From: Nocardia sp.
GTDB taxonomy: Bacteria; Actinomycetota; Actinomycetes; Mycobacteriales; Mycobacteriaceae
Direction of reading: 5' to 3'
DNA length: 64,000 bases
Assembly: GCA_014360565.1 (NCBI GenBank)
Contig: JACIXH010000001.1
Span: 62,001-126,000, forward strand
The notes below the pieces were generated by a model. It was not told the DNA's origin. It did no database searches and saw only the letters and a program-made list of their open reading frames with translations. How positions within the stretch are numbered: the stretch's first letter is position 1; every line of letters begins with the position of its first letter. Positions 1-64,000 of the stretch are shown piece after piece. Made by a program: the position numbers and the translations under genes.

Positions 1-300
1 CCATCCAGGCAGCAGTACCGAGGCACCCAATGCTGTCGAGTACCCGCCACGCAGAAACGCGCGTCTTTCCACGTCAGCCTTTCCAAGGTCGGCGAGGGTA
101 GCGACTGGATCTCGAAGGCCACCGAATCGCGTCTCGTAACACGCTATGACATCCGGCGGGGGTGTGCGCTCGCCGGTCTCGTAGTAGGCCAGCGCGGACT
201 TCCCGCGATGGATCTGGCCTGCCAACGCAGCCAACGACACGCCCGCGGCCTCGCGGGCGGCTCGAAGCTGCGCACCGACGATAGCGCCGTGACTGTCCAT
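1..300 (-). CDS. XRE-family transcriptional regulator (C-terminus beyond window edge)
   Basis: The frame is open from an ATG at 300 to the window edge, giving the first 100 residues. Residues 8-60 form a helix-turn-helix of the XRE type (QLRAAREAAGVSLAALAGQI, then a YYETGERTPPP stretch as in the recognition helix and following turn). Near residue 82 a DVERRAFLRGG segment followed by small hydrophobic residues resembles a twin-arginine signal, an arrangement common in actinobacterial XRE regulators whose C-terminal part is TPR-like. The next regulator at 691-2046 has the same organisation. A TGTGGAC direct repeat lies 21-38 bases upstream of the start. Target genes are unknown. Confidence 0.75.
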   Translation of the reverse strand, partial: MDSHGAIVGAQLRAAREAAGVSLAALAGQIHRGKSALAYYETGERTPPPDVIACYETRFGGLRDPVATLADLGKADVERRAFLRGGYSTALGASVLLPGW

Positions 301-320
301 GCTGTCGAATCATGCCAGCC

Positions 321-338
321 TGTGGACACGTTGTGGAC
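321..338. promoter_or_regulatory. TGTGGAC direct-repeat motif, copy 1
   Basis: TGTGGACACGTTGTGGAC contains two TGTGGAC units whose starts are 11 bases apart, about one helix turn. It sits just upstream of the ATG at 300 on the minus strand. A near-identical 18-base motif occurs at 2633-2650. It may be an operator for one of the regulators here. It also partly resembles DnaA boxes (TGTGGACAA). The 301-690 interval holds no other supported feature. Confidence 0.35.
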
Positions 339-690
339 GGCAAATCTCGCTGAGAATCCACCAGCGTCGCCTGAACCTTGTCGGACAACCGCTGTGTTAC
401 ATCGGCTTTAGTCCCACGAGCTGTACCGCCGCCACTAGGCAGGAGGTTACGTGCCAGCTGTCCATCGAATCGAACGGCTTCCGCTAGATGGCCGTCGTCA
501 TCAGCTCCGCTCGGCTCCCATCGAGGATTGCTGGGCACAAGCGTCGCCGACAACGGCCGGACCGTCAGATGGCCTCGGGTTCAGGCACGATGTCGGTCAT
601 TCCGGGCGCGCAGGTACACGGACATGGCATCACCTGTACCCACGCAACTGCTCGCGCGAACAATGCGGCGGGCCATGGGAATATGTGAGG

Positions 691-2046
691 CTAGGCGTTC
701 AGGGCGGAATGTGCGAGCTCACCGAATTCCCGCACGAGCGGATGGTCGTGGCCGCCGACCCGGGCCATTCGCAGGTGGACGTCGCGAACTGCCTGAACGG
801 ACCGGGTTGACTTCACCCTGTTGGAGAGGTTCAGGGTGCGGATGCCAGCCTCCCGTGCAGCCTCAAGGTCACCGCGATGGAGGTGAACAGCAGCCAGCGC
901 AGCGTTCGACATCGCGCCGCGCCGCGCCCGCCCTTGCGACTTGGCGTAGTCGATGGATCGGTTCGCGTGCAACTCCGCTTCGTCGGGGTACCCGATGTCT
1001 CGGAAGGCGTTGGCGATCTCGCCGTGGACGTAGGCCGGGTCGATGAAGCGTGCCCACTCAGGCTCGATTTCTACGTCGACCCGTTCGAAGGCCTTTTCTG
1101 CTTGGGTTATCGCGGCGATCGTTGCACTTCGCTCGCCAGCTGCGGCCAGCGCACGTGCCTCCAGAGTCCACAGGTCCGCCATACAGGCATGGGAATCGCT
1201 CGCGCGGAGCCCGTGCCGACCTGCCTGTGCCAGGCGGCGACCCTCTGCAGGGTTCCCGAGAAGCGTGGCTTGATCTGCCAGACCTGCCAATACATGCGCT
1301 CCGATTGCGGGATCACGTGATTCTTCCGCCAGGCGCAGTGCCTGGATCAGGTAGCGCTGGGCGACACCGTGCTCGCCGTTGTCGAATGCCATCCACCCGA
1401 GCAGGTAGGTCTGTTCTGCCACCGCTCCGTAGAGCTGGTGTTGGACCTCTGCGGTTTGAGAGCGACGCAGCAGGGGGTAGACGTGATTGTTCATGTAGGC
1501 GGCCAAGACCAGGCGGCCCGATCCTCCACCTTGGAAGATGTCGATTTCCTGGAACTTGGAGAACATGTCACGAAGCGCGGCGACATCGTCAAGATGAACG
1601 CGCTGGCCCGCTTGAGGAAGCTGCTCGAGGGTATTGAGTAGCCAGTCGCGCGAAGGCCCGAGACCGGCCAACGCCACAAACGGCGCGGCGGTCAGGAAAC
1701 TACGTCGGTCCACGTCGGCTCTCCCAAGGTCTGCGACAGACTCGATGCTGTCGCTCACTGACGGATGGTAAATGAGCCCACGGTCGCTGTGAGGCTCTCC
1801 GAGTCCCAGATCGTACGTGGTAACCCGGTAGCCGAGTTTGTCCGAAATCAGGTCGGAGATCAGGTCCGGGACGGGCTGGCGAGGTTTACTGCCCTCTATC
1901 CAACGCCGGACAGTTGTGGCGTCCGGCACAACGTGATTATGCCCCCGAGCTGCAGCGCGAGTGGTGATCTCGCGCGCGAACTCCTTATTGCTCAGGCCCG
2001 CGCGCAGCCTCCATTGGTCCAGGGCCGACTTCGGCTTGTCAGTCAC
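691..2046 (-). CDS. XRE-type regulator with TPR-like C-terminal domain
   Basis: This is a 451-residue protein if started at the GTG at 2046, which has GGAGG four bases upstream; the frame stays open further up, but that extension is poorly supported. The N-terminus (about residues 5-75) looks like a DNA-binding helix-turn-helix (LDQWRLRAGLSNKEFAREI, then a TTVRRWIEG stretch). It is followed by an ADVDRRSFLTAAPF twin-arginine-like segment and about 300 helical residues rich in AL, AA and Y spacing typical of TPR repeats. The same plan is seen in the partial gene at 1-300. Such proteins are usually cytoplasmic regulators that sense a peptide or small ligand through the TPR part. The ligand and the DNA targets are unknown. 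Confidence 0.75.
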   Translation of the reverse strand: MTDKPKSALDQWRLRAGLSNKEFAREITTRAAARGHNHVVPDATTVRRWIEGSKPRQPVPDLISDLISDKLGYRVTTYDLGLGEPHSDRGLIYHPSVSDSIESVADLGRADVDRRSFLTAAPFVALAGLGPSRDWLLNTLEQLPQAGQRVHLDDVAALRDMFSKFQEIDIFQGGGSGRLVLAAYMNNHVYPLLRRSQTAEVQHQLYGAVAEQTYLLGWMAFDNGEHGVAQRYLIQALRLAEESRDPAIGAHVLAGLADQATLLGNPAEGRRLAQAGRHGLRASDSHACMADLWTLEARALAAAGERSATIAAITQAEKAFERVDVEIEPEWARFIDPAYVHGEIANAFRDIGYPDEAELHANRSIDYAKSQGRARRGAMSNAALAAVHLHRGDLEAAREAGIRTLNLSNRVKSTRSVQAVRDVHLRMARVGGHDHPLVREFGELAHSALNA

Positions 2047-2302
2047 TACCCCTCCAGTTGTGTAGGAAGTGCCACCCTTAGCCACCCCTTGAGACGCTAC
2101 CGCGCTGCGAGAACCCAGTACACACTGAAATCGCTTCCAGACCAAGACTTCTGACGCCCTGCCTCAAAACTCCGGTCTGCAGCTGGCTTCACACAGATCG
2201 AATGGTTACGTCAGTCGCCGACGTGCCCCAAAGCCCGAAGGCAATCAACTCGCCAACGGGAGAGCCCTAGGAACCAACAGAATCAACGAAAGGCAGCTTC
2301 AC

Positions 2303-2521
2303 ATGCCCATCACCGGAACCGTGAAATGGTTCAGCGCTGAGAAGGGGTTCGGATTTATTGCCCGCGCCGACGGGCCCGACGTCTTCGTCCACTACTCCGG
2401 CATCGTCGGCCAGGGATTTCGAAGCCTGACCGAAGACGATCACGTCCAGTTCGAGATTTCACAGGGCGAACGCGGTCCTCAAGCGGTGAAAGTGCAACCT
2501 GCAGAAGCTGCCATCACCTAG
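2303..2521 (+). CDS. Cold-shock protein (CspA family)
   Basis: A 72-residue single cold-shock domain. Both nucleic-acid-binding motifs are present: RNP1 as KGFGFI (residues 14-19) and RNP2 as VFVHY (about residues 27-31), after the conserved GTVKWF start. Members bind single-stranded RNA or DNA and act as RNA chaperones in the cytoplasm. The start ATG at 2303 is preceded by GAAAGG. The gene stands alone between the divergent regulator at 691-2046 and the operon starting near 2731. The roughly 250 bases upstream could include a long 5' leader, as is common for csp genes. Its presence on a mobile element is not unusual. The family assignment is secure, the exact role is not. Confidence 0.93.
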
Positions 2522-2632
2522 GACCTTACGTCCGACCTGCACGGCACTGGAAGCAGGCTGATTCGCCATGAGAGCTCGTTGGTTCAAGGAACAAGGTCCA
2601 TCTGGGTCTCGCCCGGTCCGTGATGTCGCAGC

Positions 2633-2650
2633 TGTGGACGCGCTGTGGAC
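2633..2650. promoter_or_regulatory. TGTGGAC direct-repeat motif, copy 2
   Basis: TGTGGACGCGCTGTGGAC matches the motif at 321-338 at all but two positions and keeps the same 11-base spacing. It lies about 80 bases upstream of the operon that begins near 2731. Having a copy upstream of two separate transcription units makes a shared operator plausible; a DnaA-like role is the alternative. Confidence 0.35.
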
Positions 2651-2730
2651 ACCGAATCCATAGGACGCGGACGCAGCCGCTGGTTATCTGATCGCCATGA
2701 GTCGTGCACACGATTGGGGGTGCGAAAGCA

Positions 2731-2979
2731 GTGCGAAACCGGAAACACCAAGAGCTTGTAGCCATCTTGCTATTTGCTGCCCGGAGCGACCCGGACGAGC
2801 TGGAAGCCGTTGTCGCAGAACTCAAAGCCGAGGGCACAGACCGGCAGGGCGGGCGCGCTCACCGCCGCCGATCGGCAGCAGTCGACAGGGCACTAGCCGC
2901 GGTCACCGGCACAAGATCGCCCCGGACGGCTCCCGCCCCTATCACGTTCACCCACCACTCCCGTGGAGACAACCCATGA
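2731..2979 (+). CDS. Small hypothetical protein, first gene of operon
   Basis: An 82-residue protein starting at the GTG at 2731 with GGGGGTG about nine bases upstream (an in-frame GTG at 2704 is the alternative). It is charged and helical at the N-terminus (RNRKHQELVAILLFAARSD), then acidic, then Arg/Pro-rich. No family is recognised. Its TGA overlaps the ATG of the next gene (ATGA), which indicates translational coupling and supports it being real. It heads the run of unknown genes up to 5317. Confidence 0.5.
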   Translation: MRNRKHQELVAILLFAARSDPDELEAVVAELKAEGTDRQGGRAHRRRSAAVDRALAAVTGTRSPRTAPAPITFTHHSRGDNP

Positions 2980-3521
2980 TCACGACCACTACCCAAACCG
3001 CCCTGCTAGAGGTTTCCGGTCACCACCCGTACGTGACAACCGGGGCCGAGTTGGCTGGTGTGGACCTGATCGGCGCATCGGTTGCGTCACGGTGCGCCTA
3101 CTACCAACAGGTGTGCCAGTTGCCAGCGCTCATCGATCCTGACTCCGGTCAGATCATCGTCTTTGCAGGCCGGGTACAGGCGGTCATGGTTCCGTGGGCG
3201 CTTGGACAGCGCGTTCGCAGCAGCCTGTCTCGATCCGATGCTGGTTGCGGGCCGATCGTGTTCCACCCCAAATCGGGATCGTGGACGTTCATCACCAATT
3301 CCGACCTCGGAATCGACCCCACTGCCGACGACACCCTGTTCTGGCGCGGCCACGTCGTCGTACTGGCCTCCGGCATCCCGATCGCGCTTCCCACACCAAC
3401 CGCAACGAACGCTGACCCGTGCCGTGAGTGGGAGTTGCCACCGACCAGCCCGCAACGGCCCATGACCCACACGGTCCTGAACGCGGTCCGGATCTGTTTG
3501 AAACGTGGTGGGACCCGGTGA
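2976..3521 (+). CDS. Hypothetical protein, tandem paralogue 1 of 3
   Basis: A 181-residue protein with ATG at 2976 and GGAGA eight bases upstream. It shares a pattern with the next two larger genes: a GQIIV-type strand, an A/G-V-x-x-x-x-P-x-x-LG-x-RV helix, a GPIVFHP-type strand, an SWTFIT strand and a PIALPTP motif close to the C-terminus. All three look like diverged copies of one soluble alpha/beta domain. No signal peptide or membrane segment is seen. Its start overlaps the preceding stop and its own stop overlaps the next start, so the genes are probably co-translated. Function unknown. Confidence 0.7.
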   Translation: MITTTTQTALLEVSGHHPYVTTGAELAGVDLIGASVASRCAYYQQVCQLPALIDPDSGQIIVFAGRVQAVMVPWALGQRVRSSLSRSDAGCGPIVFHPKSGSWTFITNSDLGIDPTADDTLFWRGHVVVLASGIPIALPTPTATNADPCREWELPPTSPQRPMTHTVLNAVRICLKRGGTR

Positions 3522-3961
3522 ACAGCACACGATTGCTACCGGTGGACAAGGTGATTCACCGCGCGAGTATGTACCGCAACGCCTGTGGGTTCGACGCGTT
3601 CGTCCGCGAGTCCACCAGTCAGATCGTGTTGCGGACCGGGACAGTCGGCGCCATCGAATTGCCTTCCGAGCTCGGACACCGGGTGATCGCAGCACTGACC
3701 TGGCCTGGCCCGGTCATCGTGCACACCGATACCCCGCACCCGGTCGTGACGATCCTGACCGGGCCCGTGCCCAACCATCTGCGCCACGGTGTGAACTTCG
3801 CGGCGCTGACAGCAGCCGGGGCCGTTCTCCTGCCCGACGGTGACGAGGTCGTACTGCCCTCGCCACGAGATCCCGCCCGACGCTGGCTTCCTCACGAGCC
3901 GTTGGATCCGTATCGGCCTACCGCTGAGGTCGTGGTCACCACCATCTCAGACTGCTGGTAG
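3518..3961 (+). CDS. Hypothetical protein, tandem paralogue 2 of 3
   Basis: A 147-residue protein starting at the GTG at 3518, which overlaps the upstream TGA (GTGA). A longer start at 3428 would overlap the previous gene by 94 bases and is less likely. It carries the same pattern as its neighbours: SQIVLRTG strand, ELPSELGHRV helix, GPVIVHT strand, VTILTGPV strand and a DGDEVVLPSP motif followed by RRW. It appears cytoplasmic. Function unknown; the family seems to occur next to XRE/DUF5753 regulators in this element. Confidence 0.65.
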   Translation: MNSTRLLPVDKVIHRASMYRNACGFDAFVRESTSQIVLRTGTVGAIELPSELGHRVIAALTWPGPVIVHTDTPHPVVTILTGPVPNHLRHGVNFAALTAAGAVLLPDGDEVVLPSPRDPARRWLPHEPLDPYRPTAEVVVTTISDCW

Positions 3962-3976
3962 CACCGGAGGTTTGCG

Positions 3977-4198
3977 ATGCCGCTGCCGCGATCACCTCGC
4001 CCCGACGAACCCGATACACACCTGCGGGTGATCAGTGCCGGGTTGGTGGTCGATTTCCGCGGCTGCCGCACCGCGGTGCGGAACTTCTTGCGTGACTGGC
4101 TTTCCCATCCCCATCCATCCATCACCGCCGCCGAGATCAGGGATGGATTTCTCCCGATCAACCGAATGCCCTGCGAGGACTTGTGGCTATACCCCTGA
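3977..4198 (+). CDS. Small hypothetical protein
   Basis: A 73-residue protein with ATG at 3977 and a strong GGAGG six bases upstream. It contains a short hydrophobic strand-like part (RVISAGLVVDF) and a conserved-looking C-terminal helix (ITAAEIRDGF). The next gene starts inside its last codons, so the two are probably translationally coupled. It is not obviously related to the flanking paralogues and no family is recognised. Confidence 0.55.
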   Translation: MPLPRSPRPDEPDTHLRVISAGLVVDFRGCRTAVRNFLRDWLSHPHPSITAAEIRDGFLPINRMPCEDLWLYP

Positions 4199-4635
4199 CA
4201 GAAACCCCTGCCGATCGCTGCACCGCCTACCGCCGCCTCGGTTGGCGCGTCGTGCTCGACGGACACGACCAGATCATCCTGCCCGCCGACCCCGTCCACG
4301 GGATCCAGGTGTGTTCAGGGTTGGCGGACTTGGTCCTGGACATGCTGCGCCACAGCAGGATCGTCACTCCGATCGTGGACAACGTCGCGACCCGCACCCG
4401 CACCTTCTTGACCACCTCCCCCAAGGCCGGCGACACCCGGAAGGTCGCCTTGTTTCCGCCGACCTCGACGGTGCAGGCAATCCGTACCGTCACCGGATCC
4501 CCGATCCCGCTACCCACCCCGGGCGAGGACACCCGTGTGTGGCTCGACGAACCCCGCCCGGACTGTCTCGCCGATTTCGAGTTGCTGGTCAGCTTCACCC
4601 TCGACGCCGCTCGCGCCACGCTGCACGCCGCGTGA
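4183..4635 (+). CDS. Hypothetical protein, tandem paralogue 3 of 3
   Basis: A 150-residue protein starting at the GTG at 4183, with GAGGA four bases upstream and inside the end of the previous gene. It shares the core of the two earlier paralogues: DQIILPAD strand, a helix, a strand ending in TFLTT, then GSPIPLPTPGED and a following W. It is the most divergent of the three. No signal peptide. Function unknown. It is the last paralogue before the DUF5753 gene. Confidence 0.65.
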   Translation: MAIPLTETPADRCTAYRRLGWRVVLDGHDQIILPADPVHGIQVCSGLADLVLDMLRHSRIVTPIVDNVATRTRTFLTTSPKAGDTRKVALFPPTSTVQAIRTVTGSPIPLPTPGEDTRVWLDEPRPDCLADFELLVSFTLDAARATLHAA

Positions 4636-4717
4636 CCGACCATCGCACCCACTGAACCGACCCGATTCGCCGGGCACCGCCCGGCATCGTGCACCACCAC
4701 ACAGATACGGACATGAC

Positions 4718-5317
4718 ATGACCTATGCGAGTTGGTACTCCCAGACCGAGACCGGGCTGGCCACGCTGCAGCACAGCCTGAAAGACATCGAGAGCGGTGT
4801 CACCCGGCAGCGCGCATGGAACCCGGAGCTGGTCATCGGGCTTGTCCAGACCGAGGACTACGCACGGGCAGTCTTGGCGGCCTGCATCGGAGTTCTCGGT
4901 GTCCCGGATGATCTCGACGAGGTTGTCGCGGCCCGGATGCAACGCCAACTGATCCTCGACCGTGTACCCCACACCTTCGAGTTCCTGATCGGCGAGTGGG
5001 CCTTGCATCGCACGGTCGGTAACGCTGCGGTGATGCGCGCGCAGATCAAGGCACTGATCGACAACCTCGACTCCCGCCCCAACCTCCGCGTCGGGATCGT
5101 CGCGCTCAACACCGAGTTCCTCGCCCCCACCCCGGCATTCGATATCCACGACAGCTCTGCGGTCGAGATCGAGACCGTCACCGGTGAAGTCATCGCCACC
5201 CGCCCCGACGACATCGCAGTGGCCGAACGTACCTTCGCCCTCCTGCAAAACCAGGCCGTCTACGGCTACGACGCACGTGTCCTGCTCACCCGGGCACTCG
5301 CCACCCACGCCGACTAA
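4718..5317 (+). CDS. Stand-alone DUF5753-domain protein
   Basis: A 199-residue protein matching the DUF5753 domain found at the C-terminus of many actinobacterial XRE regulators: PELVIGLVQTEDYARAV near the start, then RMQRQLIL, FLIGEWAL, a LPN-like RVGIVALN strand and a C-terminal VAERTFALL helix. The usual N-terminal helix-turn-helix is missing: only about 25 residues precede the domain. It may therefore modulate another regulator or have lost DNA binding. The ATG at 4718 was chosen because the upstream extension lacks homology. A strong hairpin terminator follows at 5331. Confidence 0.75.
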   Translation: MTYASWYSQTETGLATLQHSLKDIESGVTRQRAWNPELVIGLVQTEDYARAVLAACIGVLGVPDDLDEVVAARMQRQLILDRVPHTFEFLIGEWALHRTVGNAAVMRAQIKALIDNLDSRPNLRVGIVALNTEFLAPTPAFDIHDSSAVEIETVTGEVIATRPDDIAVAERTFALLQNQAVYGYDARVLLTRALATHAD

Positions 5318-5330
5318 CCGCCACCGACGT

Positions 5331-5360
5331 CCATCGCCGAGCCACCGGGCTCGGTGATGG
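5331..5360 (+). terminator. Hairpin terminator after the 2.7-5.3 kb operon
   Basis: A 13-base-pair stem (5331-5343 with 5348-5360, a single G-U pair) encloses a four-base loop ACCG. It lies 14 bases after the DUF5753 stop. No run of T follows, as is common for actinobacterial terminators. Confidence 0.65.
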
Positions 5361-5450
5361 CGTGGTCGCGGGTCGTCCTGTCCCCGATCTGATTCACCAC
5401 ACCGGCGCCGCAGGGTCACGGGTGTGTGCTGTTGGCAAGGAGCCCCGTCG

Positions 5451-5921
5451 ATGACCAGCGCAGAAGAGCCATCACCGCCGCTGCCGTCGGGCAGGGTCGT
5501 GCTGCAGGCGATGTTCGGACGGGCCACCGACCGCCAGCTGATCAATCCGGTCCTCGCCGCCGCAGCGGAGCTGGTCCGCTTGTCCAACGGCACCACCGGG
5601 GATCGGGTCAGTAGGGCGCGGATCGGGGTGATGCGGCGCATCGACACCTACGTCGACCAGGTCCTGCCGATCCCCACCGAGTTGGCGGTGTTGCACACCG
5701 AAACGGTGTCGATGGTGCTGGTCAGAATGGCCGACTACGCCGCGTTGCCGGGGCGCCCCGTTGATGTTGATCGATTGTCTGTGGTGTGGGGGCCGCTCGA
5801 TGAGCTGGTGTGTGGCCTCGACGCGCTCACCGCCGATCTCCTTGCAGGGCGTCGGCGGGTGCCGTTGAGCATCTGGTGGAACACCTCCCCCGAATCGATT
5901 CCGTTGCAGGAGAAGCGATGA
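5451..5921 (+). CDS. DUF4254-like protein
   Basis: A 156-residue protein with ATG at 5451 and AAGGAG seven bases upstream. It has the DUF4254 pattern of long helices: LINPVLAAAAELVRLSNGT, an RARIGVMRRIDTYVDQ helix, then a P-LAVLHTETVSMVLVRMADYA helix with the conserved LHTET. The family is common in actinobacteria and their phages or plasmids, but its function is unknown. The stop overlaps the start of the exported cutinase-like gene (ATGA), so the two should be made together. Confidence 0.65.
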   Translation: MTSAEEPSPPLPSGRVVLQAMFGRATDRQLINPVLAAAAELVRLSNGTTGDRVSRARIGVMRRIDTYVDQVLPIPTELAVLHTETVSMVLVRMADYAALPGRPVDVDRLSVVWGPLDELVCGLDALTADLLAGRRRVPLSIWWNTSPESIPLQEKR

Positions 5922-7666
5922 CACTCACTCGACGTACCGCGGCGATCCTCGCCTGCGTCGCGGTCTTCGCCGCGGGCGCGCCCGCGGTGGGCGTGGCTGC
6001 AGCGTCACCGACAACCACCGCCACACCGGCCCCTTCGACGTCGTTGTCGCTGTCGAGATGTCCGGCTTTGTATGTGTTTGCTGTTCAGGGCACCGGTGAG
6101 TCCTCGCCGGATGCTGCGCCGAGCACCGACACCGGGATGTTGTCGTTGGTGATGCGGCCGCTGATGGCCGCCGCTCCCGAACCTGGCCTGGTCGATCGTG
6201 CGTATGTGCCGTATCCGGCGGGCTTCGGTGGTGCGGTCGGTGCCTCGATCGTTCCGTACGCCGAATCGGTCGCGACCGGTGTACTGCGCACGGAATCGAT
6301 GATGGCGCAGGTCCATTCGGTGTGTCCGCGAACCAGGATGGGCTTGGTCGGCTATTCGCAGGGCTCGCATGTCGCTTCGATCGTGGCGCAGCAGATAGGT
6401 GCGGGCCACGGGGTCGTTGATCCCAGTGTGGTCGCGGCAGTGATCTTGATGGCCGACCCGACCCGAAGCCCTGGCACCGGATTGTTCCCAGGCACCGATG
6501 CCTCCGCACCGGCCCCGGCGCCCGGAACCAGTGGAAAGCATTTGGCAGCACTGCCCGCAGCCCCGGTCCGCTCAGGCGTTGCCGGTGGCGGGATCGGCCC
6601 GCAGCGTGACATCGCCGAGGATTTCGGCGCACTGACCGGCCGAGTGGCCAGTGTCTGCGTTTCCGGTGACCTGGCCTGTGATACCCCCGAGGGTTCGGCG
6701 ATCCTGCGTGCCGCCGCCGGGGTGGCCTCGCAGTCGCTGCTCTCGACCGGGGACCCGATCGCCTCGCTGATATCGATCGGGCAAGCCCTCGCCTACACCT
6801 CGCTCAACGCCGCAGTCACCGTCCTCGACGACGACATCTCTGGTCACTCGCCTGCCACGCTGAGCATTTCACCGCAGAAGTCGATATCGCAGCGCCTGGC
6901 GGATGCCTCGGACCCGCGTACCGGGGTGGATGTCAACGCCGCCCTCGCCGCCGTGACACGTGTCGGAACTATCGGGTTCGACGCGGTCAACGCTGTTGTC
7001 GCGGCGGTGCTCAACCCCGCCGCCCTCGCCCAGCTGGCGAGCGTCGCCCTGTCCAATCCGGGTGCCGCTGTCGCCATGGTGGGCGAGAAGTTCACTAGTG
7101 CGGTCACTGACCTTGTGGCGCCGACCACCGGAGATCGACTGGTCTCGACGGCATTCGATGTCGTGCGCCGCGAGGTCGCCGACAACCGCGACCTGCTCGA
7201 CCTCACCACGTGGGTACGGATCTGGGAAACCGGGATGCGGCACGACGCCTACTCCCACGCAGTCGGGGACGGGCCCTCCCCCGCCGCATGGGCGGGAGCG
7301 TGGTTGGCCGCAGCCGCCCACGACGCCGCCGCCGCACCCTTGCCACCGGAGCGCGGTGGCCAAGGTTCACCTCCATCGCCGACCGCTACCCCCACACGCT
7401 CGGCGCTCCTCTCGACCATGTCCACGCCGTTGAGCGTGGACCTACCCGCTCCCACCACCTCACCAGGATCGCGCCCCTCGCCGATCGAGGTGGTGGGAGC
7501 CCCCCAACACATCGCGGCACCGCCCACCGAGCTGCCGCAACCACCGGCCCCCGCTCAGATCGCCGTGGTCGGGCCGAGCCAGCCCGGCGTCAGCGCCGAC
7601 GCGACCCGACCCCCGGCCACCTCGACCGTTGCTCGCCAGCCCGGCATTACCGACCCCACCCGCTGA
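5918..7666 (+). CDS. Exported cutinase-family serine esterase with long C-terminal extension
   Basis: A 582-residue protein with a signal peptide (about residues 1-28, ending in Ala-rich sequence) and GGAGA in front of the ATG at 5918. A cutinase domain follows: CPALYVFAVQGTGESSP, the nucleophile elbow GYSQG with Ser147, and CVSGDLACD with the expected catalytic Asp. A His in a RHDAY context near residue 440 could complete the triad. Cutinases are alpha/beta hydrolases that cleave lipid or ester bonds outside the cell. The roughly 250 residues after the fold and the final Pro/Thr-rich tail are much longer than in ordinary cutinases. Two shorter homologues lie in the conjugation region at 42844 and 45593, so this family may act on the mycolate envelope during transfer (inference). 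Confidence 0.8.
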   Translation: MTLTRRTAAILACVAVFAAGAPAVGVAAASPTTTATPAPSTSLSLSRCPALYVFAVQGTGESSPDAAPSTDTGMLSLVMRPLMAAAPEPGLVDRAYVPYPAGFGGAVGASIVPYAESVATGVLRTESMMAQVHSVCPRTRMGLVGYSQGSHVASIVAQQIGAGHGVVDPSVVAAVILMADPTRSPGTGLFPGTDASAPAPAPGTSGKHLAALPAAPVRSGVAGGGIGPQRDIAEDFGALTGRVASVCVSGDLACDTPEGSAILRAAAGVASQSLLSTGDPIASLISIGQALAYTSLNAAVTVLDDDISGHSPATLSISPQKSISQRLADASDPRTGVDVNAALAAVTRVGTIGFDAVNAVVAAVLNPAALAQLASVALSNPGAAVAMVGEKFTSAVTDLVAPTTGDRLVSTAFDVVRREVADNRDLLDLTTWVRIWETGMRHDAYSHAVGDGPSPAAWAGAWLAAAAHDAAAAPLPPERGGQGSPPSPTATPTRSALLSTMSTPLSVDLPAPTTSPGSRPSPIEVVGAPQHIAAPPTELPQPPAPAQIAVVGPSQPGVSADATRPPATSTVARQPGITDPTR

Positions 7667-7696
7667 CTCCCGTAACCCCTTTCGAAAGGGCGACCG

Positions 7697-7981
7697 ATGA
7701 ACCCTCTGCTCGCCGCTGGCAGCGACTTGCTGGCACAACTGCAAAACCCGTCTCCACTGGCGCCGCCGGCCTCGGACAAGATCCTGCAAATGGTGCGCTA
7801 CCTGACTTGGTTCATCCTGCTCTCGGGCGTCGTGGCCATCACCTACGCCGGGGGAAAGTTCGCCTGGGAGAAATGGACCGGTGGCGGACTGGAGTCACCG
7901 AAAATGGTGGCCGGGGCCATGATCGGCGGCGTCGTGGCCACCAGCGGCGGCACCATCATGAACGCTGTCGTCGGCAGCTGA
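7697..7981 (+). CDS. VirB2-like small two-helix membrane protein
   Basis: A 94-residue protein with ATG at 7697 and AAAGGG upstream. Two membrane segments are seen: YLTWFILLSGVVAITYAGG (about residues 36-54) and a Gly/Ala-rich one (about residues 70-90). It is clearly homologous to the 98-residue protein at 41107-41403 in the conjugation region (shared YAGGKF-WE-W, ESPK, ATS-G-IMNA). Size and layout fit VirB2/TrbC-type pilin subunits or small T4SS membrane components. Pilin function is inference from topology and context. Confidence 0.7.
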   Translation: MNPLLAAGSDLLAQLQNPSPLAPPASDKILQMVRYLTWFILLSGVVAITYAGGKFAWEKWTGGGLESPKMVAGAMIGGVVATSGGTIMNAVVGS

Positions 7982-7983
7982 CC

Positions 7984-8202
7984 GTGCCCCGATACCCAAC
8001 TCCTGCGCAGCACCTGATCAGCCTGCCGCTTCCCGCGATCTCCCTACCGGCTTCCCGGTGTTCGCAGCGCCTGCCCGCGACGCCCCGCGAAACCGATGCG
8101 CCGATCGTCTTCGAAACCGCTACTTCCCCACATCCACTGTCCTCCCCGGTGGCCGCGCCCTGCCAGCGACCAGCACCTCACCGATCGATCGGAGACCGAT
8201 GA
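7984..8202 (+). CDS. Possible small Pro/Ser-rich protein
   Basis: A 72-codon frame from the GTG at 7984 to a TGA that overlaps the next ATG (ATGA), the coupling pattern used throughout this operon. The product is low complexity (Pro, Ser, Ala, Arg) and no family is recognised. No strong ribosome binding site precedes it. It is listed because the gap would otherwise be empty in a very compact operon; it could be non-coding. Confidence 0.3.
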   Translation: MPRYPTPAQHLISLPLPAISLPASRCSQRLPATPRETDAPIVFETATSPHPLSSPVAAPCQRPAPHRSIGDR

Positions 8203-8741
8203 ACAGAACAATCGCGCCGTTGCCCGACACCAGCCGGTTGCTCGCGGTGTGGAACGGTGCGCAGAAATCGGCGACCTCGCTCGAGCACGCCACGCACGTC
8301 TACGTGACGATGTGGACGATCTACCTCACCGACGTGGACCCCACGACCATCGGTGAATGGCAGACCTACGACTTCCCCGCGTTCGCGACCGACGTCAGTC
8401 GCACCATCGCCCGGGTGATTGATGACGAGATCAGCTGGCATATCGGCAACCGCCACAACGCGGCGGTCCTTATCGACGACGACGTCCCCGAGCTCGTCAC
8501 CGCAGGGGAATTGGTCGGTCGTATCGCCATGTTCACCGTGCTCTTCGACAAATGGCCACCGCACCTGGGTCAGTGCCCGATCGGTCCGGCGTTCCTTGAT
8601 ACCGGCCGACAGTTTGACAAGCTGATGCGGGGCTTGCCCAAAGGTCGCCGCCAACCTCGCCGCCGTGCAGATGGCTTGCCGCCGGTCCCGCGCCCGCAGC
8701 GTATTGAACTGGGCGCCGTCCCCCGAAGCAGCCAACCATGA
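8199..8741 (+). CDS. Hypothetical protein
   Basis: A 180-residue protein with ATG at 8199 and GGAGA close upstream. The first 150 residues look like a compact helical domain (AHVYVTMWTIYL-like and GELVGRIAMFTVLFDKWP segments); the last 35 are basic and Pro/Arg-rich. No signal peptide and no clear membrane segment. Its stop overlaps the next start (ATGA). No family recognised; it belongs to the plus-strand secretion/surface block. Confidence 0.6.
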   Translation: MNRTIAPLPDTSRLLAVWNGAQKSATSLEHATHVYVTMWTIYLTDVDPTTIGEWQTYDFPAFATDVSRTIARVIDDEISWHIGNRHNAAVLIDDDVPELVTAGELVGRIAMFTVLFDKWPPHLGQCPIGPAFLDTGRQFDKLMRGLPKGRRQPRRRADGLPPVPRPQRIELGAVPRSSQP

Positions 8742-9436
8742 CCACTCGCCCGATGCTGCACTACAGCAACATCGCCGCCCCCACCGAAGCGCTGGTCCGA
8801 CACGGCCCCGACACCGTAGTCGGGCTCGCGTTCAGCCCCACCTGCCTGGCCCTGGTCTACCTCACCGCGCACTCCCGCACCCGCACCGTGGCCAGGCGTT
8901 CGCACCCAGTCCGGGTAGAGGTCGGATGCGACATCGTCATCCACCACGGTTTCCACCAGCAAGCACGACGGCTTCTCACGGCCCGCATCGATCAGTGCTG
9001 GCGCCACGCCCGCGCGCTGGCGGCACACAATCCCGTGCCGGATCTGCGCTCCTTTTCGGGATCGCGAGTGCTCTCCGATCTGGTCGGGCTCTGGAGGCTT
9101 AGGGCCGGGTTCGGATCCGAAATCATGACGATGATCGATCTTGCCTACGACATCCCCGACGCCGGCGCAGAGCTGTTGAACGCGGTGATCGCGCACGGGT
9201 TCGCACCCGGCGCTCCACCCGAACAGCTGGCCGAACAGACGGTCCTCGTCGAAGCGTTCGCCGCCGCCGCCCAAGGCGCACGCCACCTGAACCTCCTCGA
9301 CCCGACCGACCTCGACATCGCGGCGCTGCTCGACCAGCTAGAACCGCCCGCACGGTCTCGGACACGACCCAGCCTTCACCAGGCGCAGCCGCGCAATGAG
9401 GCTCGGCCGCGCCGTGTCGAGCTGACCGCACGCTGA
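8738..9436 (+). CDS. Hypothetical protein
   Basis: A 232-residue protein whose ATG at 8738 overlaps the previous stop. Predicted helical, with a hydrophobic strand GLAFSPTCLALVYLTAHS early and several Ala/Leu-rich helices; the C-terminal 35 residues are Arg/Pro-rich, as in the preceding gene. No signal peptide, catalytic motif or family recognised. Position between the VirB2-like and EspC-like genes suggests a role in assembling or handling surface proteins, but that rests on context only. Confidence 0.6.
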   Translation: MTTRPMLHYSNIAAPTEALVRHGPDTVVGLAFSPTCLALVYLTAHSRTRTVARRSHPVRVEVGCDIVIHHGFHQQARRLLTARIDQCWRHARALAAHNPVPDLRSFSGSRVLSDLVGLWRLRAGFGSEIMTMIDLAYDIPDAGAELLNAVIAHGFAPGAPPEQLAEQTVLVEAFAAAAQGARHLNLLDPTDLDIAALLDQLEPPARSRTRPSLHQAQPRNEARPRRVELTAR

Positions 9437-9502
9437 CCTTCACACACCCCGACCTGTCCACCTACCTAACCGATACCCGTACCACTGCCAGGGGGCCACC
9501 GC

Positions 9503-9811
9503 ATGACACTGGACTTCGATCCCGCCACCGCACGCCAATTCGCCACTACCACCGGCACATACGTCGCCGCCGAGGTCGCCCACGCCACGAACACCACCAC
9601 CGCAGCGGTCGACGCGGTACCAGGATTGGGGCTGATCGGCGCCGACTTTCGGGCTTTGCTGATCACCGCCATGACCAATCACGCCAACCATCTCGACGGC
9701 TGCGCGCACACGGTGACCGATCAGGCCGACCACGTCGCGACCTACCGGGCCCAGATCAGCGGGCTCGATCAGCACATCGGCGACGGCCTCGATGTCATCG
9801 GGCAGTCGTGA
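9503..9811 (+). CDS. EspC/DUF2580-like small helical protein
   Basis: A 102-residue protein with ATG at 9503 after a GGGGG stretch. It reads as two long amphipathic helices separated by a Gly/Pro turn (VPGLGLIGADF), the size and layout of EspC/DUF2580 members of the WXG100-type superfamily secreted by type VII systems. No signal peptide. Its TGA overlaps the ATG of the next gene (TGATG), which encodes a larger helical partner; such pairs usually form heterodimers. No ESX core genes are in the window, so secretion through ESX would need host machinery. Assignment is by size and fold only. Confidence 0.5.
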   Translation: MTLDFDPATARQFATTTGTYVAAEVAHATNTTTAAVDAVPGLGLIGADFRALLITAMTNHANHLDGCAHTVTDQADHVATYRAQISGLDQHIGDGLDVIGQS

Positions 9812-11112
9812 TGGCTACTCGTGTGAAACCCTCCACCAGCGGCCAGGTGGCCCCGGATCCCGATGCGATCATCACCTACCTGTCGGCACCGATCCGCGAG
9901 CTGCGTACCAGCGTGGACGGCACCGGCGACCCTGCCCAGGCGCTGACCTTGCTCAACAACGCGATCACCCGCCTCGACTCCACCGAGGCGCCCTACCGCC
10001 TGCAAGCGACCGATCTCGAATCGAGCTGGAGCTCCGCGGCCGCCGACACAGCGATCCCCGCGATCCGTGCTACTCGCACCAGCTTGGCCGAGGGTAGCGA
10101 CCAAGCTGGGGAATTCGCGACGCTGATCGATGCCGCGGTCGGCACCAACACCACCGCCGCCACGGCGATCGATGCCGAACTCGACCACTTCGAAACCCAA
10201 GCCCGCCGAATTCTGAAAGCCTCGCCGAATGAGCAAGGCGTCACCACCGTCATCGAGCTGGCCCGACAGATGTACAGCAACTCACTCTCCGCGGTGGACA
10301 ACGCGCAAGCCGATTACGACACCTACACCAGCAAGCTCCGCGAAACCGACTACACCACACCGAAATCCAGTCTCGGAACCGGCGGCGGTCCCGCCACCGG
10401 CGACCCATCCTTGACCAGCGACGACGACAGCACCGGCATCGACGACACCGGTAGTAGTTCGACATCGACCGATCCGCTCATCGCGATGCAGCAAACCCTC
10501 GCCACCGCAGGCATCGACGCCGCGACCACCCTCGGTACGCAATTGATCACCTCCGGGGCCGAAGTACTGACCACCCTGATCACCGAAGCCGCCGGAGTCG
10601 CGACCCACGCCATCGACGTCCTCGGTGACGAAGCCGGTGAAACGATCACCGCCGCACTCACCGGCAACACCGGCGACAGCACAGGAACCACACCCACAAC
10701 CAACGGAACCGGGACCGGGACCGGGACCGGTGCGAACGGACTCGGTAACGGCGGCATCGGTGGCGGGGCACCGATATTCAGCTTCGGTGGTTCCGACAAG
10801 CCCGCCGCCGGTGCGAACGGTGCCGGTACCGGGACAGGATCGAATGCCGGTGCCGCACCGATCACTCCGAAACCGGAAGCCCCGCCCAGTGACAGCGATC
10901 AGAAGCCCCAGCCCTCCCCGGCGCCTGGTCCCGCTGTGGCCCCTGGCCAGAATTCGAGCACCGGCGCGGTGGTGCCGCCTGCTGCCGGTCAAGCTTCCGG
11001 GACCGACGGTGAGCACAAACCGCGTGCCCAAGCCGGCACGACCTCACCTTCCGCGATCGCCGGTGATGGTGTCGTAGTGGTGGTTCCGGTCATCGGTGCC
11101 GTCACGTCATGA
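9811..11112 (+). CDS. WXG/PPE-like helical protein with Gly/Thr- and Pro-rich tail
   Basis: A 433-residue protein, ATG at 9811 overlapping the previous TGA. Residues 1-180 form long helices with a W-S-S-A turn (LESSWSSAAADTAIPAI), resembling WXG100/PPE-type helical hairpins. Residues 215-290 form further Ala/Thr-rich helices. The last 130 residues are low complexity: a GTGTGTG-type repeat, then a Gly-rich stretch and a Pro-rich stretch. No Sec signal peptide. Together with the EspC-like gene it looks like a two-protein secreted module. It overlaps the next gene by four bases (ATGA). The function is inference. Confidence 0.5.
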   Translation: MATRVKPSTSGQVAPDPDAIITYLSAPIRELRTSVDGTGDPAQALTLLNNAITRLDSTEAPYRLQATDLESSWSSAAADTAIPAIRATRTSLAEGSDQAGEFATLIDAAVGTNTTAATAIDAELDHFETQARRILKASPNEQGVTTVIELARQMYSNSLSAVDNAQADYDTYTSKLRETDYTTPKSSLGTGGGPATGDPSLTSDDDSTGIDDTGSSSTSTDPLIAMQQTLATAGIDAATTLGTQLITSGAEVLTTLITEAAGVATHAIDVLGDEAGETITAALTGNTGDSTGTTPTTNGTGTGTGTGANGLGNGGIGGGAPIFSFGGSDKPAAGANGAGTGTGSNAGAAPITPKPEAPPSDSDQKPQPSPAPGPAVAPGQNSSTGAVVPPAAGQASGTDGEHKPRAQAGTTSPSAIAGDGVVVVVPVIGAVTS

Positions 11113-11906
11113 CCGACAACCCGCTCGATCTGCGCCGACCAGGCCCTCCCGGCAAAGGCAGCGATCTCCGTACCGACCCCGACCACACGGTCGACGACGA
11201 CCCGGTCGACGACGACTACGACCAATCCAGTGACTGGTCGGACTGGATGCTCCCCACCGACGTCGACCCCGACGAACCCAAGGCACCGCCAGGGTTTCGG
11301 CAGGTCGGACGAAACTACGCACCCGCACGCCCCGACCAGCGTGGCACCGGACGAGTCATTGCCACCCTCGGCGCGGTCTTCGCGGTCGTGATCATCGTGC
11401 TGTTGGTCGTGCTCGAGTCACTGCCCGACACCGACGAACAATCCGGCCCGGCTCCGAGCACACGATTGCCCGCACCGTTGACCGGGATGGTCCACGCGGT
11501 CCCGACAACGTCCACCGCGCCACACGTGATCGCCGACTGCCCCCACAAACGCAGCACCGCACTGTCTTCGGGCGCCGACCCCGGCGACACCACCAGCGCG
11601 GTCAGCGTTATCTTCGCGTTCCAATACGCCTACTACGTCCAACGATCAGCCACCAAAGCACGCGAATACGTCACCGCCGACGCGAAGGTCCCTCCCGCGC
11701 AACACATTCAGGAGGGCATCGACTCCGTCCCGGTCGGGACCCGGTACTGCGCCACCGTCGTGCCGACCTCACCGGGCCGGTGGCAAGTCCAAATCCGTGA
11801 GCAATGGCCGAGCAAAACCCCAGAGCTGTTGGCGGCCTTGATCATCACCACCGCGACCGAGCCCGACGGCACCGCCACGATCACCGCGATCAGCGCGGCA
11901 CCATGA
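11109..11906 (+). CDS. Single-pass membrane protein, paralogue of the 42.1 kb gene
   Basis: A 265-residue type II membrane protein: an acidic cytoplasmic N-terminus (about 80 residues, many Asp), one membrane helix (about residues 86-110, IATLGAVFAVVIIVLLVVLE) and an extracytoplasmic domain. That domain carries VSVIFAFQYAYYVQRSA and VPVGTRYC motifs, also present in the 223-residue protein at 42056-42727 (VIAAFEHAYYVTRSA and LPLGTTHC). The two are paralogues. The family resembles DUF8176 proteins of actinobacteria (tentative). Its presence next to VirB2-like genes in both blocks suggests a part in the secretion channel. Confidence 0.65.
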   Translation: MTDNPLDLRRPGPPGKGSDLRTDPDHTVDDDPVDDDYDQSSDWSDWMLPTDVDPDEPKAPPGFRQVGRNYAPARPDQRGTGRVIATLGAVFAVVIIVLLVVLESLPDTDEQSGPAPSTRLPAPLTGMVHAVPTTSTAPHVIADCPHKRSTALSSGADPGDTTSAVSVIFAFQYAYYVQRSATKAREYVTADAKVPPAQHIQEGIDSVPVGTRYCATVVPTSPGRWQVQIREQWPSKTPELLAALIITTATEPDGTATITAISAAP

Positions 11907-12085
11907 CCCACCCAACCAACCGCCACCCCACACCTCCGACACAAGTCACACCGACGTGTCTGACCGCCGCGCTCGTGTTCGTTCAGGAAGTCGGCGCGCG
12001 CCGACCGTGCACTGTCGCGGTGGTGTCCGGACGGTGCGCAGGGTTGGCGCGCTTGCCCACGGAGCGGCTCTGCCTGTTGCCCTGA
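11903..12085 (+). CDS. Possible small protein
   Basis: A 60-codon frame whose ATG at 11903 overlaps the preceding TGA (ATGA). The product has a polar Pro/Thr-rich start and a weak hydrophobic centre (LTAALVFVQEVG) with three later Cys residues. No family recognised. The overlap is the main support; it could be spurious. The 12086-12279 interval after it shows nothing that can be named. Confidence 0.3.
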   Translation: MTHPTNRHPTPPTQVTPTCLTAALVFVQEVGARRPCTVAVVSGRCAGLARLPTERLCLLP

Positions 12086-12279
12086 CGGCCACAGCCACAA
12101 CGGGCAACACCACACAAACCACCTGAATGCCTTCCACCCGCCCGCGCCCGGTCGCCCCCGGACCGGCACGGGGCGGCAGCGAAGGAGGGAGGCCCCCCGG
12201 AGGCCCGGACCAGCACATCCGCCGCTTCCGGGTGTCCCGCCCTGCCCACACTCACACATCCGAAGGAGCGCAAACCTCT

Positions 12280-13518
12280 GTGGTGCACCAGTATTCACGA
12301 TTCCGTGACGGATTCACCCGCGCCCAGATTGCCGCCCTTGCCGCGTTGGCGGACGGGCCGCGCACAGCCGAGCAGATCGCCGCCGGGCGGATCGAGGGCC
12401 CGATCACCATCACCTTGCGGTGGCTGGTCGGCGCGGGCTATGCCACCCCCAACGGACCGGATATCCCCGGCAGAGGCCGCACCAGACCGGTGTACACCCT
12501 CACCGAAGCCGGACACGCTGCACACCAACGCCTGACCAACCCGCCCCCTCCCGAACCTGCCCCCGAAGCCAGCCCCGACCCCGCCCCGCGCCCACAACGT
12601 GCACCAACCGGGCGGGGACCACTGTCACGGGCCAAGCTCGAATCGCTTGGGCGACGACTCCGCGCCCTACGCGTGGGCACCGGGATGAACGGGCGTGACT
12701 TCGCCGCCCGCATGGGGTGGACCCACGCCTCGGTGGTCTCGCGTCTCGAGCACGGTGACTCGGTCCCGACAGCCCAACATCTGCGCGCGTGGTGTCGCAC
12801 AGCGGGCGCCACGGGCGTGCTGCCCGACCTGCTCGAGGAAGCCCGCGCCCTGCGAGCACACATTAAAGCCGAACGCGCCGCGATCCACCGCGACCAGGGA
12901 TATGAAATGCTCGGTGACACCGTGATGCGTTCGCGGCGTTTCTGGACGATCAGCACCGCGACCATTGCCCCGCTCTATGCTACTGAGGACTACGCCGCCG
13001 TCTTGGCGCGTCTTGACGCCGACTTTTTCGGCCCCGCACCGGTACCCCGCCACTTCGCCAAGCCCTACCGGCCGCGCTCACACCATCAGGTCCGAACTCT
13101 CATCACCGAATCCGCCCTTTACAGCTGCATCGGCGGACCCGACACCATGCGCGACCAGCTCACCCACCTCTACGATGAAATCAGCAGCGGCACAGAAGGA
13201 TTAGCAATCCTGCCCTATAACGCCATTCTGCCGCCGTTTCCCGGAAACCTGCTCATCCTTGACGACGCGGTGATACTCGATACCCTCACCGGCCCGCATG
13301 TGTTCGCCAGCGCGATCGATGTCGCCCTCTACACCGACCATGCCGTACGAGCCCACGCAGCAGCCGCCACCGGCGTCGATGCACAAACCATTGTCCATAA
13401 CGCGCTTGGACACGTCGCGGTGGCCGAACGCACTTTCGCTCCACTCGCCGCGCAAACCGACTACGGCGACGATGCGCGCGCGGGACCGCGCGTTGTCGAC
13501 CCACACTGCACCGACTGA
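12280..13518 (+). CDS. Winged-helix + XRE + DUF5753 fusion regulator
   Basis: A 412-residue protein started at the GTG at 12280 (AAGGAG 11 bases upstream). Residues 10-85 form a winged-helix domain (AQIAALAALADGPRTAEQIA, then a YTLTEAGHAAHQRL wing and helix). After a Pro-rich linker comes an XRE helix-turn-helix (about residues 130-185: LGRRLRALRVGTGMNGRDFA, VVSRLEHGDSVP). A DUF5753 domain fills the rest (YATEDYAAVLARLDAD, TLITESALY, LAILPYNA, VAERTFAPLA). XRE-DUF5753 pairs are common in actinobacteria, but a fused N-terminal winged helix is unusual. It probably controls the surface block or the adjacent methyltransferase gene. Confidence 0.8.
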   Translation: MVHQYSRFRDGFTRAQIAALAALADGPRTAEQIAAGRIEGPITITLRWLVGAGYATPNGPDIPGRGRTRPVYTLTEAGHAAHQRLTNPPPPEPAPEASPDPAPRPQRAPTGRGPLSRAKLESLGRRLRALRVGTGMNGRDFAARMGWTHASVVSRLEHGDSVPTAQHLRAWCRTAGATGVLPDLLEEARALRAHIKAERAAIHRDQGYEMLGDTVMRSRRFWTISTATIAPLYATEDYAAVLARLDADFFGPAPVPRHFAKPYRPRSHHQVRTLITESALYSCIGGPDTMRDQLTHLYDEISSGTEGLAILPYNAILPPFPGNLLILDDAVILDTLTGPHVFASAIDVALYTDHAVRAHAAAATGVDAQTIVHNALGHVAVAERTFAPLAAQTDYGDDARAGPRVVDPHCTD

Positions 13519-13630
13519 CCACCCGACCGGTAACACCGTGCAGGCCCCGTCCAACTCACCGCCGCCGTGCGCCCCTCGCCACGGGCACCGGGAGTTGGTC
13601 GGGGTCGTACACCACGCGGCAGGAGCCCCC

Positions 13631-14509
13631 ATGACCCCCACGCGGCCACCAACCTCGTTCGACCCCTACCAGCCCAACCCCGCACGCCTGCACGACTACT
13701 TCCTCGGCGGGAAAGACCGCTACGAATGCGACGTAGCCCTAGCCGAGATCCTGGCGAGCAGCACGCTCAGGCCCGCGCTGATCGAGTCCCGTCGTTTCAC
13801 CCGGCGCGCGGTCGAATACCTCGCCGATCGTCACGGGGTTACTCAGTTCGTTGAACTGGGGTGCGGTCTGCCCTACGCCCCGAACATCCACGACATCGCC
13901 GAACAACACGGCGGCACCGCCCGGACGTTGTACGTCGACACAGACGTCCTCGCGGCCACCCACGGTCGCGCGATGCTGCACGAACCGCCGACCCGGTTCT
14001 TTACCGACACCGACATCACCGACACCGACGCGATCATGCGCGGTATCACTGCCGTGATGGACATGACGGCCCCGGTGGCGGTGTGCGTGTCGGGCACCGC
14101 GGAATTGATCACCGAAGCCCCCGCCGCGCTCGCCGGGTTGACCGAGCGATTCCCGGTCGGGACATGGCTCGTGCTCACCCACGTCACTGACGAGTTCTAC
14201 CCCCAGCACATTCAGGCGGCCGCCGAAACCCTTCGCGGCGTGGGCATTCCGTATCACCCGCGTGGCCGCGACGAGATCGCGGCCATGTTCGCCGGATACG
14301 AATTGCTCGCGCCCGGTCTGGTTGTCCCGCACCGGTGGGCACCGACCCCCATCCACGACAACGACGGCGACGGCGACGCCGCCGCCGACGACGACGACGG
14401 GATTCGGCGGCTGTCGGCGACCGCACCCCGCCATCGCACGACATGGGACCTGAGCGCCTACGCCGCCATCGGCCAGTTGCGACCCGTAGCAGTACGTGGT
14501 GGCCGGTGA
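13631..14509 (+). CDS. SAM-dependent methyltransferase (PF04672 type)
   Basis: A 292-residue protein with ATG at 13631 and AGGAG upstream. It shows the hallmarks of the actinobacterial S-adenosyl methyltransferase family PF04672: NPARLHDYFLGGKDRYECD near the start, FTRRAVEYLADRHGV, the SAM-binding QFVELGCGLP loop, a TLYVDTDVLAATHGRAML segment with the acidic residue after strand 2, and a WDLSAYAAIGQL end. Residues 250-265 are an Asp-rich insert. These genes frequently sit beside XRE-DUF5753 regulators, as here; the substrate is not known for the family. It ends in a convergent arrangement with the monooxygenase gene. Confidence 0.85.
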   Translation: MTPTRPPTSFDPYQPNPARLHDYFLGGKDRYECDVALAEILASSTLRPALIESRRFTRRAVEYLADRHGVTQFVELGCGLPYAPNIHDIAEQHGGTARTLYVDTDVLAATHGRAMLHEPPTRFFTDTDITDTDAIMRGITAVMDMTAPVAVCVSGTAELITEAPAALAGLTERFPVGTWLVLTHVTDEFYPQHIQAAAETLRGVGIPYHPRGRDEIAAMFAGYELLAPGLVVPHRWAPTPIHDNDGDGDAAADDDDGIRRLSATAPRHRTTWDLSAYAAIGQLRPVAVRGGR

Positions 14510-14832
14510 CATGGTGTAGGAAGGGACCGACCCGCCGACTGTGGTCGGCAACGGTGGCTGTGTGGTGTGCGAGAACGACTGCACGACCGCGATCGCGGTA
14601 CACAGGCCGGGGGAATGGCAGGCACTGGTCCTCATGCGGTTGGGCTGGACGAGGCGGCCATGATCGTCGTCTCGCGAGCGACCGGAGGCCCCGCGTATGG
14701 GTTCGGCCGCGCCCTGACGAAGCGCGGCTACCCCCCGCGACGGAAGCTACTGGGATCGGCTGTGCCCCGGTACATGCCGCTAAGGGGCGCGTATTATTGA
14801 CTAGATCCGACTGCTGCGTGGTATCCCTTGGT
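14510..14832. other. Convergent intergenic region without a supported gene
   Basis: This 323-base gap lies between two converging genes. A short GCCGAC/GTCGGC hairpin (14534-14549) may terminate the methyltransferase transcript. No frame with a convincing start or composition was found. Confidence 0.4.
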
Positions 14833-16329
14833 TCACAAGGCTCGCGCTCCCACAGTCGCCGCTACCTTCGCGAACGACTCGGCCGGATCAGTGTGGGCGA
14901 TCGCGTGTTCGAACTGGCTGACGGTTCCGGGCCAGGCATTGGTGACCGTGCCGTCCCCGCGCTTCCACCACGCCGTCGCCACGCCACCGCACCAGATGGT
15001 CCGCGCCAGAGCACGATCCAGCCGAGCGAGAAAGATCGCCATTGCCCGCTCGGTCACCTCCACCGGCGCACCACAGTCGGCACTGAGGGCCAGACAGCGC
15101 ATGATGTATCGGGCCTGGTGTTGCTTGACCGAGGGGTTGCTGTTCGACGGCGTGAACGAGTGCGGCCCCGCGATCATGTAGAGATTCGGAAAGCCTGGTA
15201 CTGCGAGTCCGTAAAAGGCGGTCGGTCGTCCTTGTCGCCGCCACTGGTCGTGCAGGTCCACCCCGGCGCGGCCCCGGATCTGCACCCCGGATAGAAACGA
15301 ACGCGCGCGGAAACCCGTTGCCCACACGATGACATCCGCGCGGCGCTCGGTGCCGTCGACCGTGCGGATCCCGTCCGGGACCAGCCGGTCGATGCCCTCG
15401 GTCACCAGTTCGACGTGCGGCTGGGTCAGCGCCGGATAATATCCGCTGTCGAGCAGGATCCGTTTCTCCCCGATCCGATAGTTCGGCGTGAGTTGGGCAC
15501 GTAGCTCGCGATCGTGCACCTGACGTCGAAGGTGGGCCCGCGCAGCGAGGTCGGCCGGTCCCGCCGACCACCCCGCGCGCATGATCGGCGCGAGAACCAG
15601 GTCAGCGGCGTGGTAGAGCCCCTCCCGGTAGAGGTCGTGCAGTCCGGGCACATGCGTGAGCGCCCACCGTGACAGCGGACCGAACGACGCGGCGGGCTTG
15701 GGCAGTACCCAGGACGGGGAACGCTGATACACGGTCACACCGGCTGCGACGCGGGCCAGCTCGGGAATCATCTGTGCCGCTGAGGAACCGGTGCCGACGA
15801 CGGCGATCTGCCCGCTCAGGTCGGCGGTGTGATCCCACCGTGCGGAATGGAACGCACGGCCGCCGAAAGTCTCCGCTCCCGGCAACCGAGGAATCGCGGG
15901 TCGATGCAGTTGGCCGAGCGCCCACACGACGGCGTCGGTGCGGATCAGCTCCCCGGTGGTCGTGGTCAGTGTCCAGGTGCGGTCGGTGTCGGAGTAGTCG
16001 GCCGCGACCACGGCGGTGTCGCAGCGTAGATGCGGACGCAACCCGTTGCGGTCGGTGGCCTCCCGCATGTAGGTCAAGATCGCCTGCTGGCCCGGGTAGC
16101 GTACGCGGGCGTCTCGGTAGGGGTCGAAGGCGAAGCTGTACAGGTGGGCGGGCACGTCGCAGGAACAGCCCGGATAGGTGTTCTCCCGCCACACTCCGCC
16201 GACCTCAGTCCCTGATTCGAGGACCAGGAAGTTTTCCACGCCAGCACGTTTCAGTTCCGCGGCCATCGTGAGCCCACCGAACCCCGCCCCGACCACGACC
16301 ACGCTGTGCTTGATCATGGGTTCGGTCAT
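14833..16329 (-). CDS. Flavin-dependent monooxygenase (Baeyer-Villiger type)
   Basis: A 498-residue FAD/NADPH enzyme. The FAD fingerprint GAGFGG lies at about residues 12-17, the NADPH-binding GTGSSA at about residue 180, and between them an FGGRAFHSARW sequence fits the Baeyer-Villiger fingerprint FxGxxxHxxxW. A late ATGF motif (VIVWATGFRARSF) is also typical. Such enzymes insert oxygen into ketones or oxidise S/N atoms in the cytoplasm. The ATG at 16329 overlaps the stop of the acyl-CoA oxidase-like gene, so the two are one transcription unit and probably one pathway (oxidation of a lipid or ketone substrate; inference). The ATG beats upstream starts that lie inside the previous gene. Confidence 0.85.
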   Translation of the reverse strand: MTEPMIKHSVVVVGAGFGGLTMAAELKRAGVENFLVLESGTEVGGVWRENTYPGCSCDVPAHLYSFAFDPYRDARVRYPGQQAILTYMREATDRNGLRPHLRCDTAVVAADYSDTDRTWTLTTTTGELIRTDAVVWALGQLHRPAIPRLPGAETFGGRAFHSARWDHTADLSGQIAVVGTGSSAAQMIPELARVAAGVTVYQRSPSWVLPKPAASFGPLSRWALTHVPGLHDLYREGLYHAADLVLAPIMRAGWSAGPADLAARAHLRRQVHDRELRAQLTPNYRIGEKRILLDSGYYPALTQPHVELVTEGIDRLVPDGIRTVDGTERRADVIVWATGFRARSFLSGVQIRGRAGVDLHDQWRRQGRPTAFYGLAVPGFPNLYMIAGPHSFTPSNSNPSVKQHQARYIMRCLALSADCGAPVEVTERAMAIFLARLDRALARTIWCGGVATAWWKRGDGTVTNAWPGTVSQFEHAIAHTDPAESFAKVAATVGARAL

Positions 16330-18179
16330 GGCTTCGCCTGATCGCTGACCAGGGCGATTCCGGTGGCGGCCGGTGTGCTCGACCAGCGTGCCCATTCTTG
16401 CCACCACCGCAGGTAGTCGGGGGCGGCCATCGGAGCATCGAAAACGTCCAGGTCGATGTCGAACCCGGCGACCAACTCGCTCAGGTGTGCTCCCAGGTGC
16501 TCACGATGGTGGTGCAGATCGCGGCGAACGCGTTGTGCTACTCGGGGTGGCATCCGACCATTCGCGGCGAACCAGGTACCACGGCACAGGATTCGTTCCA
16601 GCGCGTAAACAGCGGTAGCGGATTCGAGCAGGCCACGGGCTATATCGTCTTCGGCTGTCGTCGATGCCTGCCACAACGCGGTCGCCGCGAGTCGTTCACT
16701 GGTCGCCGCGGCGAGTTCGATGGCGGCGGTGTCGCGATCGATCGTGATCCCCGCGACGGCGATGTCATCGCGGCGCCACCCGGCTGCTACGCCCTTTTCC
16801 CGATCGCCCAGCATCCGCACGTACCAAGGCAGAATCCGGGGCGTGTGCGGGAGCGCCAAGGCAGCAGAATCACGGAAGGTGAGTTGTCCGGCTTGTTTCC
16901 ACAACAGCTGAGACTCCCCTTCGGCGGGAATGATTGCTTCGGTGTTGCCGATCCAGTCCTGAATCCAGTTGGTACGCAACGTTCCCTGCGCGCCGCTACG
17001 TTGCCGACAGGTCAGTAGCACCTCGTGCGCGGTATAGGCCAGTAGCGGTTTGACCAGCATCGACCACACGCCTACGACCTGATCCCCGGTCGGTGCGGTC
17101 GCTGCCATGTCTTGAACGCGGCGCCCGAGCACGCTGGTGGCATAGGTCGCCGCGAGCGCGGAGACCAGGTCGCGGCGGACCGTGCCTCGATCAGCCATCA
17201 GTGTCCGTCCGCCAGGGCGGCGTTGGAGCGCGTAGTTGACCGTTACCGCCAAACCCGCTCGCGCACCGGCCGCGGCCGCGCCTGCCAAATCCAGTCGCCC
17301 CTGCCCTAATGTCGCGATCGCCCGGTGAAACCGTGCCGGCACCGGCACCGTCGACTCGAACCCGTCAGCGCCGATGACTGCCCATGTCCCGCCGAGCAAC
17401 CCATCGCCGGGTACGAACAGCTTGTCGAATCGAATTAACGCGTGATCCATTGGCGTCCAGCCTTTGTCAGGCAATACAAGGACACTCAGCCCTGCCTCAA
17501 CACCGTGTTGTGTGCGCACCCTGCTCAGGAGCGGCAGGACACCTTCGTCGCGACCGTCAACGATCACGCGGGCAGTGATCACGCCAATTTTGGGTGTGGT
17601 GGTGTCGGCGATGTTGGGCATGAACTTCCAGCTCGCCGGGTCAGGTGAGTCGAGCCAGAACCCATTCCGGGGGCTGTCCCAGGTGGCGGTGGTCTGCTGG
17701 TCGGCACCGTTGGTCCCACCGAGCTCGGTCAACAGCAGCACTCCCACCGACTCGCCGATATCGAGTTCGGCGAGTAGTTCACGCTGGTAGGCAGAGCCGT
17801 TGCCCAACGCGGTGATCGTCGCGATCGACAAGTCGAGGTGGCCGGTCAAGACTGGCAACAAATGTGGAGCGTAGACCGCGGCCCATTCACACACGATCCC
17901 GCGCAGCCGGGGATCGTTCGCGATCGCGACGGCCGATCCCCCCAGCGCTGCGATCGCTGTGCGCAGTAGGTCCGGTGCCAGGCTGGCTTCGGTCGCGTAC
18001 GTCATGCCTGTGCTGGGTCGGTCACCGAGTCCGGCGATCACGGCGCGCACTCGGTGATGCAGGGAGGTTTCGGTACCGAGAATCGCGGTGCGTAGCGCGT
18101 CGACGGTCGGGTCGGAGTGGATCGGTGGGCGGGTCCCATCGGGGTGGGCGAGAATCGGCAGTCCATCTACGGTGGTCAT
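16326..18179 (-). CDS. Acyl-CoA oxidase/dehydrogenase-like flavoprotein
   Basis: A 617-residue protein, ATG at 18179 with GGAGAAA nine bases upstream. It has the acyl-CoA oxidase plan: an N-terminal helical domain, a middle beta domain with LLLTELGGTNGADQQTTATW and FWLDSPDPASWKFMPN (FAD/substrate contacts), then RFDKLFVPGDGLLGG, a C-terminal helical domain with ATLGQGRLDLAGAAAAGAR and a second helical half containing a QDWIGNTEAIIPAEGESQLL stretch. The length fits oxidases rather than the shorter dehydrogenases. The reaction would be FAD-dependent alpha,beta-oxidation of an acyl thioester. It is coupled to a Baeyer-Villiger-type enzyme. This looks like metabolic cargo of the element. Confidence 0.8.
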   Translation of the reverse strand: MTTVDGLPILAHPDGTRPPIHSDPTVDALRTAILGTETSLHHRVRAVIAGLGDRPSTGMTYATEASLAPDLLRTAIAALGGSAVAIANDPRLRGIVCEWAAVYAPHLLPVLTGHLDLSIATITALGNGSAYQRELLAELDIGESVGVLLLTELGGTNGADQQTTATWDSPRNGFWLDSPDPASWKFMPNIADTTTPKIGVITARVIVDGRDEGVLPLLSRVRTQHGVEAGLSVLVLPDKGWTPMDHALIRFDKLFVPGDGLLGGTWAVIGADGFESTVPVPARFHRAIATLGQGRLDLAGAAAAGARAGLAVTVNYALQRRPGGRTLMADRGTVRRDLVSALAATYATSVLGRRVQDMAATAPTGDQVVGVWSMLVKPLLAYTAHEVLLTCRQRSGAQGTLRTNWIQDWIGNTEAIIPAEGESQLLWKQAGQLTFRDSAALALPHTPRILPWYVRMLGDREKGVAAGWRRDDIAVAGITIDRDTAAIELAAATSERLAATALWQASTTAEDDIARGLLESATAVYALERILCRGTWFAANGRMPPRVAQRVRRDLHHHREHLGAHLSELVAGFDIDLDVFDAPMAAPDYLRWWQEWARWSSTPAATGIALVSDQAKP

Positions 18180-18641
18180 CGCAATTTTCTCCAAGTGTCT
18201 GTATCTGCTTTGTGGGCGGTGGCGATCGCTGCACAAAGGGGTCTTTTGGGTGGCTCCCCGTGCTCGCGCGGAGAAACCCGATCCGACATTCCGAGGAAGT
18301 GCGCGCCACTGGGACAGGCGCGGCAGTTGTTCGGCAGCAGAGCGGTCCTCATCGACCGCATTGCTCGGTGTCTTCGGCCGGTGGTCCACGCGGTGCCGCC
18401 GACGGGGACCGGCGGCCAGGTGTTGGGCTCGGTGTCGGCGGTCGCGATATCGAGAGCAGGCGCAGTGAACTGGGGCACTTCGTGCGGTGGGCTCGATCGC
18501 GGCTTTCACGAACAGCCGAACGGCGATCTCCCGCCATCGTGGTTGGCAGGTTGGGATCGGCGCGCACGCGGTATGTCCCTGCCGACCAGGGGGCGATCAG
18601 CGATGGACCAATTCGGACGCTGGGACCGAGCAGGGGTTTCG
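18180..18641. other. Intergenic region upstream of the acyl-CoA oxidase gene
   Basis: These 462 bases separate the conjugation operon end from the metabolic pair and should hold the promoter of the latter. Short frames exist on both strands but none has a good start, codon bias or recognisable product. No repeat or strong hairpin was noticed. Confidence 0.4.
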
Positions 18642-19553
18642 TCACAGTTCAGCGCCCGGAATGAGGGAGCGATCTGTTGGTTGGCTGGTCGGTCGGTGCT
18701 GCTCGGCTGCTTCGTTGTCGGGTTCTGTCGCCGCGGCCGGTAGCGCTAGGTGGACGGCGTTTTCGATCCGGTGCCCGGCGGCCGAGGGATCATCTGCTGT
18801 GGTGGGGTCGATGAGTTGATGGCGAGCGCGGGTGAGCAGTTCTTGTGTCGTCGGCGGCATCACCAGGCCCGGTTCCGCACCGGTCGGTGGGGTGGTGGTG
18901 CGGCGCAGGCTGGCCAGCGACGATCGAACACTCGCCGCGACCGCCGGGGTGGCGAGGTCACGCCAGAGCGCGGTCAGGTCGTCGACGGCGCGCAGGCTGT
19001 GCGCGGCGAGACGCTCAGCGAGGTGGGCATCGGTCACTGTCACAGCGCGGACGCGTTGGGCGGGCCTCATTCCGATCGCGGCGGCGGTATGGATGATGCG
19101 CGTGCGGATCGCGTCCATATTCCGTCGAAGCTGATGCGCCACCGCAGGTTCTGGTTCTGATTCGATCCCGGCGCGTTGCAGATGTTGGTGGCGCAGGACC
19201 GAGACCGTGGCCATGTCGACGAGCCGGTTCGTGTCGGCGACGACTCGGCCGAACCCACGGCGGATCACGTTATTTTTGGGTGGATCGCGCAATACCGTGG
19301 TCGGTTGCCACATCCTGTTCGCGTTGCCGTATTCGCGTGCTTGGTTGATCCATACCGCGGGCACTCCCCTGCTGGCGGCGGTGATCTCGGCGATGCTGCG
19401 GTCATGGTCGAGGCGAACGAGTTCCGGGGCGTGCTGCTGGCGTCCACGAATGACACCGGCGCGGCGAGCCAGGTCATGGATCAGCGTGAGCGACTCGGCC
19501 TGCGGGGCGGGCAGATCGGAGACCAGACGAGGGCGAGCCGTGGGGCTGCTCAT
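18642..19553 (-). CDS. Seven-member family protein A
   Basis: A 303-residue soluble, mostly helical protein, ATG at 19553 overlapping the previous stop. It belongs to a set of seven diverged paralogues in this window (also 19550, 24644, 25600, 26586, 27608 and 30717). Shared features: an early helix, a G-V-P-x-x-W-I-x-Q-A-R-x-x-G motif (here VPAVWINQAREYGN), a second helix with ADTNRLVDMATVSVLR, a TALWRDLA helix and a C-terminal A-V-x-x-A segment. No signal peptide or enzyme motif. It is the last gene of the conjugation region. Function unknown; co-occurrence with T4SS genes suggests a DNA-processing or coupling accessory role. Confidence 0.65.
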   Translation of the reverse strand: MSSPTARPRLVSDLPAPQAESLTLIHDLARRAGVIRGRQQHAPELVRLDHDRSIAEITAASRGVPAVWINQAREYGNANRMWQPTTVLRDPPKNNVIRRGFGRVVADTNRLVDMATVSVLRHQHLQRAGIESEPEPAVAHQLRRNMDAIRTRIIHTAAAIGMRPAQRVRAVTVTDAHLAERLAAHSLRAVDDLTALWRDLATPAVAASVRSSLASLRRTTTPPTGAEPGLVMPPTTQELLTRARHQLIDPTTADDPSAAGHRIENAVHLALPAAATEPDNEAAEQHRPTSQPTDRSLIPGAEL

Positions 19554-20410
19554 GGATCGATCCCGGGATAGTTGATCTCGGGGGCGCTGAACATCGGTGC
19601 GGTGATGTCGGCGTCATAGTCGGTGTGGGCCGACTGCGATCGTGTGGCCTCGACAGCGGCACCGATGTGTGCGCCTGGCGCGTCGGAGAACAGGCCAGAC
19701 ACACCGACATCGCGGCCGCTGAGGGTGTCCAGCATCGCCAGGGGATCCGGTGCGGCGATCGTCGGGTTCGGTGTGATCCCTGCTGCGGCCAAGGCGATGG
19801 ATTGGGCGGTGTAGCTGGTCATGTCGGTGTTCGCGATCGCGTGCCAGTTTTGGGTGAGTTGAGCTTGGGTCTGCCCGGCCGCTGATGCCGAGGCTTGCTC
19901 GATCCATTGCGGGTGCGGCCAGTGCTGGCGGGCTTGCTCGGTGTCGATACCGAGTAGGACACCGATCTGGGCGGATCGGCGCCATAGCGTGGTGAGGGTC
20001 TGGTCCACGCTTGCGGTGGTGTCGTCGTGTCGCCCGGTGCCGTGGGTGTAGGCGGCGTGGATGCCGGTGAACCGGGCTAGTCGGTCGATATCGGCGCGGA
20101 GGTTGTCGACCAACGCGCCGCGATCGACCGGGGCGGCGCGGCGCAGGAACAGGTTGGTGTTCCAGCGGATTGCTTTGGTGCCGCGTTCGCGTGCCTGATC
20201 GATCCACTCGGCCGGGACCCCGCCCGCGAGGGCCGCCGCGGCGAGTTCGGTGTGCAGGATCGCCCGCGCGTGGAAACTCTGCGTCCGGTCTTGGGCCGGC
20301 TCAATACCGCTGGCGCGCTGGACGTTCAGCATCTTCTGGGCGTCAGCGGCCTGGTTCTGAAGTGCTTTGAGCACCCGTTTCTGGACTGTGGTCGCGTTTG
20401 CCATACTCAC
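19550..20410 (-). CDS. Seven-member family protein B
   Basis: A 286-residue protein started at the GTG at 20410, which overlaps the upstream TGA (an ATG at 20404 is the alternative). It shows the family pattern clearly: KALQNQAADAQKML at the N-terminus, VPAEWIDQARERGTKAIRW in the middle, LRADIDRLARFTGIHAAY, TTLWRRSAQIGVLLGI and a C-terminal IGAAVEATRS. It is predicted all-helical and cytoplasmic. Its stop overlaps the start of family protein A. Closest in layout to proteins F (27608) and G (30717). Function unknown. Confidence 0.65.
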   Translation of the reverse strand: MSMANATTVQKRVLKALQNQAADAQKMLNVQRASGIEPAQDRTQSFHARAILHTELAAAALAGGVPAEWIDQARERGTKAIRWNTNLFLRRAAPVDRGALVDNLRADIDRLARFTGIHAAYTHGTGRHDDTTASVDQTLTTLWRRSAQIGVLLGIDTEQARQHWPHPQWIEQASASAAGQTQAQLTQNWHAIANTDMTSYTAQSIALAAAGITPNPTIAAPDPLAMLDTLSGRDVGVSGLFSDAPGAHIGAAVEATRSQSAHTDYDADITAPMFSAPEINYPGIDP

Positions 20411-21261
20411 TGCGGCTCACCGCCCTGCGCCAAGGCCCGGAAGTCCGGAGCGAAGCCGAGGGCTTCGATCGGGATGGTCGATCCGGGGGCGCCGAACCAG
20501 TTCGCCGGAACCTGCTCGCTTGTGAGCCCGGAGGTGTCGATGTGCTGGTCGGGTGTGCACCTGTGCAGGGGGCCGTTGGCGGCGTCGAGGATGTATCGGA
20601 ACTGTGGGTCGATGTGGCGGACGAACAGCGCGCTCATCGCCATTTTGTCCTCGGCGTTGACCGCGGCCTCGAAGCAGGCGTGCAGCCCGGCGAAGCGGAT
20701 GGCGACGCTTTGGTGGCGCCACCATTGCCGGCACCACGTGTACTGGCCTTCGCGGTTGTTGGCGGCGATCTTGACTGACGTCACTGGCAGCAGCCATTGT
20801 TCGGCGAATTCGCTGTAGTGGTCGAACTTCTTCGGTGGCTTGTCGTCGTCGACAACCGGGGGCTTGGTGCCGAACCAACCAGGTGGGACAGGGTCGAACG
20901 GCAACGACGGTGTGGCCTGGTGATGGGTGCGAGTGCACCGGTGCAGGGGGCCGTGCGCGGCGTCGAGGATGAGGTTGACGTGCGGGTCGAAGTGGCTCAG
21001 CAGGAAGGTGCTCAAGCTCGATCCGGCCTTGGAGCGTCGCATCGCCTCGAACGCGGTGTGCACATGGGCGACCCGCACCGCGACCGGGCGATGAGACCAC
21101 CACCGCGTGCACCAGGTGAAGGTGTTCTCCCGGTTCGCTTCCGCCAGCCGGACGTTGATCGTGGGCAACATCCACGCGTTGGCGAAATCGGTGAAGTGGC
21201 CGAATTGCGGTGGCATCGGCGCTGTGGTGCTGGCTACCGGTGTTGAGCTCGGGCCGCTCAT
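20407..21261 (-). CDS. Protein with two tandem DUF4913 domains
   Basis: A 284-residue protein, ATG at 21261 overlapping the coupling-protein stop. Two copies of the DUF4913 pattern are visible. Copy 1 (about residues 20-120) has FANAWMLPTINVRL, WCTRWWSHRPVAVRV and a DAAHGPLHRC end. Copy 2 (about residues 140-245) has FAEQWLLPVTSVKI, WCRQWWRHQSVAIRF and DAANGPLHRC. DUF4913 proteins are typical of actinobacterial conjugative elements and plasmids and usually have one domain. Its place directly after the VirD4-like gene suggests a partner of the coupling protein (inference). Confidence 0.8.
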   Translation of the reverse strand: MSGPSSTPVASTTAPMPPQFGHFTDFANAWMLPTINVRLAEANRENTFTWCTRWWSHRPVAVRVAHVHTAFEAMRRSKAGSSLSTFLLSHFDPHVNLILDAAHGPLHRCTRTHHQATPSLPFDPVPPGWFGTKPPVVDDDKPPKKFDHYSEFAEQWLLPVTSVKIAANNREGQYTWCRQWWRHQSVAIRFAGLHACFEAAVNAEDKMAMSALFVRHIDPQFRYILDAANGPLHRCTPDQHIDTSGLTSEQVPANWFGAPGSTIPIEALGFAPDFRALAQGGEPQ

Positions 21262-23156
21262 GAGGGCCCCTCCTCTGCTGTCGACGGCCCGGATTTGATC
21301 AGCGAGACGCGTCCGCCTTCGAACCGTTGCATCGACTTGCGCACCAGCGGCGCGTACTCGCTGTCGAACCACGGGACTTTGCGGACCACGACCGGGCCGT
21401 GGCCGGGAAGTCGGACCAGGGCGCGGTCTTTCGGCAGGGCAGCGAGCATCGCGACATCGAGAATGGGTTCAGCACGCCAGGACAGGCTGCGTTGGATCCC
21501 GCCGGGGGTGTAGGTGCGGGAACGATCGGAGACGTCGTGTTGCCCGGCCATCGCCGACCAATGCTCCAAGTAGTCCCGCGAGGCGATGGAGCCGCCGTAG
21601 ACCTCGATCGACTGGGCCATCATGGTCTTCAAACCATTGACGCCCCATAGGTTTTCGCCTTGTTCGAGGACCTGGAGAATGGTCATCAGGATGATCCCGC
21701 AGCCCGCCGAATACGTGTAGTAGGAGGGCAGTTCGCTGATTCGGGCACAGTTGGCGGCTTCATCGAGCACACACAACAGCGGTGTCGCCAGTCGCCCGTC
21801 CGGGCGGGCTCGGGCCGCAGTCAGGGCGGCTTCGAGGACTTGGCCGACCAGCGCGGCGGTCAAGGGCGTGGCACCATCAGGCCCGGTCATCGACAGCGGG
21901 TACAGGGTATCGTTGGAGGTGACGAACGCGACGGGATCGAACTCCGGCAACAGGTGCGTGCGCGCCTGTTCGGTGGCCTCGATCAGGACACCGTTGCGAA
22001 TCGAGGACACTTTCCCGCCCCGGCTCGGTGCCGCGGTCGTGGGCTTGGCGGTGGTTTCGCTGACCTGGAACAGTTTCCGAACCGGGGGCGTGATCATTTG
22101 GGCGTACCCGGAATCGGAGAGCACGTTGAGGAACCTTCGCGCCATGTCGTAGAGGCCGTCGCGTTGTCTGGCGTAGAGGCCTTGGCATTCCAGGATCCGT
22201 GCAGCGGGCCGATCATGGCCGTAGTGGCGCAATATCAATGCCGGGGTCGGATCCTGGTCGCGGCCGAGCCATTCCGCCACATGGTGCAGGTCCCCGCCCG
22301 CGCACGCGGCGGCGAAGACGCACAGCGCGAACAGCTCTTGGGCGCCACCGTCGAAGTAGGCATCGGTCTTGGCATTGGCGATCTCGTTCGCGGAGCCGGC
22401 CGACCCGGACACGAAGAACCCCGCCAGCTTTCGCGCTGCGGGTAGTCCGGTGACTTGGTTGAACAGATTCACCCAGAACCCGCACACCACCTGCCCGGTC
22501 ACCGCTTGTAGGTCACATACCCACACTTGGCCGACTTGCTCGCGCCCGTACACGGTGTGCCGGTACAGGTCCGGTTTGTTCGATGTGGCCAGGCACGGCC
22601 CCCACGCCGATAGCACCGCGGGGATCGCCCAGGCCACGGTCTTGCCGGTTCGCTGACCCGCCGTCACTGTGACACCGAGTTCGGCGGGTACGTGTAGGGC
22701 GATGTCGCCGATGACCGTGCGCCCCAGCAGCGGTCCGGGATTGGCTCGGACTTCGGGTGGTGCGTCGGCGAGCAATCGTTGGTTGTCGGCGAGGTTGTCT
22801 GCGACGCGAGCGATGCGGATCTTGCCTGGCCGTTGCATCGTTCGCGCGGCCACATCGACTTCCCGGCCGGTACCGAACATCGCAACCCCGCGTACTGCCA
22901 GCGCACCGATCGCGCACAGCAGAACCACGGCGATCGGGGTCGCTTGCCAGGGCCATCGTTTGTCCGCGGCGAGGACCGACAGCAAGGCGATGAACGGGTT
23001 CCATGACATCGTTTGTCCGGCCCACCAGCTGCCCAGTTTCAACGCCGCCCACAGCACGACCACAACAGCGAGCAGTGCCAACAGAATGAGGAGCATGCTG
23101 GCTTCCTCACCCATCCCGGATTTGGTGCGACGGCGGGTTTCACGGGGAGAGAACAT
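21258..23156 (-). CDS. VirD4/TraG-type type IV coupling protein
   Basis: A 632-residue protein with two N-terminal membrane helices (about residues 21-43 and 75-97) followed by a cytoplasmic ATPase domain. Walker A is AGQRTGKT (166-173) and Walker B is LLCVLDEA (460-467). TSNKPDLYRHT after the P-loop is typical of TraG/TraD proteins that pass substrate to a type IV channel. The ATG at 23156 has AAAGGA upstream and leaves a short basic N-terminus before the first helix. In conjugation this hexamer links the relaxosome to the VirB4/VirB6 machinery at the inner membrane. It is separated from those genes by a block of unknown genes, but all read in the same direction. Confidence 0.88.
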   Translation of the reverse strand: MFSPRETRRRTKSGMGEEASMLLILLALLAVVVVLWAALKLGSWWAGQTMSWNPFIALLSVLAADKRWPWQATPIAVVLLCAIGALAVRGVAMFGTGREVDVAARTMQRPGKIRIARVADNLADNQRLLADAPPEVRANPGPLLGRTVIGDIALHVPAELGVTVTAGQRTGKTVAWAIPAVLSAWGPCLATSNKPDLYRHTVYGREQVGQVWVCDLQAVTGQVVCGFWVNLFNQVTGLPAARKLAGFFVSGSAGSANEIANAKTDAYFDGGAQELFALCVFAAACAGGDLHHVAEWLGRDQDPTPALILRHYGHDRPAARILECQGLYARQRDGLYDMARRFLNVLSDSGYAQMITPPVRKLFQVSETTAKPTTAAPSRGGKVSSIRNGVLIEATEQARTHLLPEFDPVAFVTSNDTLYPLSMTGPDGATPLTAALVGQVLEAALTAARARPDGRLATPLLCVLDEAANCARISELPSYYTYSAGCGIILMTILQVLEQGENLWGVNGLKTMMAQSIEVYGGSIASRDYLEHWSAMAGQHDVSDRSRTYTPGGIQRSLSWRAEPILDVAMLAALPKDRALVRLPGHGPVVVRKVPWFDSEYAPLVRKSMQRFEGGRVSLIKSGPSTAEEGPS

Positions 23157-23172
23157 GATTGACCTGGTCCTT

Positions 23173-24429
23173 TCAGAGTTGGGGGTCAACGGCAGATTCG
23201 TGCGCGGGCGCGTCGATGACGCCGGTGAGTCCGGGGCTCGCCCACTCGGCGGCGAAATCGGTATGAGGTAGGGCAGCGTCTACCGCGCCGGAGATCACCG
23301 CACCTGGCCCTGGTAGGTCGGTACTGGCTGTGGAGCTGAGGTGGTGGGTGGTGGTCTCTGCGCCTGCGGCCAGCGCGAGCGCGGGTGGTTGGTCGGGTGC
23401 GATGCCGAGCTGGGTACGCAGTGCGTCGAGTTCTGCCAGCGCGTTGTCGCGTTCGGACAGGACGTGGTCGAGCTGCGCCAGCCGGGGCGCCCCGGGCTGT
23501 TGTGACCAGAACTGCCCCGACAGTCCGGTTTGGTAGGCGCTGGTGATTTCGTCGGGGTCAGCGCCGGCGGAGAGAGCAGCGCGGTTGGCCTCGCGCGCAC
23601 CGTCCATCAACCGCTCCATCTGACCGATCAGGACTTGCCCGCCCTGGGGTGTTCCGTCGAACTCGGCGGCCAGCCGGATGTGCTGAGCGGTCAGGTCTTG
23701 CAGTCGGCGCACAGCAGCGATCTGAGCCGGGACCTGGTCGAGGGTGGCAGTGACGGCGCGGTCGAGAGGCGCGATGCGGTGCTCGGCGGACAACAGCGCG
23801 GTGATTTCCTCCGCGCCGGTGTCCAGATCACCGAGAGCTTCCTCGGCGGAGAGCAGCTCGTCGGAGCTGTTGATGATCGCGTCGATCTCGGCCAGGCTCA
23901 GCTGTTCGCCGGATCGCCCGCCCAGCGCGCGATCAGCGGCATTACCCGAGCGCGTCGCCGCGGCGCTGGGGTCGGGGACCACGCTCAGGTGGCGGGGTCG
24001 CCACCGGGCGCCGTCTTGAGCTGATTGGTCGTTGACCGGCTCGAGGTGCCCGGTCAGTTCGGCGGCTTGGCGTTGGGTTCGGACGGTGTTCGGGTCGATG
24101 CCGGAGCCGCCCTCGATGAACGATTGCTGGAGGCGACCGAACTCGACGCGTGCGGTTTCGGGGTTGGCAGTCCAGGACTGCACCGCGGTGGTCAATTGCT
24201 GCCACAGCCGCTGATGCTCGGGTGTGCCACCCTGTTGCCACTGGCGGGCGATGGCGTGCGCGCGAGCATTGAGTTCGACGATCTGAGCGGGGGTTTCGCC
24301 GTAGGCGGCGATCTCGCGTGTTTGGTGGTAGGTGGCGAAGTCGGCGCGCAGTTCGGCTTCGACGCGGTCTGCGGCTTCGCGGTAGTAGTCAGGGTTGGTG
24401 AAGCTCGTTCCTCGGGTCTCCCAGCTCAT
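23173..24429 (-). CDS. Large helical hypothetical protein upstream of the coupling protein
   Basis: A 418-residue soluble protein, ATG at 24429 with GGGAG seven bases upstream. It is rich in Ala, Glu and Gln, with several heptad-like helices (YYREAADRVEAELRADFATY near the start; LSERDNALAELDALRTQLG late, a likely coiled coil). No signal peptide and no catalytic motif. The Glu-rich helical make-up recalls accessory transfer proteins of actinobacterial ICEs. It is the first gene after an intrinsic terminator at 24539-24557, so it probably heads the transcript that carries the coupling protein. Confidence 0.65.
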   Translation of the reverse strand: MSWETRGTSFTNPDYYREAADRVEAELRADFATYHQTREIAAYGETPAQIVELNARAHAIARQWQQGGTPEHQRLWQQLTTAVQSWTANPETARVEFGRLQQSFIEGGSGIDPNTVRTQRQAAELTGHLEPVNDQSAQDGARWRPRHLSVVPDPSAAATRSGNAADRALGGRSGEQLSLAEIDAIINSSDELLSAEEALGDLDTGAEEITALLSAEHRIAPLDRAVTATLDQVPAQIAAVRRLQDLTAQHIRLAAEFDGTPQGGQVLIGQMERLMDGAREANRAALSAGADPDEITSAYQTGLSGQFWSQQPGAPRLAQLDHVLSERDNALAELDALRTQLGIAPDQPPALALAAGAETTTHHLSSTASTDLPGPGAVISGAVDAALPHTDFAAEWASPGLTGVIDAPAHESAVDPQL

Positions 24430-24538
24430 CGAGTGCTCCCGGAGAAGCAATCGCGATACAGCGGTGCGGGGTTCGAGGCAGAAGGTGGTCTTTCACGGAT
24501 ATGGATGGGCATCGTGCTTCCTCAAATTGAGAAAACGT

Positions 24539-24557
24539 CACACCCTTGTCGGGTGTG
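24539..24557 (-). terminator. Intrinsic terminator inside the conjugation region
   Basis: CACACCC pairs with GGGTGTG around a five-base loop. Reading on the minus strand it is followed by ACGTTTTCTC, a T-rich tract. It lies between the genes at 24644 and 23173 and should end the upstream transcript or thin it. A CTCAAATTGAG palindrome at 24521-24531, just beyond, could be an operator for the next transcript. Confidence 0.6.
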
Positions 24558-24643
24558 TGAGGTCCCAGCGGTTCAGGTTCGGTCGCTTCGGTCCAGTTCC
24601 CCCTAGCCGATGCGCCGACAAAACACAGATTGTTGTTGCGGCC

Positions 24644-25600
24644 TTACAGTTCTGGTCCGCGGTCGGGGCTGATCTCTCGGCCGCGCCCGGCTGCCGGGTC
24701 GTGGTCGGGCTCCCACGTCCACTCCCGGTCCTCGCCCAGGGCCGCGTCCACCACGGCGGTGATCGCGGTGCTCTCGGCCGCGAGATCGGTTGATTCGGAG
24801 TTACGGATAGCGGTGTCGACGAACTGGACCCGCAACGCACTCGTCGCGTCGGCGAGCATCTGGCGCGGCGTCGGCGGCGCCACCGCGGCGGGATCGGTGG
24901 GCGCGCCGGTTTCGGGATCTCGCGGAACATACGGTGGCACCGCCAACGCCGGATCAGCGCGGGCATAGCCGTTCCATTCCTGGGCCAGGGCTTGCTCGTC
25001 GTAGGCGGCGAAGGTGACCGCGTGCACGCGGCGGATCCCTTCCACGCTCGAACCCCACAGACTGTCGCCTTCGGCCGGGGTCAGTTGCGCCGCGGCCGCG
25101 AGCACGGTGATGCGCGTGTGCAGGGCTGCCATGTTGTCGGCGAACTGCGCCACCGCGATCGGGTCTCGGTCGAGAGTCCATCGCCCGGTGGTGATTCGGT
25201 CGATCCGTGCGGCTTCCAGGCTCGCCATGCGTTCCAGATTCCACAGGTCGACCTCGAGCATGTCGAGGTAGAACTCCTGCGCTTCGTTGGCCCGTGCGGG
25301 ATGCTGGCGCACCACGTGGCTCGAGGGTGAGCTCGCTCCGCGCTGGCCGAGTTCGCGGGCATCGACCACCCAGCCCGGATCGACACCTTCCAGCACTGCC
25401 TCGAACTGGGCATGCTCGGCTTCGACGCTGAGCGTTTCGAGTCGCTCCTGCCAGACCAGCTGGCTGTCTCCGGAGACGCCGTCGTCGAACATGCCCGGTC
25501 CCGCGTCGGTCACCTCGCGCAGCTGGGCAGCGACATTCTGGACCCGGCGCAGGAGCTCGCCGTGGCGCTGACTCATGGAGGGTTCGTGTGCGCTGGTCAT
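24644..25600 (-). CDS. Seven-member family protein C
   Basis: A 318-residue helical protein, ATG at 25600 within a TGATG overlap. Family features: LLRRVQNVAAQLREV at the start, GVDPGWVVDARELGQRG in the middle, FYLDMLEVDLWNLERMASLE, a THITVLAAAAQLTPAEGDSLWG-like helix pair (written RITVLAAAAQLTPAEGD in this protein) and a C-terminal VDAALGED with WEPDHDP. It is closest to protein D next to it, so the two look like a recent tandem duplicate. Function unknown. Confidence 0.65.
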   Translation of the reverse strand: MTSAHEPSMSQRHGELLRRVQNVAAQLREVTDAGPGMFDDGVSGDSQLVWQERLETLSVEAEHAQFEAVLEGVDPGWVVDARELGQRGASSPSSHVVRQHPARANEAQEFYLDMLEVDLWNLERMASLEAARIDRITTGRWTLDRDPIAVAQFADNMAALHTRITVLAAAAQLTPAEGDSLWGSSVEGIRRVHAVTFAAYDEQALAQEWNGYARADPALAVPPYVPRDPETGAPTDPAAVAPPTPRQMLADATSALRVQFVDTAIRNSESTDLAAESTAITAVVDAALGEDREWTWEPDHDPAAGRGREISPDRGPEL

Positions 25601-26589
25601 CACGACACTCCCGGCTCGTGGCCCGGCGCATAGCCGGGGATGCCCGGATCGGGGTCAGATCCTGGATCCGGCGCCCATACGGCTCCCGTGTCGGTGTTGG
25701 TCGCGTCCACGGCGGCGCCGATCGCCTCCGCGGCGTGAAGCCGATGAGCAGCGGCGGCACTGGCCGAAGACTGTGGCACCCCGGGGTGGTCGGCGCCCTC
25801 AAAGTCACGGGAAAAGAGCATCAGGGCGGCGCGCGCGATCATCTGCCGTGGCGACGGTGGCTCGGTGAGGCTGCCTGCCAAGAACTTTCCGGTGTCGGGG
25901 TCCTGGCGTCGATAAGGGGGTATCCGCAGTCTCGCGTCGGCGTCGGCATACTCGTGCCACTGCCCGAGCAGTTGCACGTCGCTCATCTGGTCGATCGCTG
26001 CGGCGTGCATTCGGCGCATGGGTTCGGCGCCCGCGCCCCACATCCGATCGCCTTCCTCCGGGGTGAGCTGCACGGCGGCCACGAGGGACGAGGCCCGCGA
26101 AAAACGCACGTGCATGTGCTCGAACACGGCTAAGTCGCGCGCCGAGTCGCCCGTGATAACTCCGTGGCCAGCCGCAGCTCGGACCGGGAGCGCCATGTCG
26201 AGGGCTGCCATCCGCTCGAGCTGCCACAGGTCCAGATCTAGTAGATCCAGGAAGAACCGCTCGATATCCAACTCGCGCACGGGAACCCGCCGCACCGCAC
26301 CTGTTTGCGGGTCCGCGCCTTGGTGCGAGCCCACCGTGCGCGCGTCCTCGATCCACGTCGGATCCACCCCTGCAGCCCGTGCCTGCTCCTGGGCGGCGGT
26401 GAGGGCGGCGTGGGGCCGGTCGATCTGCTCCTGCCACCTCTGTCGTAGGGGATCAGTGACATCGATGTCGGCGATCACCGATGTTGGCGATCCGTGAGAT
26501 CGGCTCACCTCAGCGGCGAGGTTCTGGATCCTGTGCATCCAGGAGCTCCACCGCAGAGGCGTTTGGTGTAGATCGCGCCCGCTGGTCAT
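25600..26589 (-). CDS. Seven-member family protein D
   Basis: A 329-residue helical protein, ATG at 26589 overlapping the previous stop (ATGA). It has MHRIQNLAAEVSR, GVDPTWIEDARTVGSHQG, FFLDLLDLDLWQLERMAALD, SLVAAVQLTPEEGDRMWGAG, PSPRQMIARAAL and IGAAVDATNTDTG, almost every segment matching protein C. No signal peptide or enzymatic motif. The Asp/Pro-rich last 30 residues are shared with C and E. Function unknown. Confidence 0.65.
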   Translation of the reverse strand: MTSGRDLHQTPLRWSSWMHRIQNLAAEVSRSHGSPTSVIADIDVTDPLRQRWQEQIDRPHAALTAAQEQARAAGVDPTWIEDARTVGSHQGADPQTGAVRRVPVRELDIERFFLDLLDLDLWQLERMAALDMALPVRAAAGHGVITGDSARDLAVFEHMHVRFSRASSLVAAVQLTPEEGDRMWGAGAEPMRRMHAAAIDQMSDVQLLGQWHEYADADARLRIPPYRRQDPDTGKFLAGSLTEPPSPRQMIARAALMLFSRDFEGADHPGVPQSSASAAAAHRLHAAEAIGAAVDATNTDTGAVWAPDPGSDPDPGIPGYAPGHEPGVS

Positions 26590-27527
26590 GACCCCACCCC
26601 CTGGTCGACGCCCACACCAGGTCCGCGTCCGGGCGGGTGTTGTGGATCGGGGTCGGGCTCCCAGTCGGTGCCGAGCCCGGTGCTGGTCGCTTCTACCGCC
26701 GTGCCGATGCCATGACCCAGGCGTGGGGCCGACTCGTCAGCGAAACTGGCTGCGGCTAGCGCCTGTTCGGCGCGCTCGGCGACCTCCCACGGTGTCGGCG
26801 GTCCGAGATTGGTAGAGGCACTGGTCGCCAGGTTGTCGAAGCCGCGCGAGACCTCGGCTTCGACACCTTTCCACGACATTTCCGCAAACCGTTGCTGCAG
26901 TTCGGTATCGGTGTAGGAGGCTGCGGTCAGCTCCGCCAACTGCTGCCAGGAGTCGGGTCCACGCCCCCACAGCTGGTGGGCCTCACCGTGGTCGAGGTCG
27001 ATCAGCGCCGCGGTGCCGGCGGCACGGCGCCACAGCGCGGCCATGTTGTCGTGGAGTTGGCGTTCTCCCGGTTCGTTGTCGGCCAACCCACCGGTGTGGA
27101 CGCGATGCAGGTACTCCGCGCGGACCAGGGCCGAGTGTTCCAGGCGCCACACATCATCGGCGATCTGGTCGAGCAGGTGCACCCGCGTCGGGCTCGCCCC
27201 AGGCGGAGACATCGGCAGGAGCGCGCTCTCGGGGGTATCACCCCAGCGGGCTCCCCTGGCTCCAGTCTCGGTGGCGTAGTCGATCATCCGTTGCGGGAGG
27301 TCGAGTCCATGGGCGTGGAGTTCGATCTCGGAGCGCTCGGCTTCGAGTGCTCGCAGGTTGGTCCGCCAGTTTTCGAGCTGGATGTTCGGGCCATTGGCGG
27401 CGGTCGAGTATTGCGGGTAACCGTGAAACAGCGTGCGGTAGTGCTCATAGCTCGAGTTCTGGATTCGTTCGAGCAGCCGAAGCTGCCACGACGGCAGATC
27501 CTCGGCACCGGACAGCGGATGACTCAC
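26586..27527 (-). CDS. Seven-member family protein E
   Basis: A 313-residue protein when started at the GTG at 27527, which has GGAGAAA six bases upstream; an in-frame ATG near 27599 is the alternative and longer starts would run into the preceding gene. Family features: LLERIQNSSYEHYR, GLDLPQRMIDYATETGARG, LLDQIADDVWRLEHSALVR, NMAALWRRAAGTAALIDL and IGTAVEATSTGLGTDWEPD. The central W of WI is replaced here (RMIDYA). Function unknown. Confidence 0.65.
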   Translation of the reverse strand: MSHPLSGAEDLPSWQLRLLERIQNSSYEHYRTLFHGYPQYSTAANGPNIQLENWRTNLRALEAERSEIELHAHGLDLPQRMIDYATETGARGARWGDTPESALLPMSPPGASPTRVHLLDQIADDVWRLEHSALVRAEYLHRVHTGGLADNEPGERQLHDNMAALWRRAAGTAALIDLDHGEAHQLWGRGPDSWQQLAELTAASYTDTELQQRFAEMSWKGVEAEVSRGFDNLATSASTNLGPPTPWEVAERAEQALAAASFADESAPRLGHGIGTAVEATSTGLGTDWEPDPDPQHPPGRGPGVGVDQGVGS

Positions 27528-27607
27528 TGGTTTCTCCAATCCTGTTGAATCACTGGACTTTCTGTGATGGCTGGCTGTGACGAGCGATGGCAGTGGCATC
27601 CGATCTG

Positions 27608-28477
27608 TCACGGCTCCGGGCCCATGTCGGGCCCGCGGTATCGGTCCGCGTGCGAAGCAGGCCGGTGATCGGTGGGCTCGGATTCGGTCTGGGAATCGGC
27701 GGCGGTGGCCTCGATCGCGGCGTCGATGCCAGCCCCACCCATGCCGCCCGTGGCTGGGTCGGGTTCGAGGGCGGCTGCGGCGAGCTCGACCATCCGATCG
27801 GGCAGCACGGGCAGTTGACGGGTGATGTCGTCGGGCGTGATTCCGGCGGCTTGGAGCACCATCACCGGCATCGACACCGTGGCGAAGTTGGTCTCGACGA
27901 CGGCCCGCCACTGCGTCATCAGCGCTGTCCGGTCCAGCGTTGCCATCGTTCGGGCGACGTGGTCGGTCCACGGGCTGTCGGTGGGTTGCCAGGCGTGTTG
28001 TTGTTCGACAGTGGTCAGGCCTAGGGCGTGGCCGACGGCACCGACGCGTTGCCAGTGCAAACCCATCACCCGCCGGAACGCGGCGAATCCCTCGCGCGGC
28101 AGAGTTCCCTGCTGGGAGAACGCCGCCCCCACTCCGGCCATCGTCTGTAGTTGCGCGACAGCTCGCAGGTGCCCGCGAAGCAGGGCGTCGCGGTCGATCG
28201 CTTCGGTGCTCAGCAGGGGCTGGCCGGGTTGCCAGCGGTGTCCGCGTTCACCGGAGGCGCGGGTGTAGTCGATCACCGATTTCGGCACCCCGACCGCGGT
28301 CGCGATCTGTTCCAGGTTTTCCCGGGTGCGGCGCCCGATATCGAGATGAGCCAGCGCCGTCGGCGACAGATGCGGGTTGACTCCGGTGCGGGATTGGTCG
28401 ATCAGGTGCTGGTTATCGCTGGCCAGGTTCTGCACGGCCTTGAGCAGCTTGGCCTGGATCGGGTTCGGATCGAACAT
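27608..28477 (-). CDS. Seven-member family protein F
   Basis: A 289-residue helical protein, ATG at 28477 preceded by GGTGAG. Family features: LLKAVQNLASDNQHLIDQSR, GVPKSVIDYTRASGERGHRW, LLRGHLRAVAQLQTMAGVGA, GLHWQRVGAVGHALGL, PDRMVELAAAALE and IDAAIEATAAD. It most resembles proteins B and G, which share the longer region between the central motif and the W-R helix. Function unknown. Confidence 0.65.
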   Translation of the reverse strand: MFDPNPIQAKLLKAVQNLASDNQHLIDQSRTGVNPHLSPTALAHLDIGRRTRENLEQIATAVGVPKSVIDYTRASGERGHRWQPGQPLLSTEAIDRDALLRGHLRAVAQLQTMAGVGAAFSQQGTLPREGFAAFRRVMGLHWQRVGAVGHALGLTTVEQQHAWQPTDSPWTDHVARTMATLDRTALMTQWRAVVETNFATVSMPVMVLQAAGITPDDITRQLPVLPDRMVELAAAALEPDPATGGMGGAGIDAAIEATAADSQTESEPTDHRPASHADRYRGPDMGPEP

Positions 28478-28478
28478 C

Positions 28479-29501
28479 TCACCGGCCCCGTCCCATACCG
28501 GGATCGCCCCATACCTCGATTTCCTTGCCCGTGGCGCGAGTAGGCGAAGGTTCCGCTCCCCCGCTGGTCAGGTCAGGGTCGGGGGCGGTGGGGTCGATGT
28601 CGTGGACCGCTGCGGCCGATACGGCGGCCTCGATCCATTCACCGGCTTCGACGATCTCCGCGTCGAGGATGGTTTGCGCAGTCGGGTCAGCGGTGTCATC
28701 GAGATGGTCAGCGAGGTGGTTGAATTCGTCGTTCAGGTGCGCGTTGATCGTCAGATCCGCGGCCAGCCCGTCCATGTCACCGAAGCCTCGAGACCCGCTA
28801 CCGGATAGATCGGCCCCGTTATCGGAGAAGAAGTCGTCGGGTTCGATCCCGGTGTCGTCGACGAACCGTTCTTCGTAGGCTCGGGCCGCGGCTTCGGCGT
28901 CCACGGAGAGGTCGCGGGTGGCATCTGCGGCGGCGAACTGGGCCGCCGCTGCCTGGCCTGCGCCGGTTCGTGCATCGGAGTGGTGCAAGGTGTCGGTGAA
29001 TCCCGCGGCACGGCGGCGAATCTCGATCATCAGTTTTTTGAGCTCGACGTCGAGTTTGTGCAGCTCAACGTCGCGGGCTTCGCGGTTGGTGTAGCCGGCG
29101 ATACGTTCGGTATGGAGTTCCTTGCTCTGTGTTCGGGAGAGCGCACCATCTTGTTCGCGTCGTGCGAGATCTGTTTCAGCCCTGGTGATTTGGCCTTCTT
29201 TGTGGCGGAGATCGACCTCGGTGATCTGTGCTGCGTTGGCGATGCGCGCGCGGACCTCGTCGATCTTGGCCATGCTCAGCGCTTGCTCTGTCCCCAGGTT
29301 GCCGAGCCTGGCCTGGTGCTCGATCCACGACCGTTGGTTCTTGGCCGCTTCGATCGCGGATCGCTGCTCGGATTCGGCGCGTGAGCGCGATTCCCCGCCT
29401 CTGCTGCGGAACAGTGCGTTGGTGGTGTGGGCGGTCTGTAGCGCCTGCAGGAATCCTTGACGGACCGCTTGGCCACCCTCTTCGACCGGATCCCCACTCA
29501 T
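28479..29501 (-). CDS. Coiled-coil hypothetical protein
   Basis: A 340-residue protein started at the ATG at 29501 in a TGATG overlap with the lipoprotein gene. Residues 40-170 are highly charged and read as a long coiled coil (RSAIEAAKNQRSWIEHQARL, AETDLARREQDG, VELHKLDVELKKLMIEIRRR). The second half is acidic with Asp-rich stretches and ends in low-complexity Pro/Gly. No signal peptide or membrane helix. A scaffold-like cytoplasmic role in the transfer machinery is possible from the coiled coil and context only. Confidence 0.65.
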   Translation of the reverse strand: MSGDPVEEGGQAVRQGFLQALQTAHTTNALFRSRGGESRSRAESEQRSAIEAAKNQRSWIEHQARLGNLGTEQALSMAKIDEVRARIANAAQITEVDLRHKEGQITRAETDLARREQDGALSRTQSKELHTERIAGYTNREARDVELHKLDVELKKLMIEIRRRAAGFTDTLHHSDARTGAGQAAAAQFAAADATRDLSVDAEAAARAYEERFVDDTGIEPDDFFSDNGADLSGSGSRGFGDMDGLAADLTINAHLNDEFNHLADHLDDTADPTAQTILDAEIVEAGEWIEAAVSAAAVHDIDPTAPDPDLTSGGAEPSPTRATGKEIEVWGDPGMGRGR

Positions 29502-30037
29502 CACAAAACCTGCATTTCGGCGAGCAGCCATGCCCGTTCGGAGCCTGGACGAGTCGATCTCGCGGACACCAAGAACACGATCGGTGTCCGATCGGCCGGA
29601 GTCAGGGTGACCGACAGGACCCGGCTCGACGAGGTCGCCGTATCAGGCGGATGATCGTCACCGGTAAGACGAACCTCGGTCCGCAACGGCACGTGGTGCT
29701 CAACCCAGTCCTGCCACACGGCGACAGTGATCGGCGACCACAGCGAGGCCCCCACACGAGTGTCGGTCGAGTACGCGGCCCGCATCAGCGGTCGCGCCGC
29801 CTCGAACATCGACCGCGCATCCAGCCCGACCACCGGATCCAGTTGATACAACGTGCTCACCGCGGCCCGCAGAACATCCGATGCCGAGCAGGGCCAAACC
29901 TCGGAGTGTGGTGGCGGGAAAGCCTGCGCGCTGCAGATCGGTTCGACTACCGGCGCATCCGCGGTCGAGCACCCACTCACTGCCGTCGGTGCAGCCAGTC
30001 CGACGACAACCGTGGTCGCGAACAGAGCGGGTTTCAT
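29501..30037 (-). CDS. Putative lipoprotein of the conjugation region
   Basis: A 178-residue protein, ATG at 30037 overlapping the upstream stop (ATGA). It has a lipoprotein signal: basic start (MK), hydrophobic TTVVVGLAAP and lipobox VSGC with Cys at about residue 21. The mature part has SDVLRAAVSTLYQLDP, a VAVWQDWVEHHVPL helix and LSVTLTPADRTPIVFLVS strands, resembling the NTF2-like periplasmic domains of the neighbouring transfer proteins. It should sit on the outer face of the membrane. No family named. Confidence 0.7.
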   Translation of the reverse strand: MKPALFATTVVVGLAAPTAVSGCSTADAPVVEPICSAQAFPPPHSEVWPCSASDVLRAAVSTLYQLDPVVGLDARSMFEAARPLMRAAYSTDTRVGASLWSPITVAVWQDWVEHHVPLRTEVRLTGDDHPPDTATSSSRVLSVTLTPADRTPIVFLVSARSTRPGSERAWLLAEMQVL

Positions 30038-30690
30038 GACGCGCTCTCCCACAGCTCGTGCAGGTCGACCGTCCGCCAGACGACCTGATCGGGCCAGGTG
30101 CATTGTTCGGCGGCCGGGTTGCGGACCGCGACAGTCGCGATATCGAGGACCAAGCCCTCGGTGGCGGCGATGCGGCGCAGCCGCGCGAAATCCAGGCCGC
30201 GACTGCGGGCCAGGTTCAACCGCAAGACACCGGCTTCGGCGCCCCACTCACGCACAGCGTGTGCGGCCAGCTCGATCGCCTTCTCCGCCGACACAGTGGC
30301 CGCGTCGACACCATCGACCATGGCGGCGCCGAAGCGTTCGTGCCAGATCATGCGACCGGACGCGGCGCAGACGGTGAACGCCTCCATCGTCGCCGCCGAC
30401 CACACCGTCAGCTTCGGGCCCGTCGCCGCCCTGCGCACAAGGTTGGCACCTGAACTTGCCCAGAGGATTTCGGTCTGTCGCAGACCCTCGTAATCGATAC
30501 CTGCGACTTCCAACAACGCCATCACGTAGCGCTGCGACATTTCTTCGGTCGTGAAGCCGTACTCGGTGGCGAGGCTGTCGAACTCCTCCGTAGTCGCAAA
30601 GGTCCACAAGTCGGTCAACCGGTCGCGGACCATGTCCTCGGGTGTGGTCGGGGGCGACGGAGCTTTCGAGGTGGTGGGTTGGGTTGTCAT
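30034..30690 (-). CDS. Hypothetical protein
   Basis: A 218-residue soluble protein, ATG at 30690 with GAGGAG upstream. After a Pro/Ser/Thr-rich start it appears as mixed helices and strands: MVRDRLTDLWTFATTEEFDS, EEMSQRYVMALLEVAGID, KLTVWSAATMEAFTVCA, AAHAVREWGAEAGVLRLNL and a C-terminal VVWRTVDLHELW. No signal peptide and no catalytic motif recognised. It overlaps the lipoprotein gene by four bases. Function unknown. Confidence 0.65.
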   Translation of the reverse strand: MTTQPTTSKAPSPPTTPEDMVRDRLTDLWTFATTEEFDSLATEYGFTTEEMSQRYVMALLEVAGIDYEGLRQTEILWASSGANLVRRAATGPKLTVWSAATMEAFTVCAASGRMIWHERFGAAMVDGVDAATVSAEKAIELAAHAVREWGAEAGVLRLNLARSRGLDFARLRRIAATEGLVLDIATVAVRNPAAEQCTWPDQVVWRTVDLHELWESAS

Positions 30691-30716
30691 GGGTTCTCCT
30701 CGAGACACGTACGGGG

Positions 30717-31631
30717 TCAGAAATCTGGTTCGGCGTGCAGTTGCGCTGACCTGGTCGGGGGTGGCAGGTCATGGGTGTCGCTATCGGCGAGGCCGTGAAC
30801 GTCGTCGACACCGGTCGCGGCGATTGCGGCGTCGATGCGTGCCCCGCCTTCGGATTCCAGAGATGCGGTGTGCCAGGCGTTCTCGGCGGTTGCCGCGAGC
30901 AGGTGCGGGGCAGGCGGTAGTTGATGTGGGGAACTGGCTGTGAGGTCGATGCCGACCATGCGCATCGCCGCGACCCGGACCCGTGCTTCACGCACGCTCG
31001 TAAAGTGGGTGAGCTCACGCCATTGGCGCCCCTGATCGGGTGGCGACTGTTGCTGGATCTGGGTTTGGCGTGAGTGCCAGTGGGTCGGATCGGTGGCCCA
31101 CCAGCCACGGGTTTCGGCTTCGGTGAGGTTGATGGCGGTGGCGACCATCGCCACTCGCAACCACTGCAACCGCAGATGCTGATCCAGCTTCTGCGCTGCT
31201 GGTGCGCTCACCTGGCCGTGGTCGCGGCGGACCGGGCCCACTGCGGCCAGGGTCCACAGTGTGTCGGCCTGGTGGTGTAGCTGGGCGATCAACAGCGACC
31301 GCGAGACCGGACGGCGAGGAGGCAACGAGGAGGTCCCGGTCGCTTTTCGACCTTCCTGACCAGCTTGGCGTGCATAGTCGATCCAGTTGGCGGGCACCCC
31401 GATCGCCGCGGCCTGTTCGTGGAGGATCCGCCCAGCGATCGAGAGATCCCGCAAGGTCTGAATGCGGCTGTGTGGTTCACGAGCGAGCAGCATCAGATCG
31501 ACGGTGACGTTCTGGATCGCCGCCGCCATCCGTCGATGCACGAGCATCGGAGGTGTCTTGCCGGGGTTGTTGTCCGGCGACGCGGCCAGCGCCGGGCTGG
31601 CGGGCTCGAGTGGTTGGGTGGTGTCAGCCAT
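30717..31631 (-). CDS. Seven-member family protein G
   Basis: A 304-residue helical protein, ATG at 31631 overlapping the previous gene by eight bases. Family features: MAAAIQNVTVDLMLLAREP, GVPANWIDYARQAGQEGRK, LIAQLHHQADTLWTLAAVG, LQWLRVAMVATAINL and IDAAIAATGVDD. It is separated from the other members by the lipoprotein and coiled-coil genes, so the family is spread through the transfer region rather than confined to one array. Function unknown. Confidence 0.65.
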   Translation of the reverse strand: MADTTQPLEPASPALAASPDNNPGKTPPMLVHRRMAAAIQNVTVDLMLLAREPHSRIQTLRDLSIAGRILHEQAAAIGVPANWIDYARQAGQEGRKATGTSSLPPRRPVSRSLLIAQLHHQADTLWTLAAVGPVRRDHGQVSAPAAQKLDQHLRLQWLRVAMVATAINLTEAETRGWWATDPTHWHSRQTQIQQQSPPDQGRQWRELTHFTSVREARVRVAAMRMVGIDLTASSPHQLPPAPHLLAATAENAWHTASLESEGGARIDAAIAATGVDDVHGLADSDTHDLPPPTRSAQLHAEPDF

Positions 31632-32187
31632 GGCCGGTCACCGAGTTGATGCGGTAGCTCGACATCCGCCACCCCTGCGACGTCTCTGTCACCGTGGCGG
31701 TGACCTGCATCCGCCGGTAGAGGGTGGTGGAGCCGTCCCGGTGCAGCACATGCTGGGTCACCGTGGCAGTGACCGTCGTCGCGGCGATGTCGGTTTTCGT
31801 CTGCTCGGCGTCGACCAGGGCGGTGACGATGTCGTTGCTGTCGCGCCATCGGGCCCATTCCGGCAGCGGTGCCAATCCGTTCGCCGGACCACTGTTCGCT
31901 GCGGCAGCCAGTTCGCCGGTCACCCACGGTGCGGCGCGGGTCAACCCGGTGCCCGGGCCGGGATCGGTGCGCGGTTGCCAGGAGAACATGGCCGCCAAAC
32001 CCATCTGGGTGACGGTCACGGCGTCGGCAGCCGCTGGATCCGGGCCCTCCACGTGGGCGGTACCCGGTGTGTGCGTACCGGGCACAGGTGCGCTGTCCTG
32101 CGCGCCGACCACCAGCACCGTGGCGACCACGATCAGGACTGTCGCGACACCGAGGGTCACAGCCCAGAGGGGTAGACGGTTCACCAT
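31624..32187 (-). CDS. VirB8/TcpC-like membrane-anchored protein
   Basis: A 187-residue protein, ATG at 32187 with GAGGAC upstream. One N-terminal membrane helix (about residues 7-28, LWAVTLGVATVLIVVATVLVVG) is followed by a periplasmic domain with a Thr/Val-rich beta sheet (KTDIAATTVTATVTQHVLHR, RRMQVTATVTETSQGWRM). This anchor-plus-NTF2-like layout matches VirB8/TcpC components of type IV channels. It sits between the cell-wall hydrolase and a family protein. Assignment by architecture and context, not by a diagnostic motif. Confidence 0.55.
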   Translation of the reverse strand: MVNRLPLWAVTLGVATVLIVVATVLVVGAQDSAPVPGTHTPGTAHVEGPDPAAADAVTVTQMGLAAMFSWQPRTDPGPGTGLTRAAPWVTGELAAAANSGPANGLAPLPEWARWRDSNDIVTALVDAEQTKTDIAATTVTATVTQHVLHRDGSTTLYRRMQVTATVTETSQGWRMSSYRINSVTGHG

Positions 32188-32194
32188 GGTGTCC

Positions 32195-33847
32195 TCAGCT
32201 CATCGTCGTCGACATCTGGGTGGCCATCGCGAGAATGTTGGCCACATACGGGCGGGTCTGAACTTCGTAATCCGATGAGCCCGTGGGGAATCCGCCCGAC
32301 CGCAGCACCGCGTGTTCGCCGGCGTTGTAGCCGGCGAGATAGAGCTCCACAGCACCGTTGGGAGCCACGACCTTGCCCTGCTCGATCCAGGTATCGACGT
32401 GGTCGGCGATGTCGCACAGATAGCGGGCCTGGCCGATGATCGCGTCGCCGTCTTCCCACACCGACGCGACACCATTACCGTCGGCGTCGATCACATACGG
32501 CTGCCCATCGGAGGCGAGAGCCGCCGCGGTGCCGGGCAGAAACTGCGCCAGACCTTGCGCACCGGCCGACGAGGTCAACCCGCGCTGAAAACCGGATTCT
32601 TTTTTGCCCTGGGCAGCCAGCAGCGACGCGCTGATTTGCGGGCATACGGTGCCACCCAGCCGATACCACGGATCCAAGTCGGTCGGGACGGTGTTCGGCG
32701 CGAGATCAGCTTCCCCGGCACTGGGTCCGCACTTCGATGCTGTGCTGGTGCCGGGTGGGTTCGTCGCGGCGGACCCGATCGGTGAGCCGTCTGGGTATCC
32801 CCCGCCCAGGGTGGTCACGTGGACATGGTCCATATGGTTGGCGGTGGCCCCGCCCCGGTCTTCCATCAGGTTGGACTCGCCGCTGGCCGCACGGTAGGTC
32901 TGGCGCCAGATCAAATAGTCGATCCGCAGCGCAATGGAGTTGGTGAGAACGAAGTCGGCGATCTGGTCACCGAGGGCTTTACCGTCCCCGGAAGTCGGGT
33001 CAGGGATCATGATGTCGATCGCCCGGCCGCTGGGATGATCGGGCCGATCATCCTCACGCTGCCCATAGATCTTCTGCACCTGAGGAAACCGTTGAACGAT
33101 CGTGCGCGCCAAACGGATCGAGTCGACCTGCAACCCACGCTCCAAGCCGATAGATGCAGGCATTTCGGGCAGCTCGGCGCCCGCCGCCGTACCGGCGCCA
33201 GCTACGGGAGCATCGCTGACTGATGTCGTCGGCGGCGACACCGCGCTCGATGTCGCGACACTGGTGGACTGGTCCACATTTCCTTGGAGCAGCCACGGCA
33301 TCGGGTCGATGGCCGTGCCGCCGCCGAATCGCCCTCCTTGGGTCCAGATTTCGAGATGCAAGTGCGCTCCATCTGGGCCTGCCGGGACGGTTTCGCCGTT
33401 GTAGCCGACCCCGGCGATCAGTTGACCGATACGCACGTTCTGGCCTTGTTCGACGCGGACGTCGTCGGCGAACATGTGCCCGTAGACCGAGGACACGGTT
33501 TCGCCGTCGATGTTGTGGTCGATGACCACCCAGATCCCGAACCCGCTGGCAGCTCCCACCCGCACGACGAGTCCGTCGGCGACCGCGTAGATGGCAGTCT
33601 TGGGCGCGGCGGCGAAATCCTGGCCCTGATGCCTTGTGCCCCAACGCATCCCGAAGCCCGAGGTCAGGGTGTAGCTGCCCTCGGCCATCGGCATCGTCCT
33701 CGCGTCGCCGGTCGCCGACGACGCACCGCTCGGCATCGCCGACGGCGCGCAGCCCCCCTTTTCGGCAACGCCCGCGAAGAGCAGCAGTCCAAGCAGCATC
33801 AGGGTCGCGCCCACGACCGCGACCGTCGCCCGAGCAGCACTACTCAT
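32195..33847 (-). CDS. Cell-wall hydrolase: M23 peptidase + middle domain + lytic transglycosylase
   Basis: A 550-residue exported protein with an N-terminal hydrophobic signal/anchor (about residues 7-27). Domain 1 (about residues 55-190) is an M23 metallopeptidase: RHQGQDFA with the His and Asp zinc ligands, YGHM and HLHLE with the final His. Domain 2 (about residues 240-370) has PSGRAIDIMIP and NHMDHVHV, as in the ARB_07466-type domain. Domain 3 (about residues 410-540) is an SLT lytic transglycosylase with the catalytic Glu in QGKKESGFQ, then SAGAQGLAQFLPGT and YLAGYNAG. It would cut both peptide and glycan bonds so that the conjugation channel can cross peptidoglycan (VirB1-like role). 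Confidence 0.85.
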   Translation of the reverse strand: MSSAARATVAVVGATLMLLGLLLFAGVAEKGGCAPSAMPSGASSATGDARTMPMAEGSYTLTSGFGMRWGTRHQGQDFAAAPKTAIYAVADGLVVRVGAASGFGIWVVIDHNIDGETVSSVYGHMFADDVRVEQGQNVRIGQLIAGVGYNGETVPAGPDGAHLHLEIWTQGGRFGGGTAIDPMPWLLQGNVDQSTSVATSSAVSPPTTSVSDAPVAGAGTAAGAELPEMPASIGLERGLQVDSIRLARTIVQRFPQVQKIYGQREDDRPDHPSGRAIDIMIPDPTSGDGKALGDQIADFVLTNSIALRIDYLIWRQTYRAASGESNLMEDRGGATANHMDHVHVTTLGGGYPDGSPIGSAATNPPGTSTASKCGPSAGEADLAPNTVPTDLDPWYRLGGTVCPQISASLLAAQGKKESGFQRGLTSSAGAQGLAQFLPGTAAALASDGQPYVIDADGNGVASVWEDGDAIIGQARYLCDIADHVDTWIEQGKVVAPNGAVELYLAGYNAGEHAVLRSGGFPTGSSDYEVQTRPYVANILAMATQMSTTMS

Positions 33848-33929
33848 CGCGACACCACCGAGTGAGGGCGAATCTCGCGGGTGTGAGAGCTCGAGGTGTG
33901 GTTTCGCTGACGACCGGGTTCCACGGTGC

Positions 33930-35660
33930 TCATCGCGGATTCACCGACCCACCGGAGGTGTGGCCGAGGTTGTCGAAGCGGCGGTTGGTGTTGTGGATAT
34001 CGGAGTCGCGTTCGGTGGGGGTGAACACCATCCGAAACGGAATGCCGGGCTCGTCGGCTTCACCGGTCTTGAGCAGGTAACACCCTGTGCCCGGCGGTAT
34101 TTCACGTCGGGTGGCATCGAGGTCGTCGTCGCTGGGTGGGCGCGGCGCCGCCCAGGAGGTGACCAACAATTTCTCGGTGTCGGTCATCCCGGCCACCGCG
34201 GCGATGCGGTTGGCTTCTTCGGGACCGACCGGGCCGATGATCTTCGCGCGGGCGCGTTCGAAGAACCCGAGCGCTTTCGCTTGGGCGGCTGGCGAATCGA
34301 AGGCGGCGAGGTCTTTGATGGTGTGGGAACACATGATCAGCCCGGTGGCCAAGGGCCGGTTGAGTCGGGTCAGCGCGTCGACGCGGTCGACCATGAATTC
34401 ACCGACGCCGAGCACACGCCAGATCTCGTCCATCACGACCTCGAACGTCCGTGCCGGGGCCAGGCCCGCGTCGGCGAGGGCGTGAGCGGCGGCGACCGCA
34501 CCGAACCCGTCCGACCAGCACGTCATCAGCACGGCTGCCAGCAGTTTGGTGTCGCCTTCGGGGATGCGGGAGATGTCGATGCAGATCGCGGGACTCGACA
34601 GATCCAACCGGGTCGAGGTGGGTCCGTTGAAGATCGCTCCGAACGGGCCTTCGACCAGGGCGCGCATCGACCGGCGCAGCGTTTTCGTCGCGGCGCGGTA
34701 GGAGATGTCGTCGTCTTCTTCGGCGAACGCGCGCAGCCGCTCGCCTCCTGCCGAGATCACTGCGAGCAGGTTCTCCAGCAATGGCGGCTTCTGGTGGGTG
34801 AAACCACCGGTTGGGCTGTAGAGCTCCCGTAAACCAGCGGCGAGCAGGACTTCCTCGTAGTCTGCGACCCGAGCGCCGCGCACCAACTCGATCAGCCCGG
34901 CAACGATGTTGATCTGCCCAGCTTCGACCCGCGCCACAACCTGGCGACGCTGATCAGCATCGGACAGCTCGGCGATGACAGCGCCCAGGGCGCCGACATC
35001 GAGGGGGTTGATGGTTCCGTGACCGTAGCCGACGTCGACGACCTGCCCACCGAGGCGCTCGACCAGGTCGCGGTATTCGCCTTTGGTGTCGCCCATGCAC
35101 AGCACGGTCTCCCCCGCCGCGACAGCACCCGCGACGATGCGTCGGATCAGCGAGGACTTGCCGAAGCCGTTCAGTGCCAGCACGAACGCGATCGGCGCGG
35201 TGATGAACCCGCGCAGAAACCACGACATGGGATCGAAATGCACCGGGGCGCCGGTGATGTAGTGACTGCCCACCGGCACACCCGCGGTCGGGGCGCTCGC
35301 CCCGACGCAGAACGGCCACAACCCAGCCACCTGCACCGTCGTCGCACGCCACTCCGGTGTGCGTGGCACCACCGACGCCCGGCCACCGCCCGCGCCGGCG
35401 TAGCCCCGGTCGGTCAACACCGGTGCGATCAGATCGAACCCGTCACCGGCGGTGCCGTCGCGGCGCCGTGACGCGGTCGCGCGTCTGTGATCGTCGCTGG
35501 AGAGCATCATGCGTGCCCGCCATCCCCGCAGGCCTCCGCTGCGCACGGCTGTCATCTCGACTTCAGCGCGGCGGGCGCTGCTCAGGACACTGATGCCCTC
35601 GAAGAGTTCGGTCTTCGCGGGCTTGTCTCGACGAGGGGAACCTCCCGGGTACCGGTTCAT
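33930..35660 (-). CDS. VirB4-like conjugation ATPase
   Basis: A 576-residue cytoplasmic protein, ATG at 35660 overlapping the SCO6880-like stop (ATGA). Residues 1-110 are basic and poorly conserved. The ATPase core has Walker A in LNGFGKSSL (162-170) after a GAPVHFDP lead-in, a CMGDTKGEYRDLV motif, an AICIDISRIP strand, Walker B FEVVMDEIWRV and an LIMCSHTIKDL sensor motif. The set is that of VirB4/TraE ATPases that energise type IV secretion. The N-terminal VirB4 portion seems to be supplied by the neighbouring SCO6880-like gene, as in other actinobacterial systems. Confidence 0.85.
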   Translation of the reverse strand: MNRYPGGSPRRDKPAKTELFEGISVLSSARRAEVEMTAVRSGGLRGWRARMMLSSDDHRRATASRRRDGTAGDGFDLIAPVLTDRGYAGAGGGRASVVPRTPEWRATTVQVAGLWPFCVGASAPTAGVPVGSHYITGAPVHFDPMSWFLRGFITAPIAFVLALNGFGKSSLIRRIVAGAVAAGETVLCMGDTKGEYRDLVERLGGQVVDVGYGHGTINPLDVGALGAVIAELSDADQRRQVVARVEAGQINIVAGLIELVRGARVADYEEVLLAAGLRELYSPTGGFTHQKPPLLENLLAVISAGGERLRAFAEEDDDISYRAATKTLRRSMRALVEGPFGAIFNGPTSTRLDLSSPAICIDISRIPEGDTKLLAAVLMTCWSDGFGAVAAAHALADAGLAPARTFEVVMDEIWRVLGVGEFMVDRVDALTRLNRPLATGLIMCSHTIKDLAAFDSPAAQAKALGFFERARAKIIGPVGPEEANRIAAVAGMTDTEKLLVTSWAAPRPPSDDDLDATRREIPPGTGCYLLKTGEADEPGIPFRMVFTPTERDSDIHNTNRRFDNLGHTSGGSVNPR

Positions 35661-37129
35661 CCCGAGACCCGCTCGGAAATGGAGGCGTGTTCGGGCAAGA
35701 TCAACCCGATCCCGAGCGAGGCAGCGAATCCGGCGGCCTGGTAGCCGTAGCAGCGGCGCACCGTCAAACGCGACGCCGCCGCCATTCCTTTGACCGAGGC
35801 CTCGATTCCGGGCAGGTCAGCGTCGAGGTGATCGGTCACCGTCACCAACACCCCGAACCGGGTCAACCCAGCCCCGCGCGCTTGCTCCTCCCGCGCGGCC
35901 GAGGTATTACCGACCCGGATCCGCGCCGCCGCCGACGAAATCCCCCGCTCGGTCTGCTCGGCGGCAACAGCGTCGCGGAAGTCCGAATCCACCAACGACG
36001 TCGCTTCCGCAGCTGAATGCAAGCGGTAGACGATCGCGACCCGTTTGCGAGGCAGGTCCGGGCGCGGACGCAACAGCTCTTCGAGGACGGTTTCCATCAC
36101 CGCCCCGCGGGGTGCACCATCCATTTCCCAGGTGATCGAGCGGGCGCCGTCGTGGACGTAGTGATCCCAGCGATCGTGGTGGGCGAGCGGGCCGACCGAG
36201 TCCCACGACTGCGACTGAACGATCTGAGCTCCTGCAGCTTCGACGTCACGTTGGGAAGCGAGATCGAATCGGCTCCGGACCAACCCGAGCACCTCCCACG
36301 CGTGCAGGGGCGTGGCGGGCAAGCCGGCGCGGGCGAGCTGAGACAGCACCGATTGCAGTCGTTGCCCGATCTCGCGGGCCTGCTCCGCCTGGTCACGGCG
36401 GATGCGGCCTTTGCCGATCGCCCGGTAGGTGATCGCGATACGAGCCTCGATCCGCACCCCGACCCCGCCGCTGTCGGCGGCGGCTTCCTTCATCACCGCT
36501 GTGGCGAAGTCAGGGGCGTTCGGGCGGATCAGCCGGGTGACTTCCCGGGTTTGCTTCAACCGGGTCTCGACGGTGTTGTCCAGCACCGCGGTCACCGCGA
36601 CGACTTCTCCGCCACGGCTCTGCGAAGCCAGGAATTGGCCGAATCCATCGACCCAGGAATCGATTTGGGCCTGGTCGACGAGTTCCTTACCGCGCGGGAT
36701 CACCCGCACGATCACCGTGTAGTGATCGCTACGCCGGATATGCAGCATCGCGAACCGCTTCCCACCCGGGGTCTCGTACTCGGTCAGGCGTGAATCAGCC
36801 AACAGCCCAGGCAATTTCGCCAGCCCTGGTAGCCGGGAGAACCGCCCGGACCGGTAGGTCAGCTCGCCGCGAGAACGAGCGCGGGCGAACTGGACCCGAA
36901 GCAGCAACAGTTCCCACCCGGTGCGCCCGTTGCGCGTCACCGCCAGCGGCACGAACACCACCGCCGCACCGAGCAGGACGGCCCCGGCGAATTCCAGGGA
37001 ACGGGTGATCATGAACGACACCATCACCGTGATGACCAAGCCGAGCCCGAGGAGCGAAACCCCCCACGTCAGACCGAAGAACCCGGCCGAGCGAGGCTGT
37101 TCCCAGCGCCCATACATCCGTGTGCTCAT
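35657..37129 (-). CDS. SCO6880-family conjugation protein
   Basis: A 490-residue protein. Two membrane helices near the N-terminus (about residues 18-40 and 46-66, PrgI/TcpE-like) are followed by a large soluble domain. GRFSRLPGLAKLPGLLADSRL, then ITWEMDGAPRGAVMETVLEELLRP and RCYGYQAAGFAASLGIGLILPEH are characteristic of the actinobacterial SCO6880 family found next to VirB4-type ATPases. It is thought to act with VirB4 at the inner membrane. The ATG at 37129 overlaps the VirB6-like stop and its own stop overlaps the VirB4 start, so the three are coupled. Confidence 0.85.
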   Translation of the reverse strand: MSTRMYGRWEQPRSAGFFGLTWGVSLLGLGLVITVMVSFMITRSLEFAGAVLLGAAVVFVPLAVTRNGRTGWELLLLRVQFARARSRGELTYRSGRFSRLPGLAKLPGLLADSRLTEYETPGGKRFAMLHIRRSDHYTVIVRVIPRGKELVDQAQIDSWVDGFGQFLASQSRGGEVVAVTAVLDNTVETRLKQTREVTRLIRPNAPDFATAVMKEAAADSGGVGVRIEARIAITYRAIGKGRIRRDQAEQAREIGQRLQSVLSQLARAGLPATPLHAWEVLGLVRSRFDLASQRDVEAAGAQIVQSQSWDSVGPLAHHDRWDHYVHDGARSITWEMDGAPRGAVMETVLEELLRPRPDLPRKRVAIVYRLHSAAEATSLVDSDFRDAVAAEQTERGISSAAARIRVGNTSAAREEQARGAGLTRFGVLVTVTDHLDADLPGIEASVKGMAAASRLTVRRCYGYQAAGFAASLGIGLILPEHASISERVSG

Positions 37130-38544
37130 CGCCGGACCTCCCCGGGACCGAGCGCATCCGGATCCATCGGCGACGACTCCGGAATCGAGCTTTGAGCTGC
37201 CGCCGAGATACCTTGCAATGCGCCGACGGTGAGTTGGGCGCCCAACATCGCCGCACCCGCAGGGCCTGCCCCCATCGCACCCGCAGCGGCCGCACCACTC
37301 GAACCACCGGCACCCGCTGCAGAAGCCCCACCAGCGCGCGCGCCACCCCCCACCGCACCTGCTGACATAGATCCGCCGCCACCTGGCGCGGAGCCTGTCC
37401 CACCAGACGTCGTTCCCGAACTCGCTGCCATCGGCCGCGCCCCACCAGCACCACTCGGCCCAGACGGCGTTGAACCTGCCCGGCTCGATGATCCGGCCGA
37501 TGAACCAGAATTTTCAGCCTCGGACATCTTTCTGGCCTGCGATCCGCCGCTGCCGACAGCCGACATCGCGATGCCGGCGCCAGCGCCGGCCAACGCTGAT
37601 GCCGCTCCGCCTCCGCCACCGAGCGTGGCCACTGCCGGTGCGATCAAGCGGATCAGCGCAGGGAGCACGATCACGCTCATCACCATCAAGATCACTCCCA
37701 GCAAGATCATCTGGGGATCTGGCTCGTCGCCACTACCGGTGACCGTGAACGCGATCGCATAGACCAACGCCCCCACCGGCTTCCACAGCACGAACGCCAG
37801 CGACCACGCCACCAACCGCTTGTAGGCTTGCGAACCGGGCCCGGTCCCCGACGCCGCTGCCGCCATCGGAATCACCGCAACAACCACAACCAGCAGGGCT
37901 TGTCGAACGACCAGCATGACGAGCTGAACCAACATACTGATCAAGCCGAGCACGGTGAGAACGAGCAGGATTCCGGGGCCGAGGTTGACCGTGATCCGTT
38001 GATCGGCGATGCGCCCGACAGCGGTATCGAGGTCACCGCGAGCGGCGTCGAAGACGACCCAGTCTGCGAATTCGTCGCCAGCCGTCGTCGCGACGGTGAT
38101 CAACACGCCGAAGGTCATTGCGCCGAACGTCGCTCGCGCCAACATCAGGAAGCTCTCCTGAGCTTCCCCCGCTGCGGCACCACGCTTGGCTAAAGCCAGC
38201 CGCGCGGCCGCGAATATGATCCCGGCTGTCAGCAGCACCACTTGTAGACCGCTGGTGTACTCGCGGATCTGGGCGAGTACCGGGGCGGGCTGTCCCTGGG
38301 AGGTGGTTAGCTCCGGCGACGGAAACGTCGTCCACCACGCCATTACCATCCGCAGCGCAGAAACGAGACTCTCGACGAGATCGGCGACAATGCTGTCGAT
38401 TACCGAATCGCCCGCTGCGTTTACAGCGGCGCTGCCGAGCTGACATACCTCCTTCACTCCGGGTAGTGCTACACACGCAATATCGGGAAGCTCAGCGCGG
38501 ACACCCCCTCCTGTCGGCGTAGGCAAAGCGAGAACCCTGGTCAT
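37126..38544 (-). CDS. VirB6-like polytopic membrane protein
   Basis: A 472-residue protein, ATG at 38544 in the overlap with the preceding gene. At least six membrane segments are seen between about residues 75 and 300 (for example LQVVLLTAGIIFAAARLALA, LLVLTVLGLISMLVQLVMLV, MILLGVILMVMSVIVLPALI). The remaining 170 residues are extreme low complexity (Gly, Ala, Ser). The layout matches VirB6/TrbL/TcpH channel proteins, whose hydrophobic core forms part of the inner-membrane pore. Coupling to SCO6880-like and VirB4-like genes supports the call. Confidence 0.8.
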   Translation of the reverse strand: MTRVLALPTPTGGGVRAELPDIACVALPGVKEVCQLGSAAVNAAGDSVIDSIVADLVESLVSALRMVMAWWTTFPSPELTTSQGQPAPVLAQIREYTSGLQVVLLTAGIIFAAARLALAKRGAAAGEAQESFLMLARATFGAMTFGVLITVATTAGDEFADWVVFDAARGDLDTAVGRIADQRITVNLGPGILLVLTVLGLISMLVQLVMLVVRQALLVVVVAVIPMAAAASGTGPGSQAYKRLVAWSLAFVLWKPVGALVYAIAFTVTGSGDEPDPQMILLGVILMVMSVIVLPALIRLIAPAVATLGGGGGAASALAGAGAGIAMSAVGSGGSQARKMSEAENSGSSAGSSSRAGSTPSGPSGAGGARPMAASSGTTSGGTGSAPGGGGSMSAGAVGGGARAGGASAAGAGGSSGAAAAGAMGAGPAGAAMLGAQLTVGALQGISAAAQSSIPESSPMDPDALGPGEVRR

Positions 38545-39338
38545 CGCTGATCCCATTTCCCGAATCCCGCCGTTGACAAGGTGGGGGTGGCGGGGCGCCA
38601 GAGACTTGCGGGGTCGTCGGGGACGCGGATGCGCCAATCGCCCTCGACCCAGACCATGGGCCAGGTCGCGATCGCGTAACCACTCGTAGAACGGACCGCG
38701 AGCTGAACCACGGCCAGGTCCTCGCGGTAGCCCGGCTGGACCCGTACCCCTTCGGGGACGGTGACGTAGCGTGCCATGTTCGGGTCGCTGGTGCGAGAGC
38801 GGGCGAACTGGTCGATCAACGTATCGCCGCCGCCGTAAAAGCGGTCCCGAACTACCTTTCGCCAGATCGGGTCCGGCGCGGTGTAAACCCGCCCAATCGC
38901 GTCCATCGCCGCCAACGCAGCACCTTGCGGCGTGCGGGCGAACCCCGCTGCCACACCGGCGTCGATGCGTGCAGGGCCGTCGCTGCCCGAGACCGGCACT
39001 GCCGCGCCGTCCCAGATCCGCTGCCACTGCAATCGAGCCGGTGCCGCGGTCAGGAAATCCGATCGCGTCGGCTCGGTCCGATCCTGGGCGGTTTGCGGCA
39101 ACGCCGTACCGGATTCTTCAGCCGGGACTTCGAGACGGTTGCCGAACATGTCGACCGTTGGCGGGCGCACAGCTGCCGGTGTCGTCGGTGGCGTGACGGT
39201 CGTCGTAGGTTGTCCGCTGTGTGCGGGGGGTTGGGCGGTGTCGGCTTGGTCGCCACTGGTGACGGTTAGGACGAACACGACGATCACCACAGCGGCGATG
39301 ATGCTGAGCAAAATGAGCAGGGTTCGAGTCGAACGCAT
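38541..39338 (-). CDS. Membrane-anchored extracytoplasmic transfer protein
   Basis: A 265-residue protein, ATG at 39338 with GAGGA nine bases upstream. One N-terminal membrane helix (residues 7-28) is followed by a Pro/Thr linker and a folded domain. Its key motif is LQWQRIWDGAAVPVS, then GPARIDAGVAAGFARTPQGA and a late TWPMVWVEGDWRIRVPDD. The next gene shares the G-P-x-x-I-x-x-G-x-A-x-x-F-x-R-x-P-x-G-A-A-L-A-A pattern, so the two are paralogues. Similar proteins are standard in actinobacterial T4SS loci near VirB6. A VirB8-like scaffold role is likely but unproven. Confidence 0.7.
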   Translation of the reverse strand: MRSTRTLLILLSIIAAVVIVVFVLTVTSGDQADTAQPPAHSGQPTTTVTPPTTPAAVRPPTVDMFGNRLEVPAEESGTALPQTAQDRTEPTRSDFLTAAPARLQWQRIWDGAAVPVSGSDGPARIDAGVAAGFARTPQGAALAAMDAIGRVYTAPDPIWRKVVRDRFYGGGDTLIDQFARSRTSDPNMARYVTVPEGVRVQPGYREDLAVVQLAVRSTSGYAIATWPMVWVEGDWRIRVPDDPASLWRPATPTLSTAGFGKWDQR

Positions 39339-39350
39339 CAGAACTAGTCC

Positions 39351-39995
39351 TCACGGTTTCGGCAGGGCGACGATGTCGTTGGGCACCGAATCCACTGCGG
39401 TGACCGGGCTTTCGGTCACGGCGTCGGGCAGTCGCAGTCGCCACCCGTCGGTGGCCCAGATGACGGTGGCGGTGTTGCGGGTGATCGAGCGGTCCGGATA
39501 GGTGGAGTAGGTCTGAACCTGTGCTTCGGTGTCGGTGTAGGCCCGGACGAGGTAGCCGAGGATGCGCGGCGCCATGTCGGTGGCGGGGGTGGTGATCGAG
39601 ATCTGGGCGCGAGCTGTCGCCCAGGTGTCGCGGCCTCGGCCGGGGGCGATCATGCTTTGCCCGACCGAGGCCCATTGGCCGTCCGGTGCGACCGACATCC
39701 GCACGGTCGCGTGGATCGCGGCCAGTGCGGCACCGACCGGAGACCGGTCGAAGTCCGAGGCGATCGCACCCTCGATCACGCGGGGGCCTTGCGCTGCGAC
39801 AGGCAGGTCGATGCCCTGGTAGGTTCGCCAGCTCAGGCCTTTGGGGATCAGCTGCGTAACGTCGGTGGAGGCTGGGACGCGCTGGTCCTCGCCGGAGTCG
39901 GTGTCACCACAGCCCGTGGCGGCGATGGTCGCTATGGCAAGCACGATCCACACGGTGATCGTCCGACGGCCGCGTATCGAAAGCTTTTGTGGCAT
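39351..39995 (-). CDS. Lipoprotein paralogue of the preceding transfer protein
   Basis: A 214-residue protein with a lipoprotein signal (basic start, VWIVLAIATIA, lipobox AATGC with Cys at about residue 29). The mature part has LSWRTYQGIDLPVA, then GPRVIEGAIASDFDRSPVGA and ATVIWATDGWRLRLPD, the same order of motifs as in the gene at 38541. It should be tethered to the outer face of the membrane. Its TGA runs into a GAGGAC that serves as ribosome binding site for the next gene. Confidence 0.7.
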   Translation of the reverse strand: MPQKLSIRGRRTITVWIVLAIATIAATGCGDTDSGEDQRVPASTDVTQLIPKGLSWRTYQGIDLPVAAQGPRVIEGAIASDFDRSPVGAALAAIHATVRMSVAPDGQWASVGQSMIAPGRGRDTWATARAQISITTPATDMAPRILGYLVRAYTDTEAQVQTYSTYPDRSITRNTATVIWATDGWRLRLPDAVTESPVTAVDSVPNDIVALPKP

Positions 39996-40011
39996 AGGGA
40001 TGTCCTGTGTT

Positions 40012-40242
40012 TCATGTAGGGAGGATGGCGATGGCCAGGGCGCTGGCTGAGCCGAGGAGTGCGGCGGCAGCGAGGGATCCGATGAAGCCTTCGATCGCTT
40101 CTTCGCGGTAGATCCGGAGGGCGAGTTGGCCGCCGACGAAGGTCGCGCGAGCTACGCACAGCAGCAGCACGAACCAGGCCAGCCAATTCACCAGCTGTGT
40201 CAGCGGTGCCAGCACCTGCGCGGGCAGCGGTTCGGCGATCAC
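40012..40242 (-). CDS. Small two-helix membrane protein (VirB2-like)
   Basis: A 76-residue protein started at the GTG at 40242, overlapping the hydrolase stop (GTGA). Two membrane segments, LVNWLAWFVLLLCVARATFVGG and a Gly/Ala-rich C-terminal helix, with a short charged loop (ALRIYREEAIEG). Layout agrees with the VirB2-like proteins at 7697 and 41107, and the W-x-x-x-L-x-x-x-A-x-x-x-x-GG pattern is shared. A pilin or small channel subunit is the likely role. Confidence 0.65.
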   Translation of the reverse strand: MIAEPLPAQVLAPLTQLVNWLAWFVLLLCVARATFVGGQLALRIYREEAIEGFIGSLAAAALLGSASALAIAILPT

Positions 40243-41105
40243 CAGCCGCCCCCGAACCGGTCGGCGTCGTGGGCCGCGCGGATCGCGGATGACACCGCGG
40301 CGGCGGGCAGCCAGGGAAAGGTGCGGGCAAGGTCATGGCCTCCGGCGCGCAAGCTGCTCATTTCGGCCCACACCGTCTCGGCGAGTTCCTTGACGCGCTC
40401 GTAGTCCGCCACCGGGTCCGCTCGTCCGGCCACGATCCAGGTCGGTGTTGCGCGCAAGAGGTCTTCGACCACTGCCAGATCGGCCCCGCATCGCCGATAC
40501 GCGCGCAGTGTGTGGCGGGCGGACTCGATCTCGGCCTCGGTGTGAAGGCCCCGCTCACCCAGCGCCGTGGAAAGGTCGTGGATGAGACGGGCACCTGCTT
40601 GGCGGGCTACCCCTGTCGGGTGCGTGGTCAGTGCCCCATCGTGATCGGGTAGTTCGGTGACCGGTCCGATCGCGACGATCGCAGCGACGCGGCGGGTCTG
40701 GTCGCGTCGGTGGTGGTAGAGCCATTCCTGCGCCACGATCGTTGCCAGGGAATGCACCACCAACACGACGTGGCTTCCCGCGTGGGAGATCACCGTGTTC
40801 AGGTCCTCGACCAGTTGGGCCATCCCCGCCCGGCCCGGAGCAAGCGGTAGGTCGTTGCCGTGGCCACGCTGGTCGTAGACCAATTGCGCGGTGTCTGCGC
40901 TGAAGTGTCTGTCGACCACCGTGATCATGGGTGAGAAATGCGCTGCGCTGGCCAGTGGTCCGGGCAGGTAGACGACGGTCAGGGTGACGTCCGCTTCCCC
41001 GAAACGAGTGGCCGTCAACGCTGTGCCATCAGCCGCGGTGATGGTTACGGCACGCGAGTGTATTGCGCTGTCGTGGGTTTCGTGGCTGGGCTGAGGTGCC
41101 TGCAT
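40239..41105 (-). CDS. Alpha/beta-hydrolase fold protein
   Basis: A 288-residue protein with the alpha/beta hydrolase order: VVYLPGPLAS (oxyanion side), QLVYDQRGHGND, the elbow LVVHSLATIVA with Ser119, AGRADPV with the likely acid and AGGHDLA with the likely His. The elbow glycines of G-x-S-x-G are both replaced (V-H-S-L-A), which is unusual. No signal peptide, so it is cytoplasmic unlike the cutinase-like proteins nearby. It lies between two VirB2-like genes and overlaps one by four bases. The substrate is unknown; it may act on lipids or be a non-enzymatic fold. Confidence 0.75.
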   Translation of the reverse strand: MQAPQPSHETHDSAIHSRAVTITAADGTALTATRFGEADVTLTVVYLPGPLASAAHFSPMITVVDRHFSADTAQLVYDQRGHGNDLPLAPGRAGMAQLVEDLNTVISHAGSHVVLVVHSLATIVAQEWLYHHRRDQTRRVAAIVAIGPVTELPDHDGALTTHPTGVARQAGARLIHDLSTALGERGLHTEAEIESARHTLRAYRRCGADLAVVEDLLRATPTWIVAGRADPVADYERVKELAETVWAEMSSLRAGGHDLARTFPWLPAAAVSSAIRAAHDADRFGGGW

Positions 41106-41106
41106 G

Positions 41107-41403
41107 TCAGGAGCCTCCGGTGACGGCGGCGTTCATGATGGCGCCGGCGGAGGTGGCGATGATGCCGCCGACCATGGCCGCGAACACGATCTTGGGGGAT
41201 TCGACCGCGCCGCCGTGCCAGCGCTCCCAGCCGAACTTGCCACCGGCATAGATCAGGGCTGCGACCCCGGCCAAGATGACCAGCCACGACAAGTAGCCCA
41301 CCAGATTGGTCAGTTTGTCTCCGCCCGGCGGGATAGTGGGGTTTACCTTGATCTCTTGGGCCAGCACAGACACGCTGTCACCCACCACGGATAGAACGGA
41401 CAT
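41107..41403 (-). CDS. VirB2-like small two-helix membrane protein
   Basis: A 98-residue protein, ATG at 41403 with GGAGAG upstream. Two membrane helices: LVGYLSWLVILAGVAALIYA and IVFAAMVGGIIATSAGAI. It is the paralogue of the 94-residue protein at 7697-7981 (shared YAGGKFGWERW, ESPK, MNA). Such small hydrophobic proteins next to VirB4/VirB6 are probable pilins. A cleavable N-terminus is not obvious. Confidence 0.72.
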   Translation of the reverse strand: MSVLSVVGDSVSVLAQEIKVNPTIPPGGDKLTNLVGYLSWLVILAGVAALIYAGGKFGWERWHGGAVESPKIVFAAMVGGIIATSAGAIMNAAVTGGS

Positions 41404-41405
41404 GG

Positions 41406-42056
41406 TTATCTCTCCGAATCCTGTTGGTCGATAAGGTTTTTCGCTGCCCGCGCGAGGGCGTCGATGAGCTCGCTGCCGACGTGATGAACATCGAGGGGCA
41501 CTGCCTGGGTCAGGCGTGCGCGCCGTCGCGGGACGGGGTCGAACGGGGTGAACTCGGCGAGCTCGGCCAGTTCGCGTTCGATGAGCTCGTCGTGCCAACC
41601 GATGTCCCACACGTGTTCGACCAGGTCCTCCACCACGGCGCGATAACGGCGTACCGAGGCCGGGACTCGCCCCGGGCGGGCGGCACTGAGCACGACACCG
41701 ACGATCTCGACACCGTCAGGAGCGGTACCGACATGCCACTCGCGTAGTCGATCTGCACACGCGACCAGCCCCGGCAGACACAGCCGCGCCGCCACGACGA
41801 CCCGCTGCGTCGTCTGCACCGACCCAGGCCAGGCCTGCCCACAGTCCGCCGCTGGCGCCCACCACCGAGCGAGCGTCGAGGTGCCGGCTCCGCCGTGGGC
41901 GCCGACAATCGCGACCACCGGTGGATGCGCTCGGGTCGTCGGCAGGGGCTCGGTGCGGATGCTAGCGACGCGATCTGGAGGGCTCACCGTGGCCGGATCC
42001 AGACGGCGACCGCCGATCCCGGCGAGGGGGTGCTGGCGGAAGGTCAAGGCATGCAT
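41406..42056 (-). CDS. ParA/MinD-like P-loop protein with degenerate Walker A
   Basis: A 216-residue protein, ATG at 42056 in a TGATG overlap. VVAIVGAHGGAGTSTLARWW (about residues 47-66) follows the deviant Walker A of ParA/MinD ATPases but has Thr where the catalytic Lys should be (GAGTST rather than GxGKST). Later RVVVAARLCLPGLVAC and VEIVGVVLSAARPGRVP match switch-like strands. It resembles the DUF6668 family, which accompanies actinobacterial T4SS genes (tentative). Nucleotide hydrolysis is doubtful without the Lys. It may bind nucleotide or act as a scaffold. Confidence 0.65.
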   Translation of the reverse strand: MHALTFRQHPLAGIGGRRLDPATVSPPDRVASIRTEPLPTTRAHPPVVAIVGAHGGAGTSTLARWWAPAADCGQAWPGSVQTTQRVVVAARLCLPGLVACADRLREWHVGTAPDGVEIVGVVLSAARPGRVPASVRRYRAVVEDLVEHVWDIGWHDELIERELAELAEFTPFDPVPRRRARLTQAVPLDVHHVGSELIDALARAAKNLIDQQDSER

Positions 42057-42727
42057 CAGCTGCCTCGCTTCTGGATGTTGGTGATGACCAACCCGGCTGG
42101 GGCAACGCCGGATACGTTGATCACCTGCAGGTAGTCGAACCGACGCCCATCGGGATGAAGTTCCACCAGGTGGACCTCGGCGGTGTTCTGCGCGATCGAG
42201 GTGATACCGACACAGTGGGTGGTGCCGAGCGGCAGCGCGGTGATCGCGGCGGCCAGCGGTTCGTGTGCGAGCCCGGCCTGCGGACTCGTCAACCGCAGCA
42301 CTTGTTCAGCACTGCGGGTCACGTAGTAGGCGTGTTCGAACGCCGCGATCACGCCCGCGACGGTCGCGGTATCACCGGCACCGGCCGTCACGATCTGAGC
42401 GGTCACGCCTGCGCAGGCCCGCTCTGTGACAACCACGGCGGAAGAAGCTGTCAGCGGGGCCGAGGTTGTCGCGGAGGTGTCGGCCCGGTCACCGCTCCCG
42501 CCTGACATGCTCACCGCGAGGGCCGCTGCCGATCCGGAAACAACGGTCAAGACAGCGGCGCTGATCGCGACGATTCGTGAACGCTGCGCCCGCCCGCGGT
42601 TGTGCTGTCCGGGTTGGCTGTCGACGTGTTGGTCGACCCGCTGGGGCTCGTCTGAATGTGATTCTGGGCTGTTGGGGTTGTGTAGCCAAGCGGCACCATG
42701 ATGGCGGCTCAGGTCGTCGGTGGGCAT
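42056..42727 (-). CDS. Single-pass membrane protein, paralogue of the 11.1 kb gene
   Basis: A 223-residue protein started at the ATG at 42727, which has a perfect GAGGAGG eight bases upstream; a longer frame exists but runs into a structured element. Cytoplasmic N-terminus of about 50 residues, one membrane helix (RIVAISAAVLTVVSGSAAAL), then an extracytoplasmic domain with VIAAFEHAYYVTRSA and LPLGTTHC, shared with the protein at 11109-11906. The family resembles DUF8176 (tentative). Probable structural component of the channel. Confidence 0.7.
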   Translation of the reverse strand: MPTDDLSRHHGAAWLHNPNSPESHSDEPQRVDQHVDSQPGQHNRGRAQRSRIVAISAAVLTVVSGSAAALAVSMSGGSGDRADTSATTSAPLTASSAVVVTERACAGVTAQIVTAGAGDTATVAGVIAAFEHAYYVTRSAEQVLRLTSPQAGLAHEPLAAAITALPLGTTHCVGITSIAQNTAEVHLVELHPDGRRFDYLQVINVSGVAPAGLVITNIQKRGS

Positions 42728-42764
42728 GTTGTTCACCTCCTCGATCAGCTGGGTTGTGGTCGGG

Positions 42765-42841
42765 CCCTTCGGAGCACGCCGCTGGAAGAGCCACTGATCA
42801 GGCGGGGGAAAGCCCAGTAACTCTGGTCGTGCTCCGAAGGG
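42765..42841. repeat. Perfect 14-bp inverted repeat enclosing a conserved element (copy 1)
   Basis: The arms CCCTTCGGAGCACG (42765-42778) and CGTGCTCCGAAGGG (42828-42841) are perfectly complementary and enclose 49 bases. Inside is GGAAGAGCCACTGATC followed by a small GGC/GCC hairpin. A related core occurs at 49349-49385. It lies between the stop of the cutinase-like gene and the start at 42727, so it could be a terminator, a leader structure or a cis-acting transfer site. Confidence 0.55.
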
Positions 42842-42843
42842 GT

Positions 42844-44397
42844 CTAGGGGTGCGCCACCGGCGGACTTGTGGTGACTGATACCGAGTTGGTCTGCGTGGC
42901 AGGGTTTTTCGCTGTGGTGGGCGAGGGTGCTGGATGTGGATGAGTCGAAGGCGTCACGCTGGTCGAGGGCGTCGGTTGCTTCGTCGATGACGTCGTCTGG
43001 GCGGCAAGGTCGTGGGCGATCGCGGTGAACCACGCGGTGGTCGCGGCCAGTGGGGTGTCTCCGCTGGTTGTCACCGAGACGGTGCTGTAGCTGCTGCGTC
43101 GTCCGGTGGAGTTGCTGTATTGGGCGGTCGCTGAGGTCGTGTACAGGTCTTGGGGGTCGGTGATCGTGGAGGTGATCGCCTCGAACGCGTCGTTGACCCA
43201 GGTACTGATCGACTGGGGTGGCACCAGATCCACCACGGCCTCAGCGACTTTCGTGCCGAGCACCGCGACCGCGGCGGCAGGGTTGGACAGACCGACAGCG
43301 GCGAGTTCGGCGATGGTCGTGGCGGTGAAGACCTTCTGCGCCACCGACACCACGGCGTTGAAGCCGATCGTGCCGATCTTGAACAGCGCTGACAGGGCGT
43401 CGGATTCGGTGGTTGTGGTGGCAGTCGGTGAGGACGCCGCCGCGACGCGCTGGCCCAGGGTTTGGTTCGGGGCGTAGGAGAGCTGGTCCAGGCTGGTGCC
43501 GATGATGTCGTCGTTGACGACGCCGACCGCGGTGGTGAAGGCGGTGGAGGCCAGCGCTTGGGCGACGGTGGCGATCGCGGCAACCGGGTCCTTGCCTTCG
43601 GCCTGCCCGGCGATGTTGGTAACAGCGGTCAGCAGCGGGCTGCCCGACTGGACATCGCAGGTCGCATCACCGGCCACACACAGATCAGCTACACGGCCGA
43701 CCAGCGAGCCGTAGCTGGTCGGTGTAGTGCTGGCGGCGATCCCTGCCCCGGACAATCCGATGTTGGTCAGCGTGATCTTCGACACCGCGGTTCCGTCCGT
43801 GCCGGATGCAGCGGACGGGACTTCCGCTTTGTCGGTGCCGGGCAGAGCACCGGTCGCTGCTCGTCGGGAAGGGTTGGCCAGCAACGCGATCCCTGCGACC
43901 TTCTCTGCAGGCACTCGTGACATGGCCGCCCCGGACTTTTCGGCGAACACTGCTGCCGCAGCGGCGCCTTGGGCGTAGCCGGCGACCGCGATCTGGGTCG
44001 ATGGGCACTGGTCGATCATTTCGCCGGCGCGTTGCTCGATCTGATCGGCCGCTGCGGTCACCGCTGCCGGGTAGTTCGCCGTGTTCACCTCAGCGCCGAA
44101 GACGATGTAGGACCGCTCGATCGCCGCGCCCAATTTGGTGGCCAACCGTCCGAAGGCCTGGCCCAGCACCCCCGTATCGCCGGTGTCGACGGTGGTGGCG
44201 GCGCCTTCCTCACCGTTCTGCACGCCGAGCACGTACAAGGCAGGACAGGCGGAGGTTGCAGGATTGCCCGCTGTCGTCGACGGGCGAGGTGGGCTGGTGG
44301 TGGGCTCGGCCAGGGCTGGTGTCGCGCCGATGACCGTCACTGTCAGCCATGCGGCCGCGATCGCGCAGGCTCTGCGCTGAGTTGTGTTGTGGTTCAT
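42844..44397 (-). CDS. Exported cutinase-like protein lacking the catalytic Ser (pseudoenzyme)
   Basis: A 517-residue protein with a clear signal peptide (residues 1-30, ending ALAEP) and GAAAGGAAG upstream of the ATG at 44397. The fold follows the two other cutinase-like proteins here: CPALYVLGVQ, CPSTQIAVAGYAQGAAAAAV, VAGDATCD and a long helical C-terminal half, then a Thr/Ser/Pro-rich tail. The nucleophile elbow reads GYAQG (140-144), with Ala142 in place of Ser. The oxyanion segment GTGESSP is changed to NGEEGAA, and the RHxxY His of the other two is replaced (GRRSSY). It is very probably inactive as an esterase and may bind lipid or have a structural role. Confidence 0.82.
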   Translation of the reverse strand: MNHNTTQRRACAIAAAWLTVTVIGATPALAEPTTSPPRPSTTAGNPATSACPALYVLGVQNGEEGAATTVDTGDTGVLGQAFGRLATKLGAAIERSYIVFGAEVNTANYPAAVTAAADQIEQRAGEMIDQCPSTQIAVAGYAQGAAAAAVFAEKSGAAMSRVPAEKVAGIALLANPSRRAATGALPGTDKAEVPSAASGTDGTAVSKITLTNIGLSGAGIAASTTPTSYGSLVGRVADLCVAGDATCDVQSGSPLLTAVTNIAGQAEGKDPVAAIATVAQALASTAFTTAVGVVNDDIIGTSLDQLSYAPNQTLGQRVAAASSPTATTTTESDALSALFKIGTIGFNAVVSVAQKVFTATTIAELAAVGLSNPAAAVAVLGTKVAEAVVDLVPPQSISTWVNDAFEAITSTITDPQDLYTTSATAQYSNSTGRRSSYSTVSVTTSGDTPLAATTAWFTAIAHDLAAQTTSSTKQPTPSTSVTPSTHPHPAPSPTTAKNPATQTNSVSVTTSPPVAHP

Positions 44398-44474
44398 CGG
44401 ATTCGGCTTCCTTTCGGTGTCGAGCGAGTGGGCTCGGCCTGCCCGCGCCGGAGGGGGTGGCGCGGGCAGGCGCG

Positions 44475-45596
44475 TCAGTTGGTCGGGTTGGGGCCTTGAT
44501 GGCGTGGCGGTCGGGCGAATCCCGCGCGGAAGGTGGTCAACACGTCGGGGACTCCGAGGTCGGCTGCGCCGAGGTGGGTGACGTCGAATTCCGACCAGGA
44601 CACCGCGACATCGCGGGAGGTGTACTCGGCGAACAGTTCGCGTCCGGACTGGATCGGGACCAGCCCGTCGAGCAGCCCGTGGTACAGGTGGATCGGCACC
44701 AACGGTGTAAAGGTGCCCAGGGTTTCGTGGGTGAGGACGTAGTTCCAGACCGGGTCGTTCCAGGGGTCGGGGCGCTCACACCATGTCGCGAGGGGATGCA
44801 GAAACTCCACCAGCAACGTCGCCAGGTCGAGCTCGGAAGCTGCGCGGACCGCGCGCACACCGAGGTCGGTCAGTAGGTGATCGACCGGAAGGTGCGCGTA
44901 AGCCCGGCCCAGTCCGACCATGCCCGCGAACGCCAGGCCCGACCATGGTCCGCCGTCGAGGCTGTTGATCAACGCGCCGGGATCGCGGATTACCGCACCG
45001 GCCGCGACTGCCCGAAGATCGAGTTCGGGAGCGTAGGCGGGCTGAAACTCTGCGGCAGCGGCGGCAACCCGGCCGCCATCGGCGTAGCCCCAGACCGCTA
45101 CCGGACCCTCGATAGTCCCGTCGGCAGGCTGGGACCCGACAGCGCGAGCCAGGTCCAGCACCGCATGTGCACCCGCCTGCTTTGCCAGGAAATGGTGGGG
45201 TCCGGCGCCGTGGATGCCCAGTCCGATCCCGTCGGGCACCGCGACCGTCCATCCCTGCACGAGCGCGGCGGCGATACTGCTCGTGTCGGGTTCGTTGCCC
45301 TCGACCAGCAGCTGAGAGGGCGCGCACCGACCACCGAGGCCGTGAAAGGTTGGGCAGTACACCACCAGCGGGGGTTTCATCACCGCACCACCGGTCGGCG
45401 GTGCAGGCTCGAGCACGATGCCTGAGGCGGTGACCGGGATGCCAGAGCTGGTTTTGGTCGTGTAGATCACCTGCCATGCCCGCCGCAGACCGGCGATGTG
45501 GGGCACCATGACCTCGCGGGTGCGCAGGATCTTGCCCGGGGTGCCGGGCCCGATCGCGGTGTTCGCGCGGAACGCATCCGCTCCGGTGCTGGTCAT
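44475..45596 (-). CDS. Secretory-lipase-family homologue with Ala at the nucleophile position
   Basis: A 373-residue protein, ATG at 45596 overlapping the upstream stop (ATGA). It follows the LIP (secretory lipase) family: TKTSSGIPVTASGIVLEPA, a GQ-like loop, TVAVPDGIGLGIHG, then VAVWGYADGGRVAAAAAEF, YAPELDLRAVAAGA and a C-terminal PIHLYHGLLDGLVPI with the acid and a FDVTHLG His. The elbow is GYADGG (170-175), so Ala172 replaces Ser of the usual GYSQGG. There is no signal peptide although family members are usually exported. Probably non-catalytic. It is coupled to the active-looking cutinase gene. Confidence 0.75.
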   Translation of the reverse strand: MTSTGADAFRANTAIGPGTPGKILRTREVMVPHIAGLRRAWQVIYTTKTSSGIPVTASGIVLEPAPPTGGAVMKPPLVVYCPTFHGLGGRCAPSQLLVEGNEPDTSSIAAALVQGWTVAVPDGIGLGIHGAGPHHFLAKQAGAHAVLDLARAVGSQPADGTIEGPVAVWGYADGGRVAAAAAEFQPAYAPELDLRAVAAGAVIRDPGALINSLDGGPWSGLAFAGMVGLGRAYAHLPVDHLLTDLGVRAVRAASELDLATLLVEFLHPLATWCERPDPWNDPVWNYVLTHETLGTFTPLVPIHLYHGLLDGLVPIQSGRELFAEYTSRDVAVSWSEFDVTHLGAADLGVPDVLTTFRAGFARPPRHQGPNPTN

Positions 45597-46825
45597 GAGC
45601 GAGTTCCCGCGATGTCGTGGGCGAGGGCGATCATCCAGGCGATGCCTGAGTTCAACTGCCCGGTCAGGGCATAGCCGTTGTGGCGCCCGACCGTGTCGGC
45701 GAACCGCAGCCACGTTGTGGGGTTGACCAGCTCGGCGTTCTCGGCTGCGAGCTGGCCCCACGCGCCCCCGAGCTGGGCGAGCAATCTCGGCAACAGCGCC
45801 AGCGGATTCGCCATGACCGTCGCGGTGATCTCGTTCCATCGCGCTGCTGCCGCAACGGGATCCGTGACGGATGTGCGGGGGTCACCGGCATCGACCAGCC
45901 GCTGCCCCAAATCGGCCTGTGGCGCATAGTCGATACTGCCCGCGCCGACCTGAAAGTCGTTGACGATCACAGTGTTCCAGGCTTCGCCGAGCGCCTCCGA
46001 GAGCGCCGCACCGAGCGTGTTCAGCGCTGCGAGGGGGTTGGTCAGGTCCGCTTGGGCGAAGATCTGCGCACCCAAACGCAGGAGTGCGGCTTGACCTGGG
46101 GCGGAGCAGGCGAGGTCGCCGTCGCTGCAGATGTCGGCGACCCGACCGACGAGTGCGCCGTATCCGTCGTCGGTGGTGGCGATGCCCGCACCTCCCGCGG
46201 GGGCCGTGAGGACCTGCACGGTCGAGACCGCAGCTCCCGAAGTGCCGGGTGCGGGGTCGGGCACGGTCTGGCCCGGCCGCCCAGGAAAGACCGGCTCGAA
46301 CTCGCCACGATCCGGGTTGGCATACAACGCGATCCCCGCGACGCGCTCCGCCGGGACGGGCCCGTTGCCGGCGCCGACGTCGCGTGCGAAGCTCGCCATC
46401 GCTTGTGCGCCTTGGCTGTAGCCGATCCCGGCGAGCATCGTGTCCGGGCACACGTGCACGACGTGGCGGGCGGCGGAGTCGAGATTGGCCCGAGCGCCCG
46501 ACACCGAGGCCACATACGGGTCAGAGCCGCCACCGGGGACGATGCCGCCGAAACCAGCGTCGTAGCCGATATAGGCGCGTTGCACGAGAGCAGGCACCGC
46601 ACCCACCACCGGCCCGATCAGAGAACCGACCACACCCGTATCGGCGAGCGGATCTGCGGTCGGCGACGACTGGCCGGTGCCCTGCACACCGAGGATGAAC
46701 AAGGCCGGGCACCCAGTGATCGGCACCCCGACCGCAGGAGCCGCAGGTGAGAAAGCGGTGAGTACCGCCGCTCCCACCACCGCGACGACGACAGCGGCGC
46801 CACCACCTGCGGCACTCGTGGTCAT
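45593..46825 (-). CDS. Exported cutinase-family serine esterase
   Basis: A 410-residue protein with a signal peptide (about residues 1-30, Ala/Val-rich). CPALFILGVQGTGQSSP carries the oxyanion loop, GYSQG has Ser137, and ICSDGDLACS has the expected Asp. A VGRHNGY segment near the C-terminus offers a His as in the 5918 protein. The C-terminal helical region is long, the Pro-rich tail absent. Of the three cutinase-like proteins in the conjugation region and left block, this and the one at 5918 keep a full set of catalytic residues. A role in modifying the mycolate or lipid layer during transfer is inference. Confidence 0.8.
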   Translation of the reverse strand: MTTSAAGGGAAVVVAVVGAAVLTAFSPAAPAVGVPITGCPALFILGVQGTGQSSPTADPLADTGVVGSLIGPVVGAVPALVQRAYIGYDAGFGGIVPGGGSDPYVASVSGARANLDSAARHVVHVCPDTMLAGIGYSQGAQAMASFARDVGAGNGPVPAERVAGIALYANPDRGEFEPVFPGRPGQTVPDPAPGTSGAAVSTVQVLTAPAGGAGIATTDDGYGALVGRVADICSDGDLACSAPGQAALLRLGAQIFAQADLTNPLAALNTLGAALSEALGEAWNTVIVNDFQVGAGSIDYAPQADLGQRLVDAGDPRTSVTDPVAAAARWNEITATVMANPLALLPRLLAQLGGAWGQLAAENAELVNPTTWLRFADTVGRHNGYALTGQLNSGIAWMIALAHDIAGTRS

Positions 46826-47706
46826 TGACCGACTCCGACGCCCGCGCCGAACCCGGCGCCGATCGTTCCGCCGACCGCCGCGCCGACAGCACCGGCCGGT
46901 ACGCCGAGGATCGCGGCACCTGCCGCGGCGCCGGCCGCAGCGCCGAGGGCGGTGCCCGCGACTCCGCTGGTGGCCTGTCCGATGATCGGAACGGGGATCA
47001 CGATTCCTAGTGCGGCACCGGCGATCCCGCCGACCGTGCCGCCGACCAGCCCACCCACCGTCGCGCCCACCGCCGCCGCTGGGACGCCCAGCACGGCAGC
47101 TCCGGCCGCACCACCCAATCCGGCACCGCCCAGGACCGCACCGCTGACGCGATCGGAACGCCCCGCCGGGATACCGACCGAGTCCAGCGCTGTCGCGACC
47201 TGTGCCTCAGCGCCTGCGGCGGTGTTGTTGATGGTGTCGCGAACCTCCACCGGCAACCATTCCGGGCTCGGTGTCTGCCACTCCCCGATCCGGATCGCGT
47301 TCTCCGGCGGCGCGATCGGCGCGACCGGTTCGACAGGCTCGGGCAGGTGGAGCTCTTCGATTCGTACCGGCTCGACTGGTTCGGCCACGCTCGGAGCGGG
47401 CCTAGAAGGCCCGTTGCGCACCTCGGCGGGCTGTTCGTAGTACACCGGCGGCGCCGGTTCGGGCTCAGGTTCGGGAGCTGGTGGCGGCGTGGGTGTTTCG
47501 GTACCGGGTTGGGGTGGGCTGGTGACGCCACCCTGGTCTGCGACGGTGGAAACCGGGCCGTTGGCGCTGGCCGCAGCGGCGTTGCCTACCGCGACAGCTA
47601 CCGGCACCGCGGCCACCAACAGCAGGGTGCTGGCTCGACGAATACCGGGGATTCGATATCGCCCGCGAGCGACTGTTGTGCGTGCGGTCGGAGTGTTTTT
47701 GGGCAT
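46822..47706 (-). CDS. Exported Gly/Ala-rich protein with glycine-zipper repeats
   Basis: A 294-residue protein, ATG at 47706 with GAAAGG upstream. A signal peptide (about residues 20-48, ending ASANG) is followed by a Pro/Glu-rich stretch and a conserved-looking segment (AIRIGEWQTPSPEWLPVEVRD, split here for length: AIRIGEWQTP then EWLPVEVRD). The last 110 residues are glycine-zipper repeats (GAVLGGAGLGGAAGAA, VGGTVGGIAGAALG), which form membrane-inserted helices in other proteins. It resembles mycobacterial surface proteins of the same make-up. It lies between the cutinase gene and a 35-codon gene at the operon start. Confidence 0.65.
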   Translation of the reverse strand: MPKNTPTARTTVARGRYRIPGIRRASTLLLVAAVPVAVAVGNAAAASANGPVSTVADQGGVTSPPQPGTETPTPPPAPEPEPEPAPPVYYEQPAEVRNGPSRPAPSVAEPVEPVRIEELHLPEPVEPVAPIAPPENAIRIGEWQTPSPEWLPVEVRDTINNTAAGAEAQVATALDSVGIPAGRSDRVSGAVLGGAGLGGAAGAAVLGVPAAAVGATVGGLVGGTVGGIAGAALGIVIPVPIIGQATSGVAGTALGAAAGAAAGAAILGVPAGAVGAAVGGTIGAGFGAGVGVGQ

Positions 47707-47858
47707 GACCGGTGGACCCTTTCTAGTCGAAGGGTGAAGCAGAGGGTTTGTGCCGCAGCGGGATTGGATCGGCGCGCGGCGCGAGTTTCAGATCGTTGTC
47801 TGCCCGGCACCGCCGGCCGGTGTTCGACCTGGCGCGGCGGTGCCGTACGGCGAGAACG

Positions 47859-47966
47859 TCAGAGGAAGGTCAGCGCCAGGTAGAGGACCTGGTTGGCCAG
47901 GGCAGCCCCGTTGGCCAGCAGCGACAGCCCGGCGTTGATGTAGCTCACGATCACGATCGGATCCAC
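47859..47966 (-). CDS. 35-residue membrane peptide at the head of the conjugation operon
   Basis: The frame runs from a GTG at 47966, with AAAGGAAA six bases upstream, to a TGA at 47859. The product is almost entirely hydrophobic with one likely membrane helix (IVIVSYINAGLSLLANG, then AALANQVLYLALTFL). It is the first possible gene after the operator-like dyad at 48040-48080 on the minus strand. Its composition and the ribosome binding site support it, but such a short frame can occur by chance. It may be a small T4SS membrane component or a leader peptide. Confidence 0.5.
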   Translation of the reverse strand: MDPIVIVSYINAGLSLLANGAALANQVLYLALTFL

Positions 47967-48039
47967 AGGATTTCCTTTCTTGGAGGGAATTACTTTCGCT
48001 TTCCATCCAAGCCATGAAACCGACTGGGCCGCTAGAGCG

Positions 48040-48080
48040 TTAACTGATCCAGTTTGGATATATCTAAAATGATCAGTTAA
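48040..48080. promoter_or_regulatory. Nested dyad, candidate operator/promoter of the conjugation operon
   Basis: TTAACTGATC (48040-48049) and GATCAGTTAA (48071-48080) form a perfect 10-bp inverted repeat. Between them lies TTTGGATATATCTAAA, itself a near-perfect palindrome. The stretch is strikingly AT-rich for this DNA. It lies between the minus-strand operon and the divergent regulator at 48348, so it probably binds a regulator or carries the promoter. Confidence 0.55.
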
Positions 48081-48250
48081 GAAGACCCACGCCGGCGGGG
48101 CATCTACAGGACCGAAATGGGTTCATTAACACCGTGGTTACTTGGACGCCCGAACGCGTCTCGGCACCATCGAAACCTCCACTGACACCACATATTTGGC
48201 GAACGCCGCCGTACGCAATTCCGAAGCCGTCGGCAAACTTGCCGCATGAA

Positions 48251-48271
48251 AACCTGTCTGGTAGACAGGTT
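48251..48271. promoter_or_regulatory. 21-bp palindrome resembling a TetR-type operator
   Basis: AACCTGTCT-GGT-AGACAGGTT: two perfect 9-bp arms around three bases, 76 bases upstream of the regulator ATG at 48348. The CTGTCT/AGACAG form is common for TetR-family repressors. No TetR gene is present in the window. Together with the dyad at 48040 it makes the 47967-48347 interval a regulatory region without other genes. Confidence 0.5.
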
Positions 48272-48347
48272 CTCATCACCAGCAGGCAAATCTCACCTCA
48301 AACATCTCAGCCTGTGACTTACACCACTAACTCCCGGGGGGGAGACC

Positions 48348-49175
48348 ATGAAAAAGGACGATATTTCTCGGCGGTCGGATCGGACGCGGCGACGGCGTCG
48401 ACGCGATCCGACCCGACCCGATGTGTCCATTCCGGATCTCGGCACGACGTGCCGGTGGATCCGCGAAGATCTGGGTCTTACTCGTGACGAGGCGGCAGAT
48501 GTGGTCGGGTTCAGCGCGGTCCACCTAGGGCGCATCGAACGCGGCGAGCGCGAGCCGTCGCTGAGCACTCTCGAAGGAATCATTCTCGGCTACCGATCCA
48601 ACCAGGCGATGGCCACGCACCTGCACGATCTCGCCATCCCCGATATCCCACTGGCCCCGACCCACTACCTGCGTACCTACGTCCAAGCCGAGACCGCATT
48701 GGCAGTCAATCTCGAGCGCTTCCAGGCCCGAGGCATCTTGGCCGCATACATTGACCCGATGTGGAATGTGTTGTCGCGCAACGACTTGTTCGCCGATGCA
48801 CTGACCGGCATCGATGACGTTGGATCGGCACCGGTGTGGATGTTCAGCGAGCACGCCGAGACCGTCCTCGTCGATCCCGACGGCGAACGGTCCTGGGCGG
48901 TCGCGATGATGAAATCCGCGCTCGGCAGGCACCGGACTTCGGTGCAGGCAAAAGAGCTCGTAGCCGCGCTGGCCCCCAACAGTGAAGCTCAACGACTGTG
49001 GGCAGCGAGTGTGAACGTCACCCGGGGCCGCGACGCGAGGCGCTTGTTGCACGCACACGGCACCAACCACAGCGGAGTCTCCTACCAGTTGTCGCTGGCC
49101 GACAGCATCGTTGCCCAGCACATTCGACTGATCACCGCCACACCAGAGTCCGCTTGCGGGCACGAACTCGACTGA
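48348..49175 (+). CDS. XRE-family transcriptional regulator
   Basis: A 275-residue protein with ATG at 48348 and a GGGGGGGAG run upstream. After an Arg-rich N-terminal tail, residues 34-95 form an XRE helix-turn-helix (WIREDLGLTRDEAADVVGFS, then HLGRIERGEREPS). The rest, with GILAAYIDPMWNVLSRNDL, resembles the MmyB-like ligand-binding domain (IDPMWNVLSRN, then WAASVN later). It is transcribed away from the conjugation operon across two palindromes, so it probably represses that operon and itself. A hairpin terminator follows at 49188. Confidence 0.82.
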   Translation: MKKDDISRRSDRTRRRRRRDPTRPDVSIPDLGTTCRWIREDLGLTRDEAADVVGFSAVHLGRIERGEREPSLSTLEGIILGYRSNQAMATHLHDLAIPDIPLAPTHYLRTYVQAETALAVNLERFQARGILAAYIDPMWNVLSRNDLFADALTGIDDVGSAPVWMFSEHAETVLVDPDGERSWAVAMMKSALGRHRTSVQAKELVAALAPNSEAQRLWAASVNVTRGRDARRLLHAHGTNHSGVSYQLSLADSIVAQHIRLITATPESACGHELD

Positions 49176-49187
49176 TCACCAAAAACT

Positions 49188-49234
49188 CCCGGCCGGCGCA
49201 GCGGTGACAGACCCTTTCGCGCCGGTCGGGTCTT
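49188..49234 (+). terminator. Terminator of the XRE regulator gene
   Basis: CCCGGCCGGCGC (49188-49199) pairs with GCGCCGGTCGGG (49219-49230) with one G-U pair, and TCTTT follows. The loop is about 19 bases. It begins 12 bases after the stop at 49175. Confidence 0.65.
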
Positions 49235-49348
49235 TGTGAACCTTCACAGGTCGGCCTGACCCGAATACGGACAGTTAATGTTCAGCAATTTCGGGGTGTC
49301 GGCAAGAAATTGGTGGCGAACTCCGCGAAAGTCGTGTTTCCTTGTAGT

Positions 49349-49385
49349 TGGAAGAGCCATTGATCGGGCAGAAATGATGCCCGAT
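49349..49385. repeat. Conserved non-coding element, copy 2, with hairpin
   Basis: TTGGAAGAGCCATTGATC is followed by ATCGGGCA-GAAATGA-TGCCCGAT, an 8-bp hairpin with seven-base loop (49363-49385; the two overlap). The core GGAAGAGCCAYTGATC is also found at 42784-42799, there followed by a GGC/GCC hairpin. The 49235-49676 interval otherwise shows no supported gene; it contains the promoter region of the first excisionase-integrase unit. Confidence 0.5.
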
Positions 49386-49676
49386 GAAATTTCACTCGAC
49401 ACCCGTCCCGCCCTGTGGGCGTGACCATTCTCCGGCGGCGTCATCGCACGCCACCATCGCCGATCGCCGGTGGCCTCGCAATGCCCGAAGTGAGTCTGGC
49501 CCTTGCTATGACCCGACCTCTGCCGGGCCATATTCACACGATTTCTCACGCCGCCTTCGTCGCCGACCTCGCGCGAAGGCAGGTCCGCTTCTCGGCAATT
49601 TCGGCCCGCCTCTAGTGCGCGGCGCCCGACAGAGCGCATACGGAAATCCGTGCCGACCACGACCGGAGGCACGCCG

Positions 49677-49925
49677 GTGAGCGATGAACCCGTAACCCCG
49701 CCTCCACCGCCGCTTCGCCGGTGGGTCAACACCCGATCCGCAGCGGCTCATATCGGCATCCATCCCGAAGTGCTGCGCCGGTGGGCCCGCCAACCAGGCA
49801 AGCACACCTGGCTACCCAAACCCATCCGAGTCGGAAAAGAATTCCGGTGGGACATCGACGCACTCGAAACCGCCTTGGCGGACCTGGACGACCAAACACA
49901 GGAGAACAACGATGACGCGCGGTAG
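49677..49925 (+). CDS. Excisionase-like HTH protein, module 1
   Basis: An 82-residue protein started at the GTG at 49677 (GGAGG seven bases upstream); the same length results for its homologue at 53767. It has a winged/MerR-like helix: AAAHIGIHPEVLRRWARQPG and a basic wing (KPIRVGKEFRWDIDALE). It overlaps the integrase start by 14 bases, exactly as in module 2. Such small proteins direct excision by bending DNA at the att arms. It differs from its partner mainly in the N-terminal Pro-rich stretch. Confidence 0.8.
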   Translation: MSDEPVTPPPPPLRRWVNTRSAAAHIGIHPEVLRRWARQPGKHTWLPKPIRVGKEFRWDIDALETALADLDDQTQENNDDAR

Positions 49926-51240
49926 GCCCGCGCGGCCTCTCGGCGTCCCCGGCAAACCCATGCTCACCGAAATTTCCCCTGGTCACTGGAGTGCACGGGT
50001 TTACGTCCGCGACACCTCAGGCACCCGACGCGAGGTCACCCGCGTCTCCCCCCTCAAACTCAGCGCTCAAGGCCGTGCGGTCCCCGACCGCACCGGCCAA
50101 CGTGCCCTCGACGCCGTGCTGCGCGCCGCTGTCGACATCCGTGCCGATCTCGATGAAGCACTGTCCGATTCGATAACCGTGCTGGAGCTGTGGGACCACT
50201 ATCGCGATCATCTCATCTCGCTGGGCCGAGTCCAGAGCACGCTCGACAAGTACGAAGACGTCGCCAAGATGATGAAACCCGCATTCGGTGGTCGGCGACT
50301 GTTCGAAGTCTCCACCTCTGTAGTGGAGGCCTTCCTGACCAGTATCGGCCATGCCAGAGGCCCCGCGCTGATGCGGACGGGCCGGACCGTGCTCTCGGGA
50401 ATGTTCGGGTTCGCCGTCCGCCGGACACCGTTGCAGACCAACCCGGTCCGCGAGGCGAAGCTGGCCCGAAACATCGCTCCAAAAGGCCGCACCGGTGGCG
50501 CGGGCGGCCTGTCGATCGACCAACTCCGTTTCATCCTCGACACCGTGCGAACCTCTCAGCTGCCGTGCCCACGCAAACTCTCGAAAGCCGAGCGTCAGCG
50601 TGGCACACCGGTCAAGTCCTATACCCCGCCCACCGTCGCCGAATTCTGCGAAGGCGCTGACCTCGTCGACATCATCACCGTCTACGCCGCCACTGGAGTA
50701 CGTCGATCCCAGATGTTGGGAATGCTCTGGTCCGATATCGATCTGGAGGCGCAGACACTGTGCCTCACGGGCAAGGTTGTCCGAGTTCCGGGTAAAGGGC
50801 TTGTCCGCGATACCAGAGAGGAAGATCCGAAAAACCGAACCGGCACCACGGCACTGCCCGAGTTCGCCGTGGAAGTACTCAGGCTGCGCAAGGACGCCCT
50901 GTCGGCACGCCGACTGGTATCGCCTCCACGACCAGGAACCGCCGAACTGGATCTAGTTTTCCCGTCCGCGGTGTGGACCTTGCGCGACCCACAGAACGTC
51001 GGACACGCATGGCAGCGTGTCCGCGAGGCACTCGGCATCGCCGATAACATCACCGCGCACAGCTTCCGTCACGCCATGGCCACGCTCCTCGACGACGCCG
51101 GCTTGTCGGCCCGCATCACCGCCGACGTCCTCCGCCAGGCCGACGTATCCACAGCCCAGAAGTACTACTTGGAGCGAGGTCGACCGCACAAGGTCGCCGC
51201 CGATGTCGTCGATAACGCGCTGACCGGTCAGCCGGACTGA
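49912..51240 (+). CDS. Tyrosine-family integrase, module 1 (catalytic His replaced)
   Basis: A 442-residue recombinase. Arm-binding N-terminal domain (1-80), core-binding SAM-like domain (about 85-190) and catalytic domain. Catalytic residues: R264 in TGVRRSQ, a Lys in DPKN (about 306-309), H383 and R386 in HSFR, and Y419 in QKYYL. The sixth conserved position, normally His or Trp in LGH, reads LRQ, so Gln409 replaces the His. The homologue at 54002 keeps LGH. The loss of this proton donor/acceptor could reduce or abolish activity. It overlaps the excisionase gene and is followed by transposase remnants. Confidence 0.85.
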   Translation: MTRGRPARPLGVPGKPMLTEISPGHWSARVYVRDTSGTRREVTRVSPLKLSAQGRAVPDRTGQRALDAVLRAAVDIRADLDEALSDSITVLELWDHYRDHLISLGRVQSTLDKYEDVAKMMKPAFGGRRLFEVSTSVVEAFLTSIGHARGPALMRTGRTVLSGMFGFAVRRTPLQTNPVREAKLARNIAPKGRTGGAGGLSIDQLRFILDTVRTSQLPCPRKLSKAERQRGTPVKSYTPPTVAEFCEGADLVDIITVYAATGVRRSQMLGMLWSDIDLEAQTLCLTGKVVRVPGKGLVRDTREEDPKNRTGTTALPEFAVEVLRLRKDALSARRLVSPPRPGTAELDLVFPSAVWTLRDPQNVGHAWQRVREALGIADNITAHSFRHAMATLLDDAGLSARITADVLRQADVSTAQKYYLERGRPHKVAADVVDNALTGQPD

Positions 51241-51519
51241 ATGCCCTTCCGGTATCGAGATCGCACATCGGTGGCCGGCTTCACCGCACCATATGCGGGT
51301 TACTTGAGACTGGTGGTAGGGCTTGGTCCCGGCCATGATCGAGCTCAGGTACCCGGTAAGCGGCTGCCCGCCAGCAGTTTCGGTGTGGCTCTCTAATGGC
51401 TTGCAGTCCAACGAGTTACCGTGCGGGTGTGGCTGAAAAGGGGTCTGCCCTGGCTCGAGTAGCGGTGCCTTCCCGTGCGGGCACCTGCTTGTTCGAACCA
51501 CTTGGGAAGGACCATCAAC

Positions 51520-52090
51520 ATGCCGGTCATCATCGGAATGGACCCACACAAACACTCGGTCACCCTCGAAATCATCGACCGCCACGCAACCGTCCTGGCT
51601 ACCGGACGCTACGGCACCGACACCGCCGGATACACCGAGATGCTTACTGCCGCAGAGCTATTCCCGGGAGGGGTGTGGGTGCTCGAGGGTTGCAACGGTG
51701 TCGGCAAGCATGTGGCGCACCGGCTGGTCGCCGACGGGGAAACCGTCATCGACGTGCCCGCGAAACTATCGGCGCAGGTCCGGGTGTTCGCCACCGGAAG
51801 CGGCCGCAAAACCGACCCGGTCGACGCGCATTCGATCGCGCTGGCCGCACTACGGTCACCGAATCTGCGTCGCGTCCACACCGACCCGGATATGGAGGCC
51901 CTGGGGCTGCTGGTCGACCGCCGCGACGAGCTCGGTCGTGCCCGCACCGAACTGCTCAACCGGATTCACCGGCTACTGCTCGAGCTGGTACCCAGTGGTG
52001 CGAAAAGGTTCCTGTCCGCGATGCAGGCCCACGCCCTCACCGACACCATCACGACCAGTGACGCCGCGGCATCGGTGCCGCTGTCTCCCA
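51520..52090 (+). pseudogene. Truncated IS110-family transposase (DEDD catalytic part only)
   Basis: The ATG at 51520 has GGAAGG upstream. The frame starts with VIIGMDPHKHSVTLEIIDR, then VWVLEGCNGVGKHVA, KTDPVDAHSIALAAL and a LVDRRDELGRARTELLNRIH helix, the conserved DEDD domain with its acidic residues. Family similarity ends at about residue 190; the following frame to 52539 is out-of-phase noise, and the C-terminal Tnp_20 domain with its Ser is missing. It is a remnant and not expected to move. Ends of the insertion could not be placed. Confidence 0.75.
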
Positions 52091-52117
52091 GGAACTGTCG
52101 AGGCCGGCTGTGCCACA

Positions 52118-52723
52118 ATGTTGCCGGTGAGCCCCCGACGGACTTGGCTGGACGGCCGAATCGACGTGTTCATGGCGGAGACGCAGCGCCTGGGACTGGT
52201 ATGCCCCCGCGAGCCCGTCGGTCTGGAGATCCAAGCCAGGGTCGAGGCCGTCGCGACGGCGTTGCGGGTGACCGAACAGACCGCTCGCCGCGACTTCGAC
52301 GACGAGACGATCCAGAACATGGCCCAGAACATGGCATTCCAACTCGCACGCGAACAGCCCGGCGCCGACATCCTGACCCTCGCGCCGACGCACGTTCTCT
52401 CGACCGCGCTAGCCGGGCGCACCAATGCCGGCCTGGCTGTCGGTGCTCAGCTCGCCCTGACCGCAAGCCCGACCACCAACATCCCCGACCAGATCCATCA
52501 GGTCGTCGACCTGGTGTTCTTCTGGGGCATCCTCATTGAGCGCTCTGCCGCACGCCCCGGCCAGGTCGCGGTTCCCGAAGCGTTGATCCACCGAACAGTG
52601 CGCGAGTTCGGCAAGGCGATCGCGCTGCTCGACGCCGGAGCGCGACCCGCAGACGGAGGCGACCCCACCGAACTGCGGGTCGCACTAACCGATAACGTCA
52701 CTGCGCTCGAATCCACACTGTAG
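52118..52723 (+). CDS. Hypothetical protein with HTH-like segment
   Basis: A 201-residue protein, ATG at 52118 (GTG at 52127 and ATG at 52172 are alternatives). IQARVEAVATALRVTEQTARR (split: IQARVEAVATAL and RVTEQTARRDF) could be a helix-turn-helix, followed by DDETIQNMAQNMAFQLAR. Later VVDLVFFWGILIERSAA is a hydrophobic helix and ALIHRTVREFGKAIALLD another. The gene sits between two transposase remnants and may have been cut at its N-terminus. No family is named with confidence. Confidence 0.5.
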   Translation: MLPVSPRRTWLDGRIDVFMAETQRLGLVCPREPVGLEIQARVEAVATALRVTEQTARRDFDDETIQNMAQNMAFQLAREQPGADILTLAPTHVLSTALAGRTNAGLAVGAQLALTASPTTNIPDQIHQVVDLVFFWGILIERSAARPGQVAVPEALIHRTVREFGKAIALLDAGARPADGGDPTELRVALTDNVTALESTL

Positions 52724-52732
52724 GAACTATTT

Positions 52733-53429
52733 TGGTGGGGGTCGGCGTCGGGCAGGCCGCTTGGACAGACCGAGACCGAACATCACATCGGGATGGATCC
52801 GCAGGCCCGCGCCGACTTGTTCAGGATCGTTGATGCCGCCGTAGTCGTCATAGGGGATCGCGAGTTCGGCGCAGGGTTCGGTGCCGCGCCAGGGCCGCGA
52901 GTTCGGTGTAATCCTAAGTCGCCGAGTTCGGCTTCGACCTCGGCCACGGTCATCGCGCCCAGGCGCAGCGCTGGTGCCGCGGTCGTCGCCGCCGCGTACC
53001 GGGTGCGGCGGGCACGGTCCGCGGCTTTGAGATCGCGGCGCAGCTGGGCGGCTTTGCGATCGCGGCCCCCTGGACCCGCCCAACCTGGTCACCGGTGACC
53101 TGATCGGCCAGCCACGCCCAACCGAGATGCTTGCCGGTGGCCAGGTCGAACACCTCGACCTCGTGATCGTGGTTGGGCATGTACCGCAACCGAACTCGCG
53201 CCCCGACCAAGCCGACCATCCAATCCGCGACATCGTGGCGGCCGCGCCCGCGCGCGACGCCCTTGGTCGTAATCTTGCGGTGGGCACGGTCGTCTTCGAG
53301 GGTGAACATCCACAGCCTGTCCACGTCCAGCTCCTGCAACGGGGTCGCGTCGGCCAGCCACGACTCCAGCGGCGACAACCCGTCGAGACGGTCGATGTCG
53401 TGATCGGTGGTGGTGTTCCGCCAGTTCAC
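52733..53429 (-). pseudogene. Degenerate Mu-type transposase C-terminal fragment
   Basis: The readable N-terminal part (53429 down) has GLSPLESWLADATPLQELD, then RLWMFTLEDDRAHRKITTKG and LRYMPNHDHEVEVFDLATGK, which match the C-terminal barrel of Mu/TniA-type DDE transposases. The frame then shifts at least twice near 53070 and 52900 (DRKAAQLRRDLKAADRARR and ALRLGAMTVAEVEAELG lie in a second frame). The catalytic core is absent. A further short remnant encoded by 53430-53560 on the minus strand (KFAVFLKRPSTYRTRP) belongs to another lost gene. Confidence 0.65.
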
Positions 53430-53766
53430 GGCTTCCCAGGCCGCGTGCGGTACGTGCTGGGTCGTTTGAGGAAGACGGCGAACTTGCGGGGCGAGCGTTC
53501 ACCCTCGCGCAAGCCGGCGATGTCGCCGCAGATCATTTCCTCACGGATCGCGCGGTTCAGCGTGGCAAGGCAGCCTCTACGTGCCCGGATCCCGCGCGAC
53601 AACGACCATCATTCCGCCACGGCCACATGATTCGCGACACCCAATTTGTCGCGTGCACCGCACGTAAGTCAGGGCATTTCTCACCTTCTTTCGCGCTCTG
53701 CCAGCACGGACGATCCGATGCGGCGCTCATCGGCAATCCATCTCGACCACAACAGGGGACGCGACT

Positions 53767-54015
53767 GTGTCCACTGAGCCTGCACCCGCGCCGCCGCCGA
53801 GGCTTCACCGGTGGGGAAGCACCAAGGTCGCGGCCGCGCATCTCGGCGTCCATCCGGAAGTACTGCGGCGCTGGGCCCGCCAACCAGGCAAGCACACGTG
53901 GCTGTCCAAACCCATCCGAGTCGGAAAGGAATTCCGTTGGGACATCGACGCACTCGAAAAGGCACTGACGAACCCGGACGACCAACCGCAGGAGCGCGAC
54001 GATGAGACGGGGTAG
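53767..54015 (+). CDS. Excisionase-like HTH protein, module 2
   Basis: An 82-residue protein, GTG at 53767 with AGGGGA upstream. The core is almost the same as in module 1: HPEVLRRWARQPGKHTW and PIRVGKEFRWDIDALE, a MerR/excisionase-type winged helix. It overlaps the second integrase by 14 bases. Being the intact partner of the integrase with a full catalytic set, it is the more likely excisionase of the element. Confidence 0.8.
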   Translation: MSTEPAPAPPPRLHRWGSTKVAAAHLGVHPEVLRRWARQPGKHTWLSKPIRVGKEFRWDIDALEKALTNPDDQPQERDDETG

Positions 54016-55321
54016 ACCCCCACGGCCTCTCGGCGTCCCCGGCAAACCGATGCTCACCGAGATCGCCCCCGGACACTGGAAAGCACGCATCTACGTGCGC
54101 GACACCTCCGGTCGGCGCCGAGACGTCACCCGCTTCTCCCCGATCAAACTCAACACCCAAGGCCGCGCGCTTCCCGACCGCACCGGCCAACGTGCCCTCG
54201 ACGCCGTCCTCAGCGCAGCTGCCGACATCCGAGTCGATCTCGACGACGCACTGTCGGATTCGATCACCGTGCGAGAGCTGTGGAAGCACTACCGCGATCA
54301 CCTCATCTCCCTCAACCGCGCCGGCGCAACCATCAGCCGCTACGACGAGGCCGCAAAAACCTTCGACACCGCCTTCGGCGGTCGGCGCCTGTTCGAAGTC
54401 ACGACCTCTACCGTCGAATCCTTCCTCCAAGAGGTCGGCCACGCCCGAGGACCATCGAACATGCGAACCGCCCGCAACGTGCTCTCAGGAATGTTCCGGT
54501 TCGCGTGCAGCCGAACTCCCCTCGAGGTCAACCCTGTTCGCGAGGCCAAGATGGCCGAGAACGTCGAAGCCAAGGGACGCACAGGCGGTGCAGGCGATCT
54601 GACCGTCGACCAGCTGCGCTTCATCTTGTCCTCGGTGAGAGTCTCCACCACCCCGTGTCCACGCAAACTCGCCAAGGCCGAACGCGAGCGGGGCAAACCG
54701 GTCAAGGCATACACCCCACCGACGGTGGCTGCGTACTGCGAGGGCGCCGACATCGCCGACGTGATCACCCTTTACGCTGCGACCGGCCTACGTCGCTCCC
54801 AGATGCTCGGACTGGTGTGGTCTGACATCGACTTCGACGAGTCCACACTTCGCCCCACCGGCAAGGTCATCCGTCTCGCGGGCGTCGGACTGGTCCGTGT
54901 CACCGACGACAACGATCCGAAAAACCACACCGGCACCATGGCGTTGCCAGACTTCGCCGTGGTGATGCTCAAACGTCGCAAGGCCGCGATGGCCGCGCGG
55001 CGCCTGGCCTCACCGCCGGAGTCTGGGTCCGAGGATCTGGATCTGGTGTTCCCGTCGGCGGTATGGACATTGCGGGACCCGCAGAACGTCGGCCATGCGT
55101 GGCAACGTGTCCGGGAAGCCCTCGGCTTCGACGAGGACATCACCCCGCACAGCTTCCGCCACGCCGTGGCAACGATCCTCGACGACGCCGGACTCTCGGC
55201 CCGTGTGACCGCCGATGTCCTCGGCCACACTGACCCCTCGATGACCCAGAAGCACTATATGGCACGAGGTCGCCCGCACCGTGCCGCAGCCGCCGTCCTC
55301 GACCGAGCCATCGGCGACTAG
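54002..55321 (+). CDS. Tyrosine-family integrase, module 2 (catalytic set complete)
   Basis: A 439-residue recombinase with the same domain plan as the one at 49912: arm-binding part, SAM-like core-binding domain and catalytic domain. Catalytic residues: R264 in TGLRRSQ, Lys in DPKN, H383 and R386 in HSFR, H409 in LGHTDP, and Y419 in TQKHY. The reaction is site-specific strand exchange through a 3'-phosphotyrosine intermediate. Most residues are identical to module 1. It lies 277 bases from the Hachiman-type genes and about 4.8 kb from the tRNA-Ala gene, so it is the probable integrase of the element. Confidence 0.9.
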   Translation: MRRGRPPRPLGVPGKPMLTEIAPGHWKARIYVRDTSGRRRDVTRFSPIKLNTQGRALPDRTGQRALDAVLSAAADIRVDLDDALSDSITVRELWKHYRDHLISLNRAGATISRYDEAAKTFDTAFGGRRLFEVTTSTVESFLQEVGHARGPSNMRTARNVLSGMFRFACSRTPLEVNPVREAKMAENVEAKGRTGGAGDLTVDQLRFILSSVRVSTTPCPRKLAKAERERGKPVKAYTPPTVAAYCEGADIADVITLYAATGLRRSQMLGLVWSDIDFDESTLRPTGKVIRLAGVGLVRVTDDNDPKNHTGTMALPDFAVVMLKRRKAAMAARRLASPPESGSEDLDLVFPSAVWTLRDPQNVGHAWQRVREALGFDEDITPHSFRHAVATILDDAGLSARVTADVLGHTDPSMTQKHYMARGRPHRAAAAVLDRAIGD

Positions 55322-55598
55322 GCGACTGCTCCAGATGAGTGACGTGTTCGCTTTCGCCAATCGGTCGCTCATCCTGCTGCGGATGTTCGCGACAGAGCAT
55401 CGCCGGCCTGGCAAGATCCCCCAGCGGTCACTGAGCAGCGCAGCTGCGGGCATAGACATCTCGGCGGATCCGATCGACGATGGCTGCCGGGTCCAGGTCG
55501 CGTAGTGGCCGGCTTCCTTGGTGAATGGCCCAGTGGCCATGGGTGGTGTAGCTGTGCCGTCTGCTCAGCTGTCGCAGGGCCAATGCGTTGCCGCGTAC

Positions 55599-58500
55599 TT
55601 ATCCGTACAGATCTGCCGGGCCCCTGTAATTGAGCTCAACAGTATTTTCTGCCGAGGTACCCGCCACCGTTAGCAGACCAGCCCGTTTCGGATTGAGCGG
55701 CTCGTTGAGGAATCCCACCCGTCGCCCATCTGGCATGTCAATGAAGGTCAGCACCTCGTCGGAGACGGCTCGGTACGGGGCGGCGCTGCTAGATGGGTGG
55801 TCATCGAACCAGGTCACTGACGCGTACTCGACTGTGTGGGTCCATGTCTTTTGCCCAGACGCCACACTTCGATTGGTGAACCCGGTCCACAGGTCGTGTA
55901 TAGACGGCGTTGGCCAATCACCGTCATCTGCATGACGACGCACGTCTTCGGAGCCCAACCACTGGTGAAGCTCTGCCAAGGTGGTGAATTGCCCACTCTC
56001 TGACAGAACGGCTGCGATTGCGCCTGACCGAGAGGAGAAACCAGCTCTCATGAGCAGAGCCGCGGAACGGTTCAGCGTTCCCGATTCAACCGCCGCCACC
56101 GCATGTCCTTCATCTGGGTCGACCAGCAACCACGCGTCGTCAGCACTTTCGTGGGCGGAAGCCCGAACGCGCACAGCCTCCATCGCCCATGGCAATCGGT
56201 ACGCGAGGGTGTCCTCGATCAACTCGAGAGCGTCGAAGGTGTCACCGGAGGCAATCTCCACAACAGTCTTGCCTTCGAGCCACCCCGCCAACGTCACCTC
56301 CCAACCTACGGAAAGATTTGGTGGTGCGAATGGTTCGATGGTGAGAGCGATCGCAGCGAACTGGGTGATAGCGGCAATTGCTCCGTGATCGTCACTGTCA
56401 AGGATGCTCCGCTCGGCATCTCTCAGATGCTGATTCAGCACGTCAGCGTTCTCGTCGAGCTTGCGGCCGGTCTCAAGACCGACGCCTGCGAGAAAATAGC
56501 TGCGGCGTTGGGTTGCGGTCGTCCGATCCCACAGAAAGCGCGCTCTGGAGGAAAGACCAGCGCGCAGAGCGGTCTGAGCGAGTTCGCGTCTCCGTGCCAC
56601 GCTTCGCGTCCAGAGCGAGGAAGCGAGCGCGTGGTCGAGAGCCTCTTCGATGCCGACCTCGTCGACTGCTGAGTCATTGAGGAGGCTAAATAGTGCGCAA
56701 TCGAGGCTGGAAAGCTGTTCCCTCCATTTACGCGCAGCCACTGCGGCGGCCTGATCGTCCTCTTCGTCGGAAAGTTCAGGAAAACCCCAGGCGGCGTTCC
56801 CCGCCACGTAGTCGATCAACACTTCAAGGTCGTCGTCTCCAAACTTGTGCAACATACGGGTAAGCAAGGACTCGACGAGCTGCATCAATCCGCTGCTCAT
56901 GTCGCGATGGGCGCTGTCGTCGACCAGCTTTCGCCAGTTCCTTCGCTCCCAATACTTGTTCTCGTAGAGCGGGTGGAGCACGAGGCCTACAGAGTCGACG
57001 AACGCACGGCCGGCCCTACCGACTATGTTGCGGAATTCGGAGGCTTCGATCAGAGCGCGACTTCGCCAGATGCTGTGGATGATCAGCGCGCTGGCGGAGA
57101 GGTTCAGTCCTTGGGCAAGTGTTGGCGAAGACACCGTAATCTTCAAGACGCCCTCTCGGAGGAGACGTTCCACTTCCTTCCGGTAGGGGGTCGGAAGTGA
57201 GCCATGGTGGACCGCAACGCCCAACTTCAAGCAGGCAAGAATCGGGTGTGTAGGTCCGAGCCATTCCTCGCCGATCGTCAACGCCGTGTTCAGCTGCGCG
57301 GCATCCCCTTCGAATACGTTCCTCAGTGCGCCTTGACGATTGAGTTTGACGATCGCTTTGGCCAGCGAGTTGACCGATCTCCTGAGTGGGCAGAAGATCA
57401 GGACCGTCTGCCCTTCGTCGACGAGTTGCCATGCGGAGGCAAGTGTCAGCTCCTGTTGGTCGTTCGGGAACGACGTTCTTCGATTTTTCGGTGGAGTGAA
57501 GGCAGACAAAAAGCGAGGAACGAACGGTGTCTCACTACCCACGGTCACGGTGAGACGGGCGTGGTCGTCGTGCCAGGTGATCTCCCCATAGCGCAACGTG
57601 GTGGGCCGCCATGAGTTGGCGATCAGACCTGCAGGTTGGTCGTCGGTAAGCCAGTTGACGAAGTCCTGCATTTGATCGCCGTCGGGGAGGATCGCCGACA
57701 GGCATACGATGCGTCGGTTCGCGGCGTCGGGGCGGCGCAGCAGTCGCTGAACCTGAATCTCGTAGCGGACCTCGCGCTCGTTTTGCCCGATCATGTGGCC
57801 CTCGTCCAGTACGACGAGGCCTACGTCGTTGAGCAAGTCGGGGTCATTGCGCAGAGCGAAGTCGAGCTTCTCTGGAGTGGCGACGATGATGTTGCGCTCA
57901 CCGAGAATATCTTGGTCCACTTCACTGAGGCCGGTCGTGCCGTAGAGCGATGACACAGTCTTTCCCAAAGGGACGAAAGTGCGCTCTAGGATCGCCTCGG
58001 TCTGAGCTGACAGCGCACGCAACGGGGTCACGACCACGATTCGCCTCCGCTCTGCCAGCGTCGCGAGGATACAAAGCTCAGCGATGCGTGTCTTGCCCGC
58101 GCTCGTAGGGAGCGACAAGACAAGGTTGTCGTGTGTATCGAGCACACGAGCCGCCGCTTCGAGCTGAGACGGCCAAAGTTCAATCTCCGATCGACGGCGT
58201 CGGAGCAGCGTGGCAATGAAGGTTGCGCGTAGCTCGTGCCAGTCCCCTTCGCCTCCTTCCCGCGGACCTATCGGAAGGACCGCGTGGAAGCTGGCCTGCC
58301 ACAGACCGTCGAGTAGATGAATGGCAAGCCGGTGGCACCACCACTGGGGAACCAGATTCAATTCGCCAGCAGCATCAAGCCCAGTTCTCAATCTGTGCAC
58401 GGCATCGTCGAGAAGCTCGGCATCACCTCGCTCGAAGGCGAGCATCGCAACGCTCATCGCAGCCATGAAAGCATCGGTAAGCGCCAGATCTATCACATCG

Positions 58501-59090
58501 ATGACGTCAGGTGCATCTTCCTCCGCGAGGTCGTCAATACCGACTGCTGTGTAGGAGCGCTCGAGCACAGTCACAAGTTCAGCATCCGACGCCCTCGATT
58601 CGGCCCGCCACCCAAAGATCAGAGCGGAAAGATCGTCGAGGCTCCTGAGCATGAGCAGGACCAAACACTGTTCGCTTGCTGTGGTCTGCGCCGAGTTCCG
58701 AACCTTCGACAGGAGCGAGTAAGCGCGCGCAGAAAACCCTCCCAAGTGGTAAGCCGCAGCCGCAACCACGCGGTGGAATTCTCGATCATCTGTCTGGGGG
58801 CCTCGCGCAATCACGGACTCGATCGCCACCGCCGCATTCTCGAATGCGCGTCGGCTGAGCTCGCGAGATCCTTCCGCCTCGATAAGGCGCATCCCGCTTC
58901 CGAGCAACGCGTAACCGTAGGACAGCAGGTTGTAATCCAGCAGTGGCCCGAATTCCGGCGCGTTCTCTGGCAGTATCCCATCACGCCAGATCATCCCGCG
59001 CGCTTCGCCGCGGGCGAGGAGCCCTCCCCGGAAGCCTGGTGATATCGCCTCACGGATAGCTGCTTCGATAACCTCAGGGCTTTGAGGCAT
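55599..59090 (-). CDS. hamB: HamB-like superfamily 2 helicase (Hachiman-type defence)
   Basis: A 1163-residue protein starting 17 bases inside the end of the hamA-like gene. About 300 helical residues precede the helicase. Motifs: PSQLEAA (Q-like), Walker A LPTSAGKT (327-334), VVVTPLRAL (Ia), motif II LDEGH (428-432), motif III SAI (465-467), LIFCPLRRSV (IV-like) and motif VI VGRAGRA (690-696), as in Ski2-like helicases. In Hachiman systems HamB scans DNA and holds the HamA nuclease in check until damaged or foreign DNA is met. The C-terminal half is long and helical. GC content looks lower than that of the neighbours, in line with separate acquisition. AbpB-type annotation is the nearest alternative. 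Confidence 0.8.
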   Translation of the reverse strand: MPQSPEVIEAAIREAISPGFRGGLLARGEARGMIWRDGILPENAPEFGPLLDYNLLSYGYALLGSGMRLIEAEGSRELSRRAFENAAVAIESVIARGPQTDDREFHRVVAAAAYHLGGFSARAYSLLSKVRNSAQTTASEQCLVLLMLRSLDDLSALIFGWRAESRASDAELVTVLERSYTAVGIDDLAEEDAPDVIDVIDLALTDAFMAAMSVAMLAFERGDAELLDDAVHRLRTGLDAAGELNLVPQWWCHRLAIHLLDGLWQASFHAVLPIGPREGGEGDWHELRATFIATLLRRRRSEIELWPSQLEAAARVLDTHDNLVLSLPTSAGKTRIAELCILATLAERRRIVVVTPLRALSAQTEAILERTFVPLGKTVSSLYGTTGLSEVDQDILGERNIIVATPEKLDFALRNDPDLLNDVGLVVLDEGHMIGQNEREVRYEIQVQRLLRRPDAANRRIVCLSAILPDGDQMQDFVNWLTDDQPAGLIANSWRPTTLRYGEITWHDDHARLTVTVGSETPFVPRFLSAFTPPKNRRTSFPNDQQELTLASAWQLVDEGQTVLIFCPLRRSVNSLAKAIVKLNRQGALRNVFEGDAAQLNTALTIGEEWLGPTHPILACLKLGVAVHHGSLPTPYRKEVERLLREGVLKITVSSPTLAQGLNLSASALIIHSIWRSRALIEASEFRNIVGRAGRAFVDSVGLVLHPLYENKYWERRNWRKLVDDSAHRDMSSGLMQLVESLLTRMLHKFGDDDLEVLIDYVAGNAAWGFPELSDEEDDQAAAVAARKWREQLSSLDCALFSLLNDSAVDEVGIEEALDHALASSLWTRSVARRRELAQTALRAGLSSRARFLWDRTTATQRRSYFLAGVGLETGRKLDENADVLNQHLRDAERSILDSDDHGAIAAITQFAAIALTIEPFAPPNLSVGWEVTLAGWLEGKTVVEIASGDTFDALELIEDTLAYRLPWAMEAVRVRASAHESADDAWLLVDPDEGHAVAAVESGTLNRSAALLMRAGFSSRSGAIAAVLSESGQFTTLAELHQWLGSEDVRRHADDGDWPTPSIHDLWTGFTNRSVASGQKTWTHTVEYASVTWFDDHPSSSAAPYRAVSDEVLTFIDMPDGRRVGFLNEPLNPKRAGLLTVAGTSAENTVELNYRGPADLYG

Positions 59091-59844
59091 CAGACACCAC
59101 CCTGGCGTAGACGGCAGCTATGAATGCCTGGTGCTCCGGAACCTGCAGACCGACCGCGTGACGGGTGACGGAGCCTCCGTAGGCTGTAGTGCTCTCCCGA
59201 AGGAGAGTGCGAGGGTCGTTGCCGGTGAAGGTGAACAGAAGCTGTAGTACCTGGCGCTGATCGATCCGCGTCGATAGCTGCGCGGCGTAGATTCGGTCAG
59301 CGAGATCGGCTTCGCCCAGGTCATCGAGCCGGTCTGCGAAAAACGCCAATGCATGCGCGGACGGGCGGCCGTTGTCGTTTTGCAACGCCTCGTCTGCCTC
59401 GCTCACTGTTCCTTTGCCAAGACGAGCGCGGCTCTTCGCCTCCCCCTTCAAGAACTCCATCCTCCCGGTCTGGCTCAACCGGACGCCGACGATGTCGTCC
59501 CCCCGCATCGGCATCTGACGGTGGTCCTTCCACCTCAACCGCGCGATCATTCGATAGCCCATCTCGCGCGCCGCGTACTGGAAGCCAAAGATCTCACCGA
59601 GCTCTCCCGAGCGTGTACGAGGCGATGTCGGCAGCTTGTCTTCCAGGTACTCCGCCGCAGCGGGCTTGTTCAGGCGTCGAAGGATTCTCGCGATCTTGGC
59701 GGATGCCGCGTACTGCCTTGGTATCGCAGCTGCAGCCCAGTCGATCCCCGCATCGGCGGTGTCGTCGGACGCGCTCATATACACAAGGCGGTGCGGTCCT
59801 AGCTGCTCGTGGACAGCTGGCGCCCAAGACTTGATTCCGGCCAT
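59074..59844 (-). CDS. hamA: HamA-like DUF1837 nuclease (Hachiman-type defence)
   Basis: A 256-residue protein, ATG at 59844. It shows the DUF1837/HamA pattern: RSGELGEI (78-85), then MRGDDIVGVRL with D116/D117, and FLKGEAKSR with E135 and K137. This D...ExK set is the PD-(D/E)XK nuclease core. Downstream FFADRLDD and LQLLFTFTGND segments agree with the family. It overlaps the helicase gene by 17 bases, the standard hamA-hamB order. HamA is the effector that degrades DNA once released by HamB, causing abortive protection. The assignment rests on the motifs and gene pairing. Confidence 0.82.
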   Translation of the reverse strand: MAGIKSWAPAVHEQLGPHRLVYMSASDDTADAGIDWAAAAIPRQYAASAKIARILRRLNKPAAAEYLEDKLPTSPRTRSGELGEIFGFQYAAREMGYRMIARLRWKDHRQMPMRGDDIVGVRLSQTGRMEFLKGEAKSRARLGKGTVSEADEALQNDNGRPSAHALAFFADRLDDLGEADLADRIYAAQLSTRIDQRQVLQLLFTFTGNDPRTLLRESTTAYGGSVTRHAVGLQVPEHQAFIAAVYARVVSDASKP

Positions 59845-60066
59845 AGCTCGATTCTCTCAGAGCCTGGCACACACTATCGAAGATCATTACGCAGCAACGG
59901 GTTCCGCGCGGCTGCGTTCTGTGAATCTTCCGAGTTGTCGTCGATGACATCCGACGCTGCCTCAGCGACAGTCCGGTCGGACCGCCGATATGGTCTCCAA
60001 GTAGGCAGCGACTGCGGACGCCGTTGAACACTGCGACAGGTCACCTGATTTAGTGGTGATTTCGTG

Positions 60067-60118
60067 GGGAAAATAAGTCAGGCCCGGTTCCGAAGATATC
60101 TTCGGAACCCGGCCTGAC
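60067..60118 (-). terminator. Strong hairpin terminator downstream of tRNA-Ala
   Basis: A 21-bp dyad with one mismatch (60077-60118, centred on GATATC) lies 12 bases after the tRNA 3' end. On the minus strand it is followed by TTATTTTCCCC, a T-rich tract. This is an intrinsic terminator for the tRNA transcript. Confidence 0.85.
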
Positions 60119-60130
60119 CTGCACATATTG

Positions 60131-60203
60131 TGGAGCTAAGGGGAATCGAACCCCTGACCTTCTCGATGCGAACGAGACGCGCTACCAACTGCGCTATAGC
60201 CCC
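60131..60203 (-). tRNA. tRNA-Ala (anticodon CGC)
   Basis: 73 bases form a complete cloverleaf on the minus strand: acceptor GGGGCTA paired with TAGCTCC, discriminator A, D arm with AGTTGGTAGCGC, anticodon stem TCTCG/CGAGA around loop TTCGCAT (anticodon CGC) and T arm AGGGG-TTCGATT-CCCCT. CCA is not fully encoded. It marks the probable border between the element and the chromosome; tRNA genes are common integration targets, but no second copy of its 3' end was found in the window. Confidence 0.95.
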
Positions 60204-60300
60204 GTGCGGCCCTGGTGAACCGCGCTGTGACACTGTATCAGGGGTTGCACCCGGATACCGAATCGGTACTCTGACCTGCTGATTTGCGTGGTTGCACCAG

Positions 60301-61308
60301 TTACTCGCCGACAGCTTGACCGAGGTCTTCGACCCGGTGGCGAAGCGCGCGAGAAGTGGCCGGATCGAAGATCTCGAGGAACTCGAACCTCGGGTCCTCG
60401 TCGTCGGTATCGAGCAGGGTCGAGCGGCGGCGCAGGGCCCGTGCGGTGTCGCGATCCATCGTGCGACGCGTAGTGGCCGCCTCGGGGGTCACCTCGGCGG
60501 CTTCCTGGCGCTTGCCGCGGGTGAGGCGGGCCGCGCGCCTGCGGCGGATCTCCTCCTCCACGTGGACCTGCTTGCGCAAGTAGGCGAGGTAGCCGGCGAG
60601 CACGGCGGCAGACAGCCCGCACGCCCACCAGAACATCGAGTTGAGCAGCAGCCCGAACGCGGCGAACAGGATCATGCCGATGATCAGGCCCATGACCGCG
60701 CGCTGACGGAAGCTGTAGCGGGCGGCGCGGGCGATGGCGTCGGCCTCGGGGTCGTAGCCGCCACGACCGCGCCGCGTCGGGGTGAAGTCGTCGTCGTCAT
60801 CGAACTCGGCGTCTTCGGCTACGAGGTCGTCGAGGCGGGCCGGTGGCGCTGGGGGGATGCGCGCGGCGACGGGCGGGTCGTCCTCGGCTTCCGCCGAGAG
60901 TGACTGCGCCGCGTCATTTTCCGCCGCGTCATCGTCGAGTTCGGCTGTCGTGGTGGGCTCTGCGACTTCGTCGGGGTCCACCTCGCCGACACCTGCGTCG
61001 AGTTCCGCGGCGGGGGTCAGCTTTTCGTCGTCATCTTCGGTGACGGGCTCTTCGGTCGTCATCCGATCCTCCGAATCAGTACGGTGGGGGCGCTTGCTCA
61101 GCACGCGGGGTCGATAATCGGGGTCACTCTCGTGACCGCCTGCGGCCCCGATGCGGATCCGTCGTTCGGCCCCGCCACGGTGCAGTACGCGTGTGGCGAG
61201 CGCGGCATCGGTGGTGCGGCGGATCCGGGGATGCCGGTCTGCCAGGATCGGGAACAGGACGAAGACCCACAGGACTACCAGTCCGATCCACAGGATCGAG
61301 TTCGGCAT
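60301..61308 (-). CDS. glpR: GlpR/SepX-type divisome membrane protein
   Basis: A 335-residue protein started at the ATG at 61308 (GGGAGG upstream), giving the conserved N-terminus MPNSILWIGLVVLWVFVLF. This first membrane helix is followed by RHPRIRRTTDAALATRVLHRG (split: RHPRIRRTTDAAL, ATRVLHRG), an acidic Asp/Glu-rich middle region and two further membrane helices (about 225-270, AVMGLIIGMILFAAFGLLL and CGLSAAVLAGYLAYLR). In Corynebacteriales this receptor binds the gephyrin-like Glp and links FtsZ to division and polar growth; in Streptomyces the homologue is SepX. Here glp lies two genes upstream on the same strand, as expected. Confidence 0.85.
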   Translation of the reverse strand: MPNSILWIGLVVLWVFVLFPILADRHPRIRRTTDAALATRVLHRGGAERRIRIGAAGGHESDPDYRPRVLSKRPHRTDSEDRMTTEEPVTEDDDEKLTPAAELDAGVGEVDPDEVAEPTTTAELDDDAAENDAAQSLSAEAEDDPPVAARIPPAPPARLDDLVAEDAEFDDDDDFTPTRRGRGGYDPEADAIARAARYSFRQRAVMGLIIGMILFAAFGLLLNSMFWWACGLSAAVLAGYLAYLRKQVHVEEEIRRRRAARLTRGKRQEAAEVTPEAATTRRTMDRDTARALRRRSTLLDTDDEDPRFEFLEIFDPATSRALRHRVEDLGQAVGE

Positions 61309-61444
61309 CGCGGTCATCACCTCCCGTCCCCACCTACGTGTTGTCCATCTGTGGACGCACCACTGACGTCCGTAGGTTAATTCGGGCAAACGCGCCCGTG
61401 TCGCAGGCGCGCCGTGCACACCTGCCACATGAGTAACAGAAATT

Positions 61445-62104
61445 TCACGGCAGCGCCGCCCGACCCTCCCTGACCAGGCGCTCCACCACAGTGCCCATCA
61501 CCTCTTCGACGGTCAATCCGACCAACAGGTGATCGCGCCACGCACCGTCGACGTCGAGGTAGCGGCGCAGCAAGCCCTCCTCGCGGAAGCCGACATTGCG
61601 CAGAACAGCCTGACTCGCAAGGTTTTCCGGCCGCACCGTCGCCTCGACGCGATGCAGGCCGACCGGGCCGAAGCAATGGTCGAGGCCGAGCGCCAGCGCC
61701 GCGGTCGCCACCCCTTGACCGCCCAGATCCTTGGCCACCCAGTACCCGATCCAGCCCGATCGCAGCGCGCCGCGCACGATGTTGCCGATCGTCAGCTGAC
61801 CGCTGAACTGCCCGTCGACCTCGATGACCAGTGGGATCATCGCCCCACGCCGGGCCTCGGCCTTGAGACTGGTCCACAGCGAAGGCCAGTTCGACGCGTG
61901 ATTACGCGCCTCCCAGCTACCGCGCCCGGTCGGTTCCCAAGGCTCGAGGTGATCGCGGTCGCGCAGCCGGATCCGGCTCCATGCGGCCGCATCGCGGAAA
62001 CGCACCGGACGCAGCGTCACCCTGCCGCCCGCGACCATCACCGGACCGAGCCGGGCGGGCCATCCGGGATGCTGTCCTGCCCGGAATACGTTCATCGAGT
62101 CCAC
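61445..62104 (-). CDS. GNAT-family N-acetyltransferase (RimJ/RimL type)
   Basis: A 219-residue protein started at the GTG at 62104, four bases after the glp stop (ATG at 62095 is an alternative). GNAT features: VTLRPVRFRDAAAWSRIR, LVIEVDGQFSGQLTIGNI, GYWVAKDLGGQGVATAALAL with the acetyl-CoA-binding Q-x-x-G-x-G/A loop and HRVEATVRPENLASQAVLRN with GFREEGLLRRY. These enzymes acetylate N-terminal amines of ribosomal or other proteins. The place between glp and glpR is conserved in mycobacteria, where it is often called rimJ. Confidence 0.88.
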   Translation of the reverse strand: MDSMNVFRAGQHPGWPARLGPVMVAGGRVTLRPVRFRDAAAWSRIRLRDRDHLEPWEPTGRGSWEARNHASNWPSLWTSLKAEARRGAMIPLVIEVDGQFSGQLTIGNIVRGALRSGWIGYWVAKDLGGQGVATAALALGLDHCFGPVGLHRVEATVRPENLASQAVLRNVGFREEGLLRRYLDVDGAWRDHLLVGLTVEEVMGTVVERLVREGRAALP

Positions 62105-62107
62105 GTG

Positions 62108-63367
62108 TCAGCCGCGCTGCGCCAGGAACGCGACCTGCACTTCGTCACCGGTACGGAAATCGGTGTCGTCGGGTTCCACCACGATCAGACTGTTGGCCTC
62201 GGCCAAAGTGGCCAGCAGATGCGAGGAGCCGCCGTTGCCGTTGCCGAGCGGCTGCACGAGGTAGTCGCCGGTGGCCTCGTCGCGCAGCAGTTGCGCGCGC
62301 AGGTAGCCCTTGCGGCCGGGCATCGAGGTGATGGGAGTGATGGTGCGCGCGGTGACGATTCGGCGCATCGGCTGACGACGGCCGAGCGCGATCCGGATCA
62401 GCGGACGCACCATCACCTCGAAGACCACCAGCGCGCTCACCGGATTCGCGGGCAGCAGAAACGTGGGCACCTCGTCGCGGCCCAGCCGCCCGAAACCCTG
62501 CACGGAGCCGGGGTGCATCGCCACCCGGTCGACCTCGAGTTCGCCCAGCCCGTCGAGTGCCTCGCGTATCTGATCCGAGGCCCAGCCGCCGACCGCACCC
62601 GCGATCACCACGACCTCCGAGCGCACCAGTTGTCCTTCGACCACATCACGCAGGCGGCGCGGATCGGCGCTGACGATGCCGACCCGGTTCACATCGGCGC
62701 CCGCGTCGCGCGCGGCAGCGGCCAGCGCGTAGGAATTCACGTCGTAGACCTGACCCGGCCCCGGCGTGCGATCGATATCGATCAGCTCGCCGCCGATGGA
62801 GATCACCGACAGCCGCGGACGCGGATGCACCAGCACTTTGTCCTGACCCACCGCGGCCAGCAGGCCGACCTGGGCCGCGCCGATGATGGTGCCCGCGCGC
62901 ACGGCCACATCACCGGGCTGCACGTCGTCACCGACCCGGCGCACGTAGTCGCCGGAGCGCACCGGCTCGAACACCTTGATCCTGGCCCGCCCACCGTCGG
63001 TGAACTCCACCGGCAGCACGGCGTCGGCCAGGGTCGGCAGCGGCGCGCCGGTATCGACCCGCACGGTCTGGCGCGGCTGCAGCCGGATGGGCTGGCGCGA
63101 CCCGGCCACCACCTCGCCGACCACCGGCAGGGTGAGGTCGATCAGCTCGCCCTCCTCGTCGCGCACATCGGTGCCCGCGGCGCTGACGTCGACGCTGCGC
63201 ACCGCGTACCCGTCGATCGCGGCCTGGTCGAAGCCCGGCAACGGCCGTTCGGTGACGACGTCTTCGGCGCACAGCAAACCCTGGGCTTCGGATATCGCCA
63301 CCCGGACCGGCCGGGGCGCGACCGCAGCCGCGGTGACCTTGATCAGCTGATCCTCAACCGAGCGCAT
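62108..63367 (-). CDS. glp: Gephyrin-like molybdotransferase Glp (MoeA family)
   Basis: A 419-residue MoeA-fold protein with ATG at 63367. The N-terminal part has RPLPGFDQAAIDGYAVR and VDTGAPLPTLADAVLPVE; the central MogA-like domain has SVISIGGELIDI, YDVNSYALAAAARDAGA and IAGAVGGWASDQIREAL; the C-terminal part has FLLPANPVSALVVFEV. MoeA inserts molybdate into molybdopterin. The member next to galU in Corynebacteriales (Glp) instead binds FtsZ and GlpR during division, and the synteny with glpR points to that role here. Both roles cannot be separated from sequence alone. Confidence 0.85.
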   Translation of the reverse strand: MRSVEDQLIKVTAAAVAPRPVRVAISEAQGLLCAEDVVTERPLPGFDQAAIDGYAVRSVDVSAAGTDVRDEEGELIDLTLPVVGEVVAGSRQPIRLQPRQTVRVDTGAPLPTLADAVLPVEFTDGGRARIKVFEPVRSGDYVRRVGDDVQPGDVAVRAGTIIGAAQVGLLAAVGQDKVLVHPRPRLSVISIGGELIDIDRTPGPGQVYDVNSYALAAAARDAGADVNRVGIVSADPRRLRDVVEGQLVRSEVVVIAGAVGGWASDQIREALDGLGELEVDRVAMHPGSVQGFGRLGRDEVPTFLLPANPVSALVVFEVMVRPLIRIALGRRQPMRRIVTARTITPITSMPGRKGYLRAQLLRDEATGDYLVQPLGNGNGGSSHLLATLAEANSLIVVEPDDTDFRTGDEVQVAFLAQRG

Positions 63368-63430
63368 CGAGCTCCTGAATCTATGACGGCGGCGAACTTG
63401 GCCGCGCTGCGGCGGTGTACCCGGCCGCGT

Positions 63431-64000
63431 TTAGGCGACGGGCGACTGCGGATCCCATTCCTGGCTGAGCCGGAATTTCAGCCACTCGCGCAGTTGCGGG
63501 CCGTATTCCTCCCGCTCGAGGGCGAAATCCACAGCAGCTCGAAGATAACCGCCCGGGTTGCCCAAGTCGTGGCGCGACCCACGGTGGACCACCACGTGCA
63601 CCGGGTGCCCCTCGGCGATCAGCAGGGCGATGGCGTCGGTGAGCTGCAGTTCCCCGCCCGCGCCCGGCTCGATCCGGCGCAGTGCGTCGAAGATCACCCG
63701 GTCGAGCAGGTAGCGGCCCGCGGCGGCCAGGGTCGACGGCGCGTCGGCGAGGTCGGGCTTTTCGACCATGCCCTTGACCCGCAGCACGTCGGTCTCGGCG
63801 CCGTCGGCGCATTCCTCGACGTCGAACACGCCGTAGGCGCTCACCTGGGACTTCGGCACGTCGATCGCGCACAGCACGGACCCGCCACGCTCGCGACGCA
63901 CCCGGCTCATCGTCTCGAGCACGCCACACGGCAGCACCAGATCGTCGGGCAGCAGGACCGCGATCGCCAGTTCGTCGTCGTCGAGCACGGCTTCGGCCTG
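63431..64000 (-). CDS. galU: UTP-glucose-1-phosphate uridylyltransferase, C-terminal part (start beyond window)
   Basis: The frame is open to the right edge, giving about 189 C-terminal residues. LPDDLVLP, SAYGVFDVEE, VKGMVEKPDLADAPSTLAAA, a GELQLTDAIALL segment and HDLGNPGGYLRAAVDFAL are typical GalU motifs (nucleotide and sugar binding). The enzyme forms UDP-glucose from UTP and glucose-1-phosphate in the cytoplasm. It is followed by glp after a 63-base gap, the usual order in Mycobacteriales. Confidence 0.92.
   Translation of the reverse strand, partial: QAEAVLDDDELAIAVLLPDDLVLPCGVLETMSRVRRERGGSVLCAIDVPKSQVSAYGVFDVEECADGAETDVLRVKGMVEKPDLADAPSTLAAAGRYLLDRVIFDALRRIEPGAGGELQLTDAIALLIAEGHPVHVVVHRGSRHDLGNPGGYLRAAVDFALEREEYGPQLREWLKFRLSQEWDPQSPVA

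Follow-up and report, generated by a model that had tools for sequence, protein, structure and literature searches.

The transfer region of a Nocardia conjugation element encodes seven related, full-length proteins (copies A to G), and about half of the distinct tails in their family have an acidic C-terminal end, newly described here, that is similar by a loose pattern to the ends of MobF relaxases. Since the short acidic tail of many relatives resembles that of the relaxase, helper proteins might be docked, or delivered along with the DNA, as a set. Our tentative preference, held at somewhat less than even confidence, is that these are non-redundant soluble helical proteins that would be recruited by the VirD4-type coupling protein via a relaxase-like tail and perhaps co-delivered with the DNA.

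The window is a 64,000-nt stretch from Nocardia sp. (GCA_014360565.1, contig JACIXH010000001.1, positions 62,001 to 126,000 of the forward strand). The seven family genes are all on the minus strand and make up ~6.5 kb of a 13-kb interval:

18642..19553, minus strand: copy A, 303 aa, last gene of the block, end GAEL, pI 10.8
19550..20410, minus strand: copy B, 286 aa, end GIDP
20407..21372, minus strand: DUF4913 protein, two DUF4913 stretches (Pfam 4.3e-51)
21258..23189, minus strand: VirD4-type coupling protein (TraG-D_C 5.6e-19, T4SS-DNA_transf 4.2e-14)
23173..24450, minus strand: x425, 425 aa, gene before VirD4; own N-terminal helical domain, family N-module, linker, tail helix, in that order
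24644..25603, minus strand: copy C, 319 aa, end GPEL
25600..26589, minus strand: copy D, 329 aa, end PGVS
26586..~27548, minus strand: copy E, ~320 aa, start uncertain, end GVGS
27608..28477, minus strand: copy F, 289 aa, end GPEP
28479..29531, minus strand: x350, neighbour unrelated to the family, end GRGR in the window
29501..30247, minus strand: x248 open frame, tail-less neighbour, true start probably downstream
30034..30708, minus strand: x224, tail-less neighbour
30717..31631, minus strand: copy G, 304 aa, end EPDF, other than the common tail type
31624..32187, minus strand: x187, small transfer-region protein, also found in family-less elements
32195..33847, minus strand: M23 peptidase and SLT transglycosylase of the transfer apparatus (Pfam 6.2e-21 and 4.1e-7)
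33930..35660, minus strand: VirB4-like ATPase (NCBIfam VirB4 models, best E 4.5e-16, far below their cut-offs)
35657..37129, minus strand: SCO6880-family protein (NCBIfam NF042935, 1.4e-138)

Integration at the tRNA-Ala was rejected: the near-identical genome G037 is collinear past this gene, so that no edge of the element could be placed.

Homology and structure of the seven copies

In a BLASTP comparison against a database of eleven proteins (the seven copies plus x425, x350, x224 and x321), all seven copies were joined by similarity, directly or through the set, confirming the sequence-only reading that related full-length proteins lie at these positions. C and D formed the closest pair reported (1e-39 to 1e-45); the other matches were C-E (1e-20), B-F (6e-18 to 4e-20), F-G (2e-13), E-B (4e-9) and G-E (2e-8), with copy A joining weakly (A-C 6e-6, A-G 9e-6). 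The pairs B-C, B-D, C-G, D-F and A-D gave no significant direct BLASTP match and were connected via other copies, and x425, x350, x224 and x321 never fell below E 0.09 against any of the seven. A family profile search found full-length homologues in 13 further genomes, and these matches, together with the BLASTP E-values, exclude chance similarity among the seven. The motifs by which the copies had originally been grouped held up only partly when inspected by eye. An AV.AT-like segment occurs in all seven (weakest in A), while the others are missing or diverged in some copies: an IQN/VQN/LQN helix motif is present in B to G and absent from A, GV..WI..AR..G is clear in A, B, C, D and G and diverged in E and F, and L..MA is limited to A, C, D and F.

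An eighth relative, consisting of the N-terminal module alone, lies inside x425 (profile E 6.4e-4; 95.8%, E 7.9e-9 over 80 columns in a profile-profile comparison with the family). The initial inspection had overlooked this module, and likewise the resemblance of the C-terminal ends to those of neighbours and relaxases.

As had been claimed, the seven proteins match no nameable family: searches of Pfam, NCBIfam, PHROGs and PDB sequences were all without a match. The model of copy F, the one copy modelled singly, is all helical (mean pLDDT 89.7, pTM 0.80), and a fold common to all seven is predicted by sequence homology. Foldseek gave no match at E <0.001 for copy F against the PDB and viral models, and the best VIA Z score, 7.1 over 78 residues, is of a size usual for helical bundles; the x425 model had no significant structural match in the PDB. 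The lack of matches in these PDB and viral model lists does not establish a new fold for F or x425. A phage origin was rejected, as no PHROGs family matched at E <0.05 and a search of viral contigs for close relatives of copy C came back empty. A tblastn search of 72,556 plasmid records with copy F alone as query (E 0.01) returned no match. Literature searches turned up no paper on these proteins, which leaves the absence of one unproven.

Distribution and retention of the copies

Full-length copies were present in 51 of 78 VirD4-linked loci, all 51 in Nocardia, and in none of the 22 non-Nocardia loci. Family-bearing loci most often contain 5-7 copies (range 1 to 11), so that high copy number, which the sequence-only reading had put forward for checking in related elements, is the rule. 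The family genes cluster around VirD4 in an order conserved across loci, and the DUF4913 gene adjoins VirD4 in every locus seen. Outside Nocardia, a search of 397 genomes of the order, its sensitivity limited by the scoring of 5 candidates per genome, gave two weak partial matches (E 2.5e-4 and 6.5e-4).

In a careful 80-row tree, the copies form about five ancient lineages retained across elements, each mostly single-copy per element. A 170-row FastTree supported B (94), C (100), F (93) and G (86) and left A (37) and E (36) unsupported; lineages A and E thus have tree support in the 80-row tree only. Purifying selection was evident for six of the seven copies (dN/dS 0.11-0.43). Copy D is the one that looks recently duplicated, from C, and under relaxed constraint: it falls in the C clade, is missing from the next relatives and has a dN/dS of 0.87 in the single comparison made with a true orthologue. 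The tree lineages and dN/dS values rule out recent redundant copies for all but D, and the proposal that the genes are not redundant, which the high copy number also favours, stands with that exception.

Retention of one copy of each lineage suits a machine part equally well. From the sequence alone, a hetero-oligomer or a set of specificity factors had been suggested at the outset; the tail adds recruitment to VirD4 as cargo as a third reading. The main rival to recruitment is a donor-side form of the hetero-oligomer, in which a mixed complex of paralogues would sit where the channel opens to the cytoplasm, its tails docking on VirD4 or a shared hub, with no crossing into the recipient. This is possible, though we regard it as rather doubtful. 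The roughly five single-copy lineages, the 4-base overlaps between A/B, B/DUF4913, C/D and D/E, and the family-type end found in some VirD4 proteins (below) all favour it, and docking by a C terminus has a precedent in F TraD, the last ~15 residues of which bind TraM, according to excerpts of one study (PMC8406263). However, in other genera the same core genes operate in elements that lack the family, the copy number ranges between 1 and 11, and such a complex has no need of a likeness to relaxase ends.

C-terminal ends of the family and its neighbours

The strict end [GD]x[ED][LP] closes 102 of 209 distinct family tails (about half), and was found in 61 of 115 family genes versus 1 of 360 other genes. 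Copies A, B, C and F of the window fit it; D, E, G, x350, x425, VirD4 and the relaxase do not, which counts against recruitment by such a tail, and it is carried by 0/8 G orthologues. VirD4, which is no cargo, has this end in 10/47 cases in loci with the family, and this too counts against recruitment. Among the other neighbours, it occurred in x350 (11/38) and x425 (4/42), and not in DUF4913 (0/46), VirB4 (0/15), x224 (0/29) or x248 (0/33). With a tail score learned on the family alone and a 95% level set by 373 other genes, x350 (23/25), x425 (8/24), relaxases (9/28) and VirD4 (16/68) exceeded that level; VirB4 (0/30), SCO6880 (0/25) and M23SLT (0/17) did not. The looser end [DE].G.{1,3} was found in 53/115 family genes, 14/25 x350, 18/28 relaxases and 14/360 other genes.

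This loose acidic-glycine end was also present in 15 of the 20 distinct MobF relaxase tails from contigs that carry the family, compared with 9/21 for other Nocardia relaxases, 2/5 for other genera of the same taxonomic family and 0/15 for other taxonomic families, 11 of these 15 belonging to a single one. The window's own relaxase ends in RSGMGL and fails the pattern. The glycine is usually at -2 in relaxases versus -4 in the family; the likeness therefore hangs on loose patterns, which were picked after the tails had been seen. No matching of relaxase and family tails within one element was evident by eye in 12 elements, and the short tail helix was seen in 1 of 28 relaxases. These points count against recruitment, as does the raised frequency of the loose pattern in DUF4913.

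A reading that we consider improbable takes the tails for ordinary acidic, disordered ends that bind no particular partner, and gives the family a role of another sort, for example in regulation, exclusion or counter-defence: the tails are indeed disordered in models and D/E-rich, and the loose pattern is raised above background in DUF4913 as well (6/25), but conservation is sharp at -1, -2 and -4 (1.6, 1.3 and 1.9 bits against the tails' own composition; 0.1-0.6 bits from -5 to -32), and the strict end is nearly confined to the family in the gene comparison above.

Proposed recruitment by VirD4 and relation to known systems

Under recruitment, a MobF/VirD4/VirB4-like conjugation element would have gained, in Nocardia, a cassette of soluble helical proteins. 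Each protein has a conserved N-module, a helical body and then a disordered part that includes a short helix, and about half of the distinct tails finish with D/E-x-G-x-E/D-P/L; x350 orthologues and, less often, x425 orthologues end alike, and the MobF relaxases of the same elements have related acidic-glycine ends. In favour of this reading are the conserved gene order of the family around VirD4, the counts of shared ends, the sharp conservation of the last positions and the delivery of plasmid proteins by an F-type system. We infer that the tail may be the means by which VirD4 recruits cargo. Family members would then be putative co-substrates that travel together with the relaxase-DNA complex or precede it; once in the recipient, some five non-redundant factors might jointly help the DNA to settle. 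A bolder form, which we think unlikely, is that five to seven (once eleven) paralogous helpers and two further proteins are injected with the relaxase-DNA complex, all of them directed to VirD4 by an as yet undescribed acidic-glycine address at the C terminus that belongs to this Gram-positive lineage; the relaxase would have an address of the same kind, as would giant methylase-helicase proteins in some Rhodococcus-type elements.

The F-type conjugation system of pED208 delivers several plasmid proteins, namely ParA, ParB, SSB and Psi proteins (excerpts of PMC8406263). The Nocardia element would be alike in sending several element-encoded soluble proteins through a conjugation channel with the coupling protein; whereas the pED208 cargo has known roles, the putative cargo of the Gram-positive Nocardia element is one new paralogous family. 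VirD4/SCO6880-type regions of Rhodococcus and other Corynebacteriales-like organisms have the same core genes around VirD4-DUF4913 but differ in that their 22 non-Nocardia loci are without the family. Effector systems such as the Legionella E-block use short acidic C-terminal type IV signals. The Nocardia tail would be alike as a short acidic C-terminal address, although the sequence and machine lineage differ and its recognition in Nocardia is our inference.

Conjugation of the VirD4/VirB4 type in Nocardia and Rhodococcus is little described. A 2011 survey, in the portion available, lists 17 putative T4SS-type elements in 275 actinobacterial genomes (PMC3218068), and excerpts of a 2025 review name Streptomyces TraB and mycobacterial transfer and leave Rhodococcus unmentioned (PMC12857230). 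If true, a readable cargo address would allow substrates of these systems to be predicted from sequence. If the family is instead part of the machine, a conserved apparatus would have acquired several paralogues in a single genus, which would itself be unusual.

A protein family in a conjugation region

Protein comparison confirmed the claim of the sequence-only reading that seven homologous proteins (copies A to G) lie between positions 18642 and 31631 of the window, all on the minus strand. The closest pairs were C-D, C-E, B-F, and F-G, copy A was the most diverged, and D-F, B-C, and similar pairs were joined solely via other copies. The same reading had matched the proteins to no family, which also held: none of the seven gave a Pfam, NCBIfam, PHROGs, or PDB-sequence match of note, and the family is new to these libraries. 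Searching the window's genome with the family profile returned the seven copies and a partial eighth in x425, a 425 aa protein encoded immediately ahead of the coupling protein VirD4; profile-profile comparison placed an N-module in common between x425 and the family (80 columns, 95.8%, E 7.9e-9). Short forms in other elements have the N-module and C-tail, with the middle domain missing. A model of copy F built with 120 sequences (mean pLDDT 89.7, pTM 0.80) predicts a body of eleven helices and one more (250-258) within the loose final 50 residues, and that of x425 predicts two helical parts with confidence, along with loose linkers and a helix in the tail (382-393). We observed no significant structural match for F in the PDB or viral models, or for x425 in the PDB.

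Type IV conjugation regions that carry accessory proteins are already known. The interval lies among genes for an SCO6880-family protein, a VirB4-like ATPase, an M23+SLT hydrolase, VirD4, and a DUF4913 protein, and a MobF relaxase is encoded ~75 kb off on the same contig. Four-base gene overlaps (A/B, B/DUF4913, C/D, and D/E) suggest coupled translation. A 7.31 Mb genome carries the region at 98.8-99.9% identity; since that genome is a single contig, the region is chromosomal there.

Other features of the window
16326-18509: acyl-CoA-dehydrogenase-like gene (labelled from sequence reading), intact here; in genome G037, ~12 kb of other sequence splits it
44475-46825: secretory-lipase-like and cutinase-like genes; relatives accompany transfer genes in several other elements
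49912-51240, plus strand: tyrosine-integrase gene (Pfam 8.7e-13)
54002-55321, plus strand: tyrosine-integrase gene (Pfam 5.7e-19); the two integrase areas cross-match at 76% over 1.5 kb (BLASTN, window vs. G037)
55599-59844: Hachiman-like defence pair (PADLOC: HamB helicase, E 0 over 1-1161; HamA, 2e-90)
60130: tRNA-Ala adjoining the Hachiman-like pair

Distribution and lineages of the family

At least one full-length copy was present in 51 of 78 loci located via VirD4, all 51 being Nocardia records; the other 27 were 22 non-Nocardia and 5 Nocardia loci. Copy number in related elements is high, as the sequence-only reading had wondered, with five to seven copies the commonest counts (loci with 11, 7, 6, 5, 4, 3, 2, and 1 copies number 1, 3, 10, 23, 3, 1, 5, and 5, respectively), and several of the low counts come from short contigs. 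Nearer elements repeat the core order G-x224-x248-x350-F-E-(D)-C-x425-VirD4-DUF4913-B-A (x, neighbouring proteins by length in aa), and farther ones are without the two copies after DUF4913. Genome searches gave matches in 14 of 79 genomes, all within the genus (47 of the 79), and in 61 of 150 congeners, a few of these genomes having a single partial match; beyond the genus, 397 genomes of the order, with 5 candidates scored per genome, yielded just 2 weak partial matches. One Nocardia puris locus holds eleven full-length copies plus a single short form, and many of these sit on long branches. In a Nocardia sp. NBC_01377 plasmid (L005, 10947-17903), four unnamed proteins of 381-602 aa, none matching the family, occupy the place that the cassette has elsewhere, between a distant region and VirD4, with TnsA-, Mu-transposase-, and TniQ-like genes nearby.

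In a tree built with care from 80 full-length family proteins, each lineage covers several elements, although the placement of long-branch rows is unsure.

Lineages in the 80-row tree (rows; support)
A: 13; 99/98
C with D: 16; 100/100
E: 15; 92/90
F: 7; 100/99
Clade with B: 16; 100/98
G: 3; 100/100

A quick 170-row tree supported B, C, F, and G and left A and E unsupported. Against three relatives, dN/dS was 0.11-0.43 in six copies. Copy D, a C-like duplicate, gave 0.87 against a D orthologue, and 0.54 and 0.53 against D-less relatives, where its match is C-like. About five lineages look maintained, because they span elements in the tree and because of these dN/dS values. The suggestion that the copies are not redundant is thus supported for six of them, with D the exception.

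C-terminal tails of the family, its neighbours, and relaxases

Orthologue ends look alike across the family, x350, and x425. A strict end ([GD]x[ED][LP] at the C-terminus) occurred in 102 of 209 distinct family tails (A 29/35, B 12/35, C 23/43, D 0/1, E 15/37, F 19/37, G 0/8, unassigned 4/13), in 7/21 short forms, and in x350 (11/38), x425 (4/42), and VirD4 (10/47 from loci with the family, 2/24 from those without). It was missing from DUF4913 (0/46), VirB4 (0/15), SCO6880 (0/7), M23+SLT (0/4), x187 (0/5), x224 (0/29), and x248 (0/33). Of the window's own proteins, A, B, C, and F have it; it is lacking in D, E, G, x350, x425, and VirD4. Tail information is 1.6, 1.3, and 1.9 bits at -1 (the last residue), -2, and -4, and 0.1-0.6 from -5 to -32.

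In a second gene set, a tail score trained on the family, with its threshold at the 95% level of 373 other genes, was exceeded by 94/115 family members (the training set itself), 23/25 x350, 8/24 x425, 9/28 relaxases, 16/68 VirD4, 2/25 DUF4913, and 2/15 x224, and by none of the VirB4 (n = 30), SCO6880 (n = 25), M23+SLT (n = 17), x248 (n = 12), or x187 (n = 11) proteins. A loose end ([DE].G.{1,3}) was found there in 53/115 family members, 14/25 x350, 18/28 relaxases, 4/24 x425, 8/68 VirD4, 6/25 DUF4913, 3/30 VirB4, and 14/360 others, and a tail helix ([GAP]..[IL]..A[IV]..A) in 39/115 family members, 16/24 x425, 7/25 x350, 1/28 relaxases, and 5/360 others; the p-values of these comparisons take no account of kinship. 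In four loci (L060 5991-6878, L111 7787-8671, L117 7793-8677, and L122 7778-8665), a 294-295 aa protein ahead of x425, which the profile does not call family, has a family-tail-like end with a short helix.

Among MobF relaxases, the loose end occurred in 15 of 20 distinct tails on family-bearing contigs (21 stretches), in 9 of 21 on other Nocardia contigs (22 stretches; one frame open and some perhaps broken), and in 2 of 20 from other genera (2/5 in the same taxonomic family; 0/15 in other families, 11 of these 15 from one family). Relaxases mostly have the glycine at -2, as against -4 for the family, and the window's own relaxase, ending RSGMGL, does not fit the pattern. The shorter relaxases of G037 and G008 (1396 and 1376 aa) have, by eye, a family-tail-like helix ~45 residues before the end (SVIASAIDAA, SIADAINDA).

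The loose end was also present in 5 of 12 unclassified proteins of >1900 aa in the second gene set, mostly adjoining DUF4913 in other genera. The three scanned for domains (2190-2323 aa, after DUF4913, in non-Nocardia elements) were as follows.

Giant proteins scanned for domains
L144, 12447-19352: SNF2/ResIII helicase and methylase-like model matches
L147, 8974-15945: SNF2/ResIII helicase match; loose end
L157, 12766-19338: SNF2/ResIII helicase match; loose end

Proteins of this type may resemble the injected phage P1 protein DarB.

Possible roles of the family

The simplest joint reading of these tails is that they would be an address read by the coupling protein, for which the cassette would provide cargo. 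We tentatively favour, at somewhat below an even chance, family members acting as co-substrates. It is slightly less likely that they instead form a hetero-oligomer docked on the donor side. Plain DNA coating is weakly opposed by the pI of 4.5-6.8 in six copies (copy A, 10.8). That the tails are meaningless seems improbable. For an F-type plasmid, conjugation is reported to deliver several plasmid proteins (PMC8406263; see also PMC11288057).
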